From: Bryoerythrophyllum caledonicum
Lineage: Eukaryota; Streptophyta; Bryopsida; Pottiales; Pottiaceae
Reading direction: 5' to 3'
Assembly: GCA_963971425.1 (NCBI GenBank)
Contig: OZ020521.1
Location: 11,549,519 to 11,613,518, forward strand
DNA length: 64,000 nt
Shown here: positions 1-64,000 of the stretch, piece after piece
Numbering within the stretch: the first letter of the stretch is position 1
Layout: each line of letters opens with the position of its first letter
Notes under the pieces: generated by a model
Told to the model about the DNA's origin: nothing
Database searches by the model: none
What the model saw: only the letters and a program-made list of their open reading frames with translations
Position numbers and translations under genes: made by a program

Positions 1-292
1 CTAAGTTGAACAAATTATTACGTATACAACGGACAAACCATCCAATCTGTTCGCTAGTCTCGTCCGATTTGCCCGCTAGATGGCCCTATTTGTTCCGTTA
101 TGACAACCCTGCTGGAACCTTCACACACACTAGGAATCCATATTGATTTTCAATGTGCACTTCTCAAATATATCCATGTGATACTATGTAATACCCAGGT
201 GAAAAATGAAGTGCTCATGTTGTAGAAGACACAAAAACAACATTGTATATTTGAAAAGGTTGTCTGTGACAACATTTGCACTGTGAAAACTC

Positions 293-837
293 AGGGGTGG
301 TTTACACTACGGACCAAGAACTCGTCCCATGCACATCTAAAATCTGTGATTGGTTCCATCAACTCGTCCCGGGATGACTTGGCTTTACACTACGAGGAAA
401 AAAGAAAAGTGACCAAAGGATTTGAGGTCCTAAAAAGGCCTAGAAATAGGCCTAGTGGATAATGTTGAAGGGTCCCCCGGATTTTGCGGCAAGAGAGGCA
501 AAAAAGGTTCTCTCATTGCTAAATGAGGAGACCATGGGCTTGAAATACCGTTTTAAAATTTATTTATTCTTAAATTAATTTTTAAAAATGGTTTTTTTTG
601 GGGCCCAACGTTATTGTAGATATAGCATGCCGCCATTGTAAAATCAGCATGCCCACTTTTTAGTACATGGTCATTCCTCCCGGTCCAAGTTCGGTTTACA
701 CTTAGTGAGAGGCCCAAGGGCATTAAAAATTACATTTTTATGAAGTGTGACCATGGAAGTGTGACCATGAAGTGTGACCATGGAACCAATCCATTTTCCT
801 TGGCCAAGGCTCTTGGTTTGTAGTGTAAACCGCCCCT
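293..837. mobile_element. MITE with ~28-bp terminal inverted repeats
   Basis: The left end reads AGGGGTGGTTTACACTAC then GGACCAAGA. The right end, reverse-complemented, reads AGGGGCGGTTTACACTAC then AAACCAAGA, giving an imperfect terminal inverted repeat of about 28 bp. The 545-bp interior has no coding capacity and carries a short direct repeat of AAGTGTGACCATG near 740-782. No target-site duplication is clear, so the superfamily is left open. Confidence 0.75.
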
Positions 838-3150
838 TAGCAACGTTCTATGATTGAGCTTCTATTTATCATACTGTTGCTCCACTGTTCTACTTCGTCA
901 CCATTGTAAGTTGCATTGTCTTCTTTTTTGTTCATGTTGTGTGTAACATCACCCTGAGGAGTGTGGCCATAGCCAGGCCAAGGTGCGCGCTTGCCTCCTG
1001 GTGGGGAGAAACTTAGTGGTGCTAGCCAGTGTGCTGTTGAAATGATCATGATCATTGAGGCAGATCAGTGAGTGCCACATGCAGCCCTTGTGGCTGACAT
1101 TATTATTGTCATAATATGTGCCTCACTTTCAAGTACCTCGCAGCACTTGCCCACTCGAATTTATGAGGACCACTGCAGCACCACCATCGCCTGACACCAA
1201 CAGTATATGCAGCTATTCATACTGCATAATTTAGAGTTATCCGTAAAGGTTTAGGAGGCTCAACTAGTAGAGGTATTCGTGAGGGTTGGAAGTATATTAG
1301 GTACGCGTTGGCAACCAGGACTTTGCCTAGAAAACAAAAATCAACAATCAACAAATTTTACCATTGCAGGACCATCAAAGTTCTTGTTGCTTTTAATGCC
1401 TAATCAAAAGCCCAGGTATAGTCTACCCTCCTTAAATTTCGCACCCTAAAAATTTTCACTCACTAAAGATTTGTACAAAGTGTTGAATGTTGAGTGTTTT
1501 GACATGCTTCGCTCCCGCCGCTGTTAATTTCACTTCTGTAAGTGTTAAAGTTGGTAATACCGGAGAAATTATGGGGTAGTAGATAGGAGGAAAGGCAGTA
1601 AAACGTGATGCAAGGTTGTAAGACTGGTAAGATAAAACACATTTTAGGGTTTACGGTGACTATTTTGAATGAAAATTGTCATGATGGATGAAAGTATAGT
1701 TGGATGAGAGTTGGCTCGAGATATTGGTTGAAAACTCAATAGGTTATGCATAACATCATCTACACATTGGTAACATTTCATTGTGACCCCACTTCACAAA
1801 AATCACTATAGATCGACAATGCCTACATCTATAGGAGATCAAGGAAATGCGTTGGAAAGCTATTGTGGAGCTCAAAGTACATTTTGAAGACCGCAACAAC
1901 AGCAGCCAATCATGGGAAAAGTTACAACACCTTGGACATGAAAATTGACCCTCCAAGGGCCTAGTAAGTTAAGTGTGCTGGACATCAGTCTACCGTATTA
2001 CCTTATTTTATCCATTTGGGAAAGGTTTGCAAGTTCGGTCCAGTGAATTCCAGGCAAACGATCGCCAATCGCGGGACCTTTGTTAAAATGATGATGACGA
2101 CTTGGAAGTTAGATGAAGGCAGCTTCAGTCTCCTGCACGTTCTGACACTTTGACAGGCCATGATTTTGAAGGGTAGGTGCGTCACTGTAGTTCTCCCTTA
2201 GGTAGGGCCAGAATTCAAGCCGTCTGGGAGGCTGAATGGAAGGGAATTTACAAACTACCGACCAGTACAGTGCTTGAAACTATCTTCCTTTAGAAGAGTT
2301 TAAACTTCAGAATAACGCAAAACTGGGCTCCATATGCACGAAACTCAGTGGGTCCTCCTCCAGAATCCAGGTAGAACCAACAGAGAATTCTAAGTCTTTC
2401 CAGAGAAGTCCCAATAGCTGTTGCATTATTAGTTACTCCAATAATGGACCACTGTGAAACTATGCAAACTTGCAGCTAGGCAGCCTTGAATCACGAGTTT
2501 ACAACTTACAGAGAGGCAGCCTTCACGTGTTTACAATATACAAGTCGGGAAGTTCATTCCTTGTGACATGAAGAATGAATTCAGTGAGAAGATTTAGGAC
2601 AAATAAATCAGCAAGTGTTCTCAATTCCACGTACGGTCGTTTCAGTCAATGGAAGAAGCTTAACCTGTCAATGTAATCCCATACATGGATATACACCAAT
2701 CTACTAAAGCAACAATATCTGCCGCTACAAAATGCTCTTAAAAAACTTACTCAAATACTAGAGGCTGCTTCACACTATGATCAAAGGTCGAGAGGCCATC
2801 GAATTCCACCAATGAAATTGCAAGAATGGCCAAAGTTTGGCGTCTCGGCCTTCACACTAGAGGCTAAAGTTCAAAGGCCGTTGCCCTCCATTGTGTCTAT
2901 ACGACAACACTTTTAAAGAGTTTTGAAGAGTTTTGGTGCCAAGGGATGGCCTCTTGAGCCAAACTTGGATCGTTGGTATGAGCTGATTCAAACTTCCTTT
3001 GAGAGGCAGTGAGTCAACACAAACATCAAAGCTTGAATCAGTCATCAACACAAACATATGGCTGGAATCTGAATTGTGAGCCTCATTTTCACAAGACAGG
3101 CTCGCTGATCATGACTGTTTGGTGACGAAAAAGGTTGCGGAGGTTGGGAT
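838..3150. other. Gene-free stretch
   Basis: Only short, compositionally random open frames are seen on either strand. Two related direct motifs (TTCACACTA, near 2770 and 2850) hint at an old repeat, but no paired ends were found. I recognise no gene or RNA here. Confidence 0.5.
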
Positions 3151-3504
3151 TTATTTTGACCTGATGTGGTGTACCGGTATGGTTGCTATTTTTGTAAGAG
3201 TGCCTCTCATGTCGATTTGGATGCTGGATTCGATTGCGGAAACTCGCCTTCTTGCGTTCGCGACAAGTTGTTGTAATGAGAAGGGCCTTTTGTGTGGAGA
3301 AGTGACACCTGCGGATTGTGACGATGATGCAGAGGCGGCGGAAGTTTGCTGTGTGGTGGTGCTATGGTGATACCCTGGTGATACTCCGACGTTACTAAGG
3401 TGGAACTTTGGCGGATGTCCGTTCAGGCAGACAAGTTTCCAGTAATTCTGTTTAATTCTTAAAGACAGAACGGTTGGTAAAGGCCTGTCAAGTGTTTTCT
3501 GCAC
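3151..3504 (-). CDS. Doubtful open frame, possible exon relic
   Basis: This is an open frame of 117 codons in a patch that is clearly richer in GC than its surroundings. The second half is Ser-rich and then basic (SAASASSSQSAG followed by LVANARRRV), which is more protein-like than the other frames nearby. No domain, signal peptide or membrane segment is recognised. There is an overlapping 83-codon frame on the plus strand, so either could be chance. It might be an exon of a lost gene. Confidence is low and no function is proposed. Confidence 0.15.
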   Translation of the reverse strand: MQKTLDRPLPTVLSLRIKQNYWKLVCLNGHPPKFHLSNVGVSPGYHHSTTTQQTSAASASSSQSAGVTSPHKRPFSLQQLVANARRRVSAIESSIQIDMRGTLTKIATIPVHHIRSK

Positions 3505-4585
3505 TGAGCCGAAGTTCGCTTTTCAATAGAGATGTGATTATTGGTCGAGGCGGGAATTTTGCTGAGTATCTGCGCCATTTCCGTGGTCATGACTCAGAGT
3601 CACTGTCATCGTTTATTGGTGGCAGAACAACTACACTAAATTTTTTGTTTAGTGTAGGGGACACTAAATGCAAACTTGGATATTAAGTGCGAACGACGCA
3701 TTTAGTGCAGAGACAATGCAATACACAAATTGCCAACTTCAACACTACCATATACATCAGTCTCGTTTGGACACCCCTTGTACAAATTAATTTGTTTAAC
3801 ACAGTAGTTCAGACACAATGGATATCACCTAGGTATTACACGAGTATTGACCTTGTCTAGATATTACAAGGGTATGACCTTGGCATTACATGGGTATCAC
3901 CTTAGACAAATATTTTATATTTTCCAAAAAATTTGGACACCCTCCATTTTAAATAAATTTCATACAAACCTGACCAATGCGTAGGGTATATGCAAACTCT
4001 AGTTAAACTTGCAATAATACTTTTTTTAACTTGTTGACATTTGGTGAAAGTATATGATATTTAAGTAAAGAAAAATAAAAAATTGTAGAGATATCGTTAA
4101 TTGTTTGCTAAGACCTATAAAATAACTTCAATAATCGCTCAAGCCCTGAAGAAAAGCGCATAGCTCATGAAACGCTTCAAGGATTTGTGGTGTTGCAACA
4201 AGGTGTGCCATGGTCGTCATTGATCCGGTCCAGACCCGGCAGGCTTCGGCCATTTCCCACGTGTTCCCTCCCGCACCCAAGCATGGCTCCGGCATGCTCG
4301 CACCGCTTTGTACCCTTTTACTTTTTAATCCTGGTAGGGACTTTTTGGTGTTGCAACGAGGTGCTTGCCACGTATGGGGATGAACGCCCTCACTAGCATT
4401 TGTCGGACAATAGTCTTAGTACTACCTCTAACTTTACTTCTAACAACTAACTTCGCCTGGGCTTTTTCCTGTCCTTGCCGGTCCTAGCATAGGGTTTGCT
4501 TTGTATTTCATTTTCTCTACAACAAAGGTTCCCATTATTTGTGTCAATTTTTTTTAAATCAGCAACCTTATGAAGGTCTAAAGTC
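3505..4585. other. Gene-free stretch with a small hairpin
   Basis: It holds a perfect 10-bp stem, CTACACTAAA (3631-3640) with TTTAGTGTAG (3648-3657). The same CTACACTAA motif starts the terminal repeats of the element at 23041-23729, so this may be a tiny derivative. Degenerate GGTATNACCTT-like words occur near 3840-3905. No gene is recognised. Confidence 0.5.
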
Positions 4586-4692
4586 ACTCAGATTTCGTCC
4601 GAACCGGACATGTGAGGTGTTTTTTGACACCTATGGAACATTTAGATGTTGAGAAACACCTCATATGTCCAATTCGGACAAAATCTGAGTGA
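4586..4692. repeat. Foldback (hairpin) element, ~107 bp
   Basis: Arms at about 4586-4625 and 4653-4692 are imperfect reverse complements. CTCAGATTTCGTCCGA and GACATGTGAGGTGTTT pair with AAACACCTCATATGTC and TCGGACAAAATCTGAG. The loop is only about 27 bp. It has no coding capacity. Confidence 0.75.
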
Positions 4693-5473
4693 GTATGGGC
4701 ATTTGAAAATCCACATCTGGTCAATATGGTCATCACAGTCTAGCAGTATACCCCGCCTGAGTATCACTCGAACATCAACACAGTATCATATGTGAACACG
4801 CTGAGCATCACAACGACCAACTGCGTATTACATCCACATCAGCCGAGTATCACGTCAATATCACCCGGATTTCACTTCAACATCAGCAGAGTATCAGTGT
4901 TCACGTCAGTATCAGCTGGGCATCACATCAACATCAGTCAGGTATTTTATCAATTTCACATGAGTATCACAATCGCATCCAGAAAGCCTTCACTAGTTTT
5001 TGGAAATGAGCATCATTCCAAAATGTTCTATTGCTTCTAGGCCATATTAAAAATGAAACAAATTAGGTCTCAAAGCAAACAAATTTCTAATTGCATATAC
5101 TTTATGTGGATATCAAAAACATTATATTTGATAAATAGGATAATTATGAGGGTCAAAATGAAAAACACACTTGTTATATTTATCTACTAAATTCTTGATA
5201 TTCATTTTGATCATTACACAAGTCAGTGTGATGGGCATGATACTACCTAGTATGTGGCATTGTGTTTGTAGTGTATATAATGTATTTGGCAATGTATGTG
5301 TGGATATTCCAAGAGTTTCACCACTCCAAATTAAAAATTGATTTTTTTTAAAGTATATGAGCGATGTGCCTCCGAATATGATTTGCAAAGTTCACAATTT
5401 AGTCCCATACAAATTTCATGCAAACTGAATTTAGTCCACTCGACAACTAAGAACTGGTTGCTTTGGCACTAAT
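4693..5473. other. Gene-free stretch with degenerate short repeats
   Basis: From about 4745 to 4985 the sequence is a loose run of GTATCAC and CATCAACATCA words every 15-30 bp, suggesting a decayed minisatellite. The rest is AT-rich and shows no gene. Confidence 0.4.
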
Positions 5474-5734
5474 CCTTAAACATCGGTCAGGAACCATATT
5501 TACAGGCACGTATTTTACTCTATAGCATACAAAAGGTGTATTAAAGTTTAGCAAGACTAACACCAAGTTTGGATTAAAGTTTAGCATGACTAACACCAAG
5601 TTTGGATTAAAGATTCTTCAGCTAACATCTTTTATTTGGAGGTCATTTCAATATGAGAATCTTATCATATTCAAATACAATACCGTACATGTAGAGTATT
5701 GAAGCCAATAGTGGCACCTTCTTGTATTTAAGGT
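5474..5734. mobile_element. piggyBac-like MITE, family 2, diverged copy
   Basis: This is related in inverted orientation to the element at 11993-12218. Shared segments include TGGCACCTTCT, TACATGTAGA and TTTTACTCTATAG. The left edge is CTAA (a variant of TTAA) followed by TCCTTAAACATC. The right edge ends TTTAAGG before TTAA (5735-5738). An internal ~33-bp segment containing TAGCAAGACTAACACC and TAGCATGACTAACACC is tandemly doubled (about 5544-5610), which explains the extra length over the 226-bp relative. Confidence 0.6.
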
Positions 5735-5738
5735 TTAA

Positions 5739-6869
5739 AGGGATTCTCATCAAAGATTTGATCTGCAATTCAATTTGGAATGCTTCAGCATTTAAGACTG
5801 AAAAGATTTGAAGATTTTGGCTATGTAAGATTAACAAACTTTGGAATTTTTTTTAATTTAATTTCTTCATGAGCATAAGTTTATTCTTATTCATAACAAG
5901 AAGGAAATTGTCTTTATTACTTGTATAGTCTTTCAATGAATCTATCAATTTTTGACATTTTTTCTCAATTTTAATCCTTGAGATCAATTCTGAATTTCTC
6001 TAAATTTTTATGATAAGCTCAACCAAAAAAGAAGGAAAAAAAGGGGAGGGACAGCTTCAATGCATGGTACAACATGACCCTGCATTGAAGACAATCCTAA
6101 CTTGAATTTAGAGACCACCAAACTCTCCCATTAGTAAGAGTAACAATGAGTAGTATTATATATTTTAAGGCCATTATCTTATTGAACTTTGGTTGCCCTT
6201 AGAGCTAACTTCATTTAGTACAATGACTTTGATTAGCAATATAGAAAAATTGGATAGTATGTTTGCATGTCCATGAGCAATTATCAACTTGTGAATACAA
6301 AATTCCTACCAACAAAGATGTGTTTCCAAATTGATGGATAACATTGTTGAAATTCATACAAAATTTCACTAGAGAAATTTTATTAAGGTACCCGTTGTAA
6401 CCAACCAAAAGAAGAAGAAGAACGCCGGCCTCTAAAGGAGCCGGCCTGAATAATGTGTCTGTTCGTTCCACTACTAAGACCATGCCCACCAGACAAGGAA
6501 TTAGTAAACTGGAACTACTTTCCCCTTTCGAGGTAGACACTATGTAACAAGTAACCATGAGCCATAAAACCAACCAATCGAAAGAATAGCAAGGAAGGAG
6601 GGAGGGAGGAGAAGAGATGAGAAGGGGGGGGGAGGAGAGAGAGGGGAGGGAAAAAGGGAGAGGAGGGTGTGTTTTGCAGTGTTTTGGGTTGAAAATGAAG
6701 TAAGGGGTCATTTTAAGGAGGGTCTTGTGTATCAGGAAGGGCTTGGTTGTTTCCAATTTTGCGTTTATGAAGAAGGATTGACATAGCATGTTGTATGGCA
6801 ATGATGTTAATATTCTTGAAAGTGTTTGTAATAGTATCAATAGGAATTTTGAAGGTATCGTTTAGGATT
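5739..6869. other. Gene-free stretch with a polypurine tract
   Basis: A GA-rich run of about 76 bp at 6592-6667 contains an eight-G block. It makes the minus strand look like a long open frame (209 codons at 6211-6840), but that frame is low-complexity Pro/Ser/Leu and is not believed. A short GCCGGC-based imperfect hairpin lies near 6422-6446. No gene is recognised. Confidence 0.5.
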
Positions 6870-6873
6870 TTAA

Positions 6874-7796
6874 CCCCTAAAGGACTAAAAGGACCAAAAC
6901 GGTCCTCTGGTGAATTTGGGCAGGTACCTATGATTAAAAAAAAATCCTTTTTAATTGGAATAATTTTTCAAGATAGGATCTCATAAGAGCTTCGTGGAGA
7001 TATTTATTTATTTATTTTTGGATTTGTGGTTTGAAAGTTAGTACCACTTAAGCCAAAAGTGGGGACTCCGGGCACCTCCAAAATTTTTGACAAAAGTTTC
7101 TATTGACATTGAGATTTTTCACACATATAAATAATATTCCTTCTTTAGATATTTTCCAAAAAAAATCTTGTCTTTAGTGTAAAAGGGCATTTTATTCCAA
7201 GTCAAACATTTTCTCACATTGTCGGGCAACCGGGAAAAAAATTTCATCTTTTCTACATAAAACCTAGAGATCTTCATATTTTTCACTTTTTATTTTCTCA
7301 ACAACAATATGTGGTGAAAACCTTCATATTGACCGTTTGGATTATCATTTGAATACATACGTAGTTCACAAAAAAATAAAACGTGAAATGGCAATTTTTG
7401 AACCTCCACTCCTTGCACACTTGTTTTTTATATGCTACACCCCTTTTTACCTCTAAAAATTGGTGTGCTCGGAAATAACATCATGCTTAAGACAATGGTA
7501 AAAGATTTAGACCTTGTACAATGCAAAAATTTGATACAAAATGAAGTCAAAGTCAGCTGATCTACTCAACGCAGGGAAGAAAATGAACCATTGTTTTGAC
7601 TTCAAACACTAAAAGCTATCAGTCCGTGCGGTGGATTGCAACCAAAGTTTTAGGGCATGTTCATAATGAAGTCTATTTTAAGATCTTATGGTTGAAAAAT
7701 CCGAAATTCACTTTAAAATATAATTTTCATGTCTCTTTTTGGCAATGATAGTTTTGGACTAGTTTTAGAGCGAAAGTGGTCGTGGTCCTTTAGGGG
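6874..7796. mobile_element. piggyBac-like non-autonomous element, family 1, copy A
   Basis: The 923-bp element is flanked on both sides by TTAA (6870-6873 and 7797-7800), the target-site duplication typical of the piggyBac superfamily. Its ends are CCCCTAAAGGAC and its reverse complement GTCCTTTAGGGG, and piggyBac ends usually start with CCC. No transposase frame exists inside. The interior matches the copy at 30625-31569 in the opposite orientation over most of its length (for example AAAACCTAGAGATCTTCATA). A third fragment lies at 41615-41990. Confidence 0.8.
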
Positions 7797-7838
7797 TTAA
7801 CTCGTCGGTTCGGGGACACATTAGTACACACATGCCAT

Positions 7839-9475
7839 CAGATGTATTGCAACATATTGTGTGCCACAAAACTGCCTCAGGAGCAAAAATGTCAATGTTT
7901 GAAGGAAAATGTCAACCACATTTATGACCAGAATGTGGCGCCACCACATCCACGTGATTGGTATCCAAGTGTCCTACAAAACCTCAAAGCATGTTGGGAA
8001 GATATTGACAAGTGGCAAAGATAGGGAAGTTGAAATGTAGCTCGTTTAATGAAGCAGTTTTGCAGCCGCCTGTTTGTGTTCTATATCTTGGACCACAACT
8101 CAAGAGTTTTCAGTGAATTTGAGGTCGTAGTAAGTGCCGCTAGTGAGGAACAACTCTTGTGTATCTTCACCACCTTTCAGCTAGCTTTGCATCATGAGAC
8201 GCCCTTGCCGGTACCGATTGTCTCTTGAGATACAAAATGATATTGTATCATTGCTGGAAAAGGGATGGAGCTCACGGGCAGTAGCGAGACACATTGGAGT
8301 TAGTCCTGCTTCTGTCCAAAGGATTCGAAAGAGTCGCTTACCGAACTTAAAATTATTGGTTGGAGGTAGATCTAGTAAGATTTGAGTGTTTGTAAAGAGA
8401 GCATGTGTCCAAGCAGTTACGAGAGGGGGGCATGAAACTGATGCGGATGCCGCTAGAGTTGTAAGGCGAGACTTTGGATGTGAGATTAGCGTGGATACTG
8501 TGCGAAAGGTGCTTAAGTCCACAAGTTTACAAGCTCAAACAAAGCAAAAGAAACCATTGCTGAGATGAAAAAATATCACAGCTCGCTTAGAATTTGCTAG
8601 AGCTCATGAACATTGGACGGTTGATGACTGGAAGAGGGTAATCTTCTCATATGAGACGAAGATTAATCGCTTTGGCTCAGATGGGCGTTCTTGGTGTTGG
8701 GCTCCAGTCACTGAAGGTCTCGCAAACCGTACGGTGCAGAAAACAGTGAAACACGGCGGTGGATCGTTGATGGTTTGGGGATGTATGAGTGCAAGAGGTC
8801 CTGGTTTGATTTGTCAAGTAGAAGGACGAATGAATCAACATGTATACCGTGAAATTTTACAGAGAGATCTCTACGGAAGTTTCATGAAGTTTGGAGTGAA
8901 CCCACGAAGTGTCATCTTTCAGCATGACAATGACCCTAAGCATACGGCAAAGACGATGAAGGAGTGGTTGTTGAATCAACCTTTCAGTGTTATGAAGTGG
9001 CATGCACAATCTCCCGATCTCAATCCGATCGAACACCTTTGGGCGACACTCAAACGGCGGTTAAACCAATACACTACGGTGCCAACAGGTTTAGTGGAAT
9101 TGTGGGAGCGTGTCCTTCACACATTCAATAGTTTAACTTCTGATGAGTGTCATAGGCTCTATGAGAGCATGCCCCGGCAAATGAGGGCTGTTATTTATAG
9201 CCGGGGCAAGTGGACATCATTTTAAGTAGATTACAGACACATTAGTGCAAAACCGCTTCACAAAGGATGAAGTCAGTTGATGCTCTGTTACATGGTTGCA
9301 TTTTGTGTATTTCATATGTAATCCACATGTGCTTGAGATATAAAGGTTTTGCTTTCTAAAGCACTTCACCCTTTTGCATTTGTTCATTGCATGTGACAGC
9401 ATTGTTTGCCGAATGCAAAAGTTTTCACTCATGAGGCAGTTTTGCTGCACACAGTACATGGTTCCCTATGCTCTG
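7839..9475 (+). mobile_element. Tc1-family DNA transposon, complete length, defective
   Basis: This element of about 1.64 kb has imperfect terminal inverted repeats of about 40 bp. The left end starts CAGATGTATTGCAAC and continues through the core AAAACTGCCTCA. The right end, reverse-complemented, starts CAGAGCATAGGGAAC with the same core. A CAG start is usual for Tc1 ends. TA follows the right end, but the left TA is not intact. The left edge lies only about 40 bp from the TTAA of the neighbouring MITE. One transposase frame occupies 8194-9225. The 350-bp leader is non-coding. Confidence 0.85.
8194..9225 (+). pseudogene. Tc1-type DD34E transposase, inactivated
   Basis: One frame of 343 codons is interrupted by two in-frame TGA codons (8383-8385 and 8566-8568). 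Residues 1-60 form a helix-turn-helix typical of Tc1 transposases (LEKGWSSRAVARHIGVS). The DDE domain follows. The first catalytic Asp of the usual FSDE motif is Tyr here (FSYE, about residue 153). The second is present in QHDNDPKH (about 245), and the Glu in LNPIEHLW (about 280) lies exactly 34 residues later, which defines DD34E. GSLMVWGCMS is also family-typical. The length matches the family (about 340 aa). DD34E elements are mainly known from animals and fungi, whereas plant mariner elements are usually DD39D. Two stops plus loss of a catalytic residue mean it cannot act; it may still be mobilised in trans. Confidence 0.92.
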
Positions 9476-9693
9476 GTAATCAATTTCTGCAGGTGTTTCT
9501 CTGATAGACAAAGACCGTGAGTCTTGACCCACCATCCTCATGACGACTATTCCACCACAACAGATGGGAATTTGCACCTCAAAACTTGTGCCTGCCAGCC
9601 TCACATCCAGCTAACTTAGTGGGTTCATGTGTGGAAGATGTGTGGACTGCCCCCTTGTCCACTGATCCCGCAGCCAAACTGTAGGAAACTCAA

Positions 9694-10492
9694 CCCTTTA
9701 CCACCCAGGGATGTTTCTGGAAAAATCAAGATTTCTGCTGATTTTTTTCTTTGAACTGGATTTGATGGAAATACAATGCCTAATATTAATATCTAACCTT
9801 ACAAAATTGAACTCAACCCATGACCTTTGGGGAAATTTTGCACAATATCCAACGGTTGATGGAATAGATTATAGTGTTTAAAGTTACCGTATATTGGTAG
9901 CAAAAACTGTGGAATTTGGAGGGTGTACTACTTTAACCATAAATAGATTCTTGCAAGGATTTTTTTACTTTGAATTAGAGCAGCTCACATGTGCACTAGG
10001 TATGTGCACTAGGTTGATAGCTTCACATTGACATATCATATGTGAAGAAAATATTTATACACAAGTATTGGTGACTTTATTGCTTTTTTCTACCCGATTG
10101 TATACAAAAATGTTCCAACCTTATGCGAATCAAAACGGAAGTTACGTATGTGAGGAGAGAGATTAACAATCACAAAACAATGAAGAATATCTTAAAGACA
10201 AAGTTCAATCAAAATTTAAGATCAAAATCAATGTGGATGTGTGTGAAATACAACATGTTATGTGGCATAGTATTCACTGTATTTTAGTGTATTTGGTGGA
10301 TTTTAGGTTGTATTCCTAGCTTTTCCAATAGTTCTATAAATCCAAATCATGATCTGATTGTTGGAGAGTGTTTGTGTAATGAGTGCGCAAATATGAACCT
10401 CGTATCTTGAAGCCTAGTTCCTCATGGATTTCATGCAAATTGAGTTTTAGAACATCGGGAGTTCCATTTCGGGCTTCCTGGGTGGTAAAGGG
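9694..10492. mobile_element. piggyBac-like MITE, family 3
   Basis: The 799-bp element has terminal repeats CCCTTTACCACCCAGG on the left and the exact reverse complement on the right. It is followed by TTAA (10493-10496) and preceded by TCAA (9690-9693), a one-base variant of the expected TTAA duplication. The interior is AT-rich and non-coding. Its ends differ in sequence from families 1 and 2 but obey the same TTAA plus CCC rule. Confidence 0.75.
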
Positions 10493-10496
10493 TTAA

Positions 10497-11988
10497 ACAT
10501 TCTCTGTCCAAAGACCAGGATGAGCCAAACCATTTCTCAAGTCAGATAGACATTCCCATACTTCCTGCCTCCCTCAAAAATGGGCTCCAGGTCTAAGTGC
10601 ACATGGCCTCAAAGCCAGTGTCTGATGCCTTGCCGTCTAGCGAAAGCCCATCATTACCACCTCTGCAAGTGTTGTGGATCATGCGGCTTTCTGAAGTGGA
10701 CTCCATGCCGGTAACATTACATACCAGCTCTACCTGTGTCCAAAGTGAAACTGTGGGAAGATAATGTCACTCAAAAAGTGTGGGAGAATAATGTAAAATA
10801 AAATAATATAGTGGGACAATAATGTAGTGGAAGTATTTTGTAGTGGGAGAACATATTATGGAAGAAGAAAGACAAGTGCCCGACCAAAAATGTAAATTTT
10901 GATTTTCATTGGACTTATTTGTAAAGTGAGGTAAAGATACCATGATATTTGACATTTACTTTTTTTTTAAACCAGCCCTAAATAACTCTTAATTTCTACC
11001 ATTGGTTCAGAGGGGAAAAAGGCAACTAAGATTTATGGTACAACATGACATCTCTTCGTCCTTCTCAAACACTGAATTTGATAATTAGTACCAACCGCAC
11101 TAATTATTTTATTTATGCTGTACTCTAGATAAAGTTGAGTTTAAGAGTGGTTTTCGGTGAGGGCTGTTAGAAGGATGCAGGTAATATTTCAATCTTCTGT
11201 TATTGGGTGAGAGAGGGGGGCCTATGAGATGGATTGAACTTGCGGTGCACATGCTCACAGCTGGGGCTTGTTCCCCGACAACTACTGCAGATGCCAACCA
11301 TCATCACATGTCATGTGTTAATGAGAGTCTAGCTACATTGAATATTATAGTATGCTTCTTGCTAGAATTACAAATTGGTGTTTTGACAAATTTTTGCTGT
11401 CTAGAACAGACAAATGCTACCAGAATGTAAGGTAAATCCCCCATAACCAACAAGTTAAGTCAATAGAAATTAAAATTCCAACCCATTGAGCGATTTGAAA
11501 TAATTATGAGTTAGTTATGAATTTTCAAAATGTGTTGCAATGTTTAGCGGGTGCCTTCCGATAGGTACCCCATAAGCATTGACCAAAAGTAAGGGGTATG
11601 ACTAATAACAAACCTCCATTTGGAGTTGAATGGCTAGTAATGGGATGGAAGTGGGTTGTGAATATACCCTAAGTTTATAGGTGTCGATTATGAATTTTGG
11701 TTGATTATAAGAGGCCCGAACACCTTAGACCGGGTGGAGGGTGTTTATTTTTTTTGTGAATTCTCATCTTCAAGATTGTATACAATGATAAACGGACAAG
11801 GCTCTTCACTTCTTCCTAATTAAGTAATGGATATGATGGATTGCATCTCTAAAAAATTAATCAAATTTTTAAAGATATACTCCTCTAAATTTTATGAATA
11901 CTAATTGAATATATCCAAATGTTTACAACCTTGATAGACATAGGGCTTATTGGGTGGAGATGCAAACATAAGGATGGTTGCATGTATA
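10497..11988. other. Gene-free stretch
   Basis: A short patch near 10750-10860 repeats GTGGGAGAATAATGTA-like words four times imperfectly. Otherwise it is AT-rich DNA with only chance open frames. No RNA gene or element end was recognised. Confidence 0.5.
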
Positions 11989-11992
11989 TTAA

Positions 11993-12218
11993 CCCTTAAA
12001 CGTCAGAAGGTGCCAGTCGTGGCCATGGTATTCTACATGTATAGTGTCGAATTTGAACATGATAATGTTCAAATATCGAATTGACCTCCAAATGAAAGAC
12101 GTTAGTTGAAGAATCTTCAATCCAAAGGTGTAAGTCTTGCTAAACTTTACTACATTTTTTGTATTCTATAGAGTAAAATACATACATGTATATACGGTTC
12201 TCGATTGACGTTTAAGGG
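11993..12218. mobile_element. piggyBac-like MITE, family 2, well-preserved copy
   Basis: The 226-bp element is bounded by perfect TTAA on both sides (11989-11992 and 12219-12222). Its ends are CCCTTAAACGTCA and the exact reverse complement TGACGTTTAAGGG. It has no coding capacity. A diverged relative lies at 5474-5734. Confidence 0.85.
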
Positions 12219-12222
12219 TTAA

Positions 12223-12977
12223 GACAATCTTGCTTATCCTTTTGGTAACATGTTTACAATTTATTGGATTTGTATGTTTCTATTCTTTATTTGAAGGTTG
12301 ATTAGATTTTCTTTTAACTAAGAGCCATTGCCAGAAAATTTATTTAATTCTATTATGATCACATCGAACAAAAATGCCATGGGCAGGGCCTCAATAAGTG
12401 TAGATCAATGATTTTATCTTCAATATACTAATACATTATAGCAGTACTAGTATGACATATTAGAAAGTACTCACTATGCTTGTGCCTTGAAAATAAAATC
12501 AGTAAAGAATACCTCAGTGACATATTGATTGTATAATAATGAATATGGAAGCAAATATCAGAAAAGAGATTCATGGAGTGCATCCATCCATGACTCAATT
12601 CCATTGCCAATATTGTTTGCCTATATCATGGTAGTTAACTATAAAGATATCTTCACATATATCATAATAGTTATTGAAATATCTATCAGTGAAATGGTTA
12701 GGATTGTTTGATTCCTTTGTAACTTTTATATTTTCTTCTTAAAAAAATTATATAATTTGCAACATTGATTTTATGAATCATGTTCAACTATTTGCAGTTT
12801 GGTATTGGTTCCCACCAAGTACCTCGGTCTTACACCCTACCAAGCAGATTAATGAAGGGCTCATCTTATCCAGCTTTCACAATCCTTGAGTTGTCTAGTA
12901 ACTTATTTACTCACACTGTACTTGTACCCGTAACGCGATAGTGCCATGTGCAGATTCATCAAGTTGTGACCACTGTG
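12223..12977. other. Gene-free stretch
   Basis: AT-rich with only chance frames of about 60 codons on both strands. Nothing recognised. Confidence 0.5.
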
Positions 12978-13385
12978 TAAGGTAGAGGTTGATATTCCCG
13001 TGCGAATTTCAGGTTTGCATATTTAGACTTGTGAAAGAAAAAATTGATGATTTTTGGATGCTTTGCAAAGCTATTGCAAAGGCATCCCAAAAAAAAAACA
13101 TTTTTTGAGCATTTCTACAATTTTCTATGAATTTTTAAGAACGAAGGCCTAGAGTGGCCAATAACCGCTCATAGAGTCATGGTGTTCATGAGAGGTTGGA
13201 TTCTGAAAATAGAGCACTTGTGCACCAATTCGAACCAATCAGAAGTTCTCAATTTTCCCAAGCATGGGCGGAATTAGAACAAGCTTGGACACTTTCTGAA
13301 GCCAGGCTGGTTGGTTTCTGACACACAGCCCTGGAATGTAGGGTGCGACAATTGGAACTGCACGGAAATATCAACCGCTACCTTA
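12978..13385. mobile_element. MITE with TAAGGTAG ends
   Basis: The left end is TAAGGTAGAGGTTGATATTC then CCGTGC. The right end, reverse-complemented, is TAAGGTAGCGGTTGATATTT then CCGTGC, a terminal inverted repeat of about 26 bp with two mismatches. The 408-bp interior has short A-runs and no coding capacity. The first eight bases are shared with the element at 22485-23035, suggesting the same superfamily. The right end directly abuts the foldback element that follows. Confidence 0.8.
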
Positions 13386-14710
13386 GATGTACAGCAGAGT
13401 GATGCTCAAAATGGCCTTTTGCATTTCTATGGAAAGTAATTTCACTTCTGCCAACTTTGATACCCTCGAGAGGATTTTATAATAGTTATTTGACCATGAA
13501 AATTTTGGCACAAGATCACCTCTATGTTCACAACATGTGTGCGAAATTTCAAGGTCCGAAGATAAATACAAAAAAAGATATTCAAAATCTACCAACATGT
13601 GTAGCTATGAGAAAAGTTTCACAACTACCAACTTTGACACTCTCCCAAGAATTAAATTTTCTTTTTTTTTGCCCATAAAATTTTCCGCATGAGACCATCT
13701 CAATGTTGATTATATGTGTGAAAATATTCAAGTTCAAAAGATCCACACAAAAAAATTATTCAAAATCTACCAACATGTGTAGTTGTGAGAAAAATTTCAG
13801 TCCTCCCAAGGAGAGAAATTTGAGACACTCCCAAGGACAGATATTGTTCTTTTTTTCCAGGGAGTTTCTTACATGAGACCATCTCTGTGTTGATTACATG
13901 TGTGCCAAATTTGAAGACCAAAATAACTGCATAACAAAAGTTTTTGGAAATTTACCAACAAGTGTAGTTGTGAGAAACATTTCATTGCTACCAACTTTGA
14001 CACCCTCCCAAGGATTGATTTTTTTATTTTTTCCTTTGAGATTTTTGAAATGAGACCATCTCTATGTTGATTACATGTGTGCTTAATTCCAAGTCCAGAA
14101 GATTTACAAGAGGAAAAATCAAAATCTACCAACATGTATAGTTGTAAAAAACAATCGAGGAAACCATTTCACTATGCCCAACTTTGGCATCCTCCCTAGG
14201 GCTTTTTTTAATTTATTTATTTACCATGAAATTTTGGGCGCAAGATCATCTGTAAGTTGATAACATGTGTGCCAAATTTCAAGGTCAGAAGATGAATTCA
14301 AAAAACAATATTCCAAATCGACCACTATGTGTAACTATGAGAAACAATTTTGAATATCTTTTTTTTTCTTCACCTTCTAGCCTTGAAATTTGGCACATGT
14401 TCCAAACATAGAGATGATCTTGTACCAAAAATTTCATGGTAAATATTTAAAATGAGGCCTAGGGAGGGTGTCAAAACTGGCACTAGTAAATGGCTCACAA
14501 CTACACATGTTGGTTGATTTCAAATATTTTTTTTTATTTAAATCTTTTGGCCTTGAAATTTGACACACATGTTATCAACATATGGATGATCTTATGCCAA
14601 AAACTTCATGGTATAATAAAAAAAATTAGTCCTCATGATGGTGTCAAGTTGGCAGAAGTGAAATTTCAAATTGCAAAATCCACATATTGAGCATCACTCT
14701 ACTGTACATC
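13386..14710. repeat. Foldback element built of ~180-bp units
   Basis: The outer ends are inverted copies: GATGTACAGCAGAGTGATGC at the left and GCATCACTCTACTGTACATC at the right. Inside, roughly five direct units of 170-190 bp run 13440-14360. Each contains CCAACTTTGACACCCTCCCA, then GAGACCATCTCTATGTTGAT, then AATCTACCAACATGTGTAG. Two inverted units (about 14370-14680) follow. The whole can fold into a long imperfect hairpin. No coding capacity. Confidence 0.75.
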
Positions 14711-16058
14711 ACACACTACTCATGGCGGGAGGACTTGCCAAGCAATAATAACTCATTGTTTGTCCTAATGCCACACCTTTGCTCAAAGTCAAAATATTTC
14801 CAACGTAATAATGCCTTGAAAGTTATGTAGTTCCCACATGACAGAATCACAGATCTCTCACCCTAGGGCCTAGTCCATCAGTGGATGACTCCAAATTGAT
14901 TCATAATCTGTACCCTTTGCAAACCTTACTCCACACCACCTCCATGATGACAAACACTATATTTAGAATTTATTGTCACCCATGAGGTTTGAATTCATTG
15001 TTCAAGTCCTTGGGACTACAACTCTAAAGCCTCAAACACATATTACATTAGGGCAAAGCTTTTTTTCAAGCCACCTTCCCTATAATATCTTAAACCTTCA
15101 TGAATTTTGGTTGTTAACATTTATTGACGTCAATTATACCTAATAATTTCCCTATTAATATGACATAGCTTTTTAAGTTGATCAACCCCTAACGGACTAT
15201 GTCTATGCTTCACCAAAACCAATTCAACACTACCCATTTAAGATGAGATATTATAAGACTAAGTTAAACAAATTTTTACTGTTTTCAATCATAGGATCCT
15301 GAATTTTAGTACTACATAAAGACACTCAAAACATTTTGTAAACTTTGATTGTGCAGATCGTAAGATACATGCATTTCAAGAATTTTTCTTCCGTGCACAA
15401 CCAAAGTCAATGTACTTCGACTCAAAAAAATGACATAATTTTCCACTACATATTGCATAAATCTTGTGGAACTATGTTTTACCTTGTGCTAGTTCATTAC
15501 ACACCAAAAATCACAAGTAATGGAGGATCTTAGGATAAGGAAAACATTCTTGTACAGGCTAGGGGTATAAAACGTGGCCATTTCCATTTCTAATTAATAA
15601 TAGCTGGATCTAAAATCCAAACTTGAGAGAAACTCATCATGCCTTCTTCTACTAGGGCATTGTCTATTGATTTTTTTTTAGAAATCTCATTCTCTATGTC
15701 ATTTCTAAGCACTTAAATTAAAAACATTAATTTAGAAGTGGCTGCCAAGAACCTAAGTATCTTTACTAATTATTCAACTTACATGATAATATTTCCATTG
15801 AAACTTTTAGCTCTCTACAGACTTGATTTTCTGACTACATGGAGCAAAATGACTTTTCTTGATATCTGAAAAATCCTTTTTTTCCCTCTAATTTTGTACT
15901 AAAATTGTTCAGTTGCCAACTCTCATCACAACATGGATGTATATGGATGATAATAAGAATGGATGAATTATATAGCATGTTTGAATGACATCTACCCAAT
16001 TGTTGCAAAAGAGTAGATAAAACTATTGCAAACTAGCACTAGACTCTACAAATGATGT
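14711..16058. other. Gene-free stretch upstream of the pectate lyase gene
   Basis: AT-rich intergenic DNA. ATCAACCCCTAACGGAC at about 15180 resembles a family-1 piggyBac-like end, but no matching right end was found. No gene is recognised. Confidence 0.45.
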
Positions 16059-16236
16059 TTAGTGTAACCCCACTAAATTGATTTAGAAATGCTTTAAATT
16101 CTTACTCTTGATGAATATTTTTACCAACTATATCTACAATAATACCGCCTCTTTGAATGGTAGCGATAGTTGTGCTTTGGTAAAAATCTTCATCCAAAGT
16201 AAAGCACTTCCAAATTATATAGTGTGGATACACTTA
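16059..16236. repeat. Short foldback MITE, ~178 bp
   Basis: The left arm begins TAGTGTAACCCCACTAAAT and the right arm, reverse-complemented, begins AAGTGTATCCACACTATAT. Deeper in, TGCTTTAAATTC and GATGAATATTTTTACC pair with GGTAAAAATCTTCATC and AAAGCA. It lies 0.2 kb upstream of the gene's TATA box. Confidence 0.6.
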
Positions 16237-16437
16237 ACAATGTTAGCTTAAATAAATAAAAAATAGGCACCGACTCCCCGAGTGTAACAAACCTTAAAAA
16301 AAAAAAACCTTGCTGAAACTGCCCTCATCCAAATTATTCATCCATTGGATGATCCACCTACCGTAACATCCATCCATACCTGAGAGTCTGCTTTACGAGC
16401 CTGGGCACTGGCCGCACTCTGGAGGTGGGTGGCAGCG

Positions 16438-16445
16438 TTTATAAG
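16438..16445 (+). promoter_or_regulatory. Candidate TATA box of the pectate lyase gene
   Basis: TTTATAAG lies about 220 bp upstream of the chosen ATG and is followed about 30 bp later by a CA-rich stretch (CTTCACTCACTGCAG) that would suit a start site. This is the only good TATA match in the 250 bp before the gene. Confidence 0.45.
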
Positions 16446-16658
16446 GCTTCACTCACTGCAGAGTTCATCGCAGCCGCAGCAGCAGCACGCTCTGCCTCGC
16501 ACCCTTGAAGCTCCTCCCGCCATCGCCACTTCCGCCTCAATCCTCCGCTGTCTGCAGTGCTCCTGTAAGCTAAACGGCGTTGCAGATTTGGGTCGTATCG
16601 ACACGCAGCATTTCTGGTTTACTACAGCTAGCTTACTGCAGGTTGTCGAGCAGACAAT

Positions 16659-18708
16659 ATGGGAGCCACGTCGCAGGTGTGGCAATGTCGACTTTTGGCG
16701 CTCCTTGTTGTGGCGGGGCTGCTGCAGTCATGCGCGGCTCTGAGGCCGTTGTCGTCGTTCTGGCAATCCGAGCTCCCTGACGAGGACGCAGCTCCCGTCG
16801 CAGTGGTCGAGGACGACCAGGACGTCGTCGATGCTGAAGCGGAAAGCAGGTAAAATGCTTGCTGGTATCCCTCTCGTTGTTGTGTGGAGGTCGTGTCTTC
16901 TCGATCGGCTCAATGCTGGTACTTGCAGTCGGAGCTGATCTCTGGTTAGCAGGGTTACGTACGACGACGCGGAATACGTAGAGTAGTTTTAGTTATGTGA
17001 AGGTCGTGCTTTCGAGCACATTGTGCTCGCTGCATTTTTATGGGTTGAATACAGCTTAGAATCTTTTTACTGGTTGACAGTGTTCGGTCTTACGATTGTG
17101 TGGAGCTTCAAGATCAGCTCAATGCTGGTACTTGTCAAAGCCACTATGCTCTCATGTGGCAGCATTTTCATATGTTCAGTGTCGACGTCGCCGAACCGAG
17201 CCAAGCTGCTGATCAGTGCAGTTGTTGGTTGTGTGAAGCGCGTGACGTTTACAAGCATGTGCGCGCTTCAGGTGCTAGCATTCAGTGCAGTCTAGAAATT
17301 CATCTTCTTTTTTGGGTTCGCTTGTTTTTCAGGGGGAACCAGACAACGCGGCGGAGTCTTGCGGGGTGCGGGACGGGCAACCCGGTGGACGACTGCTGGA
17401 GGTGTGACAGCGAGTGGGAGCGCAACCGGCAGGGGCTGGCGTACTGCGCCATAGGGTTCGGCAAGAACGCCATCGGCGGCAAGAACGGCAAGACCTACGT
17501 CGTCACCGACGATCGCGACGACGACGTGGTGAACCCCGCACCGGGGACGCTCCGCTACGGCGTGATACAGGAAGAGCCCCTTTGGATCGTGTTCAGCCGC
17601 AACATGAACATCAAGCTGAAGCGCGAGCTCATCATGACGAGCTACAAGACAATCGACGGGCGGGGGCAGAACGTGCACATCGCAGGCGGCGGGTGCCTGA
17701 CCATTCAGTTCGTAAGCAACATCATCGTGCACGGCGTGCACATCCACGACTGCAAGGTGACCGGGCCGGGCGATGTGCGGAGCTCCACCTCGCACGCGGG
17801 CCACCGCGGGAAGTCGGACGGGGACGGCATCAACGTCTTCGGGTCGAAGGACATCTGGATCGATCACTGCTACTTCTCCAACTGCGCGGACGGACTCGTC
17901 GATGTCATCGAAGGCTCCAACGCCGTTACCATCTCCAACAGCTACTTCGAGAACCACGACAAGGTGATGTTGCTCGGCGCGCACGACAGCGACAAAGAGG
18001 ACCGCGACATGCACGTCACTGTGGCCTTCAACCACTTCGGCCAAAACCTCGTTGAGCGAATGCCCAGGTAAGATTCTTACGAGAAAATGGGCATCCATCG
18101 CCGATTCAAGGATTCCACAATAACGAACGTTGGCTATGGCTATCCTTGCAGATGCCGCAACGGCGTCTTTCACGTTGTCAACAACAACTACGAAGGCTGG
18201 GGCATGTACGCCATCGGTGGCAGCGCTCAACCGACCATCAACAGCGAAGGAAACCGCTTCAATGCGCCAAACGGTGGCAACGCGAAGGAGGTACAATAAT
18301 GAAGTCATCATTCATTTTCTTGGTAGTTTTGAAGTTGAGATTAAAACACTGTGCTACATATTCATGTTTAGGGAGGACCTCCTGGACCGCCAAAGTTAGA
18401 AGAACAATTGCCATTATAGCGAACAACTCCATAACGGCTTCTGTTTGTGCTGCAACAGTTACTTCAACCACATGTTTGTTTCTTTTCTCTCATGCTCTAA
18501 GTTGATGATTTCTCATCAGGTGACAAAGAAACTGGACGACAGTGGTGACAACTGGAGGTCTTCCGGGGACGTATTCATCAATGGCGCATTCTTCACGGCG
18601 TCAGGCGCGTCCAAGTCCAACTTCTATGCCAAGGCCACCAGCTTCGCCGCGCGACCCGCAGTGATGGTGCCCTCCATGACTAATGACGCAGGCCCTCTCC
18701 GCATCTGA
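16659..18708 (+). CDS. Pectate lyase (polysaccharide lyase family 1), four exons
   Basis: The enzyme cleaves de-esterified pectin (polygalacturonate) by beta-elimination in the cell wall and needs Ca2+. Inferred exons are 16659-16849, 17333-18067, 18152-18290 and 18520-18708; all junctions are GT-AG and keep frame, giving 417 residues, normal for the plant family. Residues 1-27 are a signal peptide ([16 protein letters not shown]). A variable acidic segment follows, then the catalytic beta-helix from about residue 80 ([29 protein letters not shown]). The metal-site region SDGDGI and the family hallmark WIDH (about 238) are present. VAFNHFG precedes RMPRCR, which carries the arginine usually catalytic. 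The C-terminal [20 protein letters not shown] block is intact. The start was chosen because it gives the signal peptide. The coding part is much richer in GC than its surroundings. No break is seen, so it is probably functional. Confidence 0.95.
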
Positions 18709-18875
18709 CCCAAGTTAAAATCTAGTATCTTAGGTATGGGGTTGCATGTGAGATATAACTATGTAGATAGCATTGGTAAGTCAAAGCTGTCCTTGTATTC
18801 ACAGTGTCCAGTGCTGGCCACCTTTGGTCGGCCTAGCTTAGAATGCAATGAGATGCAGAGGAACTTCTCCGTGAG

Positions 18876-18881
18876 AATAAA
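18876..18881 (+). terminator. Candidate polyadenylation signal of the pectate lyase gene
   Basis: AATAAA lies 168 bp after the stop codon. Plant signals are loose, so this is only a plausible site. Confidence 0.3.
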
Positions 18882-21800
18882 CTAGTAGCTAGCGAAAGAC
18901 ACGGTCCATTGCTCAGGGGTGAGGAAATTGACACATTAGTTTCCTTCATCATTATGACCGCTTGCTTGTGGTGTGGGTCGGAGAAAGGACGAGAAGGACA
19001 CGGCACCTCCATTGTTGGTTGTTTATATGCTCTACATTAATCCTACATTTCCTATAATTGCACTTGTAAATCCATGTACTTTTTGCCTCCTGACCTGTAG
19101 AGATTCACGTACGTTACAGAAAATTACAGGTAAACACACTGATAAAGTTACGGCTCACTGCATTTAGAACCCAAGGTTGAGCCTCAAACTCCCATAATCT
19201 TGGCAAGCATAGACGTGGTAGATTTTCATACTGTTAGGCATTTTCTCTCTCCTGATCAATTAAATTCTATGTCCTTGAAGTCGTGAAATGGTACCGACAT
19301 CCATTATACAGGTGCTACCTACCTTATGCTCATCAGTGATGTCTGTCAGGGAACTCTTCCATTTCTTGGAGCTCATGAGTCATGGCTCGTCCTTCGCCTC
19401 GGCGCCCTTCCGATGCTCTGCAACTTGGAGCTGCAGTACAGTTCCTCGGGCTGCACTGGAACAACATGTCAGAATGTACATACGTCTGCAAATGCTGTCC
19501 TCATAATGTCGCCTCAGGGGCAGTGCCTTCTTTTACTCTAGTAAGAATACAGTGTACACCCTAATTCACGTCAACCACCTGACACCTAGCCAGAATCCCT
19601 CCCTTCTCACGTCATAATTTATTTCTCCTCACCTCAGATTGTTGACTGATTGAACAGGACCTCTCGTCTCATTACCTCAGATTGTGCATAACATTAATTA
19701 CCTATTGTACCCAGGTCAGGGAGCAAATTAGAAAAGAGGAAACAAAGACAAGAGTCCTCTGAGAAAACAATAAATTGTGCACTCCATCAAATCACTTATT
19801 TTAATTTAATTTTTTTTCTTGTGCTCAGCTTCAGTTAAGGACGATTTACCCTAAAAATCGGATTTAGGTAACACCTCAAATATCACATTGGAGAAGGTTT
19901 CTCAAGCGAATGAATGTTGTGTGGTGGTCTTTAATAGCCAGATGTTAAGTTGCAAATTTCAATATGGATGGGATGCACACAATCTGGAGGAATAGCTCAC
20001 TGCAACACCTGTCATACAGGTTGCTATGCAGTTGCTACAGTGACGTTGTTGCATTTAATGAGCTACATTTACTAGGGCTGGGCATCCTATATACGTAAGT
20101 AGTAGGAGTAGATTCCCAGAACCTGCAGGTTTGACTCAGTGTATTGTTTGTTGTTTGTATCTATCTAAGAAATTCCTGGATCTATAATCCGTGTCTTCAG
20201 TGGGGGTTACCAAGAAGAAAAAACACGGAGAAATTAGGCTCAGACCCTGGTATGCACTCAATTTCTTTTCTAGGTTACTGGCCTTAGTGACACGTACTAA
20301 AGAGGTCAAGACATCAATGCCTGTGCACACTCAATCAGTATCAGTGTTCAAATTTCCCACCTTGTCACAATTTGTATCCCAAAACTATGTAACATTCAGT
20401 TGAGACAGATAGGTAACATTGTAGGTTCTTAGTATGTAACCTCTGTCACTAGAGTTTGTGTTGTCAAGTACCTTGTATCTGTAACCACAAGACTAATGAA
20501 GAGAACAGGATGGTAGATACCATAATTTGAAACAAAATGAGATTAGTTTTTAAAATGAGTAGTATAAGTACTCCATATTCTGTACAATTTTCATCATCAA
20601 CCAAAAAACCAGTTGATGACCTTAGACCTGTTGATTGGAAGTAATTTTTCAAGAATGGCGGCGCCTTGTTAGAGTGGTTTTTAAGAGATTCTCATACATG
20701 GTCTTCAGGATTTAAATCAGATGAAGCAATGAAAATGCATGAGGTAATAATGAATATTTCAGCACAATATGTAATCATTCTTTTTGTGTGAATGTTAACA
20801 TTCATGATGAGGTGAACCCAGTCATTTGAGTAATCATCCGTTATCATACTTGACATCAATATATTCAGGTAATTTTATTTCGGATGCTCAACCTGGGCCG
20901 GAATAGATTGAATCACTGTTTGAATTTAATTTCGGCATTTGAGCACCACTTCCCGCTCTTGAAGAAGTTTGAAATTTTCTGCTTCTCAGGTATAGACATG
21001 ATGAATCAATGCTTGTCAACCATTATCTGCCATACTCTGATCATGACTGATTCTGTATTGTCCTACTTTTTGCAGAAGGTCCTCAATGAATCTAGCTTGA
21101 GTTTACTCACGGTCTGGCTTTGCTTCTCAAGAGGAAACATTCAATGAACTTTATCAACTGAAACTCAGCTGATCCAGAAAAGCTTTCAATGGAGGTATTC
21201 ATGACCACCCATAATATCTTGCACATTTTGGAAATCACATAAGGTCTGCATCTTCCAGGTTAAACACCCTGCATCTTACAATGGACATCTACAAAAACTC
21301 CAATATCTCAACAGTTTACATCAGAGCCAGAGACAGAATATTTTAAACATTTGAAACTGAATAAGACTAGAGTCTAACCTAGTGTCCTCATTGGTACAAA
21401 TCTGAGTAGGATAGTACTTAGATGCACAACAAAGCTAGATTCAGATAATTCAGAGATTTGAAAATCACGGTACACACTGATTAAGGTGGTGACGGTCCAC
21501 AATCCAATGTGGCAACGGCACTCTTTGTGTGCGACTCTCAGGGTTTCTAAGCAGAACTACTTGAAAGAGGGGGTTCAAGGAGGAATAAGTGAGCCAATGA
21601 TTTGGTGAGCCCAACATGATCTCTTCCGTGGATAATACCGCTTCCTTGACTTAAGAATAGCAACAGAGATAACCTGATATGTAATCCTTAACTCACGACA
21701 CTGGGCGTAACGACAAATGGCCTTTTTCCGAGCATGTAAAGTGATGAGCGACCACGGATGACAGGAATGTCTGGTTGGATTCAGGACGTAGACTCAGTGA

Positions 21801-22484
21801 CTGCATACTGTTATCCACATTATACTGTTGGGAATTACGATTATTCCAGCAGCCCCCTTCGGCTGGGAATTCGGATCCCAATAGACTTCCTCTGCCGTTT
21901 GGTCTGTCCATGTTTGCTGGAAATAAGGATCCTCTTCCCGGTGTGCAGTTTGATCTTCTGTCCATGTTTTTTTGTTCTCCACTTTGCTTCTCTTGAAGGA
22001 TTTTGAAGGTCAGACCAAACATGCTCACTTCATTTGCATCCCCATTTCCTACACCCCCATCGAACATTACGCTGCCACCCATCGTCACAGCGCTAAAAAG
22101 GCCAATTCATTGCAGGATCCGGCAGTGAGCCCAGATCATGGAGTCCGTGTTTGTTACATTAGCAGTTATCAGCACCAATAGTGCAAAACTCTCTAGAAGT
22201 AACAATTCCTCAGTGCAATTCAAACATTCAGTATCTAAGGATTTTAATATCAAATTTGTTTTCTGAATAGATAGTGTTGTGTCAATGTTGAAAGATGTGT
22301 TAGATAAATTACAAACTTGTGAAGAAAAGATAGCACAATTGACAATTTGATAACCGCCCATGTATCCAAATTCACAATATCATCTTAAAAAAAGACCAGT
22401 AGAGATTAGCAGCTACTATAGTGTTACGTGAGTTGCTGTCAAATTTGGAGTTAGATACTCAATCATAAATCGACAGCAAAGTCA
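18882..22484. other. Gene-poor stretch downstream of pectate lyase
   Basis: Composition is closer to unique plant intergenic DNA than to the repeats elsewhere. The best open frame is 131 codons on the minus strand (21693-22088, Gly/Ser/Asn-rich, for example RSNCTPGRGSLFPANMDRPN). A competing 82-codon plus-strand frame overlaps it, and neither has a recognised domain. No tRNA or other RNA gene was recognised. Confidence 0.35.
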
Positions 22485-23035
22485 CTAAGGTAGAGGCACC
22501 CAATTCCAATCCGCCACCCAATTCTGATCAGTAGAATATGCATGGCATGGTGCATGAAAATGGCAAATGCTTGAAATGGTGCATAAAGTGACCCAAAACC
22601 GATAACTCAAAATCTGAAAACACAAGTTACTATCGGCATTGGGTCCTGAAGTGTGCAATTTTGGATTGCTCCACCTCAATTGAGCTCTCATTGGTGGCAT
22701 TGCCTCGAGAGTTGAACAAGGCTGATCGGTATTGGGTACCCTCCATGAGTTGTTTATACATGGCATGTCTTCTTTCTTTTACACACTCTCACTTATTGGC
22801 ATTGGGTGAAGGAGGGCACCAAATCTCACCAACTCTATAGTTGAATTATGGGCTCCAGTGGTTTTTGGGCTTTTAAATTCTATATCAATTCCAAATCTTT
22901 GTGATTAAATTTGAAAAAATATTTGTTGAGTTTCATTCCTAATTCCTCATCTTTCTACATAAATGTTTTTGACATACAATGTCATTTGAGTTCCAAACTG
23001 GCTTAAGTGATCGCAATTGGGTGCCTCTACCTTAG
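22485..23035. mobile_element. MITE with CTAAGGTAGAGGCACCC ends
   Basis: The left end reads CTAAGGTAGAGGCACCCAAT and the right end is its exact reverse complement over those 20 bases, with weaker pairing beyond. The 551-bp interior is non-coding and has a repeated GGCATTGGGT word. Its first nine bases resemble the element at 12978-13385. Confidence 0.8.
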
Positions 23036-23040
23036 TTTCA

Positions 23041-23729
23041 CTACACTAATATTGTTCATTAGTGTTTGCAACACTATTTACGAATGTAAACGCTAAATGT
23101 CAATTACCCTGCTAATGTAACAACATTAAATGTCAATTTAAACACTAACTGTTAATTTCTCTAACTTTTGCCCTTGTTACATTTTAACATATTGACGTTT
23201 AGTGTTGGTTATGTAACGATTCATTGCAAGTCACCCAAATCTTGCCATATGTCAAAAGCAAACCTTCCATGTTTCGCTGATTTTTTGAAGGTTGGTTTTT
23301 CAAATGATGATTTCGGGAGCAATTTTTGTCCAATTTGAGAGTTTTTGGTGCCTATCTAAACTTATTTGAAAAGACGCTTCCAATGGCACCTTATCCATCT
23401 TCATTTTTGTCTTAAATAAAAAGTTATTGCGAATATTTTTGGGCAGATTTCTTGAGTTTTGGTTGAAAGTTTGAGGAGGCATATCTTTATCAATTTCGCA
23501 TCAATTCTATCAAGTGAGTTGACCAGCTTACGTGGTTTTTCAAGAAGATTCCATCGGTATACGGTACATCTTCTAATTCGTCGTGATGAAAAAGTTATGA
23601 GCAATTTTGTTAGGCTGTTTTTTTTGACATTAAACACTAAATGTAAACAAATTGACATTTAGTGAAAGTTAGGTGATAGGGGTAGTTACACTATTGGTAC
23701 CATAACACTAATGAACATTATTAGTGTAG
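23041..23729. mobile_element. Non-autonomous element with CTACACTAATA ends
   Basis: Left end CTACACTAATATTGTTCATT then AGTGTT. The right end, reverse-complemented, is CTACACTAATAATGTTCATT then AGTGTT, a terminal repeat of about 26 bp with one mismatch. Subterminal words of the type GACATTTAGTG and AACACTAAATGT recur in both orientations (23085-23220 and 23625-23680). The CACTA word suggests a link to CACTA elements, but the flanks do not give a clean 3-bp duplication. It begins five bases after the end of the previous MITE. Confidence 0.75.
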
Positions 23730-26644
23730 TTTCCAAGGTATTTGACACAAGGCTCTTACACATTAACAGAGCGCCGAGTAATTGACAATTAGTTATTATT
23801 AATCACGTTGCAAATTGTGACGTTTATGTGACATATACTTGGTAATTGAGGGATCATCCAGGTAACAAGCTCAATGATTCAACATTTCTTTTCCGTGGTA
23901 TGTTTTGGAATTACAAAAATTTGTGCGAAGTGAATGGGAGTTTGATAAGGAAAATTGATGAATTTATAGTAGGTCCCCTTGGGGTAAGATTACACATATT
24001 CTTTGAAAATTGATACGGAATCACAATAAAAAAATGAGACCTAGAATAAGTATCAAAAATACTTTATAATAACAGCTTGACAATTTTTCAAGGCTGGTCA
24101 TCTGAGTAACGAACCACCACAATATCAGGTCCACCAACTATCTACATACAATTCACTAATCAAGTTCACAATCCACCGCTAATCATCCAATGTTGGGCAC
24201 TGGGGCCAATCTTTTCCGCAGTATGAGCAAGGGATGTTTTTGCACAGGTGAGCAGGGTCAGACATAAACCTTCTCATCTCATCCGGACTTCCGAATGCTT
24301 CCAGTCCACCTTCTCTTCGAGCTTGACATTTCGCATTCTTGTTCAGGCGGCCAGATTTCGTGAATCAGAGAACGGTAAAGCTTTTCCATGACTAGAAGAA
24401 CAGCTGAGCAGAGGGACGCTGTGATGATGATACAAACACAACTAGATTGAAAAGGGCCCCCTCGAAGTTGGGTATGGGAGCGAACTTCTGTACCTTGCTA
24501 TACTAAAATTGAAATTTCGATCAACAACTATTAATTCGAGATCATCAGAGTAGTAGGCAAGCGACTCCTCTGAGCTTCATCACCTCTAATTTTGAGTTTA
24601 TCATCGTAAACCATGTCTACGAAGAAACAGAGTACCCTTCTGGAAATTATGATCACAAAGTGTGACCATGATTTAAGTGTAACTATATTCCAATGACAAG
24701 GGTCAAGCCGTCATAGCCGGCAAACTTTTTCTTCGACAGCTCACGGCCAGATTCATTCCACAACTAGAATACGTGACCTTCACAAGAGGATGATCGGCAG
24801 CAAAGTATTTAATGCCAATCTAACACGAATGTCGGCAGGCTAATGATGTAAAGCGTGAATTTTCCAGACATCCAATATTTGCCCGCAGACTGCAGACTGC
24901 TTTATTTAAACATGTTCAAAACTTTGACACCTTGTTTTGTAAACGACTGTCTATCATAGCTGTGCAAGGACCAGAATTTCAGTTGCACACGGCAGTGCCA
25001 ACGAAGTTTATCATTTCGGATTTCCTGGCAGTGCTCTTAATCTGAATTTGTATTTCGAAGTTCGGATTTAGGGCTTGTGCCGTGTCAGTGGAGGTTTTTG
25101 TTGCTCAACTGATCAACTGATCCAGTTCCACAGTTATTATGGACCTTCGATTATCTGATCCAGTGCTGGACGTGCCAAGCACACTCAGTTCAAGAACTAC
25201 TCCAAATATAATTAATATGTCATTGGTGTCTTCTGTTTACTAGGTTCTGGATATTACCGACAAACTAATTGTGAGCCTGAAAGAATTACGATCTCAAGTC
25301 TGTTGATATGCAATTGCACGGACACATCTCTATGCCGCCATAGCCACAGATCAAAGCATGATAAAAAAACATCTTCTAGATGTGGAAACATAGTAATCTT
25401 GAGAACGTCACATTTTGCATGTGACATTCTTAGAAATATGGTATCAATATATTAGACTTTCTCATCACTCCAGCCGAAGTTGGTGATGTGAGTAGTTGTG
25501 TTGTGAATAGTACTAGGAACTCTCTCTCTCATCACCAATGTGCAAAATGGTCCCGGCTTTCTAGTTGGCATAATAGTTGGACGTAATTAAATGAGAATTG
25601 ATCTCACGGAGATATGACACGCAGATGATGGTCGAGACGTAGTTGGAGAACTGGTTTCTGAGTGCGGAATTTTGGGTGCGTGGAAGGATTTCCAAGCAGT
25701 CTAAAAACCCGCTAATAAATGAGGTAGTTTCCTGCACTCCCGGAGGCTGTGCAGTCGACATCGCGACCTCCTGAACCTATCAACTTCTCACTGCTTACTA
25801 GTCTATCATTGCCGTGACGTAGAGTAAAATAATTTGCAGAAATTTTATAAATTGGCAGATTCATGGCAGTGTCTGCTGGGATAAACCCTTGGAAAGGAAG
25901 TTGTTAGGCCATTGCCTCCAATTCACAGAGGTGTTTCCACAATGAGCTTCTTGGTGACAAGGGATTGCAATAGACTGGACATCAAAATAGTGTTTGGAAC
26001 ACCGTTCCAAAGTTTCTCATGCACATGAAAATTTCTACATATGCAAGGTGACCCTACAAGAAAACCATATCTCTCAATGAGCATTCGAAATTTGACTTGC
26101 AAATAGAAGGTGCTTGTTCTTTTCACCAGAATATCATTATATCAGAGATCCTCTGATGCACTCTGCAGTATCCAAACATGGGAGGATGCAAGAAATATGC
26201 ATTTGATGTTTAGTAAAAAGCAGTCACAATTCAAGGCCTGAGACATGGAAACTACGCTTAAGATTGACATTCTGCAGACTCAGGAGTTACAAAATTTATC
26301 ATGATGATCAGTTCCACAGAGATCTGGTCAAGAATTTCAGATGCACCATCATTGCAGTAGAAATAAACCTTTCCCAGAGGAGACAAGTATTCTTCATGGC
26401 CACTTCAAAGAGGACCAAGAATATATAAAACTTCATATGTAGTACAAAATCATGAGAGCGCACTCTCTCCAGGTATGTTGTAAACATGTCTCATGCACCT
26501 GGAACGACGGTTGCATACTAACGTAAATTCTAGTTTCACATAAGCCACGTCTCTACTAATACGACATTAACGTAAGAATATATAATCCCACAAACCGACA
26601 CCATCTGTAGGACACATTTAGCAGTACAAATTGATCTCTAGGAC
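23730..26644. other. Gene-poor stretch with one Cys-rich open frame
   Basis: Mostly unassigned. Minus-strand frames of 66-67 codons at 25561-25761 and 25923-26126 are protein-like in composition but have no recognised domain and no paired splice sites that I can defend. The Cys-rich frame at 24179-24364 is listed separately. Confidence 0.35.
24179..24364 (-). CDS. Cys-rich open frame, possible last exon of a small gene
   Basis: The frame is open for about 61 codons before a TAG at 24179-24181. An in-frame stop lies just upstream (24365-24367), so translation would have to enter by splicing or at the Met at about 24277. The translated end is basic, then contains FGSPDEM, then HLCKNIPCSYCG and a further Cys (WPQC). 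The H-x-C-x4-C-x2-C spacing is the same as in the frame at 26645-27067, which also ends shortly after this motif. This suggests two members of one small gene family. No named family is recognised, and the metal-binding look is an inference. Confidence 0.3.
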   Translation of the reverse strand, partial: FTKSGRLNKNAKCQARREGGLEAFGSPDEMRRFMSDPAHLCKNIPCSYCGKDWPQCPTLDD

Positions 26645-27067
26645 TCACTTCCCCAACCCGCAGGTACCACAAGGAAAGTCCTTGCACTGATGAGGAGGCT
26701 CGTCCTCGCCAGAATGAAAGTCTACAGGGTTCCAAAACTGTGATGGGTCGAGAAGAAGAGGGCATTCTTCAAACGAAGACACCAGAGTCGACCTTGTCGA
26801 GGTGAATCTTCGCCTCGGGTTGTTTATGGGCCAGCTCTGTCCAATACAGTTGTGATCAGAAGCACCTTGATCAGGATGCTCATGACAGTCGAATGCCTTC
26901 CTCCTTGGCTTGCAAGTTTGGCAGCCTTTGCCTATGCAGCGGTGATCCGGATTCGGCTCCGGTTCAGAAGAAGAAAGGATCCATGACATGGACAGTTGCA
27001 CAGTTGTTGACTCCATAATCAGTGCAGTACGTCTAATTTCTAAAGTGGCAAACGTTGTGAACTGCAC
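26645..27067 (-). CDS. Small Cys/His-rich protein, unknown
   Basis: This is an open frame of 140 codons. A second Met at about codon 18 (MESTTVQLSMSW) is an equally good start. H-x-C-x4-C-x2-C occurs twice: HRCIGKGCQTC in the first half and HQCKDFPCGTC near the C-terminus. A related HNCIG lies between them. A basic patch, NPRRRF, is central. No clear signal peptide or membrane segment is seen. The last codons overlap GAAGTGAGT, which could be a splice donor, so the gene may continue. A TATATA box lies about 110 bp upstream on the same strand. The frame at 24179-24364 shares the motif, suggesting paralogues. The function is unknown; zinc binding is possible but not shown. Confidence 0.4.
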   Translation of the reverse strand: MQFTTFATLEIRRTALIMESTTVQLSMSWILSSSEPEPNPDHRCIGKGCQTCKPRRKAFDCHEHPDQGASDHNCIGQSWPINNPRRRFTSTRSTLVSSFEECPLLLDPSQFWNPVDFHSGEDEPPHQCKDFPCGTCGLGK

Positions 27068-27172
27068 ACACGTCTCAAATCAAGCCAGTGCACGACTGAA
27101 GTACGTGAGGACCACGGAACTATGAGAACTATGATGAAGAGATGAGAGATGATTTTTCTGCTCTGCTCCATG

Positions 27173-27182
27173 CACATATATA
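27173..27182 (-). promoter_or_regulatory. Candidate TATA box for the Cys-rich frame at 26645-27067
   Basis: On the minus strand the sequence reads TGTATATATGTG, about 110 bp before the first Met of the frame. It is the clearest TATA-like element in the surrounding kilobase. Confidence 0.35.
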
Positions 27183-28434
27183 CAGGCCTGATCCACCAGA
27201 CTATTGCTCACTAATCAGGCGGAGAGTCCGTTGTCAGGCGCCTTCTTTTTATTTGGGTCAATTTGCAACTACTTTGAGATTTTCCTGATCGAACTCACAA
27301 TGTCCGTAACTCATACGTCGGGCTTTCCTGAGTACGACTACGTTAAATCAAGTTACACGTTGGTAGTCTATAAAAAATATAATGGTAATTGCATCGATAA
27401 ATGTTGCCTTTTGTTTTAAAAATGCTCGTGCTTTGAACATTGACATGTTTCCTGTAATTTCATAGACTACCACCAATTGAGGAACTACATACTTGCAGAC
27501 AGAAACCTAGTATATGTCTGGATATACCAGGACGTGCTAGTAATTGATGGTTGAATCTAACCATCAGTTGTGGTTGTGATCTCATCCTCATTGGGTGCAA
27601 TATCCACAGACAATCAGGTTTCTCTTTTCTTTCAACATCTTCAAACCCGTATCCTTCTCAGAGTTGTTTGTGGGCAATTCATAGGTTGAAAGTAGCGTTT
27701 CAAAATTGTCAGACCAACCCGTGTAAGTCCACATGTTTGTCCCCATGGACATGGCTCTGAAAGTATGGCTCCGTTTTCTGCTCACGACCAAGTCCGCTTA
27801 CTTTTCAAATTGGTTCATCATGAACTTATCCGGACTGCAGCATAAGAACGGAAGAGATCTGAATTTCCACCTCGCAAATTACCCGCCGCAAGCAGTCGCC
27901 TATGGGCTTCGACTGAACGCCGTAATCGCGTCATGTGGTAACTTAGGTTGTTCTTACTAGAATGTGGCAGCTCCCGTAGGCTGGGAGACATGAGAAGCTA
28001 CCAGTTGTTTCCAGAAGTAAACTTGTCACAGATTAGTCTGTGACTGTCTCCGGACTTAATTGGCTGTACAATTGTGGGCTGTTACAGTCGGGATGCGAGT
28101 TAGAGTCGTGAGAAGTAATTGCAGAACTATGCTCCGGAATTCCCGCATTCCGTTATCGAAGTCTGTGACGACTTACAGATATGACCCATGCTCGCAAGAG
28201 CTCGCCAATTTTCATTGCCCTGGTTCAGACTAATCGTTGCTGGCGCATCTGGCAGGCCCTGTAGAGTTGTGGTCTGCAGCTGGATAATCACACATCAACG
28301 CTGCTTTCAACGACGAACTGAAGGGGTCATGGTAGTGGATATGAAGAGGTCAAGAGAACTCAACTTAAAGAAAACCATCGGTATCTTGCTCGACCTGGTA
28401 GACGAATCGAAACAAGTGTCTTACTGTGGCCCCC
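27183..28434. other. Gene-poor stretch
   Basis: Short frames on both strands (for example 27588-27791 minus) have no recognised domain. Composition resembles unique intergenic DNA. No element ends were found. Confidence 0.35.
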
Positions 28435-28706
28435 TGACAATAAACCTCGCCCTCGAGCGCCGGGCCCTCCTCCAGCCCTGTTTCTTAATTTACGGGGCCT
28501 GGGGCACCCTTTTTTTTTTTTTAAGAAACGTCTACTTTATTTTCAGAACCAGAGACTCCCTTAGCTTACATATCTTTTTAATTTTTTACTTTTTTAATTT
28601 TTAGTTTTTTTTTCAACAATCTAAAAGTAGGGGGCTTTTTGCTCCACCAACGGATGGCCACTTGGGGGCTTGCTTGTCACTAATACGAGGGCAAGGTTTA
28701 TTGTCA
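28435..28706. mobile_element. Short MITE, ~272 bp
   Basis: Left end TGACAATAAACCTCGCCCTC. The right end, reverse-complemented, is TGACAATAAACCTTGCCCTC, a 20-bp repeat with one mismatch that extends weakly. The interior holds a long T-run (about 28509-28522) and is non-coding. Confidence 0.6.
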
Positions 28707-30354
28707 TGGACTCTTGCCCTTTCAAAGTTTACAGTCTTGATCGATGTATCAACCAACAGACACTATATTTTGTGGTGGCGAAGATTGATCAGCAGCCTCG
28801 TAAGACTTCAATCATGCAAATCTAGGGATTGTGAGCCTGCTTGTAAACCGTAAATTTCACACTTCCAAAACACCTAAAGATTCACTCTAAGTTGATCCTA
28901 AATATGTTCCCGGGATGGTCTGGCATCTAATGTTAAATAATTATGCTCTAATTATACATTAAAAGATGTCTTCTATTAAATTGCTTAAGGTTTTGCACTT
29001 GTTTTAGGAATTTTATCTTTATTATGCATCACTCTTAACATTACACTCTTTAAGGTTAAATGATGAATCCCAAGGATCTAAGTGCTTAGAAAGAGCCTTG
29101 CTCTTTAATAGCTGTGAATGGGCGTAGTTAGACTCCTAGACCTAGCCATTTTGGCTGATGGATTACTATCCATTGCACTCATTGCTTGTTCCTTTGTTAG
29201 TTCTTTTAAAAATTCACACATTTTCCTTGTGCAATTTGCTTCACTTCTCACGTACGTCCATTGGCTCACGTACTCATGTACTTATCACAACGTTAGTCTC
29301 AAACAATACACAGTTTGTCTTAAGTCTAAGTTAAGTCTCTGTAAGGTTCTGACTTAAGTCTAATTTTCTAATTAATCTTTAACACTTTAATGTAAGCAAT
29401 GACCTACACTCTTGCATTGAAATACCTTAAATTATGTCTCTCAAAATTAAGGTTTCTCATTTATACTTAAGTTCCTATTCAATGTGGACTTAAGTTACTC
29501 AGTTACTCAAACATAAGATAAACCACGTATGATGTAAGATTCTTCAATTTTCACACTAATATTTAATATTTAATTAATTACTCATGCGGGTGAAAGTCCA
29601 CTAAGATGGTATATTTATAGTGTCACAAATGGTTTTGGAAAGAGCCACAAAGTTCCTTTTATTGCTGCATAGTGCAAATGTGGGACCAATCTTGGAATTC
29701 TATTCATAGAATGTAATAGTTGCCTTGATTTAGAGTACAAGAACTCCAATAGTGTTGAGTTTTGGCTTACTGTTTTTTGCCCAAAAATATATACTTTTGG
29801 GTATATTTTTTTGGCCCAAAAGTGAGTAGCCCTAGCTAACTTCTACCCATGCATTCCATTCTATAATGCATTAAGTTAATTAATCATATGTTAATTTACA
29901 AAGTCACATCAGTCTCATACATACTTATGATTAACTTGTTAACATACACAAGGTCGCTTTGACCTAGTTAGGATCTTTCCCCAACTTAATCAATGAAGAA
30001 CAAATATGTAATGCATTTATGCATAGGGCTTTTATCCACAAAACACCATATTCATTATATTGGGAGATTTCCAGGGATTTAGGAGGTACACGCTCTTGAG
30101 TAATCCAATTATTTTACTATAGTGATGAAGCAAAACATGATTAGAATGGAAGTACAACGCCATTTTCGTAAGATAATATGAAGATGTATGGGCAAACGGC
30201 ACCCAAATTGGAGAATCAAATGAAATAATATCTTTAATTGGAGACTTTATTTATAATATGATAAAAGTAATCCATATACAAAACATGCATCATCCTTTCC
30301 ATGCAAGAAAAGGCTTCTACTTCGACCCAAAACATACACATTAATTTCTAGTCA
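28707..30354. other. AT-rich gene-free stretch with one hairpin
   Basis: An imperfect hairpin at 29764-29831 pairs GGCTTACTGTTTTTTGCCCA with GGCCCAAAAGTGAGTAGCC. The rest is AT-rich DNA with many TAAGTCT/AAGTTA words and no gene. Confidence 0.45.
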
Positions 30355-30624
30355 ATGCACATTCAGGTATAGCCAAGCTGAATGTGCACTTGTACCACTC
30401 AAATCTTAAATCTACTTGTTCTTCTCCACGTCATCAAAATTAGATTTCCTCAGCTCATCCCTACCCCTTTGAAGTTCATCTTTGCGGTTGTAACCGGTAT
30501 ATGGCATTCGACTAGCACGTATATGTTCTTGCTGTCGTTGGCGTTGCATTTGTTGATTCCAAGTAACAACAGGCACAAGAAGCGAGTGGCAACGGTGAGA
30601 GTGACGCTTCGAGTTTTGGTTTAA

Positions 30625-31569
30625 TCCCTAAGGTACCAAGGCAGTTTTACACCAAAAACACTTCAAAATTAATGGATTCTAGTGCAATGAATAAAGAAGG
30701 TAACAAAAACTTTTATTTTTAGTTCTGACCGTAGGATCTCAATGAAGGCTTATCAAGTAATACATGTACAAAATTTCATAAACTTTGACCGCACGGATTG
30801 AAAGATTATAGTGTTTGAAGTCAAGAAAATGGTTCATTTTCTTCCCTGCGTTTAGTGGATCAGCAGACTTTGACTTCACTTGGTGTCAAAAACTTTCACT
30901 ACACAAGGTCTAAATCTATTACCATCTTGTTAAGCATGATGTTAGCTCCTTTCACACCAATTTTTAGAGGTAGAGACAGGGTGTAGCATATTCAAAACAA
31001 GTGTGCAAGGAGTGGAGGCTCGAAATTTGTTAATTCACACTTTAATTTTTTTTGAACTTAATATGTTTTTGATTGATAATCCGAATGGTTAATAAGAAGG
31101 TTTACATTACATATTGTTGTGGAAAAAATAAAAAGTGAAAAATATGAAGATCTCTAGGTTTTATGTGGAAAAGAAGAAGTTTTTTTGGTACCTTGCCCGA
31201 CAATGAGTGACAATGTGTGAAAATGTTTGACTTGGGTTGGTATGCTATTTTTCACTAAAGACAAGAACTTTTTTTTGACAACATGAAGGGAAATAATATT
31301 ACTTGCGACTATTGAAAATCTCACTTTCAATAGAGTGTCCTATCAAAAGTCTTTGGAGGTGCCCGAGGTGCCTGCCCTCCCCATTTCAAATTCAAAACCC
31401 TATAACTTTTTCATCAAATGTCCAATTTAGTAAAAAATTGTTATCCCACTAAGGTCTTGGTAATGCCCTTCTATGGTAAGAATTTCAAAGATGAATGTTT
31501 GAAATTGACAGCATAGGAACCTGACCGAATTTTCAAAAAGCCCGTTTTGGACACTTGGTCCTTTAGGGG
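30625..31569. mobile_element. piggyBac-like non-autonomous element, family 1, copy B
   Basis: The 945-bp element is flanked by TTAA at 30621-30624 and 31570-31573. The right end is CCTTTAGGGG as in copy A. The left end is TCCCTAAGGTACCAAG, slightly diverged. The interior matches copy A (6874-7796) in the opposite orientation, for example AAGATCTCTAGGTTTTATGT. No coding capacity. It sits inside E1. Confidence 0.8.
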
Positions 31570-31829
31570 TTAAAACATTCTTTGGGGAAGCACTTTGACG
31601 TTGTATAGTCGGTTGAAGCACCTAGCTCAAGAGAACACAAAAATCAGCTTAAACCAAGCTGAATATGGAGCCACACATGTCAAAAAAACACAAACACCAT
31701 GATGTGGAATCCATTCAAATAATTATGTGCAATTTAGGTGTTCATGAAACATGCAAAATCAAAACAGTGTTGATTAAGAGGAGAAGATACAATACATATT
31801 AAACAATAATAAAAAATAGGACCAACCTC

Positions 31830-33521
31830 AGTAGTAGAACGCGTATTCCCACTTAGAGATTGGAGCTTGTTCTCATCATTTCCGACCGTTGCAACAGGCT
31901 GACATGTAGTAGGAATTGAGGGCATTTTCTCTGATGGCATTTTCTCTGATGGCATTTTCTCTGATGGCACCGTCATAGGTGATTGAATTACACCATGAAG
32001 TGTTTGAAGCGCGTGATCCTATGACGTAGGGACAAAGGGAGTTAAAATGCAACTTGTGCATATTTAGCTCTATTCGAGCTGAATGTGCACATTGCCAAAA
32101 AAAGACCTAAGACAAATACAGAGAAGGAGAAGGGGGGAATACCATGCTATGCGGGGGAAGAGACAATCATTCCTCACGTCCGTGAACAAGCACTTGGTCA
32201 CCTTTTCCACAAAACCTATCAACACTGGGGGACCCAAAAATTCGACGAGGTTGAAGAATAAAACGGAAGGCAACCTTTCAAATGATTTTTTTGGTGGGGG
32301 GATGTTTACTTCATCTTCTTCAATTGGATCCATTGAAGAATCCATCAAATAATGAGCTGCTCCGGGGGAGTACAAATCATTTTGTTTTCGTGGAATTGGA
32401 TGTCCACAACTTTCAGACTTCAAAACATGAATCTATGGTGGCAATACAACAGTTTACTTGAGAAAATGGTAAACGACTCTTTTTCAAATATGGAAGCAAA
32501 GAGAGAACAAAAACTTACAAATCCAACAATAACAAACGGAAAATTACAAACAAGTATCAAAGAACTGGCATCTGCCACTTGAATTATAAGATATGTACAG
32601 CATAATACATCAACACAATTATGTTTGATACCAGTGAACTACTAATTTGCGAGCCCATCAGATATCATAATCGTGTGCGTTAATTCCATGTATTCTAAGC
32701 TATATGGATCCAAGCAAATTGTTGGACGACCAAAGGGATTCTCTCGCTGAAAAGATTGCAGCCCTAACTCTGCACTACTGTAGAGCTTTTGGAGCCACGG
32801 AAACAAAACATTGAGGAGAAACTTATCGTTCCATCCATCTCCTTTGTAGGACCAAGTATCCGCCAGAAGCACATTCTCCGGATCATTAAGGACGTGCTTG
32901 TACAAACTGACATCTATGATGATGGTATTCTCCTTCGTAAAGGATCCACATTTTTTTTGTAAAAAGGTCTTTTGACAACGTCTTCAGAAATACCTCCTTA
33001 TCCGAGTTCTTAACCTTCAGATATTGAGGTACATTCCGGATCACAACAGTTACGACTCTCCTACAATGCTCTTGCCCAAATATGACTTTTGGTGAGGCGG
33101 CTTTAGGGAAGAAGTAATTGACAATGCTACTAGTGGTGTTCAATTTCATTGAACTCCAGACCGATATCGATGCAAACTTGGAAACAACGTCCAAAAATGC
33201 CTTGCAGCCTAGACAAACATACGCTAGCTTTGGGCCGACCTTGGCTGGAACTTTTACCGAGTGTGGCAGAGAACATGCATTGAAGGCTTGCGTGGCAGTC
33301 CTCAAGCGGAATTCCTCGTATATACACAATATACCGTTCAAGTCAAACACAATGTTTAACCACGGTTTGACCACTCTAGGGGTGGAACAAGGAACACGGT
33401 GTCGTGTAGAGAGAATTTTGTTGTGGGAAATCACGTGGATTCTGGCTGCTGCTAGTATAATTTGAAAACAATGGTTGTCTTTCAGTAAAACGTCGATTCT
33501 TGAACGTCGAATCTTCTTCAA
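31830..33521 (-). pseudogene. FCP1/CTD-phosphatase-like HAD protein, broken
   Basis: The main coding stretch lies at 32642-33521 in two overlapping frames. The first contains WLNIVFDLNGILC, matching HAD motif I, then a Cys-capped FL..V segment and ISVWSSMK, the motif II region of FCP1-like phosphatases. The second frame begins just after an ENTIIID-type motif and continues PENVLLADTW and ENPFG, the usual end of the domain. The switch lies in an A/T-run near 32940-32960, so a one-base indel is likely. The catalytic pair D-x-D is D-L-N here, so even a whole copy may not be a phosphatase. Two downstream coding-like segments (about 32140-32423 and 31830-31976) may be C-terminal exons; the second has a 15-bp unit repeated three times (PSEKM). 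An E1 palindrome lies between them. Enzyme role unknown. Confidence 0.6.
31921..31965 (-). repeat. 15-bp triplicated unit in a coding-like segment
   Basis: GGCATTTTCTCTGAT occurs three times head to tail and translates on the minus strand as repeated P-S-E-K-M. In-frame coding minisatellites like this are often variable in copy number. Confidence 0.7.
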
Positions 33522-35209
33522 CCTTCTTCAAACTGGTCCACGTTGGCCTATCCTGTGGTGGTTCTAAAGGGTTAAGGGTAAGGGTAGGTGATAAGAAACC
33601 ACGGCCTCGGACGGGTAAAACGGGACGGCCAAACCACGAGCTCACCGTCCGAAAGATTGGCTCCTAAACTTCAAACCCACGGTGACCAGCAATCGCGCCT
33701 CACCGGTGGGAACAACATAAACATGACAGTGTGGGCCATTAACCCCACTTCGCCGCAACAAAGTTTACGAAGCAGAATTGAAAAACAACTAGCCTCCAAA
33801 ACCGGCTGGGAATAACAAATAAAGACAACGAGCCTGCAAAGCCGGCTAGGAATAACAAAGCCACAAGCCACAACACGCGAGTCTTCTTATCTTCTTATCT
33901 TCAAGTCTTCAAATCTTCTTATCTTCAAGTCTTGAAGTGTTCAAAAACACAAAAGACCTCCCAAAGTTCTTTACCACACTAGCTGCGAGCTTCAGATTGA
34001 CGCTACAGATGGTTCAAGCCGCCAAATGCCAAGTGCTATAACTTTTTGGAAAGCTGGTGCAGTAAGCTAACATTTTCTAAAATCTCAGGTTATTCTAAAC
34101 TACCTTCTAAAAGTTATGGAGGTTCAAAGTTTGTGCCTTCTTATGTCGATGGCAGCAAACCCTCTCCAACTTCGGCGGCTATAACTTCTATACGACGATT
34201 TTAAATGAATTGTATAATAGCTTTATAGAAAGTTAATTTAATAAACTACAACTCCTCTAAATTTCACTTTAAACTAATTTACTCACTAAAAGTTGTATAA
34301 GCTCAAAACTCACGCCTCCCCACTTCCAAGACGGCAGAACTCTCCTCTACTTAGATGCCTATAACTTTTTCATAGCCCATCTAAATGAATCGAGTGATAG
34401 CTTCTTAGAAAGCTAGTACAATGAGGTATGCTTCTTCTAAATTTCAAGTCCGAATACAAAGTAGCGAAGCCGTGGTGAAGGCCCAAAGTTGCTGCCCCTC
34501 TAATTGGGTAGCGGCCAACTACTCCTCATTCAATTTCTCATAACTTTTGCGTATGAACTCCAAAATGAACAAAAACACCGCTAAAAGAAGCGCAACTTCA
34601 CAAGGAACAACTCCGCAAATGTTCATAACATTCTCATGAAAAAAGAGTACACACCGCCTGATCTCCCTCTCGGGAATTTTCTCACAACACTCCCCACACA
34701 CCAAAAACACACACACCAAGAAGAAAGGAGAGTCGCCCCCTCTTATCTTTTCACATCAACCCATGCCTAAGCCACATGGGCATCTAGAGCCTATTGGTTA
34801 ACCTCTTAAAGCACTCTAAAATCTACCAAGATAAGATAGGAAAGAAACCCTAACCATTGGGCTTCAAAAGGTGTGGTTCCAAAAGAATTCTAAGACGGTC
34901 AATTTTTTTTTAGTTTCTTTTCTTTTTCTTTCTTGGATCTTGATCTAAAATAAACATAAAACACATAACAAACTCCTATAATAACAACTAAATGGATTCT
35001 ACCTTCATCTAACCGTATAAAAACTCTAGAATTTGACGGAGCACCGCAGAAACATAACTTGCTCTCTGTTCATCGTTTAAAAAGGTCAGCGGCCCTCGAA
35101 GCCAAAGACGGTGGCCCATCTCATTGAAAAGCGACTCATCATTTGGCCTTCATTGGTATTTTCAAAACACCCTTCAAACACCATCTGACGGCCACCCGTC
35201 AATGAAGCT
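33522..35209. other. Gene-free repeat-like stretch
   Basis: From about 34020 to 34560 four loosely related segments each contain CTATAACTTTT and GAAAGCTAGT-like words about 110-190 bp apart, a pattern common in old plant repeats. AAGTCTTCAAATCTTCTTATC-type words recur at 33880-33935. CTAAAGGG before TTAA (near 33567-33577) looks like a lone piggyBac-like right end without a partner. No gene recognised. Confidence 0.4.
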
Positions 35210-35437
35210 TTAGCCTTCAATACAATCACTAGAGCTCTCGCGTCCGGACCCCGGTTGTGGATTCACAAATGCAAGTTGCCGTAGACTTGGATGTGGACGT
35301 GGTTGAATACGACGCTCGGAAGGCCCCGCCTCATCTCGCACTCGCCGTCTGGAAGTTGATGGCTGAGAAGATTGAAACGGATCCTCCGGTAATTGCGATA
35401 ACGACAACTCCCACTCATCTGGGTCTTGAGAATCCAT
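35210..35437 (-). CDS. Ser/Pro/Arg-rich short frame, possible first exon
   Basis: A 75-codon frame begins MDSQDPDEWELSLSQLPED and continues Ser- and Arg-rich. The composition is clearly protein-like (acidic start, then basic and polar), unlike chance frames nearby. No domain is recognised. It lies between the FCP1-like relic and the methyltransferase-like relic on the same strand, so it may be a 5' exon of the FCP1-like gene or a small gene of its own. Nothing supports a function. Confidence 0.35.
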   Translation of the reverse strand: MDSQDPDEWELSLSQLPEDPFQSSQPSTSRRRVRDEAGPSERRIQPRPHPSLRQLAFVNPQPGSGRESSSDCIEG

Positions 35438-37043
35438 ACTATTAACTCTAAGCTATTCAAGCTATTGGCTTGAAGCAAATCATGTGAGGCAAAGAAACTA
35501 TCTTCCTTTTTATATCTCTCAGTAACTTCTTTAAGAAGCTTGCCTTCACTGAATTACTCAAATAGCCATAAATAACTCTATTTTAACTAAAAATAGCCCG
35601 CATCAAAAGATCTGGCTAAAGGACAAGGTCGCGACATTGTACAGTCCCTCAACAGTTGTATAAAGCCGCCTTGAGTCCACTAATGGTCGCCAAGTTGCGG
35701 ACTTGGTTGGCTGTCAAGGTCCGTTGATTGTTGCCTGCCGGTTCCGGGTTTGAGCTTTATCAAACTCGTTGAACGGCGTGGATAGTTGCAATTTGGTACT
35801 TGCTAGTGAAAGCAGGAAATAAACAGCCAACCGGCCACTTACGCTTCCCTGAGCTACAGTGACAAGATGCAGGCTTCCAAGTTATGCTAACAAGCTCTAG
35901 TTATCCCCCATTGAATCAAACCGTGGATTTCTCCACGACCCCAACCTTTTGTATCCTTCTCCTCATATTCAATCCGATGTCTAAGGCAACATCTTTAATA
36001 TTTTCACACAATATATTTATTTACAATGCGACAACGGACTATGGCGCTATGCACCCTCTCCAATGGCTCGACTACCTGGAATTCAGATGGGAAGAGTAGA
36101 GGTATATGTTACTAAACATTAAACAATATATAATATTAGAGCACACAATATTATACGAAGAAGAAAGCACTGCTACAGACAACACAATCTTTTAGCCATG
36201 AAGTGATGAGGACTAAAGTTATACCTGTGAATTGATGGCCAAAGTAGCATCAATGGACTTTGCACCAACCATAGGAGGATGCTCAGAAGCGCCAACATCA
36301 TCTTTAATGAGATCGAATTCAAGGCTAAGGGCATCTGAAAGTCAGTAGATTTGATTATAGGTTATAAACAAACATGCCCAAAAAATGCAATAACAGTTGA
36401 TACTAAATAAGATCCACATTCAGCTCGAGTCGAGGTGATTGTGCAAGTGTATAACTACTGAACAACATGATGCACACAAAGGAGAGGACTACTTGAATTA
36501 CAAAGAGTAATGCATATTTAGCTCAACTTGAGCTGATTGTGCTAGTGAATGTTTAATGCACAACATGATGCAAATAGGGGGAGGACAACAGGATACATAA
36601 AGAGAATTGCATATTCAGCTCGGCTCGAGCTGATTGTACAAGTGTATGTTTATAGCACAACATGATGCACACAAAGAGAGGACAACAGGGTATACAGAAA
36701 GTAATGCATATTCAGCTCGAGTCGAGCTGAATATGCATTATCCGTAACAATGACTTTAGGAGAAGGAACAAACATCACAAAACAAAAATAGATATACTAT
36801 TACATATCTGTAGTAGATTTACTTCAACTTAAGAGAAGTCTAAAAAGGAAAAGTAAAAGGAACAAGACGTAAACAACATACAAAGGAGGGAAGTGATGAA
36901 GAAGATTGGAAATGGAAACAACATCGAATTTATTGTGCCAAGGTTAAACAGACAATAAACATCCACGCACATTTACAAATAGAAGTTACTGTACAAAAGT
37001 ATTTGAGGAAAAAAAATTAACAAGAACAAGAAATCTCGATATA
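35438..37043. other. Gene-free stretch containing palindrome copies
   Basis: 35438-36400 shows nothing recognisable. 36400-36745 holds four palindromes (listed separately). 36746-37043 is AT-rich and may be the 3' region of the methyltransferase-like gene. Confidence 0.4.
36415..36741. repeat. E1 palindrome copies, four at ~96-bp spacing
   Basis: Copies start at about 36415, 36510, 36607 and 36704. The core AGCTCGAGTCGAGCT or a close variant is seen in each. The last is perfect over 33 bp, while the others have one drifted arm (GCTGATTGT in place of GCTGAATGT). The surrounding sequence (ACAACATGATGCA, GGACAACAGG) is also repeated, so the unit is a ~96-bp tandem. Confidence 0.8.
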
Positions 37044-37532
37044 CTAGTCCTCATCGAGAATTGCACCTGAAGAGTGTTCTAGAGATGCTCGAGTGCTGCT
37101 CGGTGTGTTGACTTCATTAGCAACTTCTGTCTCTTCCACCGGGATTACATTGATTGGCTGAACATTGGGATCGGCGAAAACCATGGGCTCGGTTCCAACA
37201 TAGGCTGTCTCTTGCGGCGGAGAACGAGGAGAAGACGGATTCGGATCCGATGTTAGCAAAGACTATTGGACAGAAGTCTCTCCAAACAACAGGACTATCT
37301 CCATAACAGTAGGGCTTGGAGACGATGGTCCTACAGCCGCCCCATGAGCATCACCTAAAATATGCTCCATCAGCTTGGACTACGATGGCAACATATGTTT
37401 GAACCTTGCAAACATAGAGGCCATCATCGCTTGCGTGTTCCGCTCCATGTCGGCAAGGTACACCAAAGACACTGGCAATCAATTAAACTAACTCAAGGGA
37501 CATATAATTGCATACCATAAAACTACGCTACT

Positions 37533-37566
37533 TGCATATTCAGCTCGGCTCGAGCTGAATATGCAA
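37533..37566. repeat. E1 palindrome copy inside an inferred intron
   Basis: A near-perfect copy with core AGCTCGGCTCGAGCT and intact outer arms. It lies between the GTAAGAAT donor near 37594 and the next coding segment near 37470. Confidence 0.75.
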
Positions 37567-39006
37567 ACAAGAGAGCTCGGCCGAAATTCTTACCATTGAT
37601 GCAATAAGAAACTTTGAGCCTCCAAAGGCAAAGAAGACTAAGTCCCCGGGATTGCACCATTCTTTGAGTACTTGAAAGTAGAACTCCATCGTGAACTCGG
37701 TAGTATTCACGCGATACTCCAACTCGTTGTACTTGCGGACCTTGGTGTTTGCAACATGAAGCGGATAGACATACTCCTTTGGAACTAAGCCAGGGCGAGC
37801 CAACCGCTTACGGACTAGCCAAAGAAGTTCCACAGGATCTTTCGACAACTTGTTGCTTATCGGCAGATCTTCGAGCCACTCATACTTGCCAGGAATGTAT
37901 GCAGAACTATATGTCTCGTGTTCGTCCGCAAACGAGAACTTCTCGGTTAGGGAGAAGACTTGCCTCTCCTCTGTCTTGGTTCCACAAATCCATAGCCAGG
38001 CATCTGGATCTGTTAGTCCAAGGTTGCCTTCAGTTTGCAATGCCTCCATGAAGTCCTTGAAAAATGGGTTAGCCACCGTTGATGATGGCTTCAAATCTTG
38101 CCCGGAAGCTGATCCGAAATCGATCAAAGCAAGCCAAGGCTTTTCGCCGCGGGGATCCCATGTATTTTCGAGCCACACACCCAATGCATCATTGATGATG
38201 TTCTACTTCCGGATGTATGCAGACCCGGATGTTCCTTCGAAGTGTTTGCGCTTGTCCAGAAACAACTTAAACCAAACTTTCGTGTACGGCCATAGCTCCT
38301 CCACAGACTTGTTCTTGCTCCGAAGCTGTCGCGTTTCAGTGAAGAATGCCTCACCGGGTTGATTGACAAGCACCCTCATGGTTGCGGATGAGACGTGATA
38401 TTCACGCTTAAAATGCTTCCAGTTTACAGGAACAAAATTTTTGTTTGCATCAAAAAATGCAAGACTAGGCTTCAGTTTCAGCAACTCCCTACGAACGACA
38501 TTCTTCCTCTTGTGCCGCTCGATTTATTCCCCAGCCGTGTAGTTACTATCTAATACGCTGGTTGGTGTCTTGATGACCATCTTTGGGTACTGCAGTCGCC
38601 GTTTTGATCCACTGCAGTTCAAAATGTGGTTCAACAACTTCACATGATCTGCATTAGTGAGGTTACCGAGCCACTTGAAGAACTCTCAATTCAGACCACA
38701 ATCCTTTGTTGGAGTCCACTTTGAGTTCTCTTTGAATTTGCGAAGGGTGTTGGTGTCAACGTCAATCAAGTCCCCTTGAGCACTTGCGGCCATCACATCT
38801 TGCTAGAGATTGAAAGTAGAATCAGGCGACGTGATAATCTTGACCCCATTCGTGAGAACCAACTAAGGAACCTGACTAGATTTGCTAGCCAACTGTTGGT
38901 TCTTCGCAACATCAATGCAGGCAAACCGACGTTGAATGGCCTCAATGAACTCCTGCAGGACGCCCAACGATTGTGTTAGTAAAAGTGAACAATTGTTGAC
39001 ATGGGT

Positions 39007-39042
39007 GTGCGTATTCAGCTCAATTCGAGTTGAATATGCAAT
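39007..39042. repeat. E1 palindrome copy inside an inferred short intron
   Basis: A copy with core AGCTCAATTCGAGTT, in a ~95-bp interval bounded on the minus strand by GTAAGC and CTGCAG, good plant splice sites. The palindrome fills about a third of this intron. Confidence 0.7.
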
Positions 39043-39380
39043 CGCAATCAGAATTGCTTACCTTTTACGCCTTGTCGTTGGCTCTTGGAGCTCCATGACC
39101 ACCCGGTGTATTCTTCTTCTGTGGTGGTGTTGGGCGACCTAGATTGGTCGATGTCGACTGTGCGGACAGGATGTTGGTCGACCACGTTGGCTTGAAGACG
39201 AACAAGTGATTGACTCGGTTGTAGAATGCCGAGATCTTACGCAGCTTCTCTTTGTCATCGGACCATGCGACAAAGCACTTCCACACGCAAAAGTGCCTTA
39301 CTATGTCTTCGAAGTGTTTACGCTTGTCCAGGAACAACTTTTACTATGCGTACTTAACGCGTCACAGTATTTCCTAAAGC

Positions 39381-40230
39381 GTGCATATTTAGCTCGAGTC
39401 GAGCTGAATATGCAACAAAATGATTAATTGTACAGGTGTGGTTCCGTCAAGAAGTTTCAAGTAACTCTTGTATTACAACCTACGTGTATTTGAAGTATTT
39501 TTTTTTATATTTACAGTCGGATTTCCTTACAAATTTCAGATTTTAACCATTTCTAGTGCACATTTAGCACGACTCGAGCTAAATGTGTACACAAAGTCTG
39601 TTTAATTATGCACATTCAGCTCGAGTCGAGCTGAATGTGCAGATTATTACTAATGTAACGCGCATGACTAATGATCCGAACGTGCATATTCAGCTCGAGT
39701 CAAGCTGAATGTGCACAGAAAGCTCATTAGACCGTGCATATTCAGCTCGAGTCAAGCTGAATGTGCACAGAAAGCTCATTAGACTGTGCACATTCAGCTT
39801 GAGTCGAGCTGAATGTGCACACATAGCTGAAATTAAGATGCACATTTAGCTCGACTTGAGCTGAATGTGCACAATATGATCAATCTGTCGCGCAGATACT
39901 AATGAGCCGGAAGTGCATATTCAGCTCGAGTCGAGCTGAATGCGCACACAAAGCTCATCAAACTATGCACATTCAACTCAAGTCGAGCTGAATATGCACA
40001 TTCTGATTATCCTAACGAGCTGACCTGATCAACCCACCATGTACATTTAGCTCGATTCGAGCTGAATATGCACATCATTCAAAACTAAATGTGCACATTC
40101 AGCTCGACTCGAGCTGAATATGTACCTCGTGATCAACGAATTGTGCATATTCAGCTCGACTTGAGCTAAATGTGCAGCACGCTCAGGACGTGGATTGCAT
40201 ATTCAGCTCCACTCGAGCTCAATATGCACT
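39381..40230. repeat. E1 palindrome array, 13 copies with quantised spacing
   Basis: Each copy is a ~34-bp palindrome: outer arm GTGCATATTCA or GTGCACATTCA, core AGCTCGAGTCGAGCT, mirrored arm. Copy starts are 39381, 39556, 39608, 39682, 39734, 39786, 39838, 39913, 39965, 40039, 40091, 40143 and 40195. After the first gap, every spacing is 52 or 74-75 bp. Linkers are not strongly alike, although AAAGCTCATTAGA recurs. On the inferred gene model this block is an intron of the methyltransferase-like gene. Confidence 0.95.
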
Positions 40231-40739
40231 AAGTATATGGATGAGAAATTACAAATTTATTCAAATTGCAAGTTTTGTGGAAGTCTGCCTACCTCGTTTC
40301 CATTTTTTGCTTCAATGTCTCCTGGATTTTCTCTTCGATTCGTTGGTGTTGAGATTCCACAACTCATTGGCACCTTTCACACATGAAGATATGGAACGTA
40401 TCAACACAAACCCAAACTCATCAATTTCAATCCTTTCTTGAACAACGCAATTGAATTTGAATCAATACTACAATCTAAACTCATTTTGAAACTGTGAAAC
40501 TAAACTTCTTTTATGGAAATTCAATTCATTCTAACACATCAACTTGCATCTCAGTTTGCATTGTAATTTCAATTGCATTGCATAAAAGCATCGCAAAAAT
40601 TGAATAAACCACAATATGGAAGCTAGAATTACTCACCTCAATTGCAGTCTCTTGAATCTTCAACCAATTGGCTTGAGGTATGTCGCACAAAGGAGCTGCT
40701 TCAGTGACAAAATGTCCCCTCTTTGAATCGCAATCCAAT

Positions 40740-41400
40740 CACAATTAGAAACTCAAAACTAAGGGGTCGCAAACTTCTACAACTCACTCACAAAACCGCT
40801 CAACTCGCTCACAGTAATTGGACTCTTTCTTCACAAAACTTGTGCTCACAACTCACACACACAAGTCGGATAAATAAATTCCTCACAAAATGTGTGCTCA
40901 CAACTCACACACAGAAGTCGCAAATAAAAATCGCCGAACTTGCTTCCACAAACTCACAACTTCCTCACACAACTTGCAATCTCCTTCACAGAAGCCGCCG
41001 AAGTTGCAACCCAAACCCCATCACAGACCTCCTAACAAACCCCCACAATGTGCAAACCCTTGCACACAAGATGAGTCGCCGAAACTCTACAAATTGAAAA
41101 CCTACCAACTTGCACACAACATGACAACTTACAACAAGAAAACCCTAAACTTTCACAACCCACACAACAACTCGCTCACACCTCACAAAAACTCACAACA
41201 ATGCGCTCACAACAACTCACATAAACACCTTCACAACTCACTACTCACAACAAGCCGTTCACTATAATTTCAAACCCTACACTCACAACCCTCTCACACA
41301 CAATGCACAAGACTAAAACCCTAAACACACAACGCACACAACTCTCTTCGCTCACATACACATCCACGCTCACAATGCACAAACCCTAACACAAAAGAAG
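40740..41400 (-). repeat. GTGAG-rich low-complexity region
   Basis: On the minus strand, words such as GTGTGAGTTGTGAGC and GTGAGCG recur every 20-60 bp over about 650 bp, with no strict period. It lies just upstream of the first inferred exon of the E1 methyltransferase-like gene, so it may be leader, promoter or subterminal element sequence. The GTGAGCG word is also the unit of the E2 terminal repeats. Confidence 0.6.
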
Positions 41401-41430
41401 ACTTGGTCCGCGCAAGGGACGCTCAAGAGA

Positions 41431-42094
41431 GGTGAGGTTGCAAAAGAGACAATCACAGAAGATGAGGAGGGAGGTGAAACCCCACCTACAGAAAGTGAAA
41501 ACGTACAAATGATTACCTTTTCGTTAAACATCCATTCTATGGTTTTAGGTCTTGATTGGAAGGTCCTATGACCATGGGCCGCATTTCCTCTTGACCGTGG
41601 GCCACCTTCACAAAGTGTTTAGCATATTAAAAAATTGTGCAAGAAGTGGTAATCTCGAAATTGTCAATTCAATTAAAATTTTTGGGAAAATAAATTTGTT
41701 TTTGAACATTAATCAAAATGGACAAGAAGAAGGTTTACACCACATTATTGGAGTAGGAAAAATGAAATTAAAAACTATGAAGACATTTAAGTCTTTTGTA
41801 CCTTGACCGGGAATGTGTGACAATGTGTAAAAATGTTTAACTTGGGTTAATATATTTTTCATCACTAAAGTTAATAGATTTTTTTAATAATATAAAAGGA
41901 AATATGATTTATTGCTAGTAATCAATATTCTCACATTCAATATAGTGATTTAGATAATGTATTTGGAGTTGCCGATCGTGTCCACTTTCTCCATCATACT
42001 ACTAAAATCATAATCCGTGTCGTGAACCACGCAGCCATTAATCGCGTTGTCAACCTTGGAGTAAACTATAGGAATGGTGCAGGAATGCTATCTT
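41431..42094. other. Spacer between E1 and E2 with a MITE fragment
   Basis: No gene is seen. Most of it is the family-1 fragment at 41615-41990, listed separately. Confidence 0.5.
41615..41990. mobile_element. piggyBac-like element, family 1, fragment (copy C)
   Basis: It matches the middle of copy B (30625-31569) in the same orientation: TGTGCAAGAAGTGG, GAAGAAGGTTTACA, GTGTGACAATGTGT and AATGTTTAACTTGGGTTAAT all align. Both ends are missing and no TTAA flanks are seen. Confidence 0.65.
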
Positions 42095-42124
42095 GTGAGC
42101 GGTGAGCGGCGAGCGGCGAGCACT
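42095..42124 (+). repeat. E2 left terminal inverted repeat
   Basis: Four tandem 7-bp units, GTGAGCG, GTGAGCG, GCGAGCG and GCGAGCA, facing inward. The matching inverted set is at 57412-57441. Confidence 0.75.
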
Positions 42125-43280
42125 GAATTCATGACAATTTTTACCTTTGTTATTGATGTGAAATTAAAAAGAACACCTATTGCCGTGAGTGTAGGTGGAT
42201 TGTGCTTCAAAAAAAAAACAAAAAAACAAAAACATAAGAGAAATTCTTGACTTGCAATCGCTTTAATTTATAGTTTATTGAATAGAGGCACCTATAGCCG
42301 TGACACTATTATTAGAAATATTACAACTAAAAGTAATTTGATAAAAGATAATGTAACATATATTACAATGCAAACTTGTACTCCAAATAATAACGATTTT
42401 ATATTTCATTAATGGGGGAGAAGTTCATCTATAATCCCCTTATTTTCTTATACAATAGAATTAAAAATGTAGAGATAAAGTACATCTATTCAACTATCTA
42501 AATTGTTTTACTGCAAATATCATAAGTCCATGGATAAATATCGCTTGAATAACTCTGCAAATTGCAGTAGAAGAATTCTCTCGGATGTGTATTACTATTC
42601 TAATTGAGTCAAATATGGCGGACTATTCTAAAAAATATCAAAGGTGCATGAAGCAAAATGTATGAAGTGAACTACTTATATGGATATAAAGGACAAATGA
42701 AAAAAAAAAACACAACAGAACAAAAACAAAAAATTAGTTGTGCTACAACTACACCTACCCTGTATCTAAACTACACCAAGCGGAATGGGACGGGTCTCTC
42801 AAGGTCCTTGTATACCCGGCACTAGCACCCGAAGGCTGCCACGGCAGTATCAATTGCGACTTGAGAAGACCAGGCCATCTGGGCTTGTCACTGGAGGCAT
42901 TGGTGGTACTCAGCCATTATATAGTACACCTCCCCGGCCTCACCGATCGATATGGGATTGTGGGATTATGGAAATTTCTGAAAGAAAGTTCAGGGTGCCG
43001 AATGGAGAGAATGAAAGTGATGGACCATCTAAAAATATTCGAAACTTTGTAAACTATTCCTAGTGTGATAGAGGTAAAGTTCTAATTTCAAAAACACGTC
43101 ATAACAATTGATTAAATTCCATCAGTGAAGTATCATTTTTTATCTATTAGATTATCTAACTAGAGTACTAACATATATATGGATGAAACCTATAATCAAA
43201 TAAGAGATGCAAGGGTAATATATATCCATAAATCCAAAGCCTCATATCAGGTCAATACGGCATACAAAATAGAATAATCA
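42125..43280. other. E2 left subterminal non-coding region
   Basis: AT-rich, with two A-runs and no convincing frame. A 104-codon plus-strand frame at 42738-43052 has no recognised domain and overlaps a second frame, so it is not called. Confidence 0.45.
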
Positions 43281-46200
43281 CTACTCTTCATTACTAAATT
43301 CATCGTCACTGCCCTGATGTATAAACAGCATACTGCTATCAAAACCACTATCGGAATCAGTACTAGCCTCCTCAGCCTCGTCATCCACAAAATCCTTCGC
43401 ACCTAAGCCGGATCGATCGGTCGGTGGACGGCGTGGAGGCGACGGCTGCGCTACGGATGCAATGGCAGCAGCTTCAGCATATTCAGGCAAAATATGCGGC
43501 TGCTCTGGACTCACAACCTTCCATGCCAAGCGAGCCAGCACTCCAGCGGGAGGTGTTGACAGAGAAGCCATCAACGACGTCGAGAACCGTCTGCAACAAT
43601 TTCTCATTAGCAAAATACCAATGATAGAATAAGATTACCAAAAAAAACAATTAAATGAAGAGAACTTACTTACAAGTTTTCTTAGGCGCAGTCTTAATCT
43701 CTGGTTCATCATCACCAAGCTCCAAAGGGCGCTTGAGAGAAGTCTGCTCCATGGGCTCAACAATCGCAGAATCAACCTCCAACGTCTGTGGAATCATGGG
43801 TCGAAGCACCTCGTCTACCAAGTCCTTGTCTGCCTCCAAGGCAAGAATATGACGCTTGAGGGCTTTGCAAGCCTTGATACTTGTACCTAGAAAAAGTGTG
43901 GATTGCAAACACAAATAATTTAGAATCATGATTGGTTAAAAAAAATAAAATGAGTAAATGAAATGCAAATACCAGTAGAAGCGGTGAGGTCCATGACGAT
44001 CTCATCCTCCCTCGTGCAAAGATCAATAAGAGCCTCCAACAAATTCTGCGACTTCTCTCTCGCTCCTCGCCATGGCATCCCGGTGGAGGCTCTCAACGTC
44101 AGTGACTCCTGGGTGATGAAATTGGTCAGATGACCGTCTGAAGAGAGCTCAATCCCATCTGCCAAAAGCTCCACTCTGTCATTGAAGACAAATGGAGTTG
44201 GAGGATCCGCCTTTCGAACGAAGCACTTGACCATGAAAGTCTTGTGTACGTGACCGGGGCGAGCATCAGAGAAGAGGGGAAGTCCATTGATGCCGAACCA
44301 CTTCGCCTCTTCGTCAAATCCCGACCACTGAGTCCAGGAAACCAGTTCATTCGAAATGAACCTGGAATCTGTATAGAACACGATGATAGCTCCTCCATCA
44401 CAAAGAAATGACTCTGCCAACTCGAAATTAAACCGAATCCACAATGATTCCTTCCGACCCTTGGGAGTTGGCACTATAGGTAGTGTGTTCCATGGTGGAA
44501 TCACAGTACCACCCTGAATGTCTGGAACTGGCAAGTCCTCCGGGACGTCAAATATGAACATATCCGCCAAACCCTCCTCAGTCAACTCCCCCTTCATGTA
44601 CCGCGTCTTGGATCCGCCATGGGCTATCAACCACTGTGCGATATCCCTCCAAACTGGCGGAACGTCATCCTCAGCAGTAACTGAATCATAATCAGTAAAA
44701 ATAGAATAGGCGCTGGTATTCATTACCTCAACAGCTACAGTGGACTCTGTCTGCTCCACTACAGGAATCGAGTAGATGGTCTGTGCTGGTTTTGCAATAA
44801 ATGCTCCTGGTCGGCTGTTGGCGGATGGAGAAGCGCCAATAGTGGTCAATACGGATGCCGGCTGTGAGAACAAGCCAAGACCCACGGCAGACAACAGTTT
44901 CTCGGGTCCCTCCTTTGCCACCAGTGCTGCCAACTCCTTGTTCCTTACTCGAGTCTCTTTCCTCTCCTTCCTTGCAGTCTTCTTCTCCAACCGTGCCGCT
45001 TCTCGCTCTGCATCTCTAGCCGCAATCTTGGCAGCCTTCTGAATTGCCCTCTCCTTGGCCTTCTCAGATAGCTCAAGCTCAGGCTCAACCAGGAATGACG
45101 CTGAAGCATGCAAAGCAGGACCAGCTCCAGATTGTGTAGCTAAGGCATCACACGACTCCCGGAGCTCCACCTCGTCACCTAGAGTTGGATCTAATCCACG
45201 AAGCTCTAAGTACCAAGGACACTGAGCCAAGTGGTGTCGAGTGAAACGACGCAACTGAGACTCTGTGAAGATACACTCAGCGCTGACAGTGGTATCACAC
45301 CACTTCCTCAGACGGATTGGCAACTCCCGAGGCTGCAATGCTCCGTTGGCAACGAGCTCTCGCCAAAAGTAACGGAGCACCACTCTCTTGATACTTTGAG
45401 GTGTCTCTGGCTGCTTGAGAAACTCATCAGACTTCACGAACGGCTTTGTCGTACTAAAATGGTTCTTGAAAGCCTTCTTCCAGAACGAGAGAGAGTTGGC
45501 CTCAACCCACGAGCCAATGTCCAGTACTGGATTCGGGAGACCCTCCATCCGAATGGTGATATTGTCTTCCTTCACGACCTTGGAAAACAACTTCTCTGCC
45601 TCCTCCTCAAGTTATACAGTAAATAACACAATGTTACAAAACATCACTAACAACAAAGTATAAAACAGTAGATAATATAATGCTTTAACATTGAACTTAT
45701 CCCTGCCCAAAATGAAGCGACGTCGAGCCAGGGTTTAAGATTAATCTCCGAGCATGGCGCTTTTGGAAAATTGTACTCATCCTTGCCCTCTTTCGACAAA
45801 TTCCACCAACGCATCCATCTGCCTTTGAACCTCGCAGAAACCTTGGAAGTGCAAAGGAGTTGCAACTTCTCTGATGTGATTTCTGGCTTGTTCTGATAAA
45901 CATCATAATGATGTAGAACCTGAATTTGAGGCAACAAGGAAACGGTCAATTTAAACTTGTAAATCAAACAATTTATTTTGAATAAACAAATTCAATAAAT
46001 TACACAAAAGTACCTCTTTGAAAAATTCTTCACCATTACGAGGGTCAGCAATGGCAAGGAATCGCGTGAGTAAGGTGCCACATTGTGTCTTCTTCTTTTG
46101 CATCGCTTCGGAGCATAGAGTGACCAACTCCGCCGAGCTCCCAACACGATCAGCCCCAACACTAGTCACAAGTGTGTCACGATAAGTTCGAATACAGTCT

Positions 46201-47355
46201 TCTTGAGCAGCAATGAGCTCCCGCTTCACAAAAAAATCAAACGAAAAAGTACAAGTTAATTTCAATAAGACATATAAGAACTTATCATACATAAATACAG
46301 GCACACAATATTGCATATAGTTCATATACCCAGACACTATAAATACATTAAACATACCTCATAGAGTAACTTCAAGAATGAATCGATGGTCATATGGTAC
46401 CACTTTTTAGTCCCCTTCCTAGCTCACTCCGCAACACTAGCTTCGTGATCCTCTTCACTAATCAGCCCCTTGAGTTGATCAAAGTCCAACAACCGGAAAT
46501 GTTGAACTCTTTTCACATCATGAGACAATTGTTGTGTCACATGGTCGGAGTCTTTGTGCCTGAGCATAGATGTACAATAGCTTCAATTGAAATAGAAAAT
46601 ATCCATGAAAATACATGCTGAAGGAATGAAAAGAAGTGAAAAAATTAAATAAATAAATGGACTCACTTGTTCCAGTGTGTCATGGCGTTAAGTAGAATAT
46701 GGCGGTTTCCCATGGTGGGCTCTAATAAAACTGCCCGCACATGAATGTGAAAGGCACAATCATTTCGATGCATGGAGGATATGACATCCATCCATGCAAG
46801 GTGCCGGTGATTTCCATCCTACACAAAGAAATAGCGATCAGAGAGGCATTGTAACTCTGGCCTACTCTCAATCATAGCTTCGAACTTTTTGTCCTCTGCC
46901 CTCCAAAGGTCTGACCACCCCTCACGCTCTTGTGGCAAAACTTTCCGTTCGACCATGGAAAAGTCCTTCAACGCAACATAGAAACAAGCAGACCCCGGGC
47001 GGTAGCCTTTGACAAACTCGCTCTTGAGCTTCTCAATGTCTGGCTTGACTCGAATACGCACTTTCGTCATTGGCAACATTCGGCAGAGTGGGATGTGCAA
47101 CTCCCCTACAGACGGAAAATGTGACTTCTGGAGCACATCGTAGGAAGTCCCACGGATTGACTTCCTCAATGAAAGCTCTGTAGTATCCAAACCGGGATCT
47201 ACACCAATCGCCGGTACCACTTGAGGAACCACTTGAAGGACTAAATTCGAAGCCTGAAGAGGAAAGCCCAACCCTTCAACAGCCGTCACTGCGTCCACAT
47301 GGGGACTCTCCAAGCCCATAGATGGTGTGTCCTTCTCTCCTTGCGGTGAAGCCAT
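43281..47355 (-). pseudogene. E2 accessory protein: ParB-like domain plus permuted DNA-methyltransferase-like domain
   Basis: Inferred exons: 47355-46667, 46559-46358, 46223-46014, 45919 to about 45695, about 45609-43973, 43886-43670 and 43590-43281; most junctions are GT-AG and keep frame, for about 1160 codons. Exon 1 contains LHIPLCRML, DIEKLKSEFVKGY and DGNHRHLAW, resembling the ParB/sulfiredoxin fold. Exon 5 has a long charged helix (EKAKERAIQKAAKIAARDAE), then a C-terminal block with DEIVMDLTASTG that continues across the splice as TSIKACKALKRH and LEADKDLV. This is the order of motif I and what follows in permuted N6/N4 amino-methyltransferases. The catalytic DPPY is absent; FDVPEDLP may be its remnant. 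The tail is acidic. Single in-frame stops occur in exons 1 (46819-46821) and 2. ParB-methyltransferase fusions are known from phages and bacterial mobile elements. DNA binding is inferred; activity is doubtful. Confidence 0.6.
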
Positions 47356-47934
47356 CTAAGCACAAGCATTGTCAATTTTCATGAGTATCTACTATGAAGT
47401 ACAAGTTCAATTCACGAGTGATTAGTATTCAACATGAATAATTGGTACAAATACTAGAATTTAATTCTCTTAGTTAAGTCTCTTAGAAAACAACATTCGT
47501 CCAGACATACACCAGAAATAATGAGGTCCAGAGCAACTCATAACAAAACAAGCCACTGATTCTAGACGAGGTCCATGTCACCAGCATAAAAACAACAACA
47601 TTGAACTGTGGATTAGCTAGAATTTCAGAGTCACCAAATAAAACTATGATAACATGACTCCAGTATGAGTTAGTAAAAACACATGAATCGAGGGGAGCTC
47701 TGCAGCGAATCGCAAAGTACAGACTCACCCTTTGAACTCACAATCAAAGCAATCCGGTCCGAATTTATGAGTCCATAACAAGTCAAGCATGAATAAAACA
47801 AAGAGTAACAGAAAGGCCAGAATAACAAGAATTATACAACACTTCGAATGAATCCAGAATAGTTCCATAAAGATCATAATTATAGCAATAAAGCAGTTCA
47901 ATGTCGCGAAAAAAAATACAATACTCAGTCTTCA

Positions 47935-50420
47935 ATGTGTCCCTTGGATCCAAGGGACTCACAGATACGTCTTGAAAATTTTCTAACTCGCGGATAATCT
48001 GGAATCCAGCATGATAGAATACAAGAGTCACCCAAATTAAACAAACTTAAACTCAATCCTACATGTGTCCCTCGGATCCGAGGGACCTTCGGCACTCTGA
48101 TGATTTACTTATATTTCGAGCCCCACCATGAATCCGAAGACACTGCACAATATTACTAAGTACATAATTCGGCATACTATCTCACGACATAGTATTCATA
48201 CACTCACAGCTCCTTGCTATTAACGAATTAAGCTAATATGTCCAGGGTCACAATAATCAAACTATGAATATGATTACATAGTCTATTGTAGAATGAACAT
48301 ATATTCAGCTATGATATGTGAATAGCTTAAACATGTTTAGAGTCAGAAAAAATTATGTACCTCGCATGAATCCTGCTTCACATGAATCCAGTGAAACTTT
48401 CAACTCATGGCACATCAAATTCGAGCATGCATGATGAGCGCAGCTACATAAAAAAAATCACATTACTAAGGCTAACATGTATCCCTCGGATCCGAGGGAC
48501 TCTTTGGTCTGTCTTGTTTGGTGTATCAAATCTTAACAAAGCTTAATTGCTGATTAAGTTCACAAGCAAAAAAAGAACATAAACATGAAATTGTCTGGAC
48601 TTCAGCATGCATATATAATTGAATCACTCAAATCCAGAGTCACGAAATCTCAACATGCATATGAATTCGAGCCACCAGTTCATAACTGACCAATAAATAA
48701 GCCCAAATAAGTCTATCGTCACAAATGGGATAGAGTACATTAGAATATAAACGTCACTAGAAACCAGCGAGCGTCCATTTAGAAGTAGGAATTTTGAAGG
48801 CATTATAGTTACAGTCTCATGAATAAGAACACTAAATTGACCCCAGAATTCATTCCTCGGATCCGAGGAACCTAAAAATATTTCCCGAGGAAAATTTGAC
48901 TCGAGCAAGTTCGGGAATACTGTATTCAATCAGTTCTAAGGCATCACAAAGAAAAACACAGAACTCAGCCAACCAGGTGTCCCTCGGATCCGAGGGACTC
49001 CCCGTCCATTCTCGAATTTTTTTTAATCTCGCGTTTACGTCAGAATTTTGCATGCTCGAAGATTTGAGTCCCCTTGTATACTACCAAAAAGTCAGCTCCC
49101 AATTAAAATTGCGACTCTATTCTCAACTACTTACTGATCTCGCACCAGCCTCAATTCAACAAAAATATTGTGAAGAAACACCAAATCCTTTCAATATGCA
49201 CAATAGTATACTAAGGAATCACGATTCCAGCACGCGTGTGGAGTCAAGGACTGAAGAGCCTCATTAAGACCAAAGTCATCAAACAATTTCATGGATATAA
49301 GTTCAGAGTCACTAAAATTTATCAAAAAACAAACACAAACTACATTTCCCAATATGTCCCTCGGATCCGAGGGACTCTCAGAACTATCTCCATTTATTTC
49401 TTATATTTGCCTTAGCAGGAACTGATCATGATATATGTCTTGAGGCACTCAAAATACAAACACAAAACTCAGCACTCACAATGTCCCTCGGATCCGAGGG
49501 ACTCATATTTCTATCTCGATTAGTTTCTTACTTGCTCGTAAGCTGAAACAGTTCATGATATGAGTTAAGAGCCACTAATCATACAAACAAAATACTCAGC
49601 ACTCTATGTGTCCCTCGGATCCGAGGGACTCTCTACTCTATCTCAATAATTTTCTAACTGGCGCCTATGCTGGAATTGTTCATGTTAGTTAACAAGAGCC
49701 ACTACAAATGCAAACACAAAACTCAGCACTCTATGTGTCCCTCGGATCCGAGGGTCTCTCATCTCTATCTCACTTACTTTCATACTTGCACCTAAGCTTG
49801 AAAAGTTCATGTCATTAGTTTAAGGACACTAAATTTACGAACACAAAACTTAGCACTCTTTGTGTCCCTCGGATCCGAAGGACTCTCATCTCTATCTCAC
49901 TTAGTTCCTCTCTTGCACCAAAGCTAGAATAGTTCATGTAATAAGTTGAGAGCTCCTTAAAGTACAAACACAAAACTCAGTCATCTATGTGTCCCTTGGA
50001 TCCGAGGGACTCTTATTTCTATCTTGATTCTATTTATTCTTGGACCAAAGCAGAAAAGTTTATGTTATATAATAGGAGCCACTCGAAATACAAACACAAA
50101 ACTCAGAACAATATGTGTCCCTCGGATCCGAGGGACTCTCATTTCTATCTTGATTATATTCATTCTTGGACTAAAGCAGGAAAAGTTTATGTAATATTAC
50201 AAGAGCCACTTGAAATACAAACACAAAACTCAAAACGATATGTGTCCCTCGGATCCGAGGGACTCTCAACTCAATTTCGATTCATTTTTTACTTGAGCAA
50301 AAGATGGAATGTTTTTTCACTTGCGCAAAAGCTCGAACAGTTTCTGTAATGTGAAGCGAGCCTCTAAATAAACAATCACGGAAGTCAGACCTCCATGTGT
50401 ACCTCGGTTCTGAGGAACCT
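47935..50420. repeat. E2 palindromic array, 14 copies, 127-bp register
   Basis: The repeat centre is the perfect 20-bp palindrome GTCCCTCGGATCCGAGGGAC. GGATCC (or a variant) starts at 47946, 48074, 48488, 48859, 48986, 49363, 49490, 49617, 49744, 49871, 49998, 50124, 50251 and 50406. From 49363 to 50251 the spacing is 126-127 bp at every step, and earlier gaps are near one or three units. Outside the palindrome the unit is less conserved (ACAAACACAAAACTCAGCAC before it, ACTCTCATTTCTATCT after it). It lies in the 5' region of the ParB/methyltransferase-like gene. Confidence 0.95.
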
Positions 50421-51069
50421 TCGGCAGTACCTCCATCTTTCACAGAATCTTGCCTCACAATAAAACCAACATGAAAGAAAATTCGATGTACTCTTATAAT
50501 CTTCTATAACTATGTCCTGATTCAATCAGGTGCCACACTGTTGATTAACGAACTGTTCCTTGCTTTGATTGAGTTAATTAGTTACTCGATGTCTAGAGTT
50601 TACATATTCTTATCATGCAAATGAATACATCATCCAAGTCGTGTATGAACTTAAATTCAGCATCTAAAAATTCACATGATTACATCATTTTAAACAGGAT
50701 CGATATCATATTCAGCATCCATTAGTAGAGAGTCAAATATAGTATTGAGTCCGAATTTATCTATACTAAACATATAAGGCTCATAAATGAACATGTATTC
50801 AGCATCTTCTCAAACACAGAAATCCATCATCAAGAAAATATGGAACATGAATTCAGCATGAAGAAAGAGAGAGTCACTTAATGGACTGTGATACTTAGGA
50901 ATATTATGTTCACACTAATCCCGGGTGGATCCAGAATGACTGCGTGAAACTGCTGATAATTAGTTCACATTTAATGATACACAAGATGGACTCAATCATT
51001 TGCCCTAAAACTCTTGGAAGCTTTAGACATCGAGTAGAAAATTTGTCATCAACTACGTCTTCACTGAAC

Positions 51070-52624
51070 ACGAGTTTTGGGTTGAATGAACTTACCACGA
51101 GTGCTGTGCGGTTCTTGACGAGCTCTCTATCTTCGGCACAGCTTCCCGTGAACGCTTCTGCGACCTGGTCCTTTGCGCCGCTAACGTGATTCCGAAATAT
51201 GCAAAGAGGACAGGATTTCATACAAATTTAAACTCATTGCTTCACCATCTCCGAAATAGAATCTAGGTAAACCTATTTGAAGCTATTGGTATAATTGGAC
51301 TAGGGTTTAGTGCTTACGAATTGCCGTAATGGGTGTTGGGGTACAAGCTCAGAACTAGGGTTTTGACAAATTGACTTTGTACATTACAGGTGATGAACTT
51401 CAGAACTTCACTTGAGAAAGAAGTAACGATACGCCCTATAGTCGCAAACATACCTGCCTGAATCTCGTCACCAGCTCTTCATCGTCCAAGGTTTGTCCAC
51501 TTCCTTCCCCATGCGCGCTACCTGCTACCTGAAAGGATGGGCACGACATTATCATGATGAGGAAGAAACCTTGGAACTGCTCATCCAACCAAAAGATGGA
51601 GGACTACTCGAATCAGATATGCCACGGCCGACACAGATGCTCAGCATATACATCCTCACCAAGACAGTACTTCGGCAAGCACACAAAACGTAAAGATAAA
51701 TTGGATAATTCCGACCTAAATGATGAGACTGTCGGTTAAGTTTGCCTTCGAAACAGGAAGGGCTCGTGCACGAGCAAGAAGACCAGAAAGTGATCTCACT
51801 AGGCTTCGAGAGATGAGCTTCACTTGTGTGAAAAGAGGATCCTGATGACCTAGAGCTTTTGCATATTGAATTCGACAATCTAAAGGAACAATAAATATTA
51901 GGATATATATACATTTATGTCTTGAACCATATCGCACAATACAATTGTTGCATTAGTGATATAATAAAACCATGGTTACGTGAGATAATATTTAAGCAAT
52001 CTGATGATATCTTACCTGTGTCGTTTGGGCCCTTTCCTCCCCTAACAGAATCGACCCACTTTCCCCCGCGCTACCTCGATCGGTCCTTGTTCGAATAGTG
52101 GTGGCCCTAATCGAGGATCTATTCCTTTGCCTCGTGGATCGAGATGAATTTACTCGGCTCCTTGGCTCCATACTCGAGTCCATGCTTTGACATTCATTGT
52201 CGTCAACAGCACCGTTTGCACCCTTACCCCCATGCATCGAACTTACGGACGCAATAGGTCCCGTGAAATCACTCGTCATGATAACTTGAATTGACCCTTC
52301 TTCCCTCCTCTCTCTACGCTGCTGCATGAAGTAGCTTGGCGACTACACATTACGAGTGTAAATATGACAATCACAAAATTGCAATACAGAAAACTAATAG
52401 GAATATAAATATGAGACACTTACTCCGACAGGACAGTGCTTCGCCTCTTCAGCTTGCAGAATACTTGACAACTTTCTAAATCGCACGGGCCCCTCTGTTG
52501 ACACTTCCTTACGACTGTCCTCAGAAATCAAGGCGTTGTGTTGTTGTCGCTGCGCCCGTGACCTCCTCTGCTTAGGATTTGAGTAGTGCGTTGATCTTCT
52601 CTTCCCGCCACCCTTGCTTGTCAT
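51070..52624 (-). CDS. Small basic protein of E2, unknown function
   Basis: Two exons are well supported: 52624-52424 (starts MTSKGGGKRRSTHYSNPKQR, donor GTAAGT) and 52321-52016 (Ser/Arg-rich, for example RSTRQRNRSSIRATTIRTR, donor GTAAGA), joined in frame. A third likely exon is 51528-51454 (GSGQTLDDEELVTRFRQ between AG and GTATGT), and a fourth lies about 51180-51110 (KDQVAEAFTG). The links after exon 2 are uncertain, since an exon near 51849-51720 does not fit the phase cleanly. The basic, Ser-rich N-terminus suggests a nuclear or DNA-binding protein. It starts about 600 bp from the transposase and is read in the opposite direction, so the two may share a promoter. No family is recognised. 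Confidence 0.45.
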
Positions 52625-53224
52625 CCTCTAGAAGTCGACCTGGCTGAAGATTGGCCATTTTCACACGAGTATGGCTGCTATGAAGAGGGTAATAAGTGGT
52701 TGAACCTCATCGAAACCTGCTGTTAGAAATTTCTAATCCAAGCAGTTGACAACGGGATGGCTCATGATCTCTATCTATTTTATCAGTTGTTGTCAGCCTT
52801 AGTTTGAATTTCAAAATCAAAGTTAGTTGAGGCAATTGTATCTCTATTATTTGCTTTTGCAGTCACAAGCATTGCACTTAACTGGGTTTATTAATTGTAT
52901 TTTTTGAATAACGACAACACCGGGTATAAATGATCTTTTTGCTACTTTGGTGGCATACTTGATACAACTAATACTTATCTATTTGTAAATTGCTGACACT
53001 GATCATGACATCTAGATTGGTTTCTACTTTGTCGTACTAAATTCAAATCTGTCAGATTGTGTGCAAGTCGTACTAGTAGTCTATGATTGCATTATTCTGC
53101 CGTAATGGAGAAATTCCGTGCTTTCTATTTCTGTAAGTACGCATAGTATTTAACACTCTTTCAATTAATTGTCCTTCATCTTTCAGAGTCGTTCTAACTT
53201 TGTTGTTGTTGAATCTGTGTGCTA
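52625..53224. promoter_or_regulatory. Divergent intergenic region of E2
   Basis: These 600 bp separate the starts of the small basic-protein gene (-) and the transposase (+) and must hold both promoters. No palindrome copies are present. TATA-like AT runs are frequent, and none stands out. Confidence 0.4.
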
Positions 53225-56200
53225 ATGGCGTCCCTCACATCTCACTACGGCGGTGTTCCGCTTGTCATGTCCCTAGGTGATGATGGCACTATAAATGTCT
53301 CTGAGGCAGTGCTATGTATTCGCTTTGGTCTTAGGATTGGAATAGTTCATGTCGAACAGGAGATATTTGATATTTCGGGTAGACTTCAGTATTCCGTATA
53401 CCATGTTAAATTCCGCGACGAGGATGGATTTGCGTGGAATCTAAGTCGTGGTTCATTCAAGGTGTATGGTGTATCAGATGCTCAAATGTCTACGCATGCC
53501 TCTTGTCCCGTCGCGACTTCCACGTCCCAATCAGGTGATACAGTACTCTTGCCCGGTCTAAGTAGACAATCTAAGCCAAGCATACAATTTCTTAGTGACA
53601 CTGATGATGACGATGACTCTAATGGAAACTTGGGAGAGTCATCGTTTCCCTCCAAGTCACAAGACACAGACCATCAGCCTGTGTCAATTCCAGTTGCAAG
53701 TAGACCCCAGATGTCCCCTGTTGTTTCCTCTGGGAAGCCTCCTGTCCATCCACTGTCCAAGGGTATCAAAAGTATCATTCCTTTCCTCCGCCAGACTGGT
53801 ACTAGGAAGGGGTCTCGCTCTGAGTTGTCACGCGCTGATTTTGATAGTTTTAAAATTTCACGTGTAAAATATCTACCTCCTCAATACAATGGAGATATGA
53901 TATTTGAACTACCACCTCTTCCAGAAGGTCTCCCATCTCAATTCGGTGGGGGTCTCGACGGAATGAGCAAACAGTACGATGGTCATATGTGGTGCAGGAC
54001 AATCACGACCAACATCATGAACGACTTCGGACTCACGTACCGAAAATCAACATGCACTGGACATCTTCAATGCCCCAACGTCAGTTGTGACTATAGATGC
54101 AGGAACGAGGGTCGCACGAATCAAACTGAGTGGACCGGACTTGCCATCTCCCCGTTCCCTGTGAATGGCGCACCATCGGGGAAATCTACTTTAACTTGTA
54201 AAGTATGCCAAACCCCTCCTATTTGTTTGGCGCTTTGTGATGCACGTATTTATTATGTGACCTCTCCCGACTCAGAGCGCACCCGAGTTGCCATTCATCT
54301 TGGACATCATCATCATCCGATTTCAATGGATGTTGACAAAACTGCGATGGACTTGATGCATGATTGCGTCGCAAAGGAAGTACAGCGCACAACGAAGGCT
54401 ACTAATTTTGCAATCATCATGGCTGCAAGTAAGAGTTACCTCTCCGATTACTTGATCCGTCACGGATCCGGATCATTAAACCTTGAAGGAGCATCTATGG
54501 ATGCTATCCTTGACCAGTTCGAGACACTATCGTCTCCAAACATCCGGAATCTAGTATCGTCATGCAAACGCTTCTACAGTGGAGGGAAGGGAGTTATGGA
54601 CAATATCATAGATTTGAAAGAGTCGTCCAAGTTTGTGTTCATCCACGAAAACAAGTTCCCCGGCCAATCCACAGGTAAGGTATTTGTTTTTAAAATGTCT
54701 GTCGATCGGCCTGGTAGTGGTGTTGACCTTGTCAGACGGATGCAACCTGGTGGAGACCTCCAAGACTGTTGGTTGATGTTTGATCATGTCAAACGGGTCA
54801 AAGACTGGACAACTATGGCATGTCACGTGTACGACAACAAATATTGTAGAGTCATGACAATAGCCATGTGTGATATGCAATCGGAGGATGCCGAAGCGCA
54901 ACAGCTTTTCTGGGAGAACCTGAATGATACAATGAAGAAGCACGAAGTAGAAGACATGAACTTCAAAGGGTTTATGGCTGACAGTGCAGGTGCAAATTGG
55001 CATGCTGTACGGAGGGTGTATGGCAATGGCGACAAAGACGTGCTTATGGAAAACAGAGAGCGGACTTGTTTATTTCATTGGACAAAGTGCCTTCATCGAG
55101 CCACCACCAAGAGTATTCTCCCTGCCTTTCAAGATCAACACATTGCACTATGCAAGATATGGAAGAATGCCAAATCTCAGGAAGAGGCTGAAGCTCAATA
55201 CAACGTGATTCGAGGGTGGTGGGTGTCGTCTGGCGCGACTACAGACAGCGGGCGTCGTGCCCTTGAAGACTGGATGGCGTTTTGGCACTTTCGTTATAGA
55301 CAATGGGGTGGCGATATGCAGCTTGTAAGTCTTTGTTTTTTGACTTTTGGATTATCATATTAATTAGCATATCTATGATTAATATCTTAAACTACATATT
55401 GGCATGCCTTTGTAGGACCTCACGCTTGACGAAAGAGCTGACATGCCATCCTGCAATCTTGCGGAGACTGTCCACAATCGTTGGCTCCAACAATCCGGGA
55501 ACACGATGACCTGTTTATACGCAGCTACAGTGGACGACCTCATCCGCGCTTTTATGCAAATCACTACTTATCGAGCTTGGTTAAAGGGAGGCACATCAGG
55601 TAAAGGACCAGACAAAGGTATGCTTCAATTGCGATCTGCACAACGTTCCGGTGATCCTAGACTCATAGCAGAAGCTGTCAAGAGTTTTCCAGGGGCGGAA
55701 GACTTATTGACAGGAACTGGCGGACTTGAAGGAGCTGAGATCTTTGGATCTACTAAGCGTAAGCTTGACATGCCACCTGGATCCAGTAACAACTCTCACC
55801 GGTCCGATACTGTAAACTACTCTATTCCACGGGATGGAAGAAGGGTGACTCGTGCGCGGATCGAAGAGGCGTTAAGTGGACAAGATTCCGGAGTTCGACA
55901 CATAACATTTGTGTTAGAATCAGAGTGCAATCCGTCAAAGTGGCACATTGCCCGCCTTCCGAAGAACTCTAAAAGGCAATGCCAAGCATTGCAAGGTGGG
56001 ACTGCTGAGAAGTGTAGTGCAAAAGTAGGGCGTGGGATCTATGGAACTCCAGCCCCAACGTATATTGGTAGGAGAAAGGAATTGAGATCACCACGAAGTA
56101 TCACTGTTGAATTTTGGTTTTGCACTGATGATCTTGGTCGGTGTGTGAAGGGATCAAAGAAATACAATGTGGTTGATTGGCCAGTGATTCCAATGACGTG

Positions 56201-56783
56201 GCCGGTGAAGCTGGGCACTAATTTGACAATGCAAGAGATTTTGTCGCTGGAGGAAGCAGGTTTTCAGTTGGAGCAACGTGGTACACTATCGCCCCGAAGA
56301 CAATTTCAAGTGTCTTTGAACATGCCTCTTCCGGGTTCTCACTTCCCTATTCCAGAGAATCATGATTCTTATCATACCTTCCGGAACGGTCTAAAGATTC
56401 GCAGGACCAATGAAGAGCCTTCCGTTCAGCAGAGAAACAAGTGGTCGAGCGCTGCTCTCATGAACCAGTGCTATGTTTCAAATGTCACTGCAATACCTTA
56501 TCCGGGATTTGGATGCGTTATCACTCTTGAAACGGAGAAGGAGAAGTCGTATTGCGTGACCATCACGGACTACCCCGCATGTACATGCCCTGATTTTTTG
56601 AAGATGTCAACAGAGGCGTTGGGAAAGAAGGGGCAATGGAAATATTGTAAGCATGTGTACTACATCTTACGGTACTTGTGTAAAATGGACTACAAAAAGG
56701 ACTTGTTTATGCATGCACCAAGCTACAACTTCAATGAAGTTATACGCATACTAGAGCTTGCTAATATTGCAGAACTCGCATGA
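53225..56783 (+). CDS. MULE-type transposase with WRKY/GCM1-like and SWIM zinc fingers
   Basis: Two exons, 53225-55324 and 55416-56783 (GTAAGT donor, TTTGTAG acceptor), give 1155 residues with no internal stop. After an Asp/Ser-rich linker, a zinc-finger region at about residues 275-370 has CTGHLQCPNVSC, NQTEWTG and HLGHHHHP, like the WRKY-GCM1 fingers of MULE transposases. The MULE catalytic core follows. The first acidic candidate is the Asp in WLMFDHVKR (about 515), then DMQSED, and the second is in FMADSAGANW (about 583). CLFHW (about 615) is a family-typical C/H motif. A SWIM finger ends the protein: CTCPDF at about 1090 and CKHVYY at about 1110. Architecture and length fit MULE-like transposases of plants. 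ATG 53225 is the first in frame after a non-ATG stretch. It should cut and join the E2 ends. Confidence 0.85.
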
Positions 56784-57411
56784 TGATGTGCGTCACGGCT
56801 AAACTTTTAGTAGTCTAGACAAGGTCTAGATAGCAGATGTGGTGATCTTTTTCCCACTACTTGACTATAGGTATTAGTTAATCAATTTTTTTTTTTTCCC
56901 TAACTTACAACGGAAGTGTTCTGTGAGAAACTTTCGTCAGTTCCCTAGATAGAGGCAGCATTTTACAACGTTGATTTGAATCCTAAACCTTTCTATTTGG
57001 AGAAGTTGGATAGCTCTCACCATCACCCGGTAGTTAAAAGTTTTCATAGAGTGTTGTTATTTCTATATAAACATATTATGTTACTGCTTCAAGAAAAAAA
57101 TTATCTTACTTCAGATCTATTACTCTAGCACTTCATGAAGAAGCTTTTGTTTTATGAATTGCCACCCTAAACCAAAGCACAAATGTCATTCTCGAAAAAA
57201 AATAAAAATAAAAGAATAAAATTCTTTGACATGCGTAAAACATGGAAAAAAACATTCAATCGTCAATGTATCCACGGCTGTAGGGTACTTTCTTAATTTA
57301 GAAATTTTATTGACATTTAATGTCAAACTTCATAGTTGTACTACTAATTTCCCGAAAAATCCCCATTTTTTCTAAAAAAACAGCATTTTTTTTTGTGTTC
57401 TCAATATTTTT
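56784..57411. other. E2 right subterminal non-coding region
   Basis: AT-rich, with T- and A-runs and no frame of note. The transposase terminator must lie here, but no signal stands out. Confidence 0.45.
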
Positions 57412-57441
57412 TCTGCTCACTGCTCACCGCTCACCGCTCAC
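57412..57441 (-). repeat. E2 right terminal inverted repeat
   Basis: Reverse-complemented it reads GTGAGCG, GTGAGCG, GTGAGCA, GTGAGCA, then GA, mirroring the left end with three changes. Confidence 0.75.
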
Positions 57442-58504
57442 CCATAACATTAAGTAGATGGAAGATATGGACCTCTTGCCAAAAGAATCAAAAGCCAATT
57501 GGCGAATGATTCTTCTTCTACAAAGAGTAGAGGCTCGTCCTGTAAAGAATTTGAGAGGAAAAGATGGGATGACAATGGTGAAAACCGAGAAAGAAATGAT
57601 AAAAACAACCTAGAAACCTTCTATTGCAAGTCACAACCTCCTTCAAAAGACAAAAGTAACTGACATGTGGCCAAAATACTCCATGAATTTGATAAAAAGT
57701 CAACATAGGCCATTAAAAGCGTCCTAAAAATGGGCTGACATGGTGAGCATGATGAAATCATGCACTACACTCCAAATGGCAACTATAATAAAATATTAGA
57801 ATTATTCCTCCAACTTGCAAAAGTAGTTGGCAAATGGATTACTATATCTTTTAAAAGCAAGCACCTAGTCAATGCATGATGAAATGGCATGTCAAAAGAA
57901 AAACTTTTGCATAAATATTTGATAACATACTAGGGAACATTATAAAGAACATACTGGGAACGAGTCGGGAACTCTGAAATAACATTCACTGCGGTAAATA
58001 AAATAATGTTTAGTGAATTTGTAAAAAATAAAATGTTGGGAACACGTAATAATAAACTACAGTGTGGGCCACCAACCAATAAAGTACATATGAAAAGGAA
58101 TAAAAACAAAATCAATTATATGCAAGTACTCAATTTATTGAAAGCATGTGATGTGCAAATGTTTGTTTTGGACTTAGTGGATTAGAATAGATGTATGCTA
58201 AACACAATAACAACATGATGCAATGGTGGAGATTGGCCAAGATGGTTTTGGGCCTTCAATTCCATGTTACCAATTGAAATATTCATAACTTTTAGAATAA
58301 ATATGGAGGATTTTAAGGTTGGACTCCCTTTCCCAGACGATGTGCTTCGGTGAGAAGTATAGTGCTTTGGTTTGCATAGTGTTCATATTTTTGACTTTCT
58401 AATGATTGTCTTACTTACACTATTCTATGGTTGAAACTTGATTTTAAACCATCTATAATTTTCAGTAGCTAACTATATTCTTTACACATGTGTAGGTATA
58501 TACA
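57442..58504. other. AT-rich spacer between E2 and E3 genes
   Basis: No gene and no clear terminal repeat for the next element. Frames of about 60 codons on the minus strand are chance. The sequence just before 58505 (TGTGTAG then GTATATACAATGG) could be a splice acceptor, so the next gene may have a 5' non-coding exon here. Confidence 0.4.
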
Positions 58505-61500
58505 ATGGAAAACATGAGAGATCATTTGCATTCACCACCTTCGCCGAGTACTCGTACAAGTCAAGCGTGTAATTCAATTCCAACTTTACCTCCATTTACC
58601 GGTACACTAACTTTTACACCGGTGGGTGGAGTTCGACGCCGTGCACCTCGGCTGGGAGTTCCTAGACCTTCATCAACGGGTTTTCTTGTATCATCATCTA
58701 TTCCGGTTCATGGAGGCGGAAATCATGTCTCGTTATCATCATCAGAGACTATTGGTGTTTCAAGGGTCCAAAGGTCACCATCGATTGTTATTCCATCTTC
58801 ATCTTGCAATGAGGTACCTATTTATCCTTTATCACAAATTGGAGAACCATCATTGATTCAAAATGACCATGCACACAATGGTAATGTAGCATCTTCTAGT
58901 AGATGTGTTAATGATTTATCATTAATGCATGGGCCAATCTTGGATGAAGTTGATGAAGATTCTAAGGCCAACACAATGGAAGGTGTTGGTGATTTCTTTG
59001 ATGTTTACAATAGAGGGGGTTTGAGGGAAGGTGAAAATTTAGCACCTAAAGCAAGGGCAAGAAAACATATGAATGATTTAGCTCATGGGGGACACCTAAC
59101 TCGTCGAAAGCGAGAATGGTGGTTAGGCATTTGTTACTCCGCATCAGCTGTGACGGGGATCCCATTAGACCAAATTGGAGATGAAGATGTAATGGAAGCA
59201 ATTCAATATCAGGGTTCAAGTGACATATTAAAACAACGTTTGGGCTTAGATCGAGCTATGCAAAATTGGACCGTTCGAACATCTATTGAAGATATTGCTG
59301 AGAAGAAGGTTCTTGAAAGGATTCAAAGTTACTTCAATTCGGATATTTTTGCTTTGCTTATGGTAGACTCTGGTCTAACTCATAAAGCATTGCGAGCCAT
59401 TAAGGCTATTGACGAACTTGGAGTTTTCAAGAATGTTACAAGTTCAAATATCATCAAACGAATGAAGGTAAGCATTTATTCTCTATGTGATTTGAATTCA
59501 AAGTTTTAGTAATTATTTGATGTATTTAATGGATTTTTTATAAGTTTTAGGAAATCTACATTATTTCTTGTATTTTATTGATTTGGTAAATATGTGAATT
59601 ATAGAAATTTGTAGAAGAGGCTACACGTGATGGTCTTGGTTGGCAAAGAACGGATGGTGTATCTTTTGGAGTACAAGTTGATAGCGTTGAAGCTTGGTGT
59701 ATTTTTATGATATTATTATACGAGAGGAGATCAGGAACGATTTTGCAAGATGTGGTGTATTTTAAACTAGGAATTGATGCAAGATGTCATTGGAATCGTG
59801 GTGGTCAGGTATGTGAAATATGCCTAGAACTTTTGCATGATCGTGGTCTACTATCTTGCATATCAATAGCTAAGTACGAAGGAAATGATTCACAGAGTGA
59901 GATACTAGTTCATATTGGAAATCGAGATGCATTTCCATTAGGTGGCCATATCCTTGACCAGCTAAAAGACCTCATTGTCAAAAGGCATTACTATTGAGAA
60001 CCGATACTTGCAATTTAAACTTTATGAGTGCCATAATTTAGCCTGCTCATATAGTCTTGTCACTAGAGGTGAAGCATCCGCAATAGGTAAAAAATTTTGT
60101 CCATGGTGTATGGCTACAAAACCTACTTCGGCAAATGTCACTTCGCAAGAAACATTAGCAATTGAGGATACTATATCCTCAGTTGCAAAGAAATATTTTA
60201 TAAGAGAATCTCTCATACAAGAGCTGAATCCATCTATTCCTTTAGATGTAGGTTTGGATACACCCTTATTACCTCTATTGTTATTAGATGGAGATAATTG
60301 TGTACCAACGATCTTGGTACTTAAAGAGTGGCCAATGAATAGGCCAAACATCCATAAGATTACTCCTCCGTCGATGAGTGATTTAGTGTATTGTACTAGA
60401 CATGCATCTATCCGGTCTATATTGAAAATGTTCAAATACCTTGAACGTTTTGCTCAAGAGCTTGATTTGATAGACAAAAGAAGACCTTCAAGGTTTGAAA
60501 CATTGCGTGCAACCATGCAAAATCCTCCATTGAAGATTCAGGTTACAGTGAAGTCAACAACGGGAGTTGAGTATAAATCTTTGACTTATGGACAATCAGA
60601 TGGTATTATCTCAGACCGTATACTCTTGAATATGGATTTATTATTGGATGTCGTTAAAGAAGGTACCGATCCTGAACGGTTCATGAATATGTATAAGATG
60701 TGGGATGCATATCGGCGATTTGATACTCTTCAAAGGGCCTATGATCCAGTTCGCACTGCCCAAAACTTACCATTGGAGGATAGCATTTCTTATGTAGCAC
60801 GTGAATTTGGATGGTATGCATCCAAATGTTTTCATGAATTCACACCATACTTTCATGTGCAAGTAGCACACGCTGGAGAAATGTCTCGTTCATTGCCTCC
60901 TTGTATCACCCTAGGGCGATTAAAGAATGAGGTTATGAAAGAAAGCATCGGGAAGCAAAGAATATGCACACGGCACAAGAGGCTGGACGAGGTGGACCGC
61001 CGGCGGCGGTTCGTGGAACCGCCGAATGGGATCGAATGGATTTGGAAAAGGAAATCCTTACTCAATATGTACGGTTGAGAATGTCTTACGATGACATGAT
61101 TCCGGTGAGAACTCAAGATTTATTACAAGTCTTATTGGTGATTTTCAATATTGTATGTTGTTAATGTTTTTTTTTAATAAATTTCATAGGACAAATATTA
61201 TTTCTGATTCATTGTTTTTGTCGTTAACATATATAGAAATATAGGCAAAAAACATGGATACAAGAGCCAGTTCGAAGTGAATTAAACCAGGAATTCCTAA
61301 GAAGGGGTTTGATCTTCATAAGTATTGAAGAGGCTGAAGATTTGGCAACACCATATGATGGTCAAGTGGCTCCTCATCAAATCAAGCAAATTTTTAGAAA
61401 TTGGTATGATAAGTACCAAAGAATTCAAAATGTCGTGACTATGCCTCACCTTGAGGTAAGAATTTACAACATTTATTTATAGGTTATGATATTTTGTACT

Positions 61501-61865
61501 ATACCGTTTACCACTTTACTAATTTTATGCATACTAATTGCATATTATTTGATCAGGTTCATCAACCATTAGTGCGCACAAGATTGATAACTCAGTCCGC
61601 TATTGCCGCTGAGGCGTCACGCCATTCTTTTAGACGCCAAACCAAGAGACCTAGTTTGTGTCCAATACCGGAAGGATCTATTTTAGAACCCTCAAGTATC
61701 TCAAGCATTCCTACTGTAGAAAATGTAGAAACTTTAGAGGAGATACCTTTGCAAGGACATATTGCTACTCGTGGACGTGGAAGAGGTCCAAATCGGGGCC
61801 GTGGACGAAATTCTTCTAGTAGTCCCCGACCTCGACGAGGGTTCACAGCACCGGTATTAGAATAG
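58505..61865 (+). pseudogene. E3 gene 1: large protein of unknown family, transposase candidate
   Basis: Inferred exons: 58505-59467, 59605 to about 61140 (coding with two frame changes), 61237-61455 and 61557-61865; GT-AG junctions keep frame. The N-terminal 150 residues are Ser/Pro-rich. Then come a conserved-looking block (ARARKHMNDLAHGGHLTRRK), YFKLGIDARCHWNRGGQVC, SIAKYEGNDSQSE and, in the next frame, KKFCPWCMATK with a CxxC pair. Asp residues in GIDARC and GNDS could belong to an RNase H-like nuclease, but I do not recognise the family. The C-terminus is RGRGRGPNRGRGR, an RG-rich tail that often binds nucleic acid. The frame changes near 59984 (an A-run) and 60960 suggest a recently broken copy. 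A convergent gene follows. Transposase is inferred from context only. Confidence 0.4.
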
Positions 61866-62056
61866 ATTATCTATTATCTTATGTTTGTTTTTTATTTGTA
61901 ATCTTGTTATGGTTGATTAATTTACATGGCATTTATTATTTGAAAGTCAACACAAGGTAAAAAAATAAACCTTCAATGCCCAAATAAACAATCAGCTCAG
62001 CAATACGCTTGATTATAGATCAAAAATTGTAAAACAATACATAATACTAGTCCAAA

Positions 62057-63906
62057 TTATGGACTAATGTGACGATGCACTGCACCTATGTCTTCATAAC
62101 GATGATGCACGGGGTTCCAAACAAATCTTTCCCATGTAAATGAAACACGTAAATGTGGAACACGAATGGAGTGCCCATAGAAACTAAATGTCATAGTCGG
62201 GTCGACTTGACTCCATGGGGGATGAGCACAATCATCGGTTACATCACCTAATTCACGATAAGGAAAGGTTGACCATGCATAGAATATGTGTTGGCGAAGT
62301 AAATCATAACCCGATAATGTCACTCGAATGTGATTGTTGTGATGGTCAACAAGACCTAAATGGAGTGTAGGAGAAAACACACAACTCCAAGTGTCGCTAT
62401 CGCAATCGACATCGATATTTGATTGTTCACCTGAGCCCCTCAAGTGTCGCATACTTGTGAGTCTATCATAGATTTGACGACCAAGTATATTCCGGAACAC
62501 TACAACCCGTATGTGAGGTTGAGGAATGCCAATAGACGATGGTAATACTCCATTTGTGGAGTAGGCACGGCTAGTTGCAAGTCGCTTTACTACAACTTCC
62601 GACGTAGAATCCACCGATAGCGGTCGCCATATTGTGTTATTTCCGTGAACAATGATCATGTAATGACAAAAGTATGCCATACATAATGACACTCGTCCTG
62701 ACCATAATCGATAAGACTTGAGTGTATAGAAGCAATCCACAATACCTACACATTAAAAAAAAATTAGACTGAAATAAATTCGAAATTTAAGATTCATTGG
62801 CATTTATCAAATTTAAAGTACTTACCGTACAAACTCTTGATTGATTCTAGAATAGTCGTAGTTGTATAAAAAATCTCTTGGCGTAAACACTTCCGTCCTC
62901 CCACTTCTTCGGAATGGACAAATGAAGGAACTTTGTAGCCTCTCGATAGAACATCCGATCGCCGTAAAAACTCCCTTCCAATAAATAGTGCTTCACCGGT
63001 CATAGAATCAATAATACATTCAAGAACTTCAAACACCCGCAATGACTCAATATCAAGTCCGTGTGCTATATATGATCCACTCCAAAATTCCACTCGTGCA
63101 TTACGAACATGCAATGCATGAGAATTCACTTTGAAATATTTTTTCCCTTGGTACCATAAAACATTTCCATGACCATAAGAAATTGGTGGAGATACATCAT
63201 AGCGGCCACCAATGTATCCTTTTGTCGAAATTCTCTCAATTGTCATAGAGGGCAAAGGCATGGGCATGGAAAATAAATCAATGTCCATGGAAGGAGATTT
63301 CAAGACCAACCCTCCATGCTCATTTGCATAATCCATTATAGTTGTAATAATGGACCAACGGGGATGTTGAGAATAAACCATAGAGGGCATGAAAAGCCCT
63401 GATGATGCATCTAATGATAAGTCGTTTAAAACAACATGCATGTCTTCAATGGCTTGGTAGGTCGTAACGTGTGCCAAAAGAATTGTTCGAAGTCCTCCTA
63501 TATCCTCTAAAACCGCTACGGTTTGTAAATCGGAAACATGTTGTTGGAAACATGTGTTTGATAGAGGGGGGCTACTTAATGGACACTGTAAAGGAGATAA
63601 TCGTTTAGAGTTATCCTCTGTTGTTACCAATGGTGAAGAAATGGTATTCCTATTCAAAAGATCTCTTGCGAGATTCTCTCGTTCGATTCGAACCTGAAGC
63701 AACAAAGTATCTCTCTCTTGTTCTATCTCTTGAAGCATTGTAGCTCTCCTATTGTAAATATCCCGCTGATGAGATACTCTTTGAGTTTCAATTTGAGAAA
63801 GCATAGCACTTCTTTCAAATTCCAAAGCGTGTCTTTTTTGTTTCATGTTTTCCTCAAATTCTTCTCTCTTGATTTTGTACAAATCGAGCTTCCGTATGAG
63901 TACCAC
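62057..63906 (-). CDS. E3 gene 2: coiled-coil protein of unknown function, 5' partial
   Basis: Inferred exons 63906-62826 and 62745-62057 join in frame across a GT-AG intron (GGTAAGTA donor, TGTGTAG acceptor) for about 589 residues without a stop. The first 90 residues are a strong coiled coil (REEFEENMKQKRHALEFERS, then QEIEQERDTLLLQVRIEREN). The remainder is globular-looking with no motif I recognise (HGNVLWYQGKKYFKVNSHA, YGHSIRVPHLRVSFTWERF). The open frame reaches a TAA just upstream of 63906, where AAATAG could be a splice acceptor, so a further 5' exon probably lies at or beyond the window edge. It converges on E3 gene 1. An accessory or DNA-binding role for the coiled coil is only an inference. 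Confidence 0.5.
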
Positions 63907-64000
63907 GTCTATTTAATAACTCCATAATCCTCTCGCCTTGAGTGCCTTGGATCCCGCTAAGGCTAAAGACATTTGTATCATCCCTTGTCTTATTTTGGAC

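Follow-up and report, generated by a model that had tools for sequence, protein, structure and literature searches.

A 15-kb MULE-type transposon with an amino-methyltransferase-like accessory gene and a palindrome array in a probable intron

The question raised by this locus is what kind of mobile element occupies positions 42095-57441 of the 64-kb window (the whole stretch of DNA that was analysed, 64,000 nucleotides), and what its accessory gene may have done for it. The layout of this 15-kb MULE-type transposon largely matches the preliminary description, which had placed an uninterrupted transposase gene, a basic-protein gene and a ParB- and methyltransferase-like gene between tandem GTGAGCG-type terminal inverted repeats. 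Sequence comparison supports the combination of a transposase with an amino-methyltransferase-like accessory gene, and what looks novel is a palindrome array in a probable intron. The features that define the element ends are as follows.

42095..42122, plus strand: left terminal inverted repeat, tandem GTGAGCG-type heptamers, 25 of 28 positions matching the right end
42176..42187, plus strand: subterminal motif CCTATTGCCGTG, match to the CCTAYWGCCGTG pattern
42291..42302, plus strand: subterminal motif CCTATAGCCGTG, match to the CCTAYWGCCGTG pattern
57273..57284, minus strand: subterminal motif CCTACAGCCGTG, inverted match to the CCTAYWGCCGTG pattern
57414..57441, minus strand: right terminal inverted repeat, 25 of 28 positions matching the left end

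The bracketing repeats are present as had been claimed: the outer ends of a 28-bp inverted repeat with 25 matching positions fall exactly at 42095 and 57441, and GTGAGCGG occurs four times in the window, twice at each element end. A scan of the window for inverted pairs of 28-mers with at least 25 matches and partners more than 2 kb apart produced 37 diagonals, of which 31 lie inside two palindrome arrays and five belong either to a repeat pair at 5.5/12.1 kb or to another at 7.2-7.6/30.8-31.2 kb; the sole remaining diagonal is the terminal pair 42095-42122 / 57414-57441. The subterminal motif CCTAYWGCCGTG, a pattern derived from its own copies, is matched three times in the window when one mismatch is allowed. 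None of the matches lies farther than 210 bp from an element end, and those on the left are oriented opposite to the one on the right; the expected count is 0.28, and three matches were reached in none of 100 shuffles.

PMC6446971 describes the terminal inverted repeats of MULEs as typically longer than this, and a table in it includes some clades with repeats from 14 bp upward. No target-site duplication of 8-11 bp was found near the element ends at up to one mismatch, and it is for this reason that the element is called MULE-type rather than a proven MULE. The same result, together with the shortness and heptamer-repeat character of the terminal repeat and the abundance of repeats and relics in the adjoining 30-41 kb, speaks for a composite origin of the 42-57 kb region, in which two similar short ends would by chance enclose a transposase gene together with an accessory gene or older element that has no connection to it. 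This explanation is improbable, because the terminal repeat and the subterminal motifs are common to both ends and occur nowhere else in the 64 kb, and because the layout published for Ectocarpus (PMC12477816) likewise has an accessory methyltransferase gene lying antisense to the transposase.

The transposase gene lies in the right-hand part of the element.

53225..56783, plus strand: transposase with D-D-E-like triad and SWIM pattern, exons 53225-55324 and 55416-56783 (splice model, motifs)

The two modelled exons encode 1,155 aa with no stop, in agreement with the earlier statement that the transposase is uninterrupted. The motifs, all placed by eye, comprise a triad of D520, D586 and E717 with spacings of 66 and 131, a C615xxH located 29 residues past the second D, and a SWIM-like CxCx19CxH pattern. 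A CxxH between the second D and the E is typical of MULE transposases. A Pfam search of the transposase returned no MULE family at E values up to 10, SWIM at an E of 4.9 only, which is under the cut-off, and no family of any kind above the cut-off. The assignment of this putative MULE transposase is one made from motifs. Viral contigs queried with the two transposase exons yielded 0 and 1 pattern matches and no confirmed relative.

The remaining genes, apart from the array considered below, are arranged as follows.

43281..47355, minus strand: accessory gene A, seven modelled exons (46667-47355, 46358-46559, 46014-46223, 45701-45919, 43973-45605, 43670-43886, 43281-43590; predicted splice model)
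43795..44654, minus strand: beta-class N6/N4 amino-methyltransferase-like domain, residues 758-1015, in exons 5 and 6 (Pfam, NCBIfam, hhalign)
46667..47355, minus strand: exon 1 of gene A with a DGNHR motif that closely follows a stop; ParB resemblance seen by eye only
47356..51095, minus strand: 3.7-kb stretch that houses the palindrome array, probably a long intron of gene A or else its 5' region (predicted gene structure)
51096..51170, minus strand: 75-bp exon in phase 0, probably an upstream coding exon of gene A, its reading frame staying open into that gene
51454..51528, minus strand: probable upstream coding exon of gene A, 75 bp, phase 0
51850..52624, minus strand: gene B, basic protein, exons 52424-52624, 52016-52342 and 51850-51879 (predicted splice model)
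52625..53224, no strand: presumed promoter region separating gene B from the transposase, the two being divergent (from the gene layout)

Under predicted splicing, the gene A model comprises 1,159 codons. Two stops interrupt its reading frame and the donor of exon 4 is non-canonical, which rules out an intact gene; no start codon was identified at the upstream exon 51454..51528. The basic-protein gene of the preliminary description is present as gene B, whose predicted splicing yields a product of about 185 aa with a pI of 10.6 that has no Pfam match.

The methyltransferase-like nature of gene A, also claimed beforehand, is borne out by three comparisons. The 258-aa domain matches the Pfam family N6_N4_Mtase (PF01555) at 31.2 bits, above the cut-off of 26.7, although the whole gene A protein, at 26.3 bits, falls just under it. 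The NCBIfam CcrM model matches the domain with an E of 1.2e-6 (27.7 bits, far under the equivalog cut-off of the model). An hhalign comparison of the domain with 13 aligned methyltransferases gives an E of 1e-9 over 210 columns, a score that leans upward because the 13 came from records matching the gene A domain; ten sequences were fetched, out of 60 and 8 matches listed, and one of the 13 (L005, 1694) that aligns poorly was retained. The Pfam and NCBIfam matches are independent of this set. The best-named relatives of the domain are CcrM and entries named DpnA.

The catalytic motif IV of these enzymes has the form (D/N/S)PP(Y/F/W), and its last residue is aromatic in all 13 aligned enzymes, whereas gene A has DVPE rather than DPPY at the aligned position; its motif I reads DLTASTGTS. 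Catalysis by the gene A product is therefore doubtful. An IPPW sequence was considered as the catalytic motif and rejected, since the alignment puts DVPE there. As to the suggested capture of the gene from a phage or bacterium, the methyltransferase domain fits a prokaryotic origin. Prokaryote genomes searched with the 258-aa domain gave 22 pattern matches and viral contigs searched with the methyltransferase exon gave nine, none confirmed in either case, and a phage search with exon 5 gave no match.

The ParB-like part of the gene, by contrast with the methyltransferase domain, could not be confirmed. No ParB profile match to gene A was obtained in Pfam, PHROGs or NCBIfam, PDB matches were at chance level only, and hhalign of the gene A head against 11 ParB-like proteins scored 10.4, under the maximum of 16.1 reached by 60 shuffles. 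AlphaFold models computed without an alignment had pLDDT values of 33.5 and 30.0, and the pLDDT 30 model is uninformative about a ParB/Srx fold. The label thus comes from one motif, DGNHR, recognized by eye. Phage ParB-methyltransferase fusions have the corresponding order, a ParB-like head followed by a methyltransferase domain: a ParB query against phages found 11 matches in genes named methyltransferase or methylase, among 60 matches listed of 210, and of the seven of these that were fetched, six have both DPPY and a methyltransferase profile match, which is not the case for the seventh, of 168 aa. The six confirmed fusions are 411-530 aa long with DPPY in each, as against 1,159 codons and DVPE in gene A, and similarity of gene A to the phage ParB heads is not detectable by hhalign.

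In our view the strongest clue to function is the palindrome array in the probable intron, a feature absent from the preliminary description.

47939..50418, no strand: 14 copies of the palindrome GTCCCTCGGATCCGAGGGAC (window sequence)

This 20-bp palindrome has GATC at its centre, and eight of its 14 copies are held in a regular 127-bp tandem block at 49355-50295. The consensus unit includes the perfect 20-bp palindrome, a length reached by none of 5,000 shuffles, in which the largest was 18 and a length of at least 18 occurred in 0.08%. Ten of the 14 copies are perfect palindromes over 18 bp and 13 keep the GATC; the altered palindrome pairs are symmetric in two cases and asymmetric in nine. 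Conservation is 0.95 within the palindrome and 0.67 outside it, with 0.83 for the best other 20-bp window, where the inside values of this array and of the second array described below are inflated because copies were collected by their likeness to the palindrome (at most 5/18 mismatches in array 1 and 10/33 in array 2). The palindrome had 0 matches in viral contigs.

Intronic tandem arrays are common, and the 127-bp periodicity suggests expansion through unequal crossing-over, so that the array might be an ordinary intronic minisatellite or hairpin source unconnected to the accessory protein. This is unlikely, because conservation of the palindrome far exceeds that of the remainder of each unit and because five copies lie outside the regular block, at 47940-48980 on its low-coordinate side, of which three (48068, 48482 and 48980) show no change over 18 bp and two (47940 and 48853) are altered and yet perfect palindromes. 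A further argument against it is that a second, different palindrome array bears a similar relation to a second gene.

The adjoining 30-41 kb is rich in repeats and relics. Next door to the element, 21 copies of a different palindrome (array 2) surround a decayed, weakly methyltransferase-like gene; the core is GANTC in 11 of the 21, and none of the 21 begins within the four ORF blocks tested. Against the methyltransferase profile the neighbouring gene scores 27.2 in hhalign, a value reached by none of 100 shuffles, but the match is weak (hhalign probability 11.5%, HMMER 3.3 bits), and BLASTP of the gene A domain against this gene found nothing above chance. To judge from the sequence, something like the same layout is repeated there with another palindrome.

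The best explanation of the locus as a whole, which we advance tentatively, is a decayed MULE-type transposon with VANC-like self-recognition built from prokaryotic parts. The element would be an old DNA transposon whose transposase had the short inverted repeats and the subterminal motifs as its substrates, and whose divergent accessory gene supplied a bacterial-type amino-methyltransferase domain, perhaps with a ParB-like head. The gene A protein would have attached as a dimer to the palindromes that its own gene carries in the long intron, recognizing copies of its own element and protecting them against silencing by the host, in the manner of VANC and VANDAL elements; for the protein, the array may act as the address of its own transposon. 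Binding could have served to mark the central GATC or, given the altered catalytic motif, mainly to occupy the array. The ends, the open reading frames, the methyltransferase homology and the array with its conservation are seen in the sequence, while splicing, binding, dimerization, anti-silencing and catalysis are inferred.

GATC is a Dam-type and GANTC a CcrM-type bacterial site. The occurrence of the two at the palindrome centres here and next door, and the naming of the closest relatives as CcrM and DpnA, would be accounted for if gene A encodes, or once encoded, an active methyltransferase of adenine or N4-cytosine that marks the GATC of its own array as an epigenetic self-label, and marking of the own element has been suggested for algal relatives (PMC12477816). 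We consider this doubtful in view of the DVPE motif IV and the degenerate motif I; moreover, the GATC/GANTC match was spotted post hoc, with a chance of 1 in 16 for each palindrome centre, and only 11 of 21 array 2 copies have GANTC. More speculative than the tentative VANC-like explanation is its extension to a family of plant-transposon self-address systems made from bacterial methyltransferase parts, in which each accessory protein would have its own palindrome in its own introns, with a bacterial adenine-methyltransferase site at the centre (GATC in this element and GANTC, as the ancestral state, in the relic next door), and each transposon would label or unlock only its own kind. On this reading, sequence-specific anti-silencing of the VANC type would have been invented a second time.

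The combination of a transposase with a methyltransferase-like gene had been thought new, a claim that has to be given up: PMC12477816 describes in the Ectocarpus Sola1 element a 1,104-aa ParB-like and N4C/N6A-methyltransferase gene antisense to the transposase, and cites relatives in green and red algae which its authors suggest bind and modify their own element. A limited literature search found no MULE-type element with such a gene from a plant-like genome. Sola1-1_Ec32 of Ectocarpus resembles the present element as a large DNA transposon that carries, on the strand opposite its transposase, an N6/N4 methyltransferase gene of prokaryotic type with about 1,100 codons, but its transposase is of Sola1 type, while a DDE and SWIM pattern and a plant-like host are found here. 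Relative to the algal ParB-methyltransferases, compared by their description in PMC12477816, gene A has an unconfirmed ParB part and an altered catalytic motif, and the text seen of that source mentions no palindrome array. For these algal genes a function has so far only been suggested there. The present array provides a definite candidate target, a 20-bp palindrome at which binding and 6mA/4mC could be assayed, and specificity could be probed with the different palindromes that lie next to the two genes.

The bdelloid rotifer N4CMT (PMC8885841) is likewise a bacterial PF01555 methyltransferase in a eukaryote and is linked to transposon control, but it is an active host gene, fused to a chromodomain, that helps to silence transposons, whereas gene A is transposon-borne and broken. 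A functional parallel is provided by VANDAL elements, the Arabidopsis MULEs, which are MULE-type and have tandem arrays of a short motif in accessory gene introns (PMC5735166); VANC target motifs occur in tandem repeats that include introns of VANC21 and VANB21 (PMC5735166, PMC10398659), with which the 14 palindromes in the probable 3.7-kb intron, as candidate targets, may be compared. Unlike the candidate target here, the VANC21 motif YAGTATTAY does not form a long palindrome, and the word methyltransferase is absent from the main text of PMC5735166, while gene A is methyltransferase-like. The comparison with VANC, an anti-silencing protein that binds its motif and removes DNA methylation, is one of how the systems would work and not of homology, with the palindromes as presumed targets of the protein. 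If it is correct, bacterial modification enzymes would be linked to sequence-specific anti-silencing in plants, and the element would show convergence with VANC.

The element at 42095-57441 is bounded by a 28-bp inverted repeat with 25 matches, of which GTGAGCG-type heptamers are the building units, and the sequence GTGAGCGG is confined to these ends and absent from the rest of the 64 kb, so that the termini proposed in the preliminary description are upheld. A subterminal motif, CCTAYWGCCGTG, occurs three times in the window against 0.28 expected (none of 100 shuffles reaches three, the pattern being derived from its own copies); all copies lie within 210 bp of the ends, in opposite orientation between them, and this distribution is a second sign that the ends are true. 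No flanking target-site duplication of 8-11 bp with at most one mismatch was found.

The transposase is encoded on the plus strand by two exons with an open reading frame of 1,155 aa. It matches no Pfam family above cut-off and shows a D-D-E-like triad, a CxxH motif and a SWIM-type CxCx19CxH motif; the label “MULE-type” is therefore fair, while “MULE” is unproven. Divergent from it, on the minus strand, lie a gene for a basic protein (about 185 aa, pI 10.6) and the accessory gene, gene A (43281-47355), modelled with seven exons and 1,159 codons. Since the frame stays open through two more probable 75-bp exons upstream, 47356-51095 would be a 3.7-kb intron of gene A. With one non-canonical donor as well as two in-frame stops, this copy is broken.

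The amino-methyltransferase-like domain ascribed to gene A is confirmed. The 258-aa C-terminal domain reaches 31.2 bits against Pfam N6_N4_Mtase (the whole protein 26.3; cut-off 26.7), a PDB entry named DpnA matches it at E 5e-4, and alignment by hhalign with 13 phage and plasmid enzymes covers 210 columns (E 1e-9, with a score of 68.7 against at most 23.4 in 60 shuffles). NCBIfam CcrM matches at E 1.2e-6 with 27.7 bits, its own cut-off being far higher, at 830. Motif IV reads DVPE, and in all 13 aligned enzymes its final residue is F, Y or W instead, so catalysis, judged from sequence, is doubtful at least in this copy. The ParB part is so far unconfirmed: library profile searches gave no ParB match, a PDB search gave chance-level matches only, and hhalign of the head against 11 ParB-like proteins scored 10.4, under the 16.1 of the best among 60 shuffles; the one supporting feature is a DGNHR motif adjoining a stop. 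Phage ParB-methyltransferase fusions do exist: among the 60 rows listed of 210 records matching a ParB query, at least 11 lie in genes named methyltransferase or methylase, and six of seven fetched candidates combine DPPY with a methyltransferase profile match.

The probable long intron of gene A holds 14 copies of a GATC-centred palindrome, GTCCCTCGGATCCGAGGGAC (array 1, 47939-50418), eight of which form a regular 127-bp tandem block detected independently of palindrome likeness. Identity of the units to the reference falls to 60%. Conservation is 0.95 in the palindrome, a value biased upward because copies were collected by palindrome likeness, 0.67 outside it and 0.83 in the best other 20-bp window. 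The unit consensus contains a 20-bp palindrome, longer than in any of 5,000 shuffles, and 10 of the 14 copies have perfect 18-bp palindromes; two altered pairs are symmetric and nine non-symmetric. The reading proposed is that the gene A protein used such sites for self-recognition of its own element and so countered silencing. That the methyltransferase marks the central GATC, kept in 13 of 14 copies, is a weaker alternative, given the DVPE motif.

The neighbouring region holds a different palindrome, around a decayed gene.

Features of the neighbouring region
30356-40228: array 2, in which a 33-bp palindrome, TGCATATTCAGCTCGASTCGAGCTGAATATGCA, is present 21 times, with spacings of 52, 74-75 or 97-98 bp in places
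about 36.9-39.3 kb, minus strand: decayed gene amid array 2
32886-33527: NIF/FCP1-type phosphatase-like ORF near outlying array 2 copies, with a match right at the Pfam cut-off (E 1.5e-4); it may be a host gene that was captured

Conservation is 0.90 inside this palindrome and 0.48 in the flanks (copies likewise collected by likeness), GANTC stands at the centre of 11 copies, and none of the 21 starts within the four tested ORF blocks of the decayed gene. The last block of that gene scores 27.2 by hhalign at the motif X/I end of the methyltransferase profile, which is weak (probability 11.5%) and is reached by none of 100 shuffles; HMMER gives 3.3 bits, and a Pfam search and BLASTP against gene A gave nothing above chance. 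Array 2 and the decayed gene may represent a further element that used the strategy proposed for gene A.

The window is eukaryotic, with 40% G+C, and a pectate lyase-like gene at 17049-18071 (Pfam E 2.4e-15) gives the best indication of a plant host. Beside the element, long ORFs on both strands at 58496-63912 look like another mobile element; none passes a Pfam cut-off, the nearest match being LysM with 18.9 bits against the 20.9 required (E 0.0015). A Tc1/mariner-type transposase fragment lies at 8569-9225 (Pfam DDE_3, E 5.1e-12), and a dispersed repeat at 7069-7632, 30788-31365 and 41614-41973 comprises a 580-bp inverted pair (80%) and a direct partial copy (70%).

The combination had been thought new, but this kind of accessory gene is already known: an Ectocarpus study describes a ParB-like and N4C/N6A-methyltransferase gene antisense to a Sola1 transposase (PMC12477816). 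Its authors also refer to examples from green and red algae and raise the idea that proteins of this type bind the element encoding them and modify it. What sets the present variant apart from that account is the superfamily to which the transposase belongs, a host of plant type and the palindrome arrays; a literature search, with most subscription papers outside its reach, turned up neither arrays of this sort nor an example from a plant. VANC proteins have tandem targets in introns (PMC5735166; PMC10398659). The present case resembles this, in that the methyltransferase-like gene A, and perhaps the decayed gene as well, are each accompanied by a distinct palindrome array within introns or next to them.
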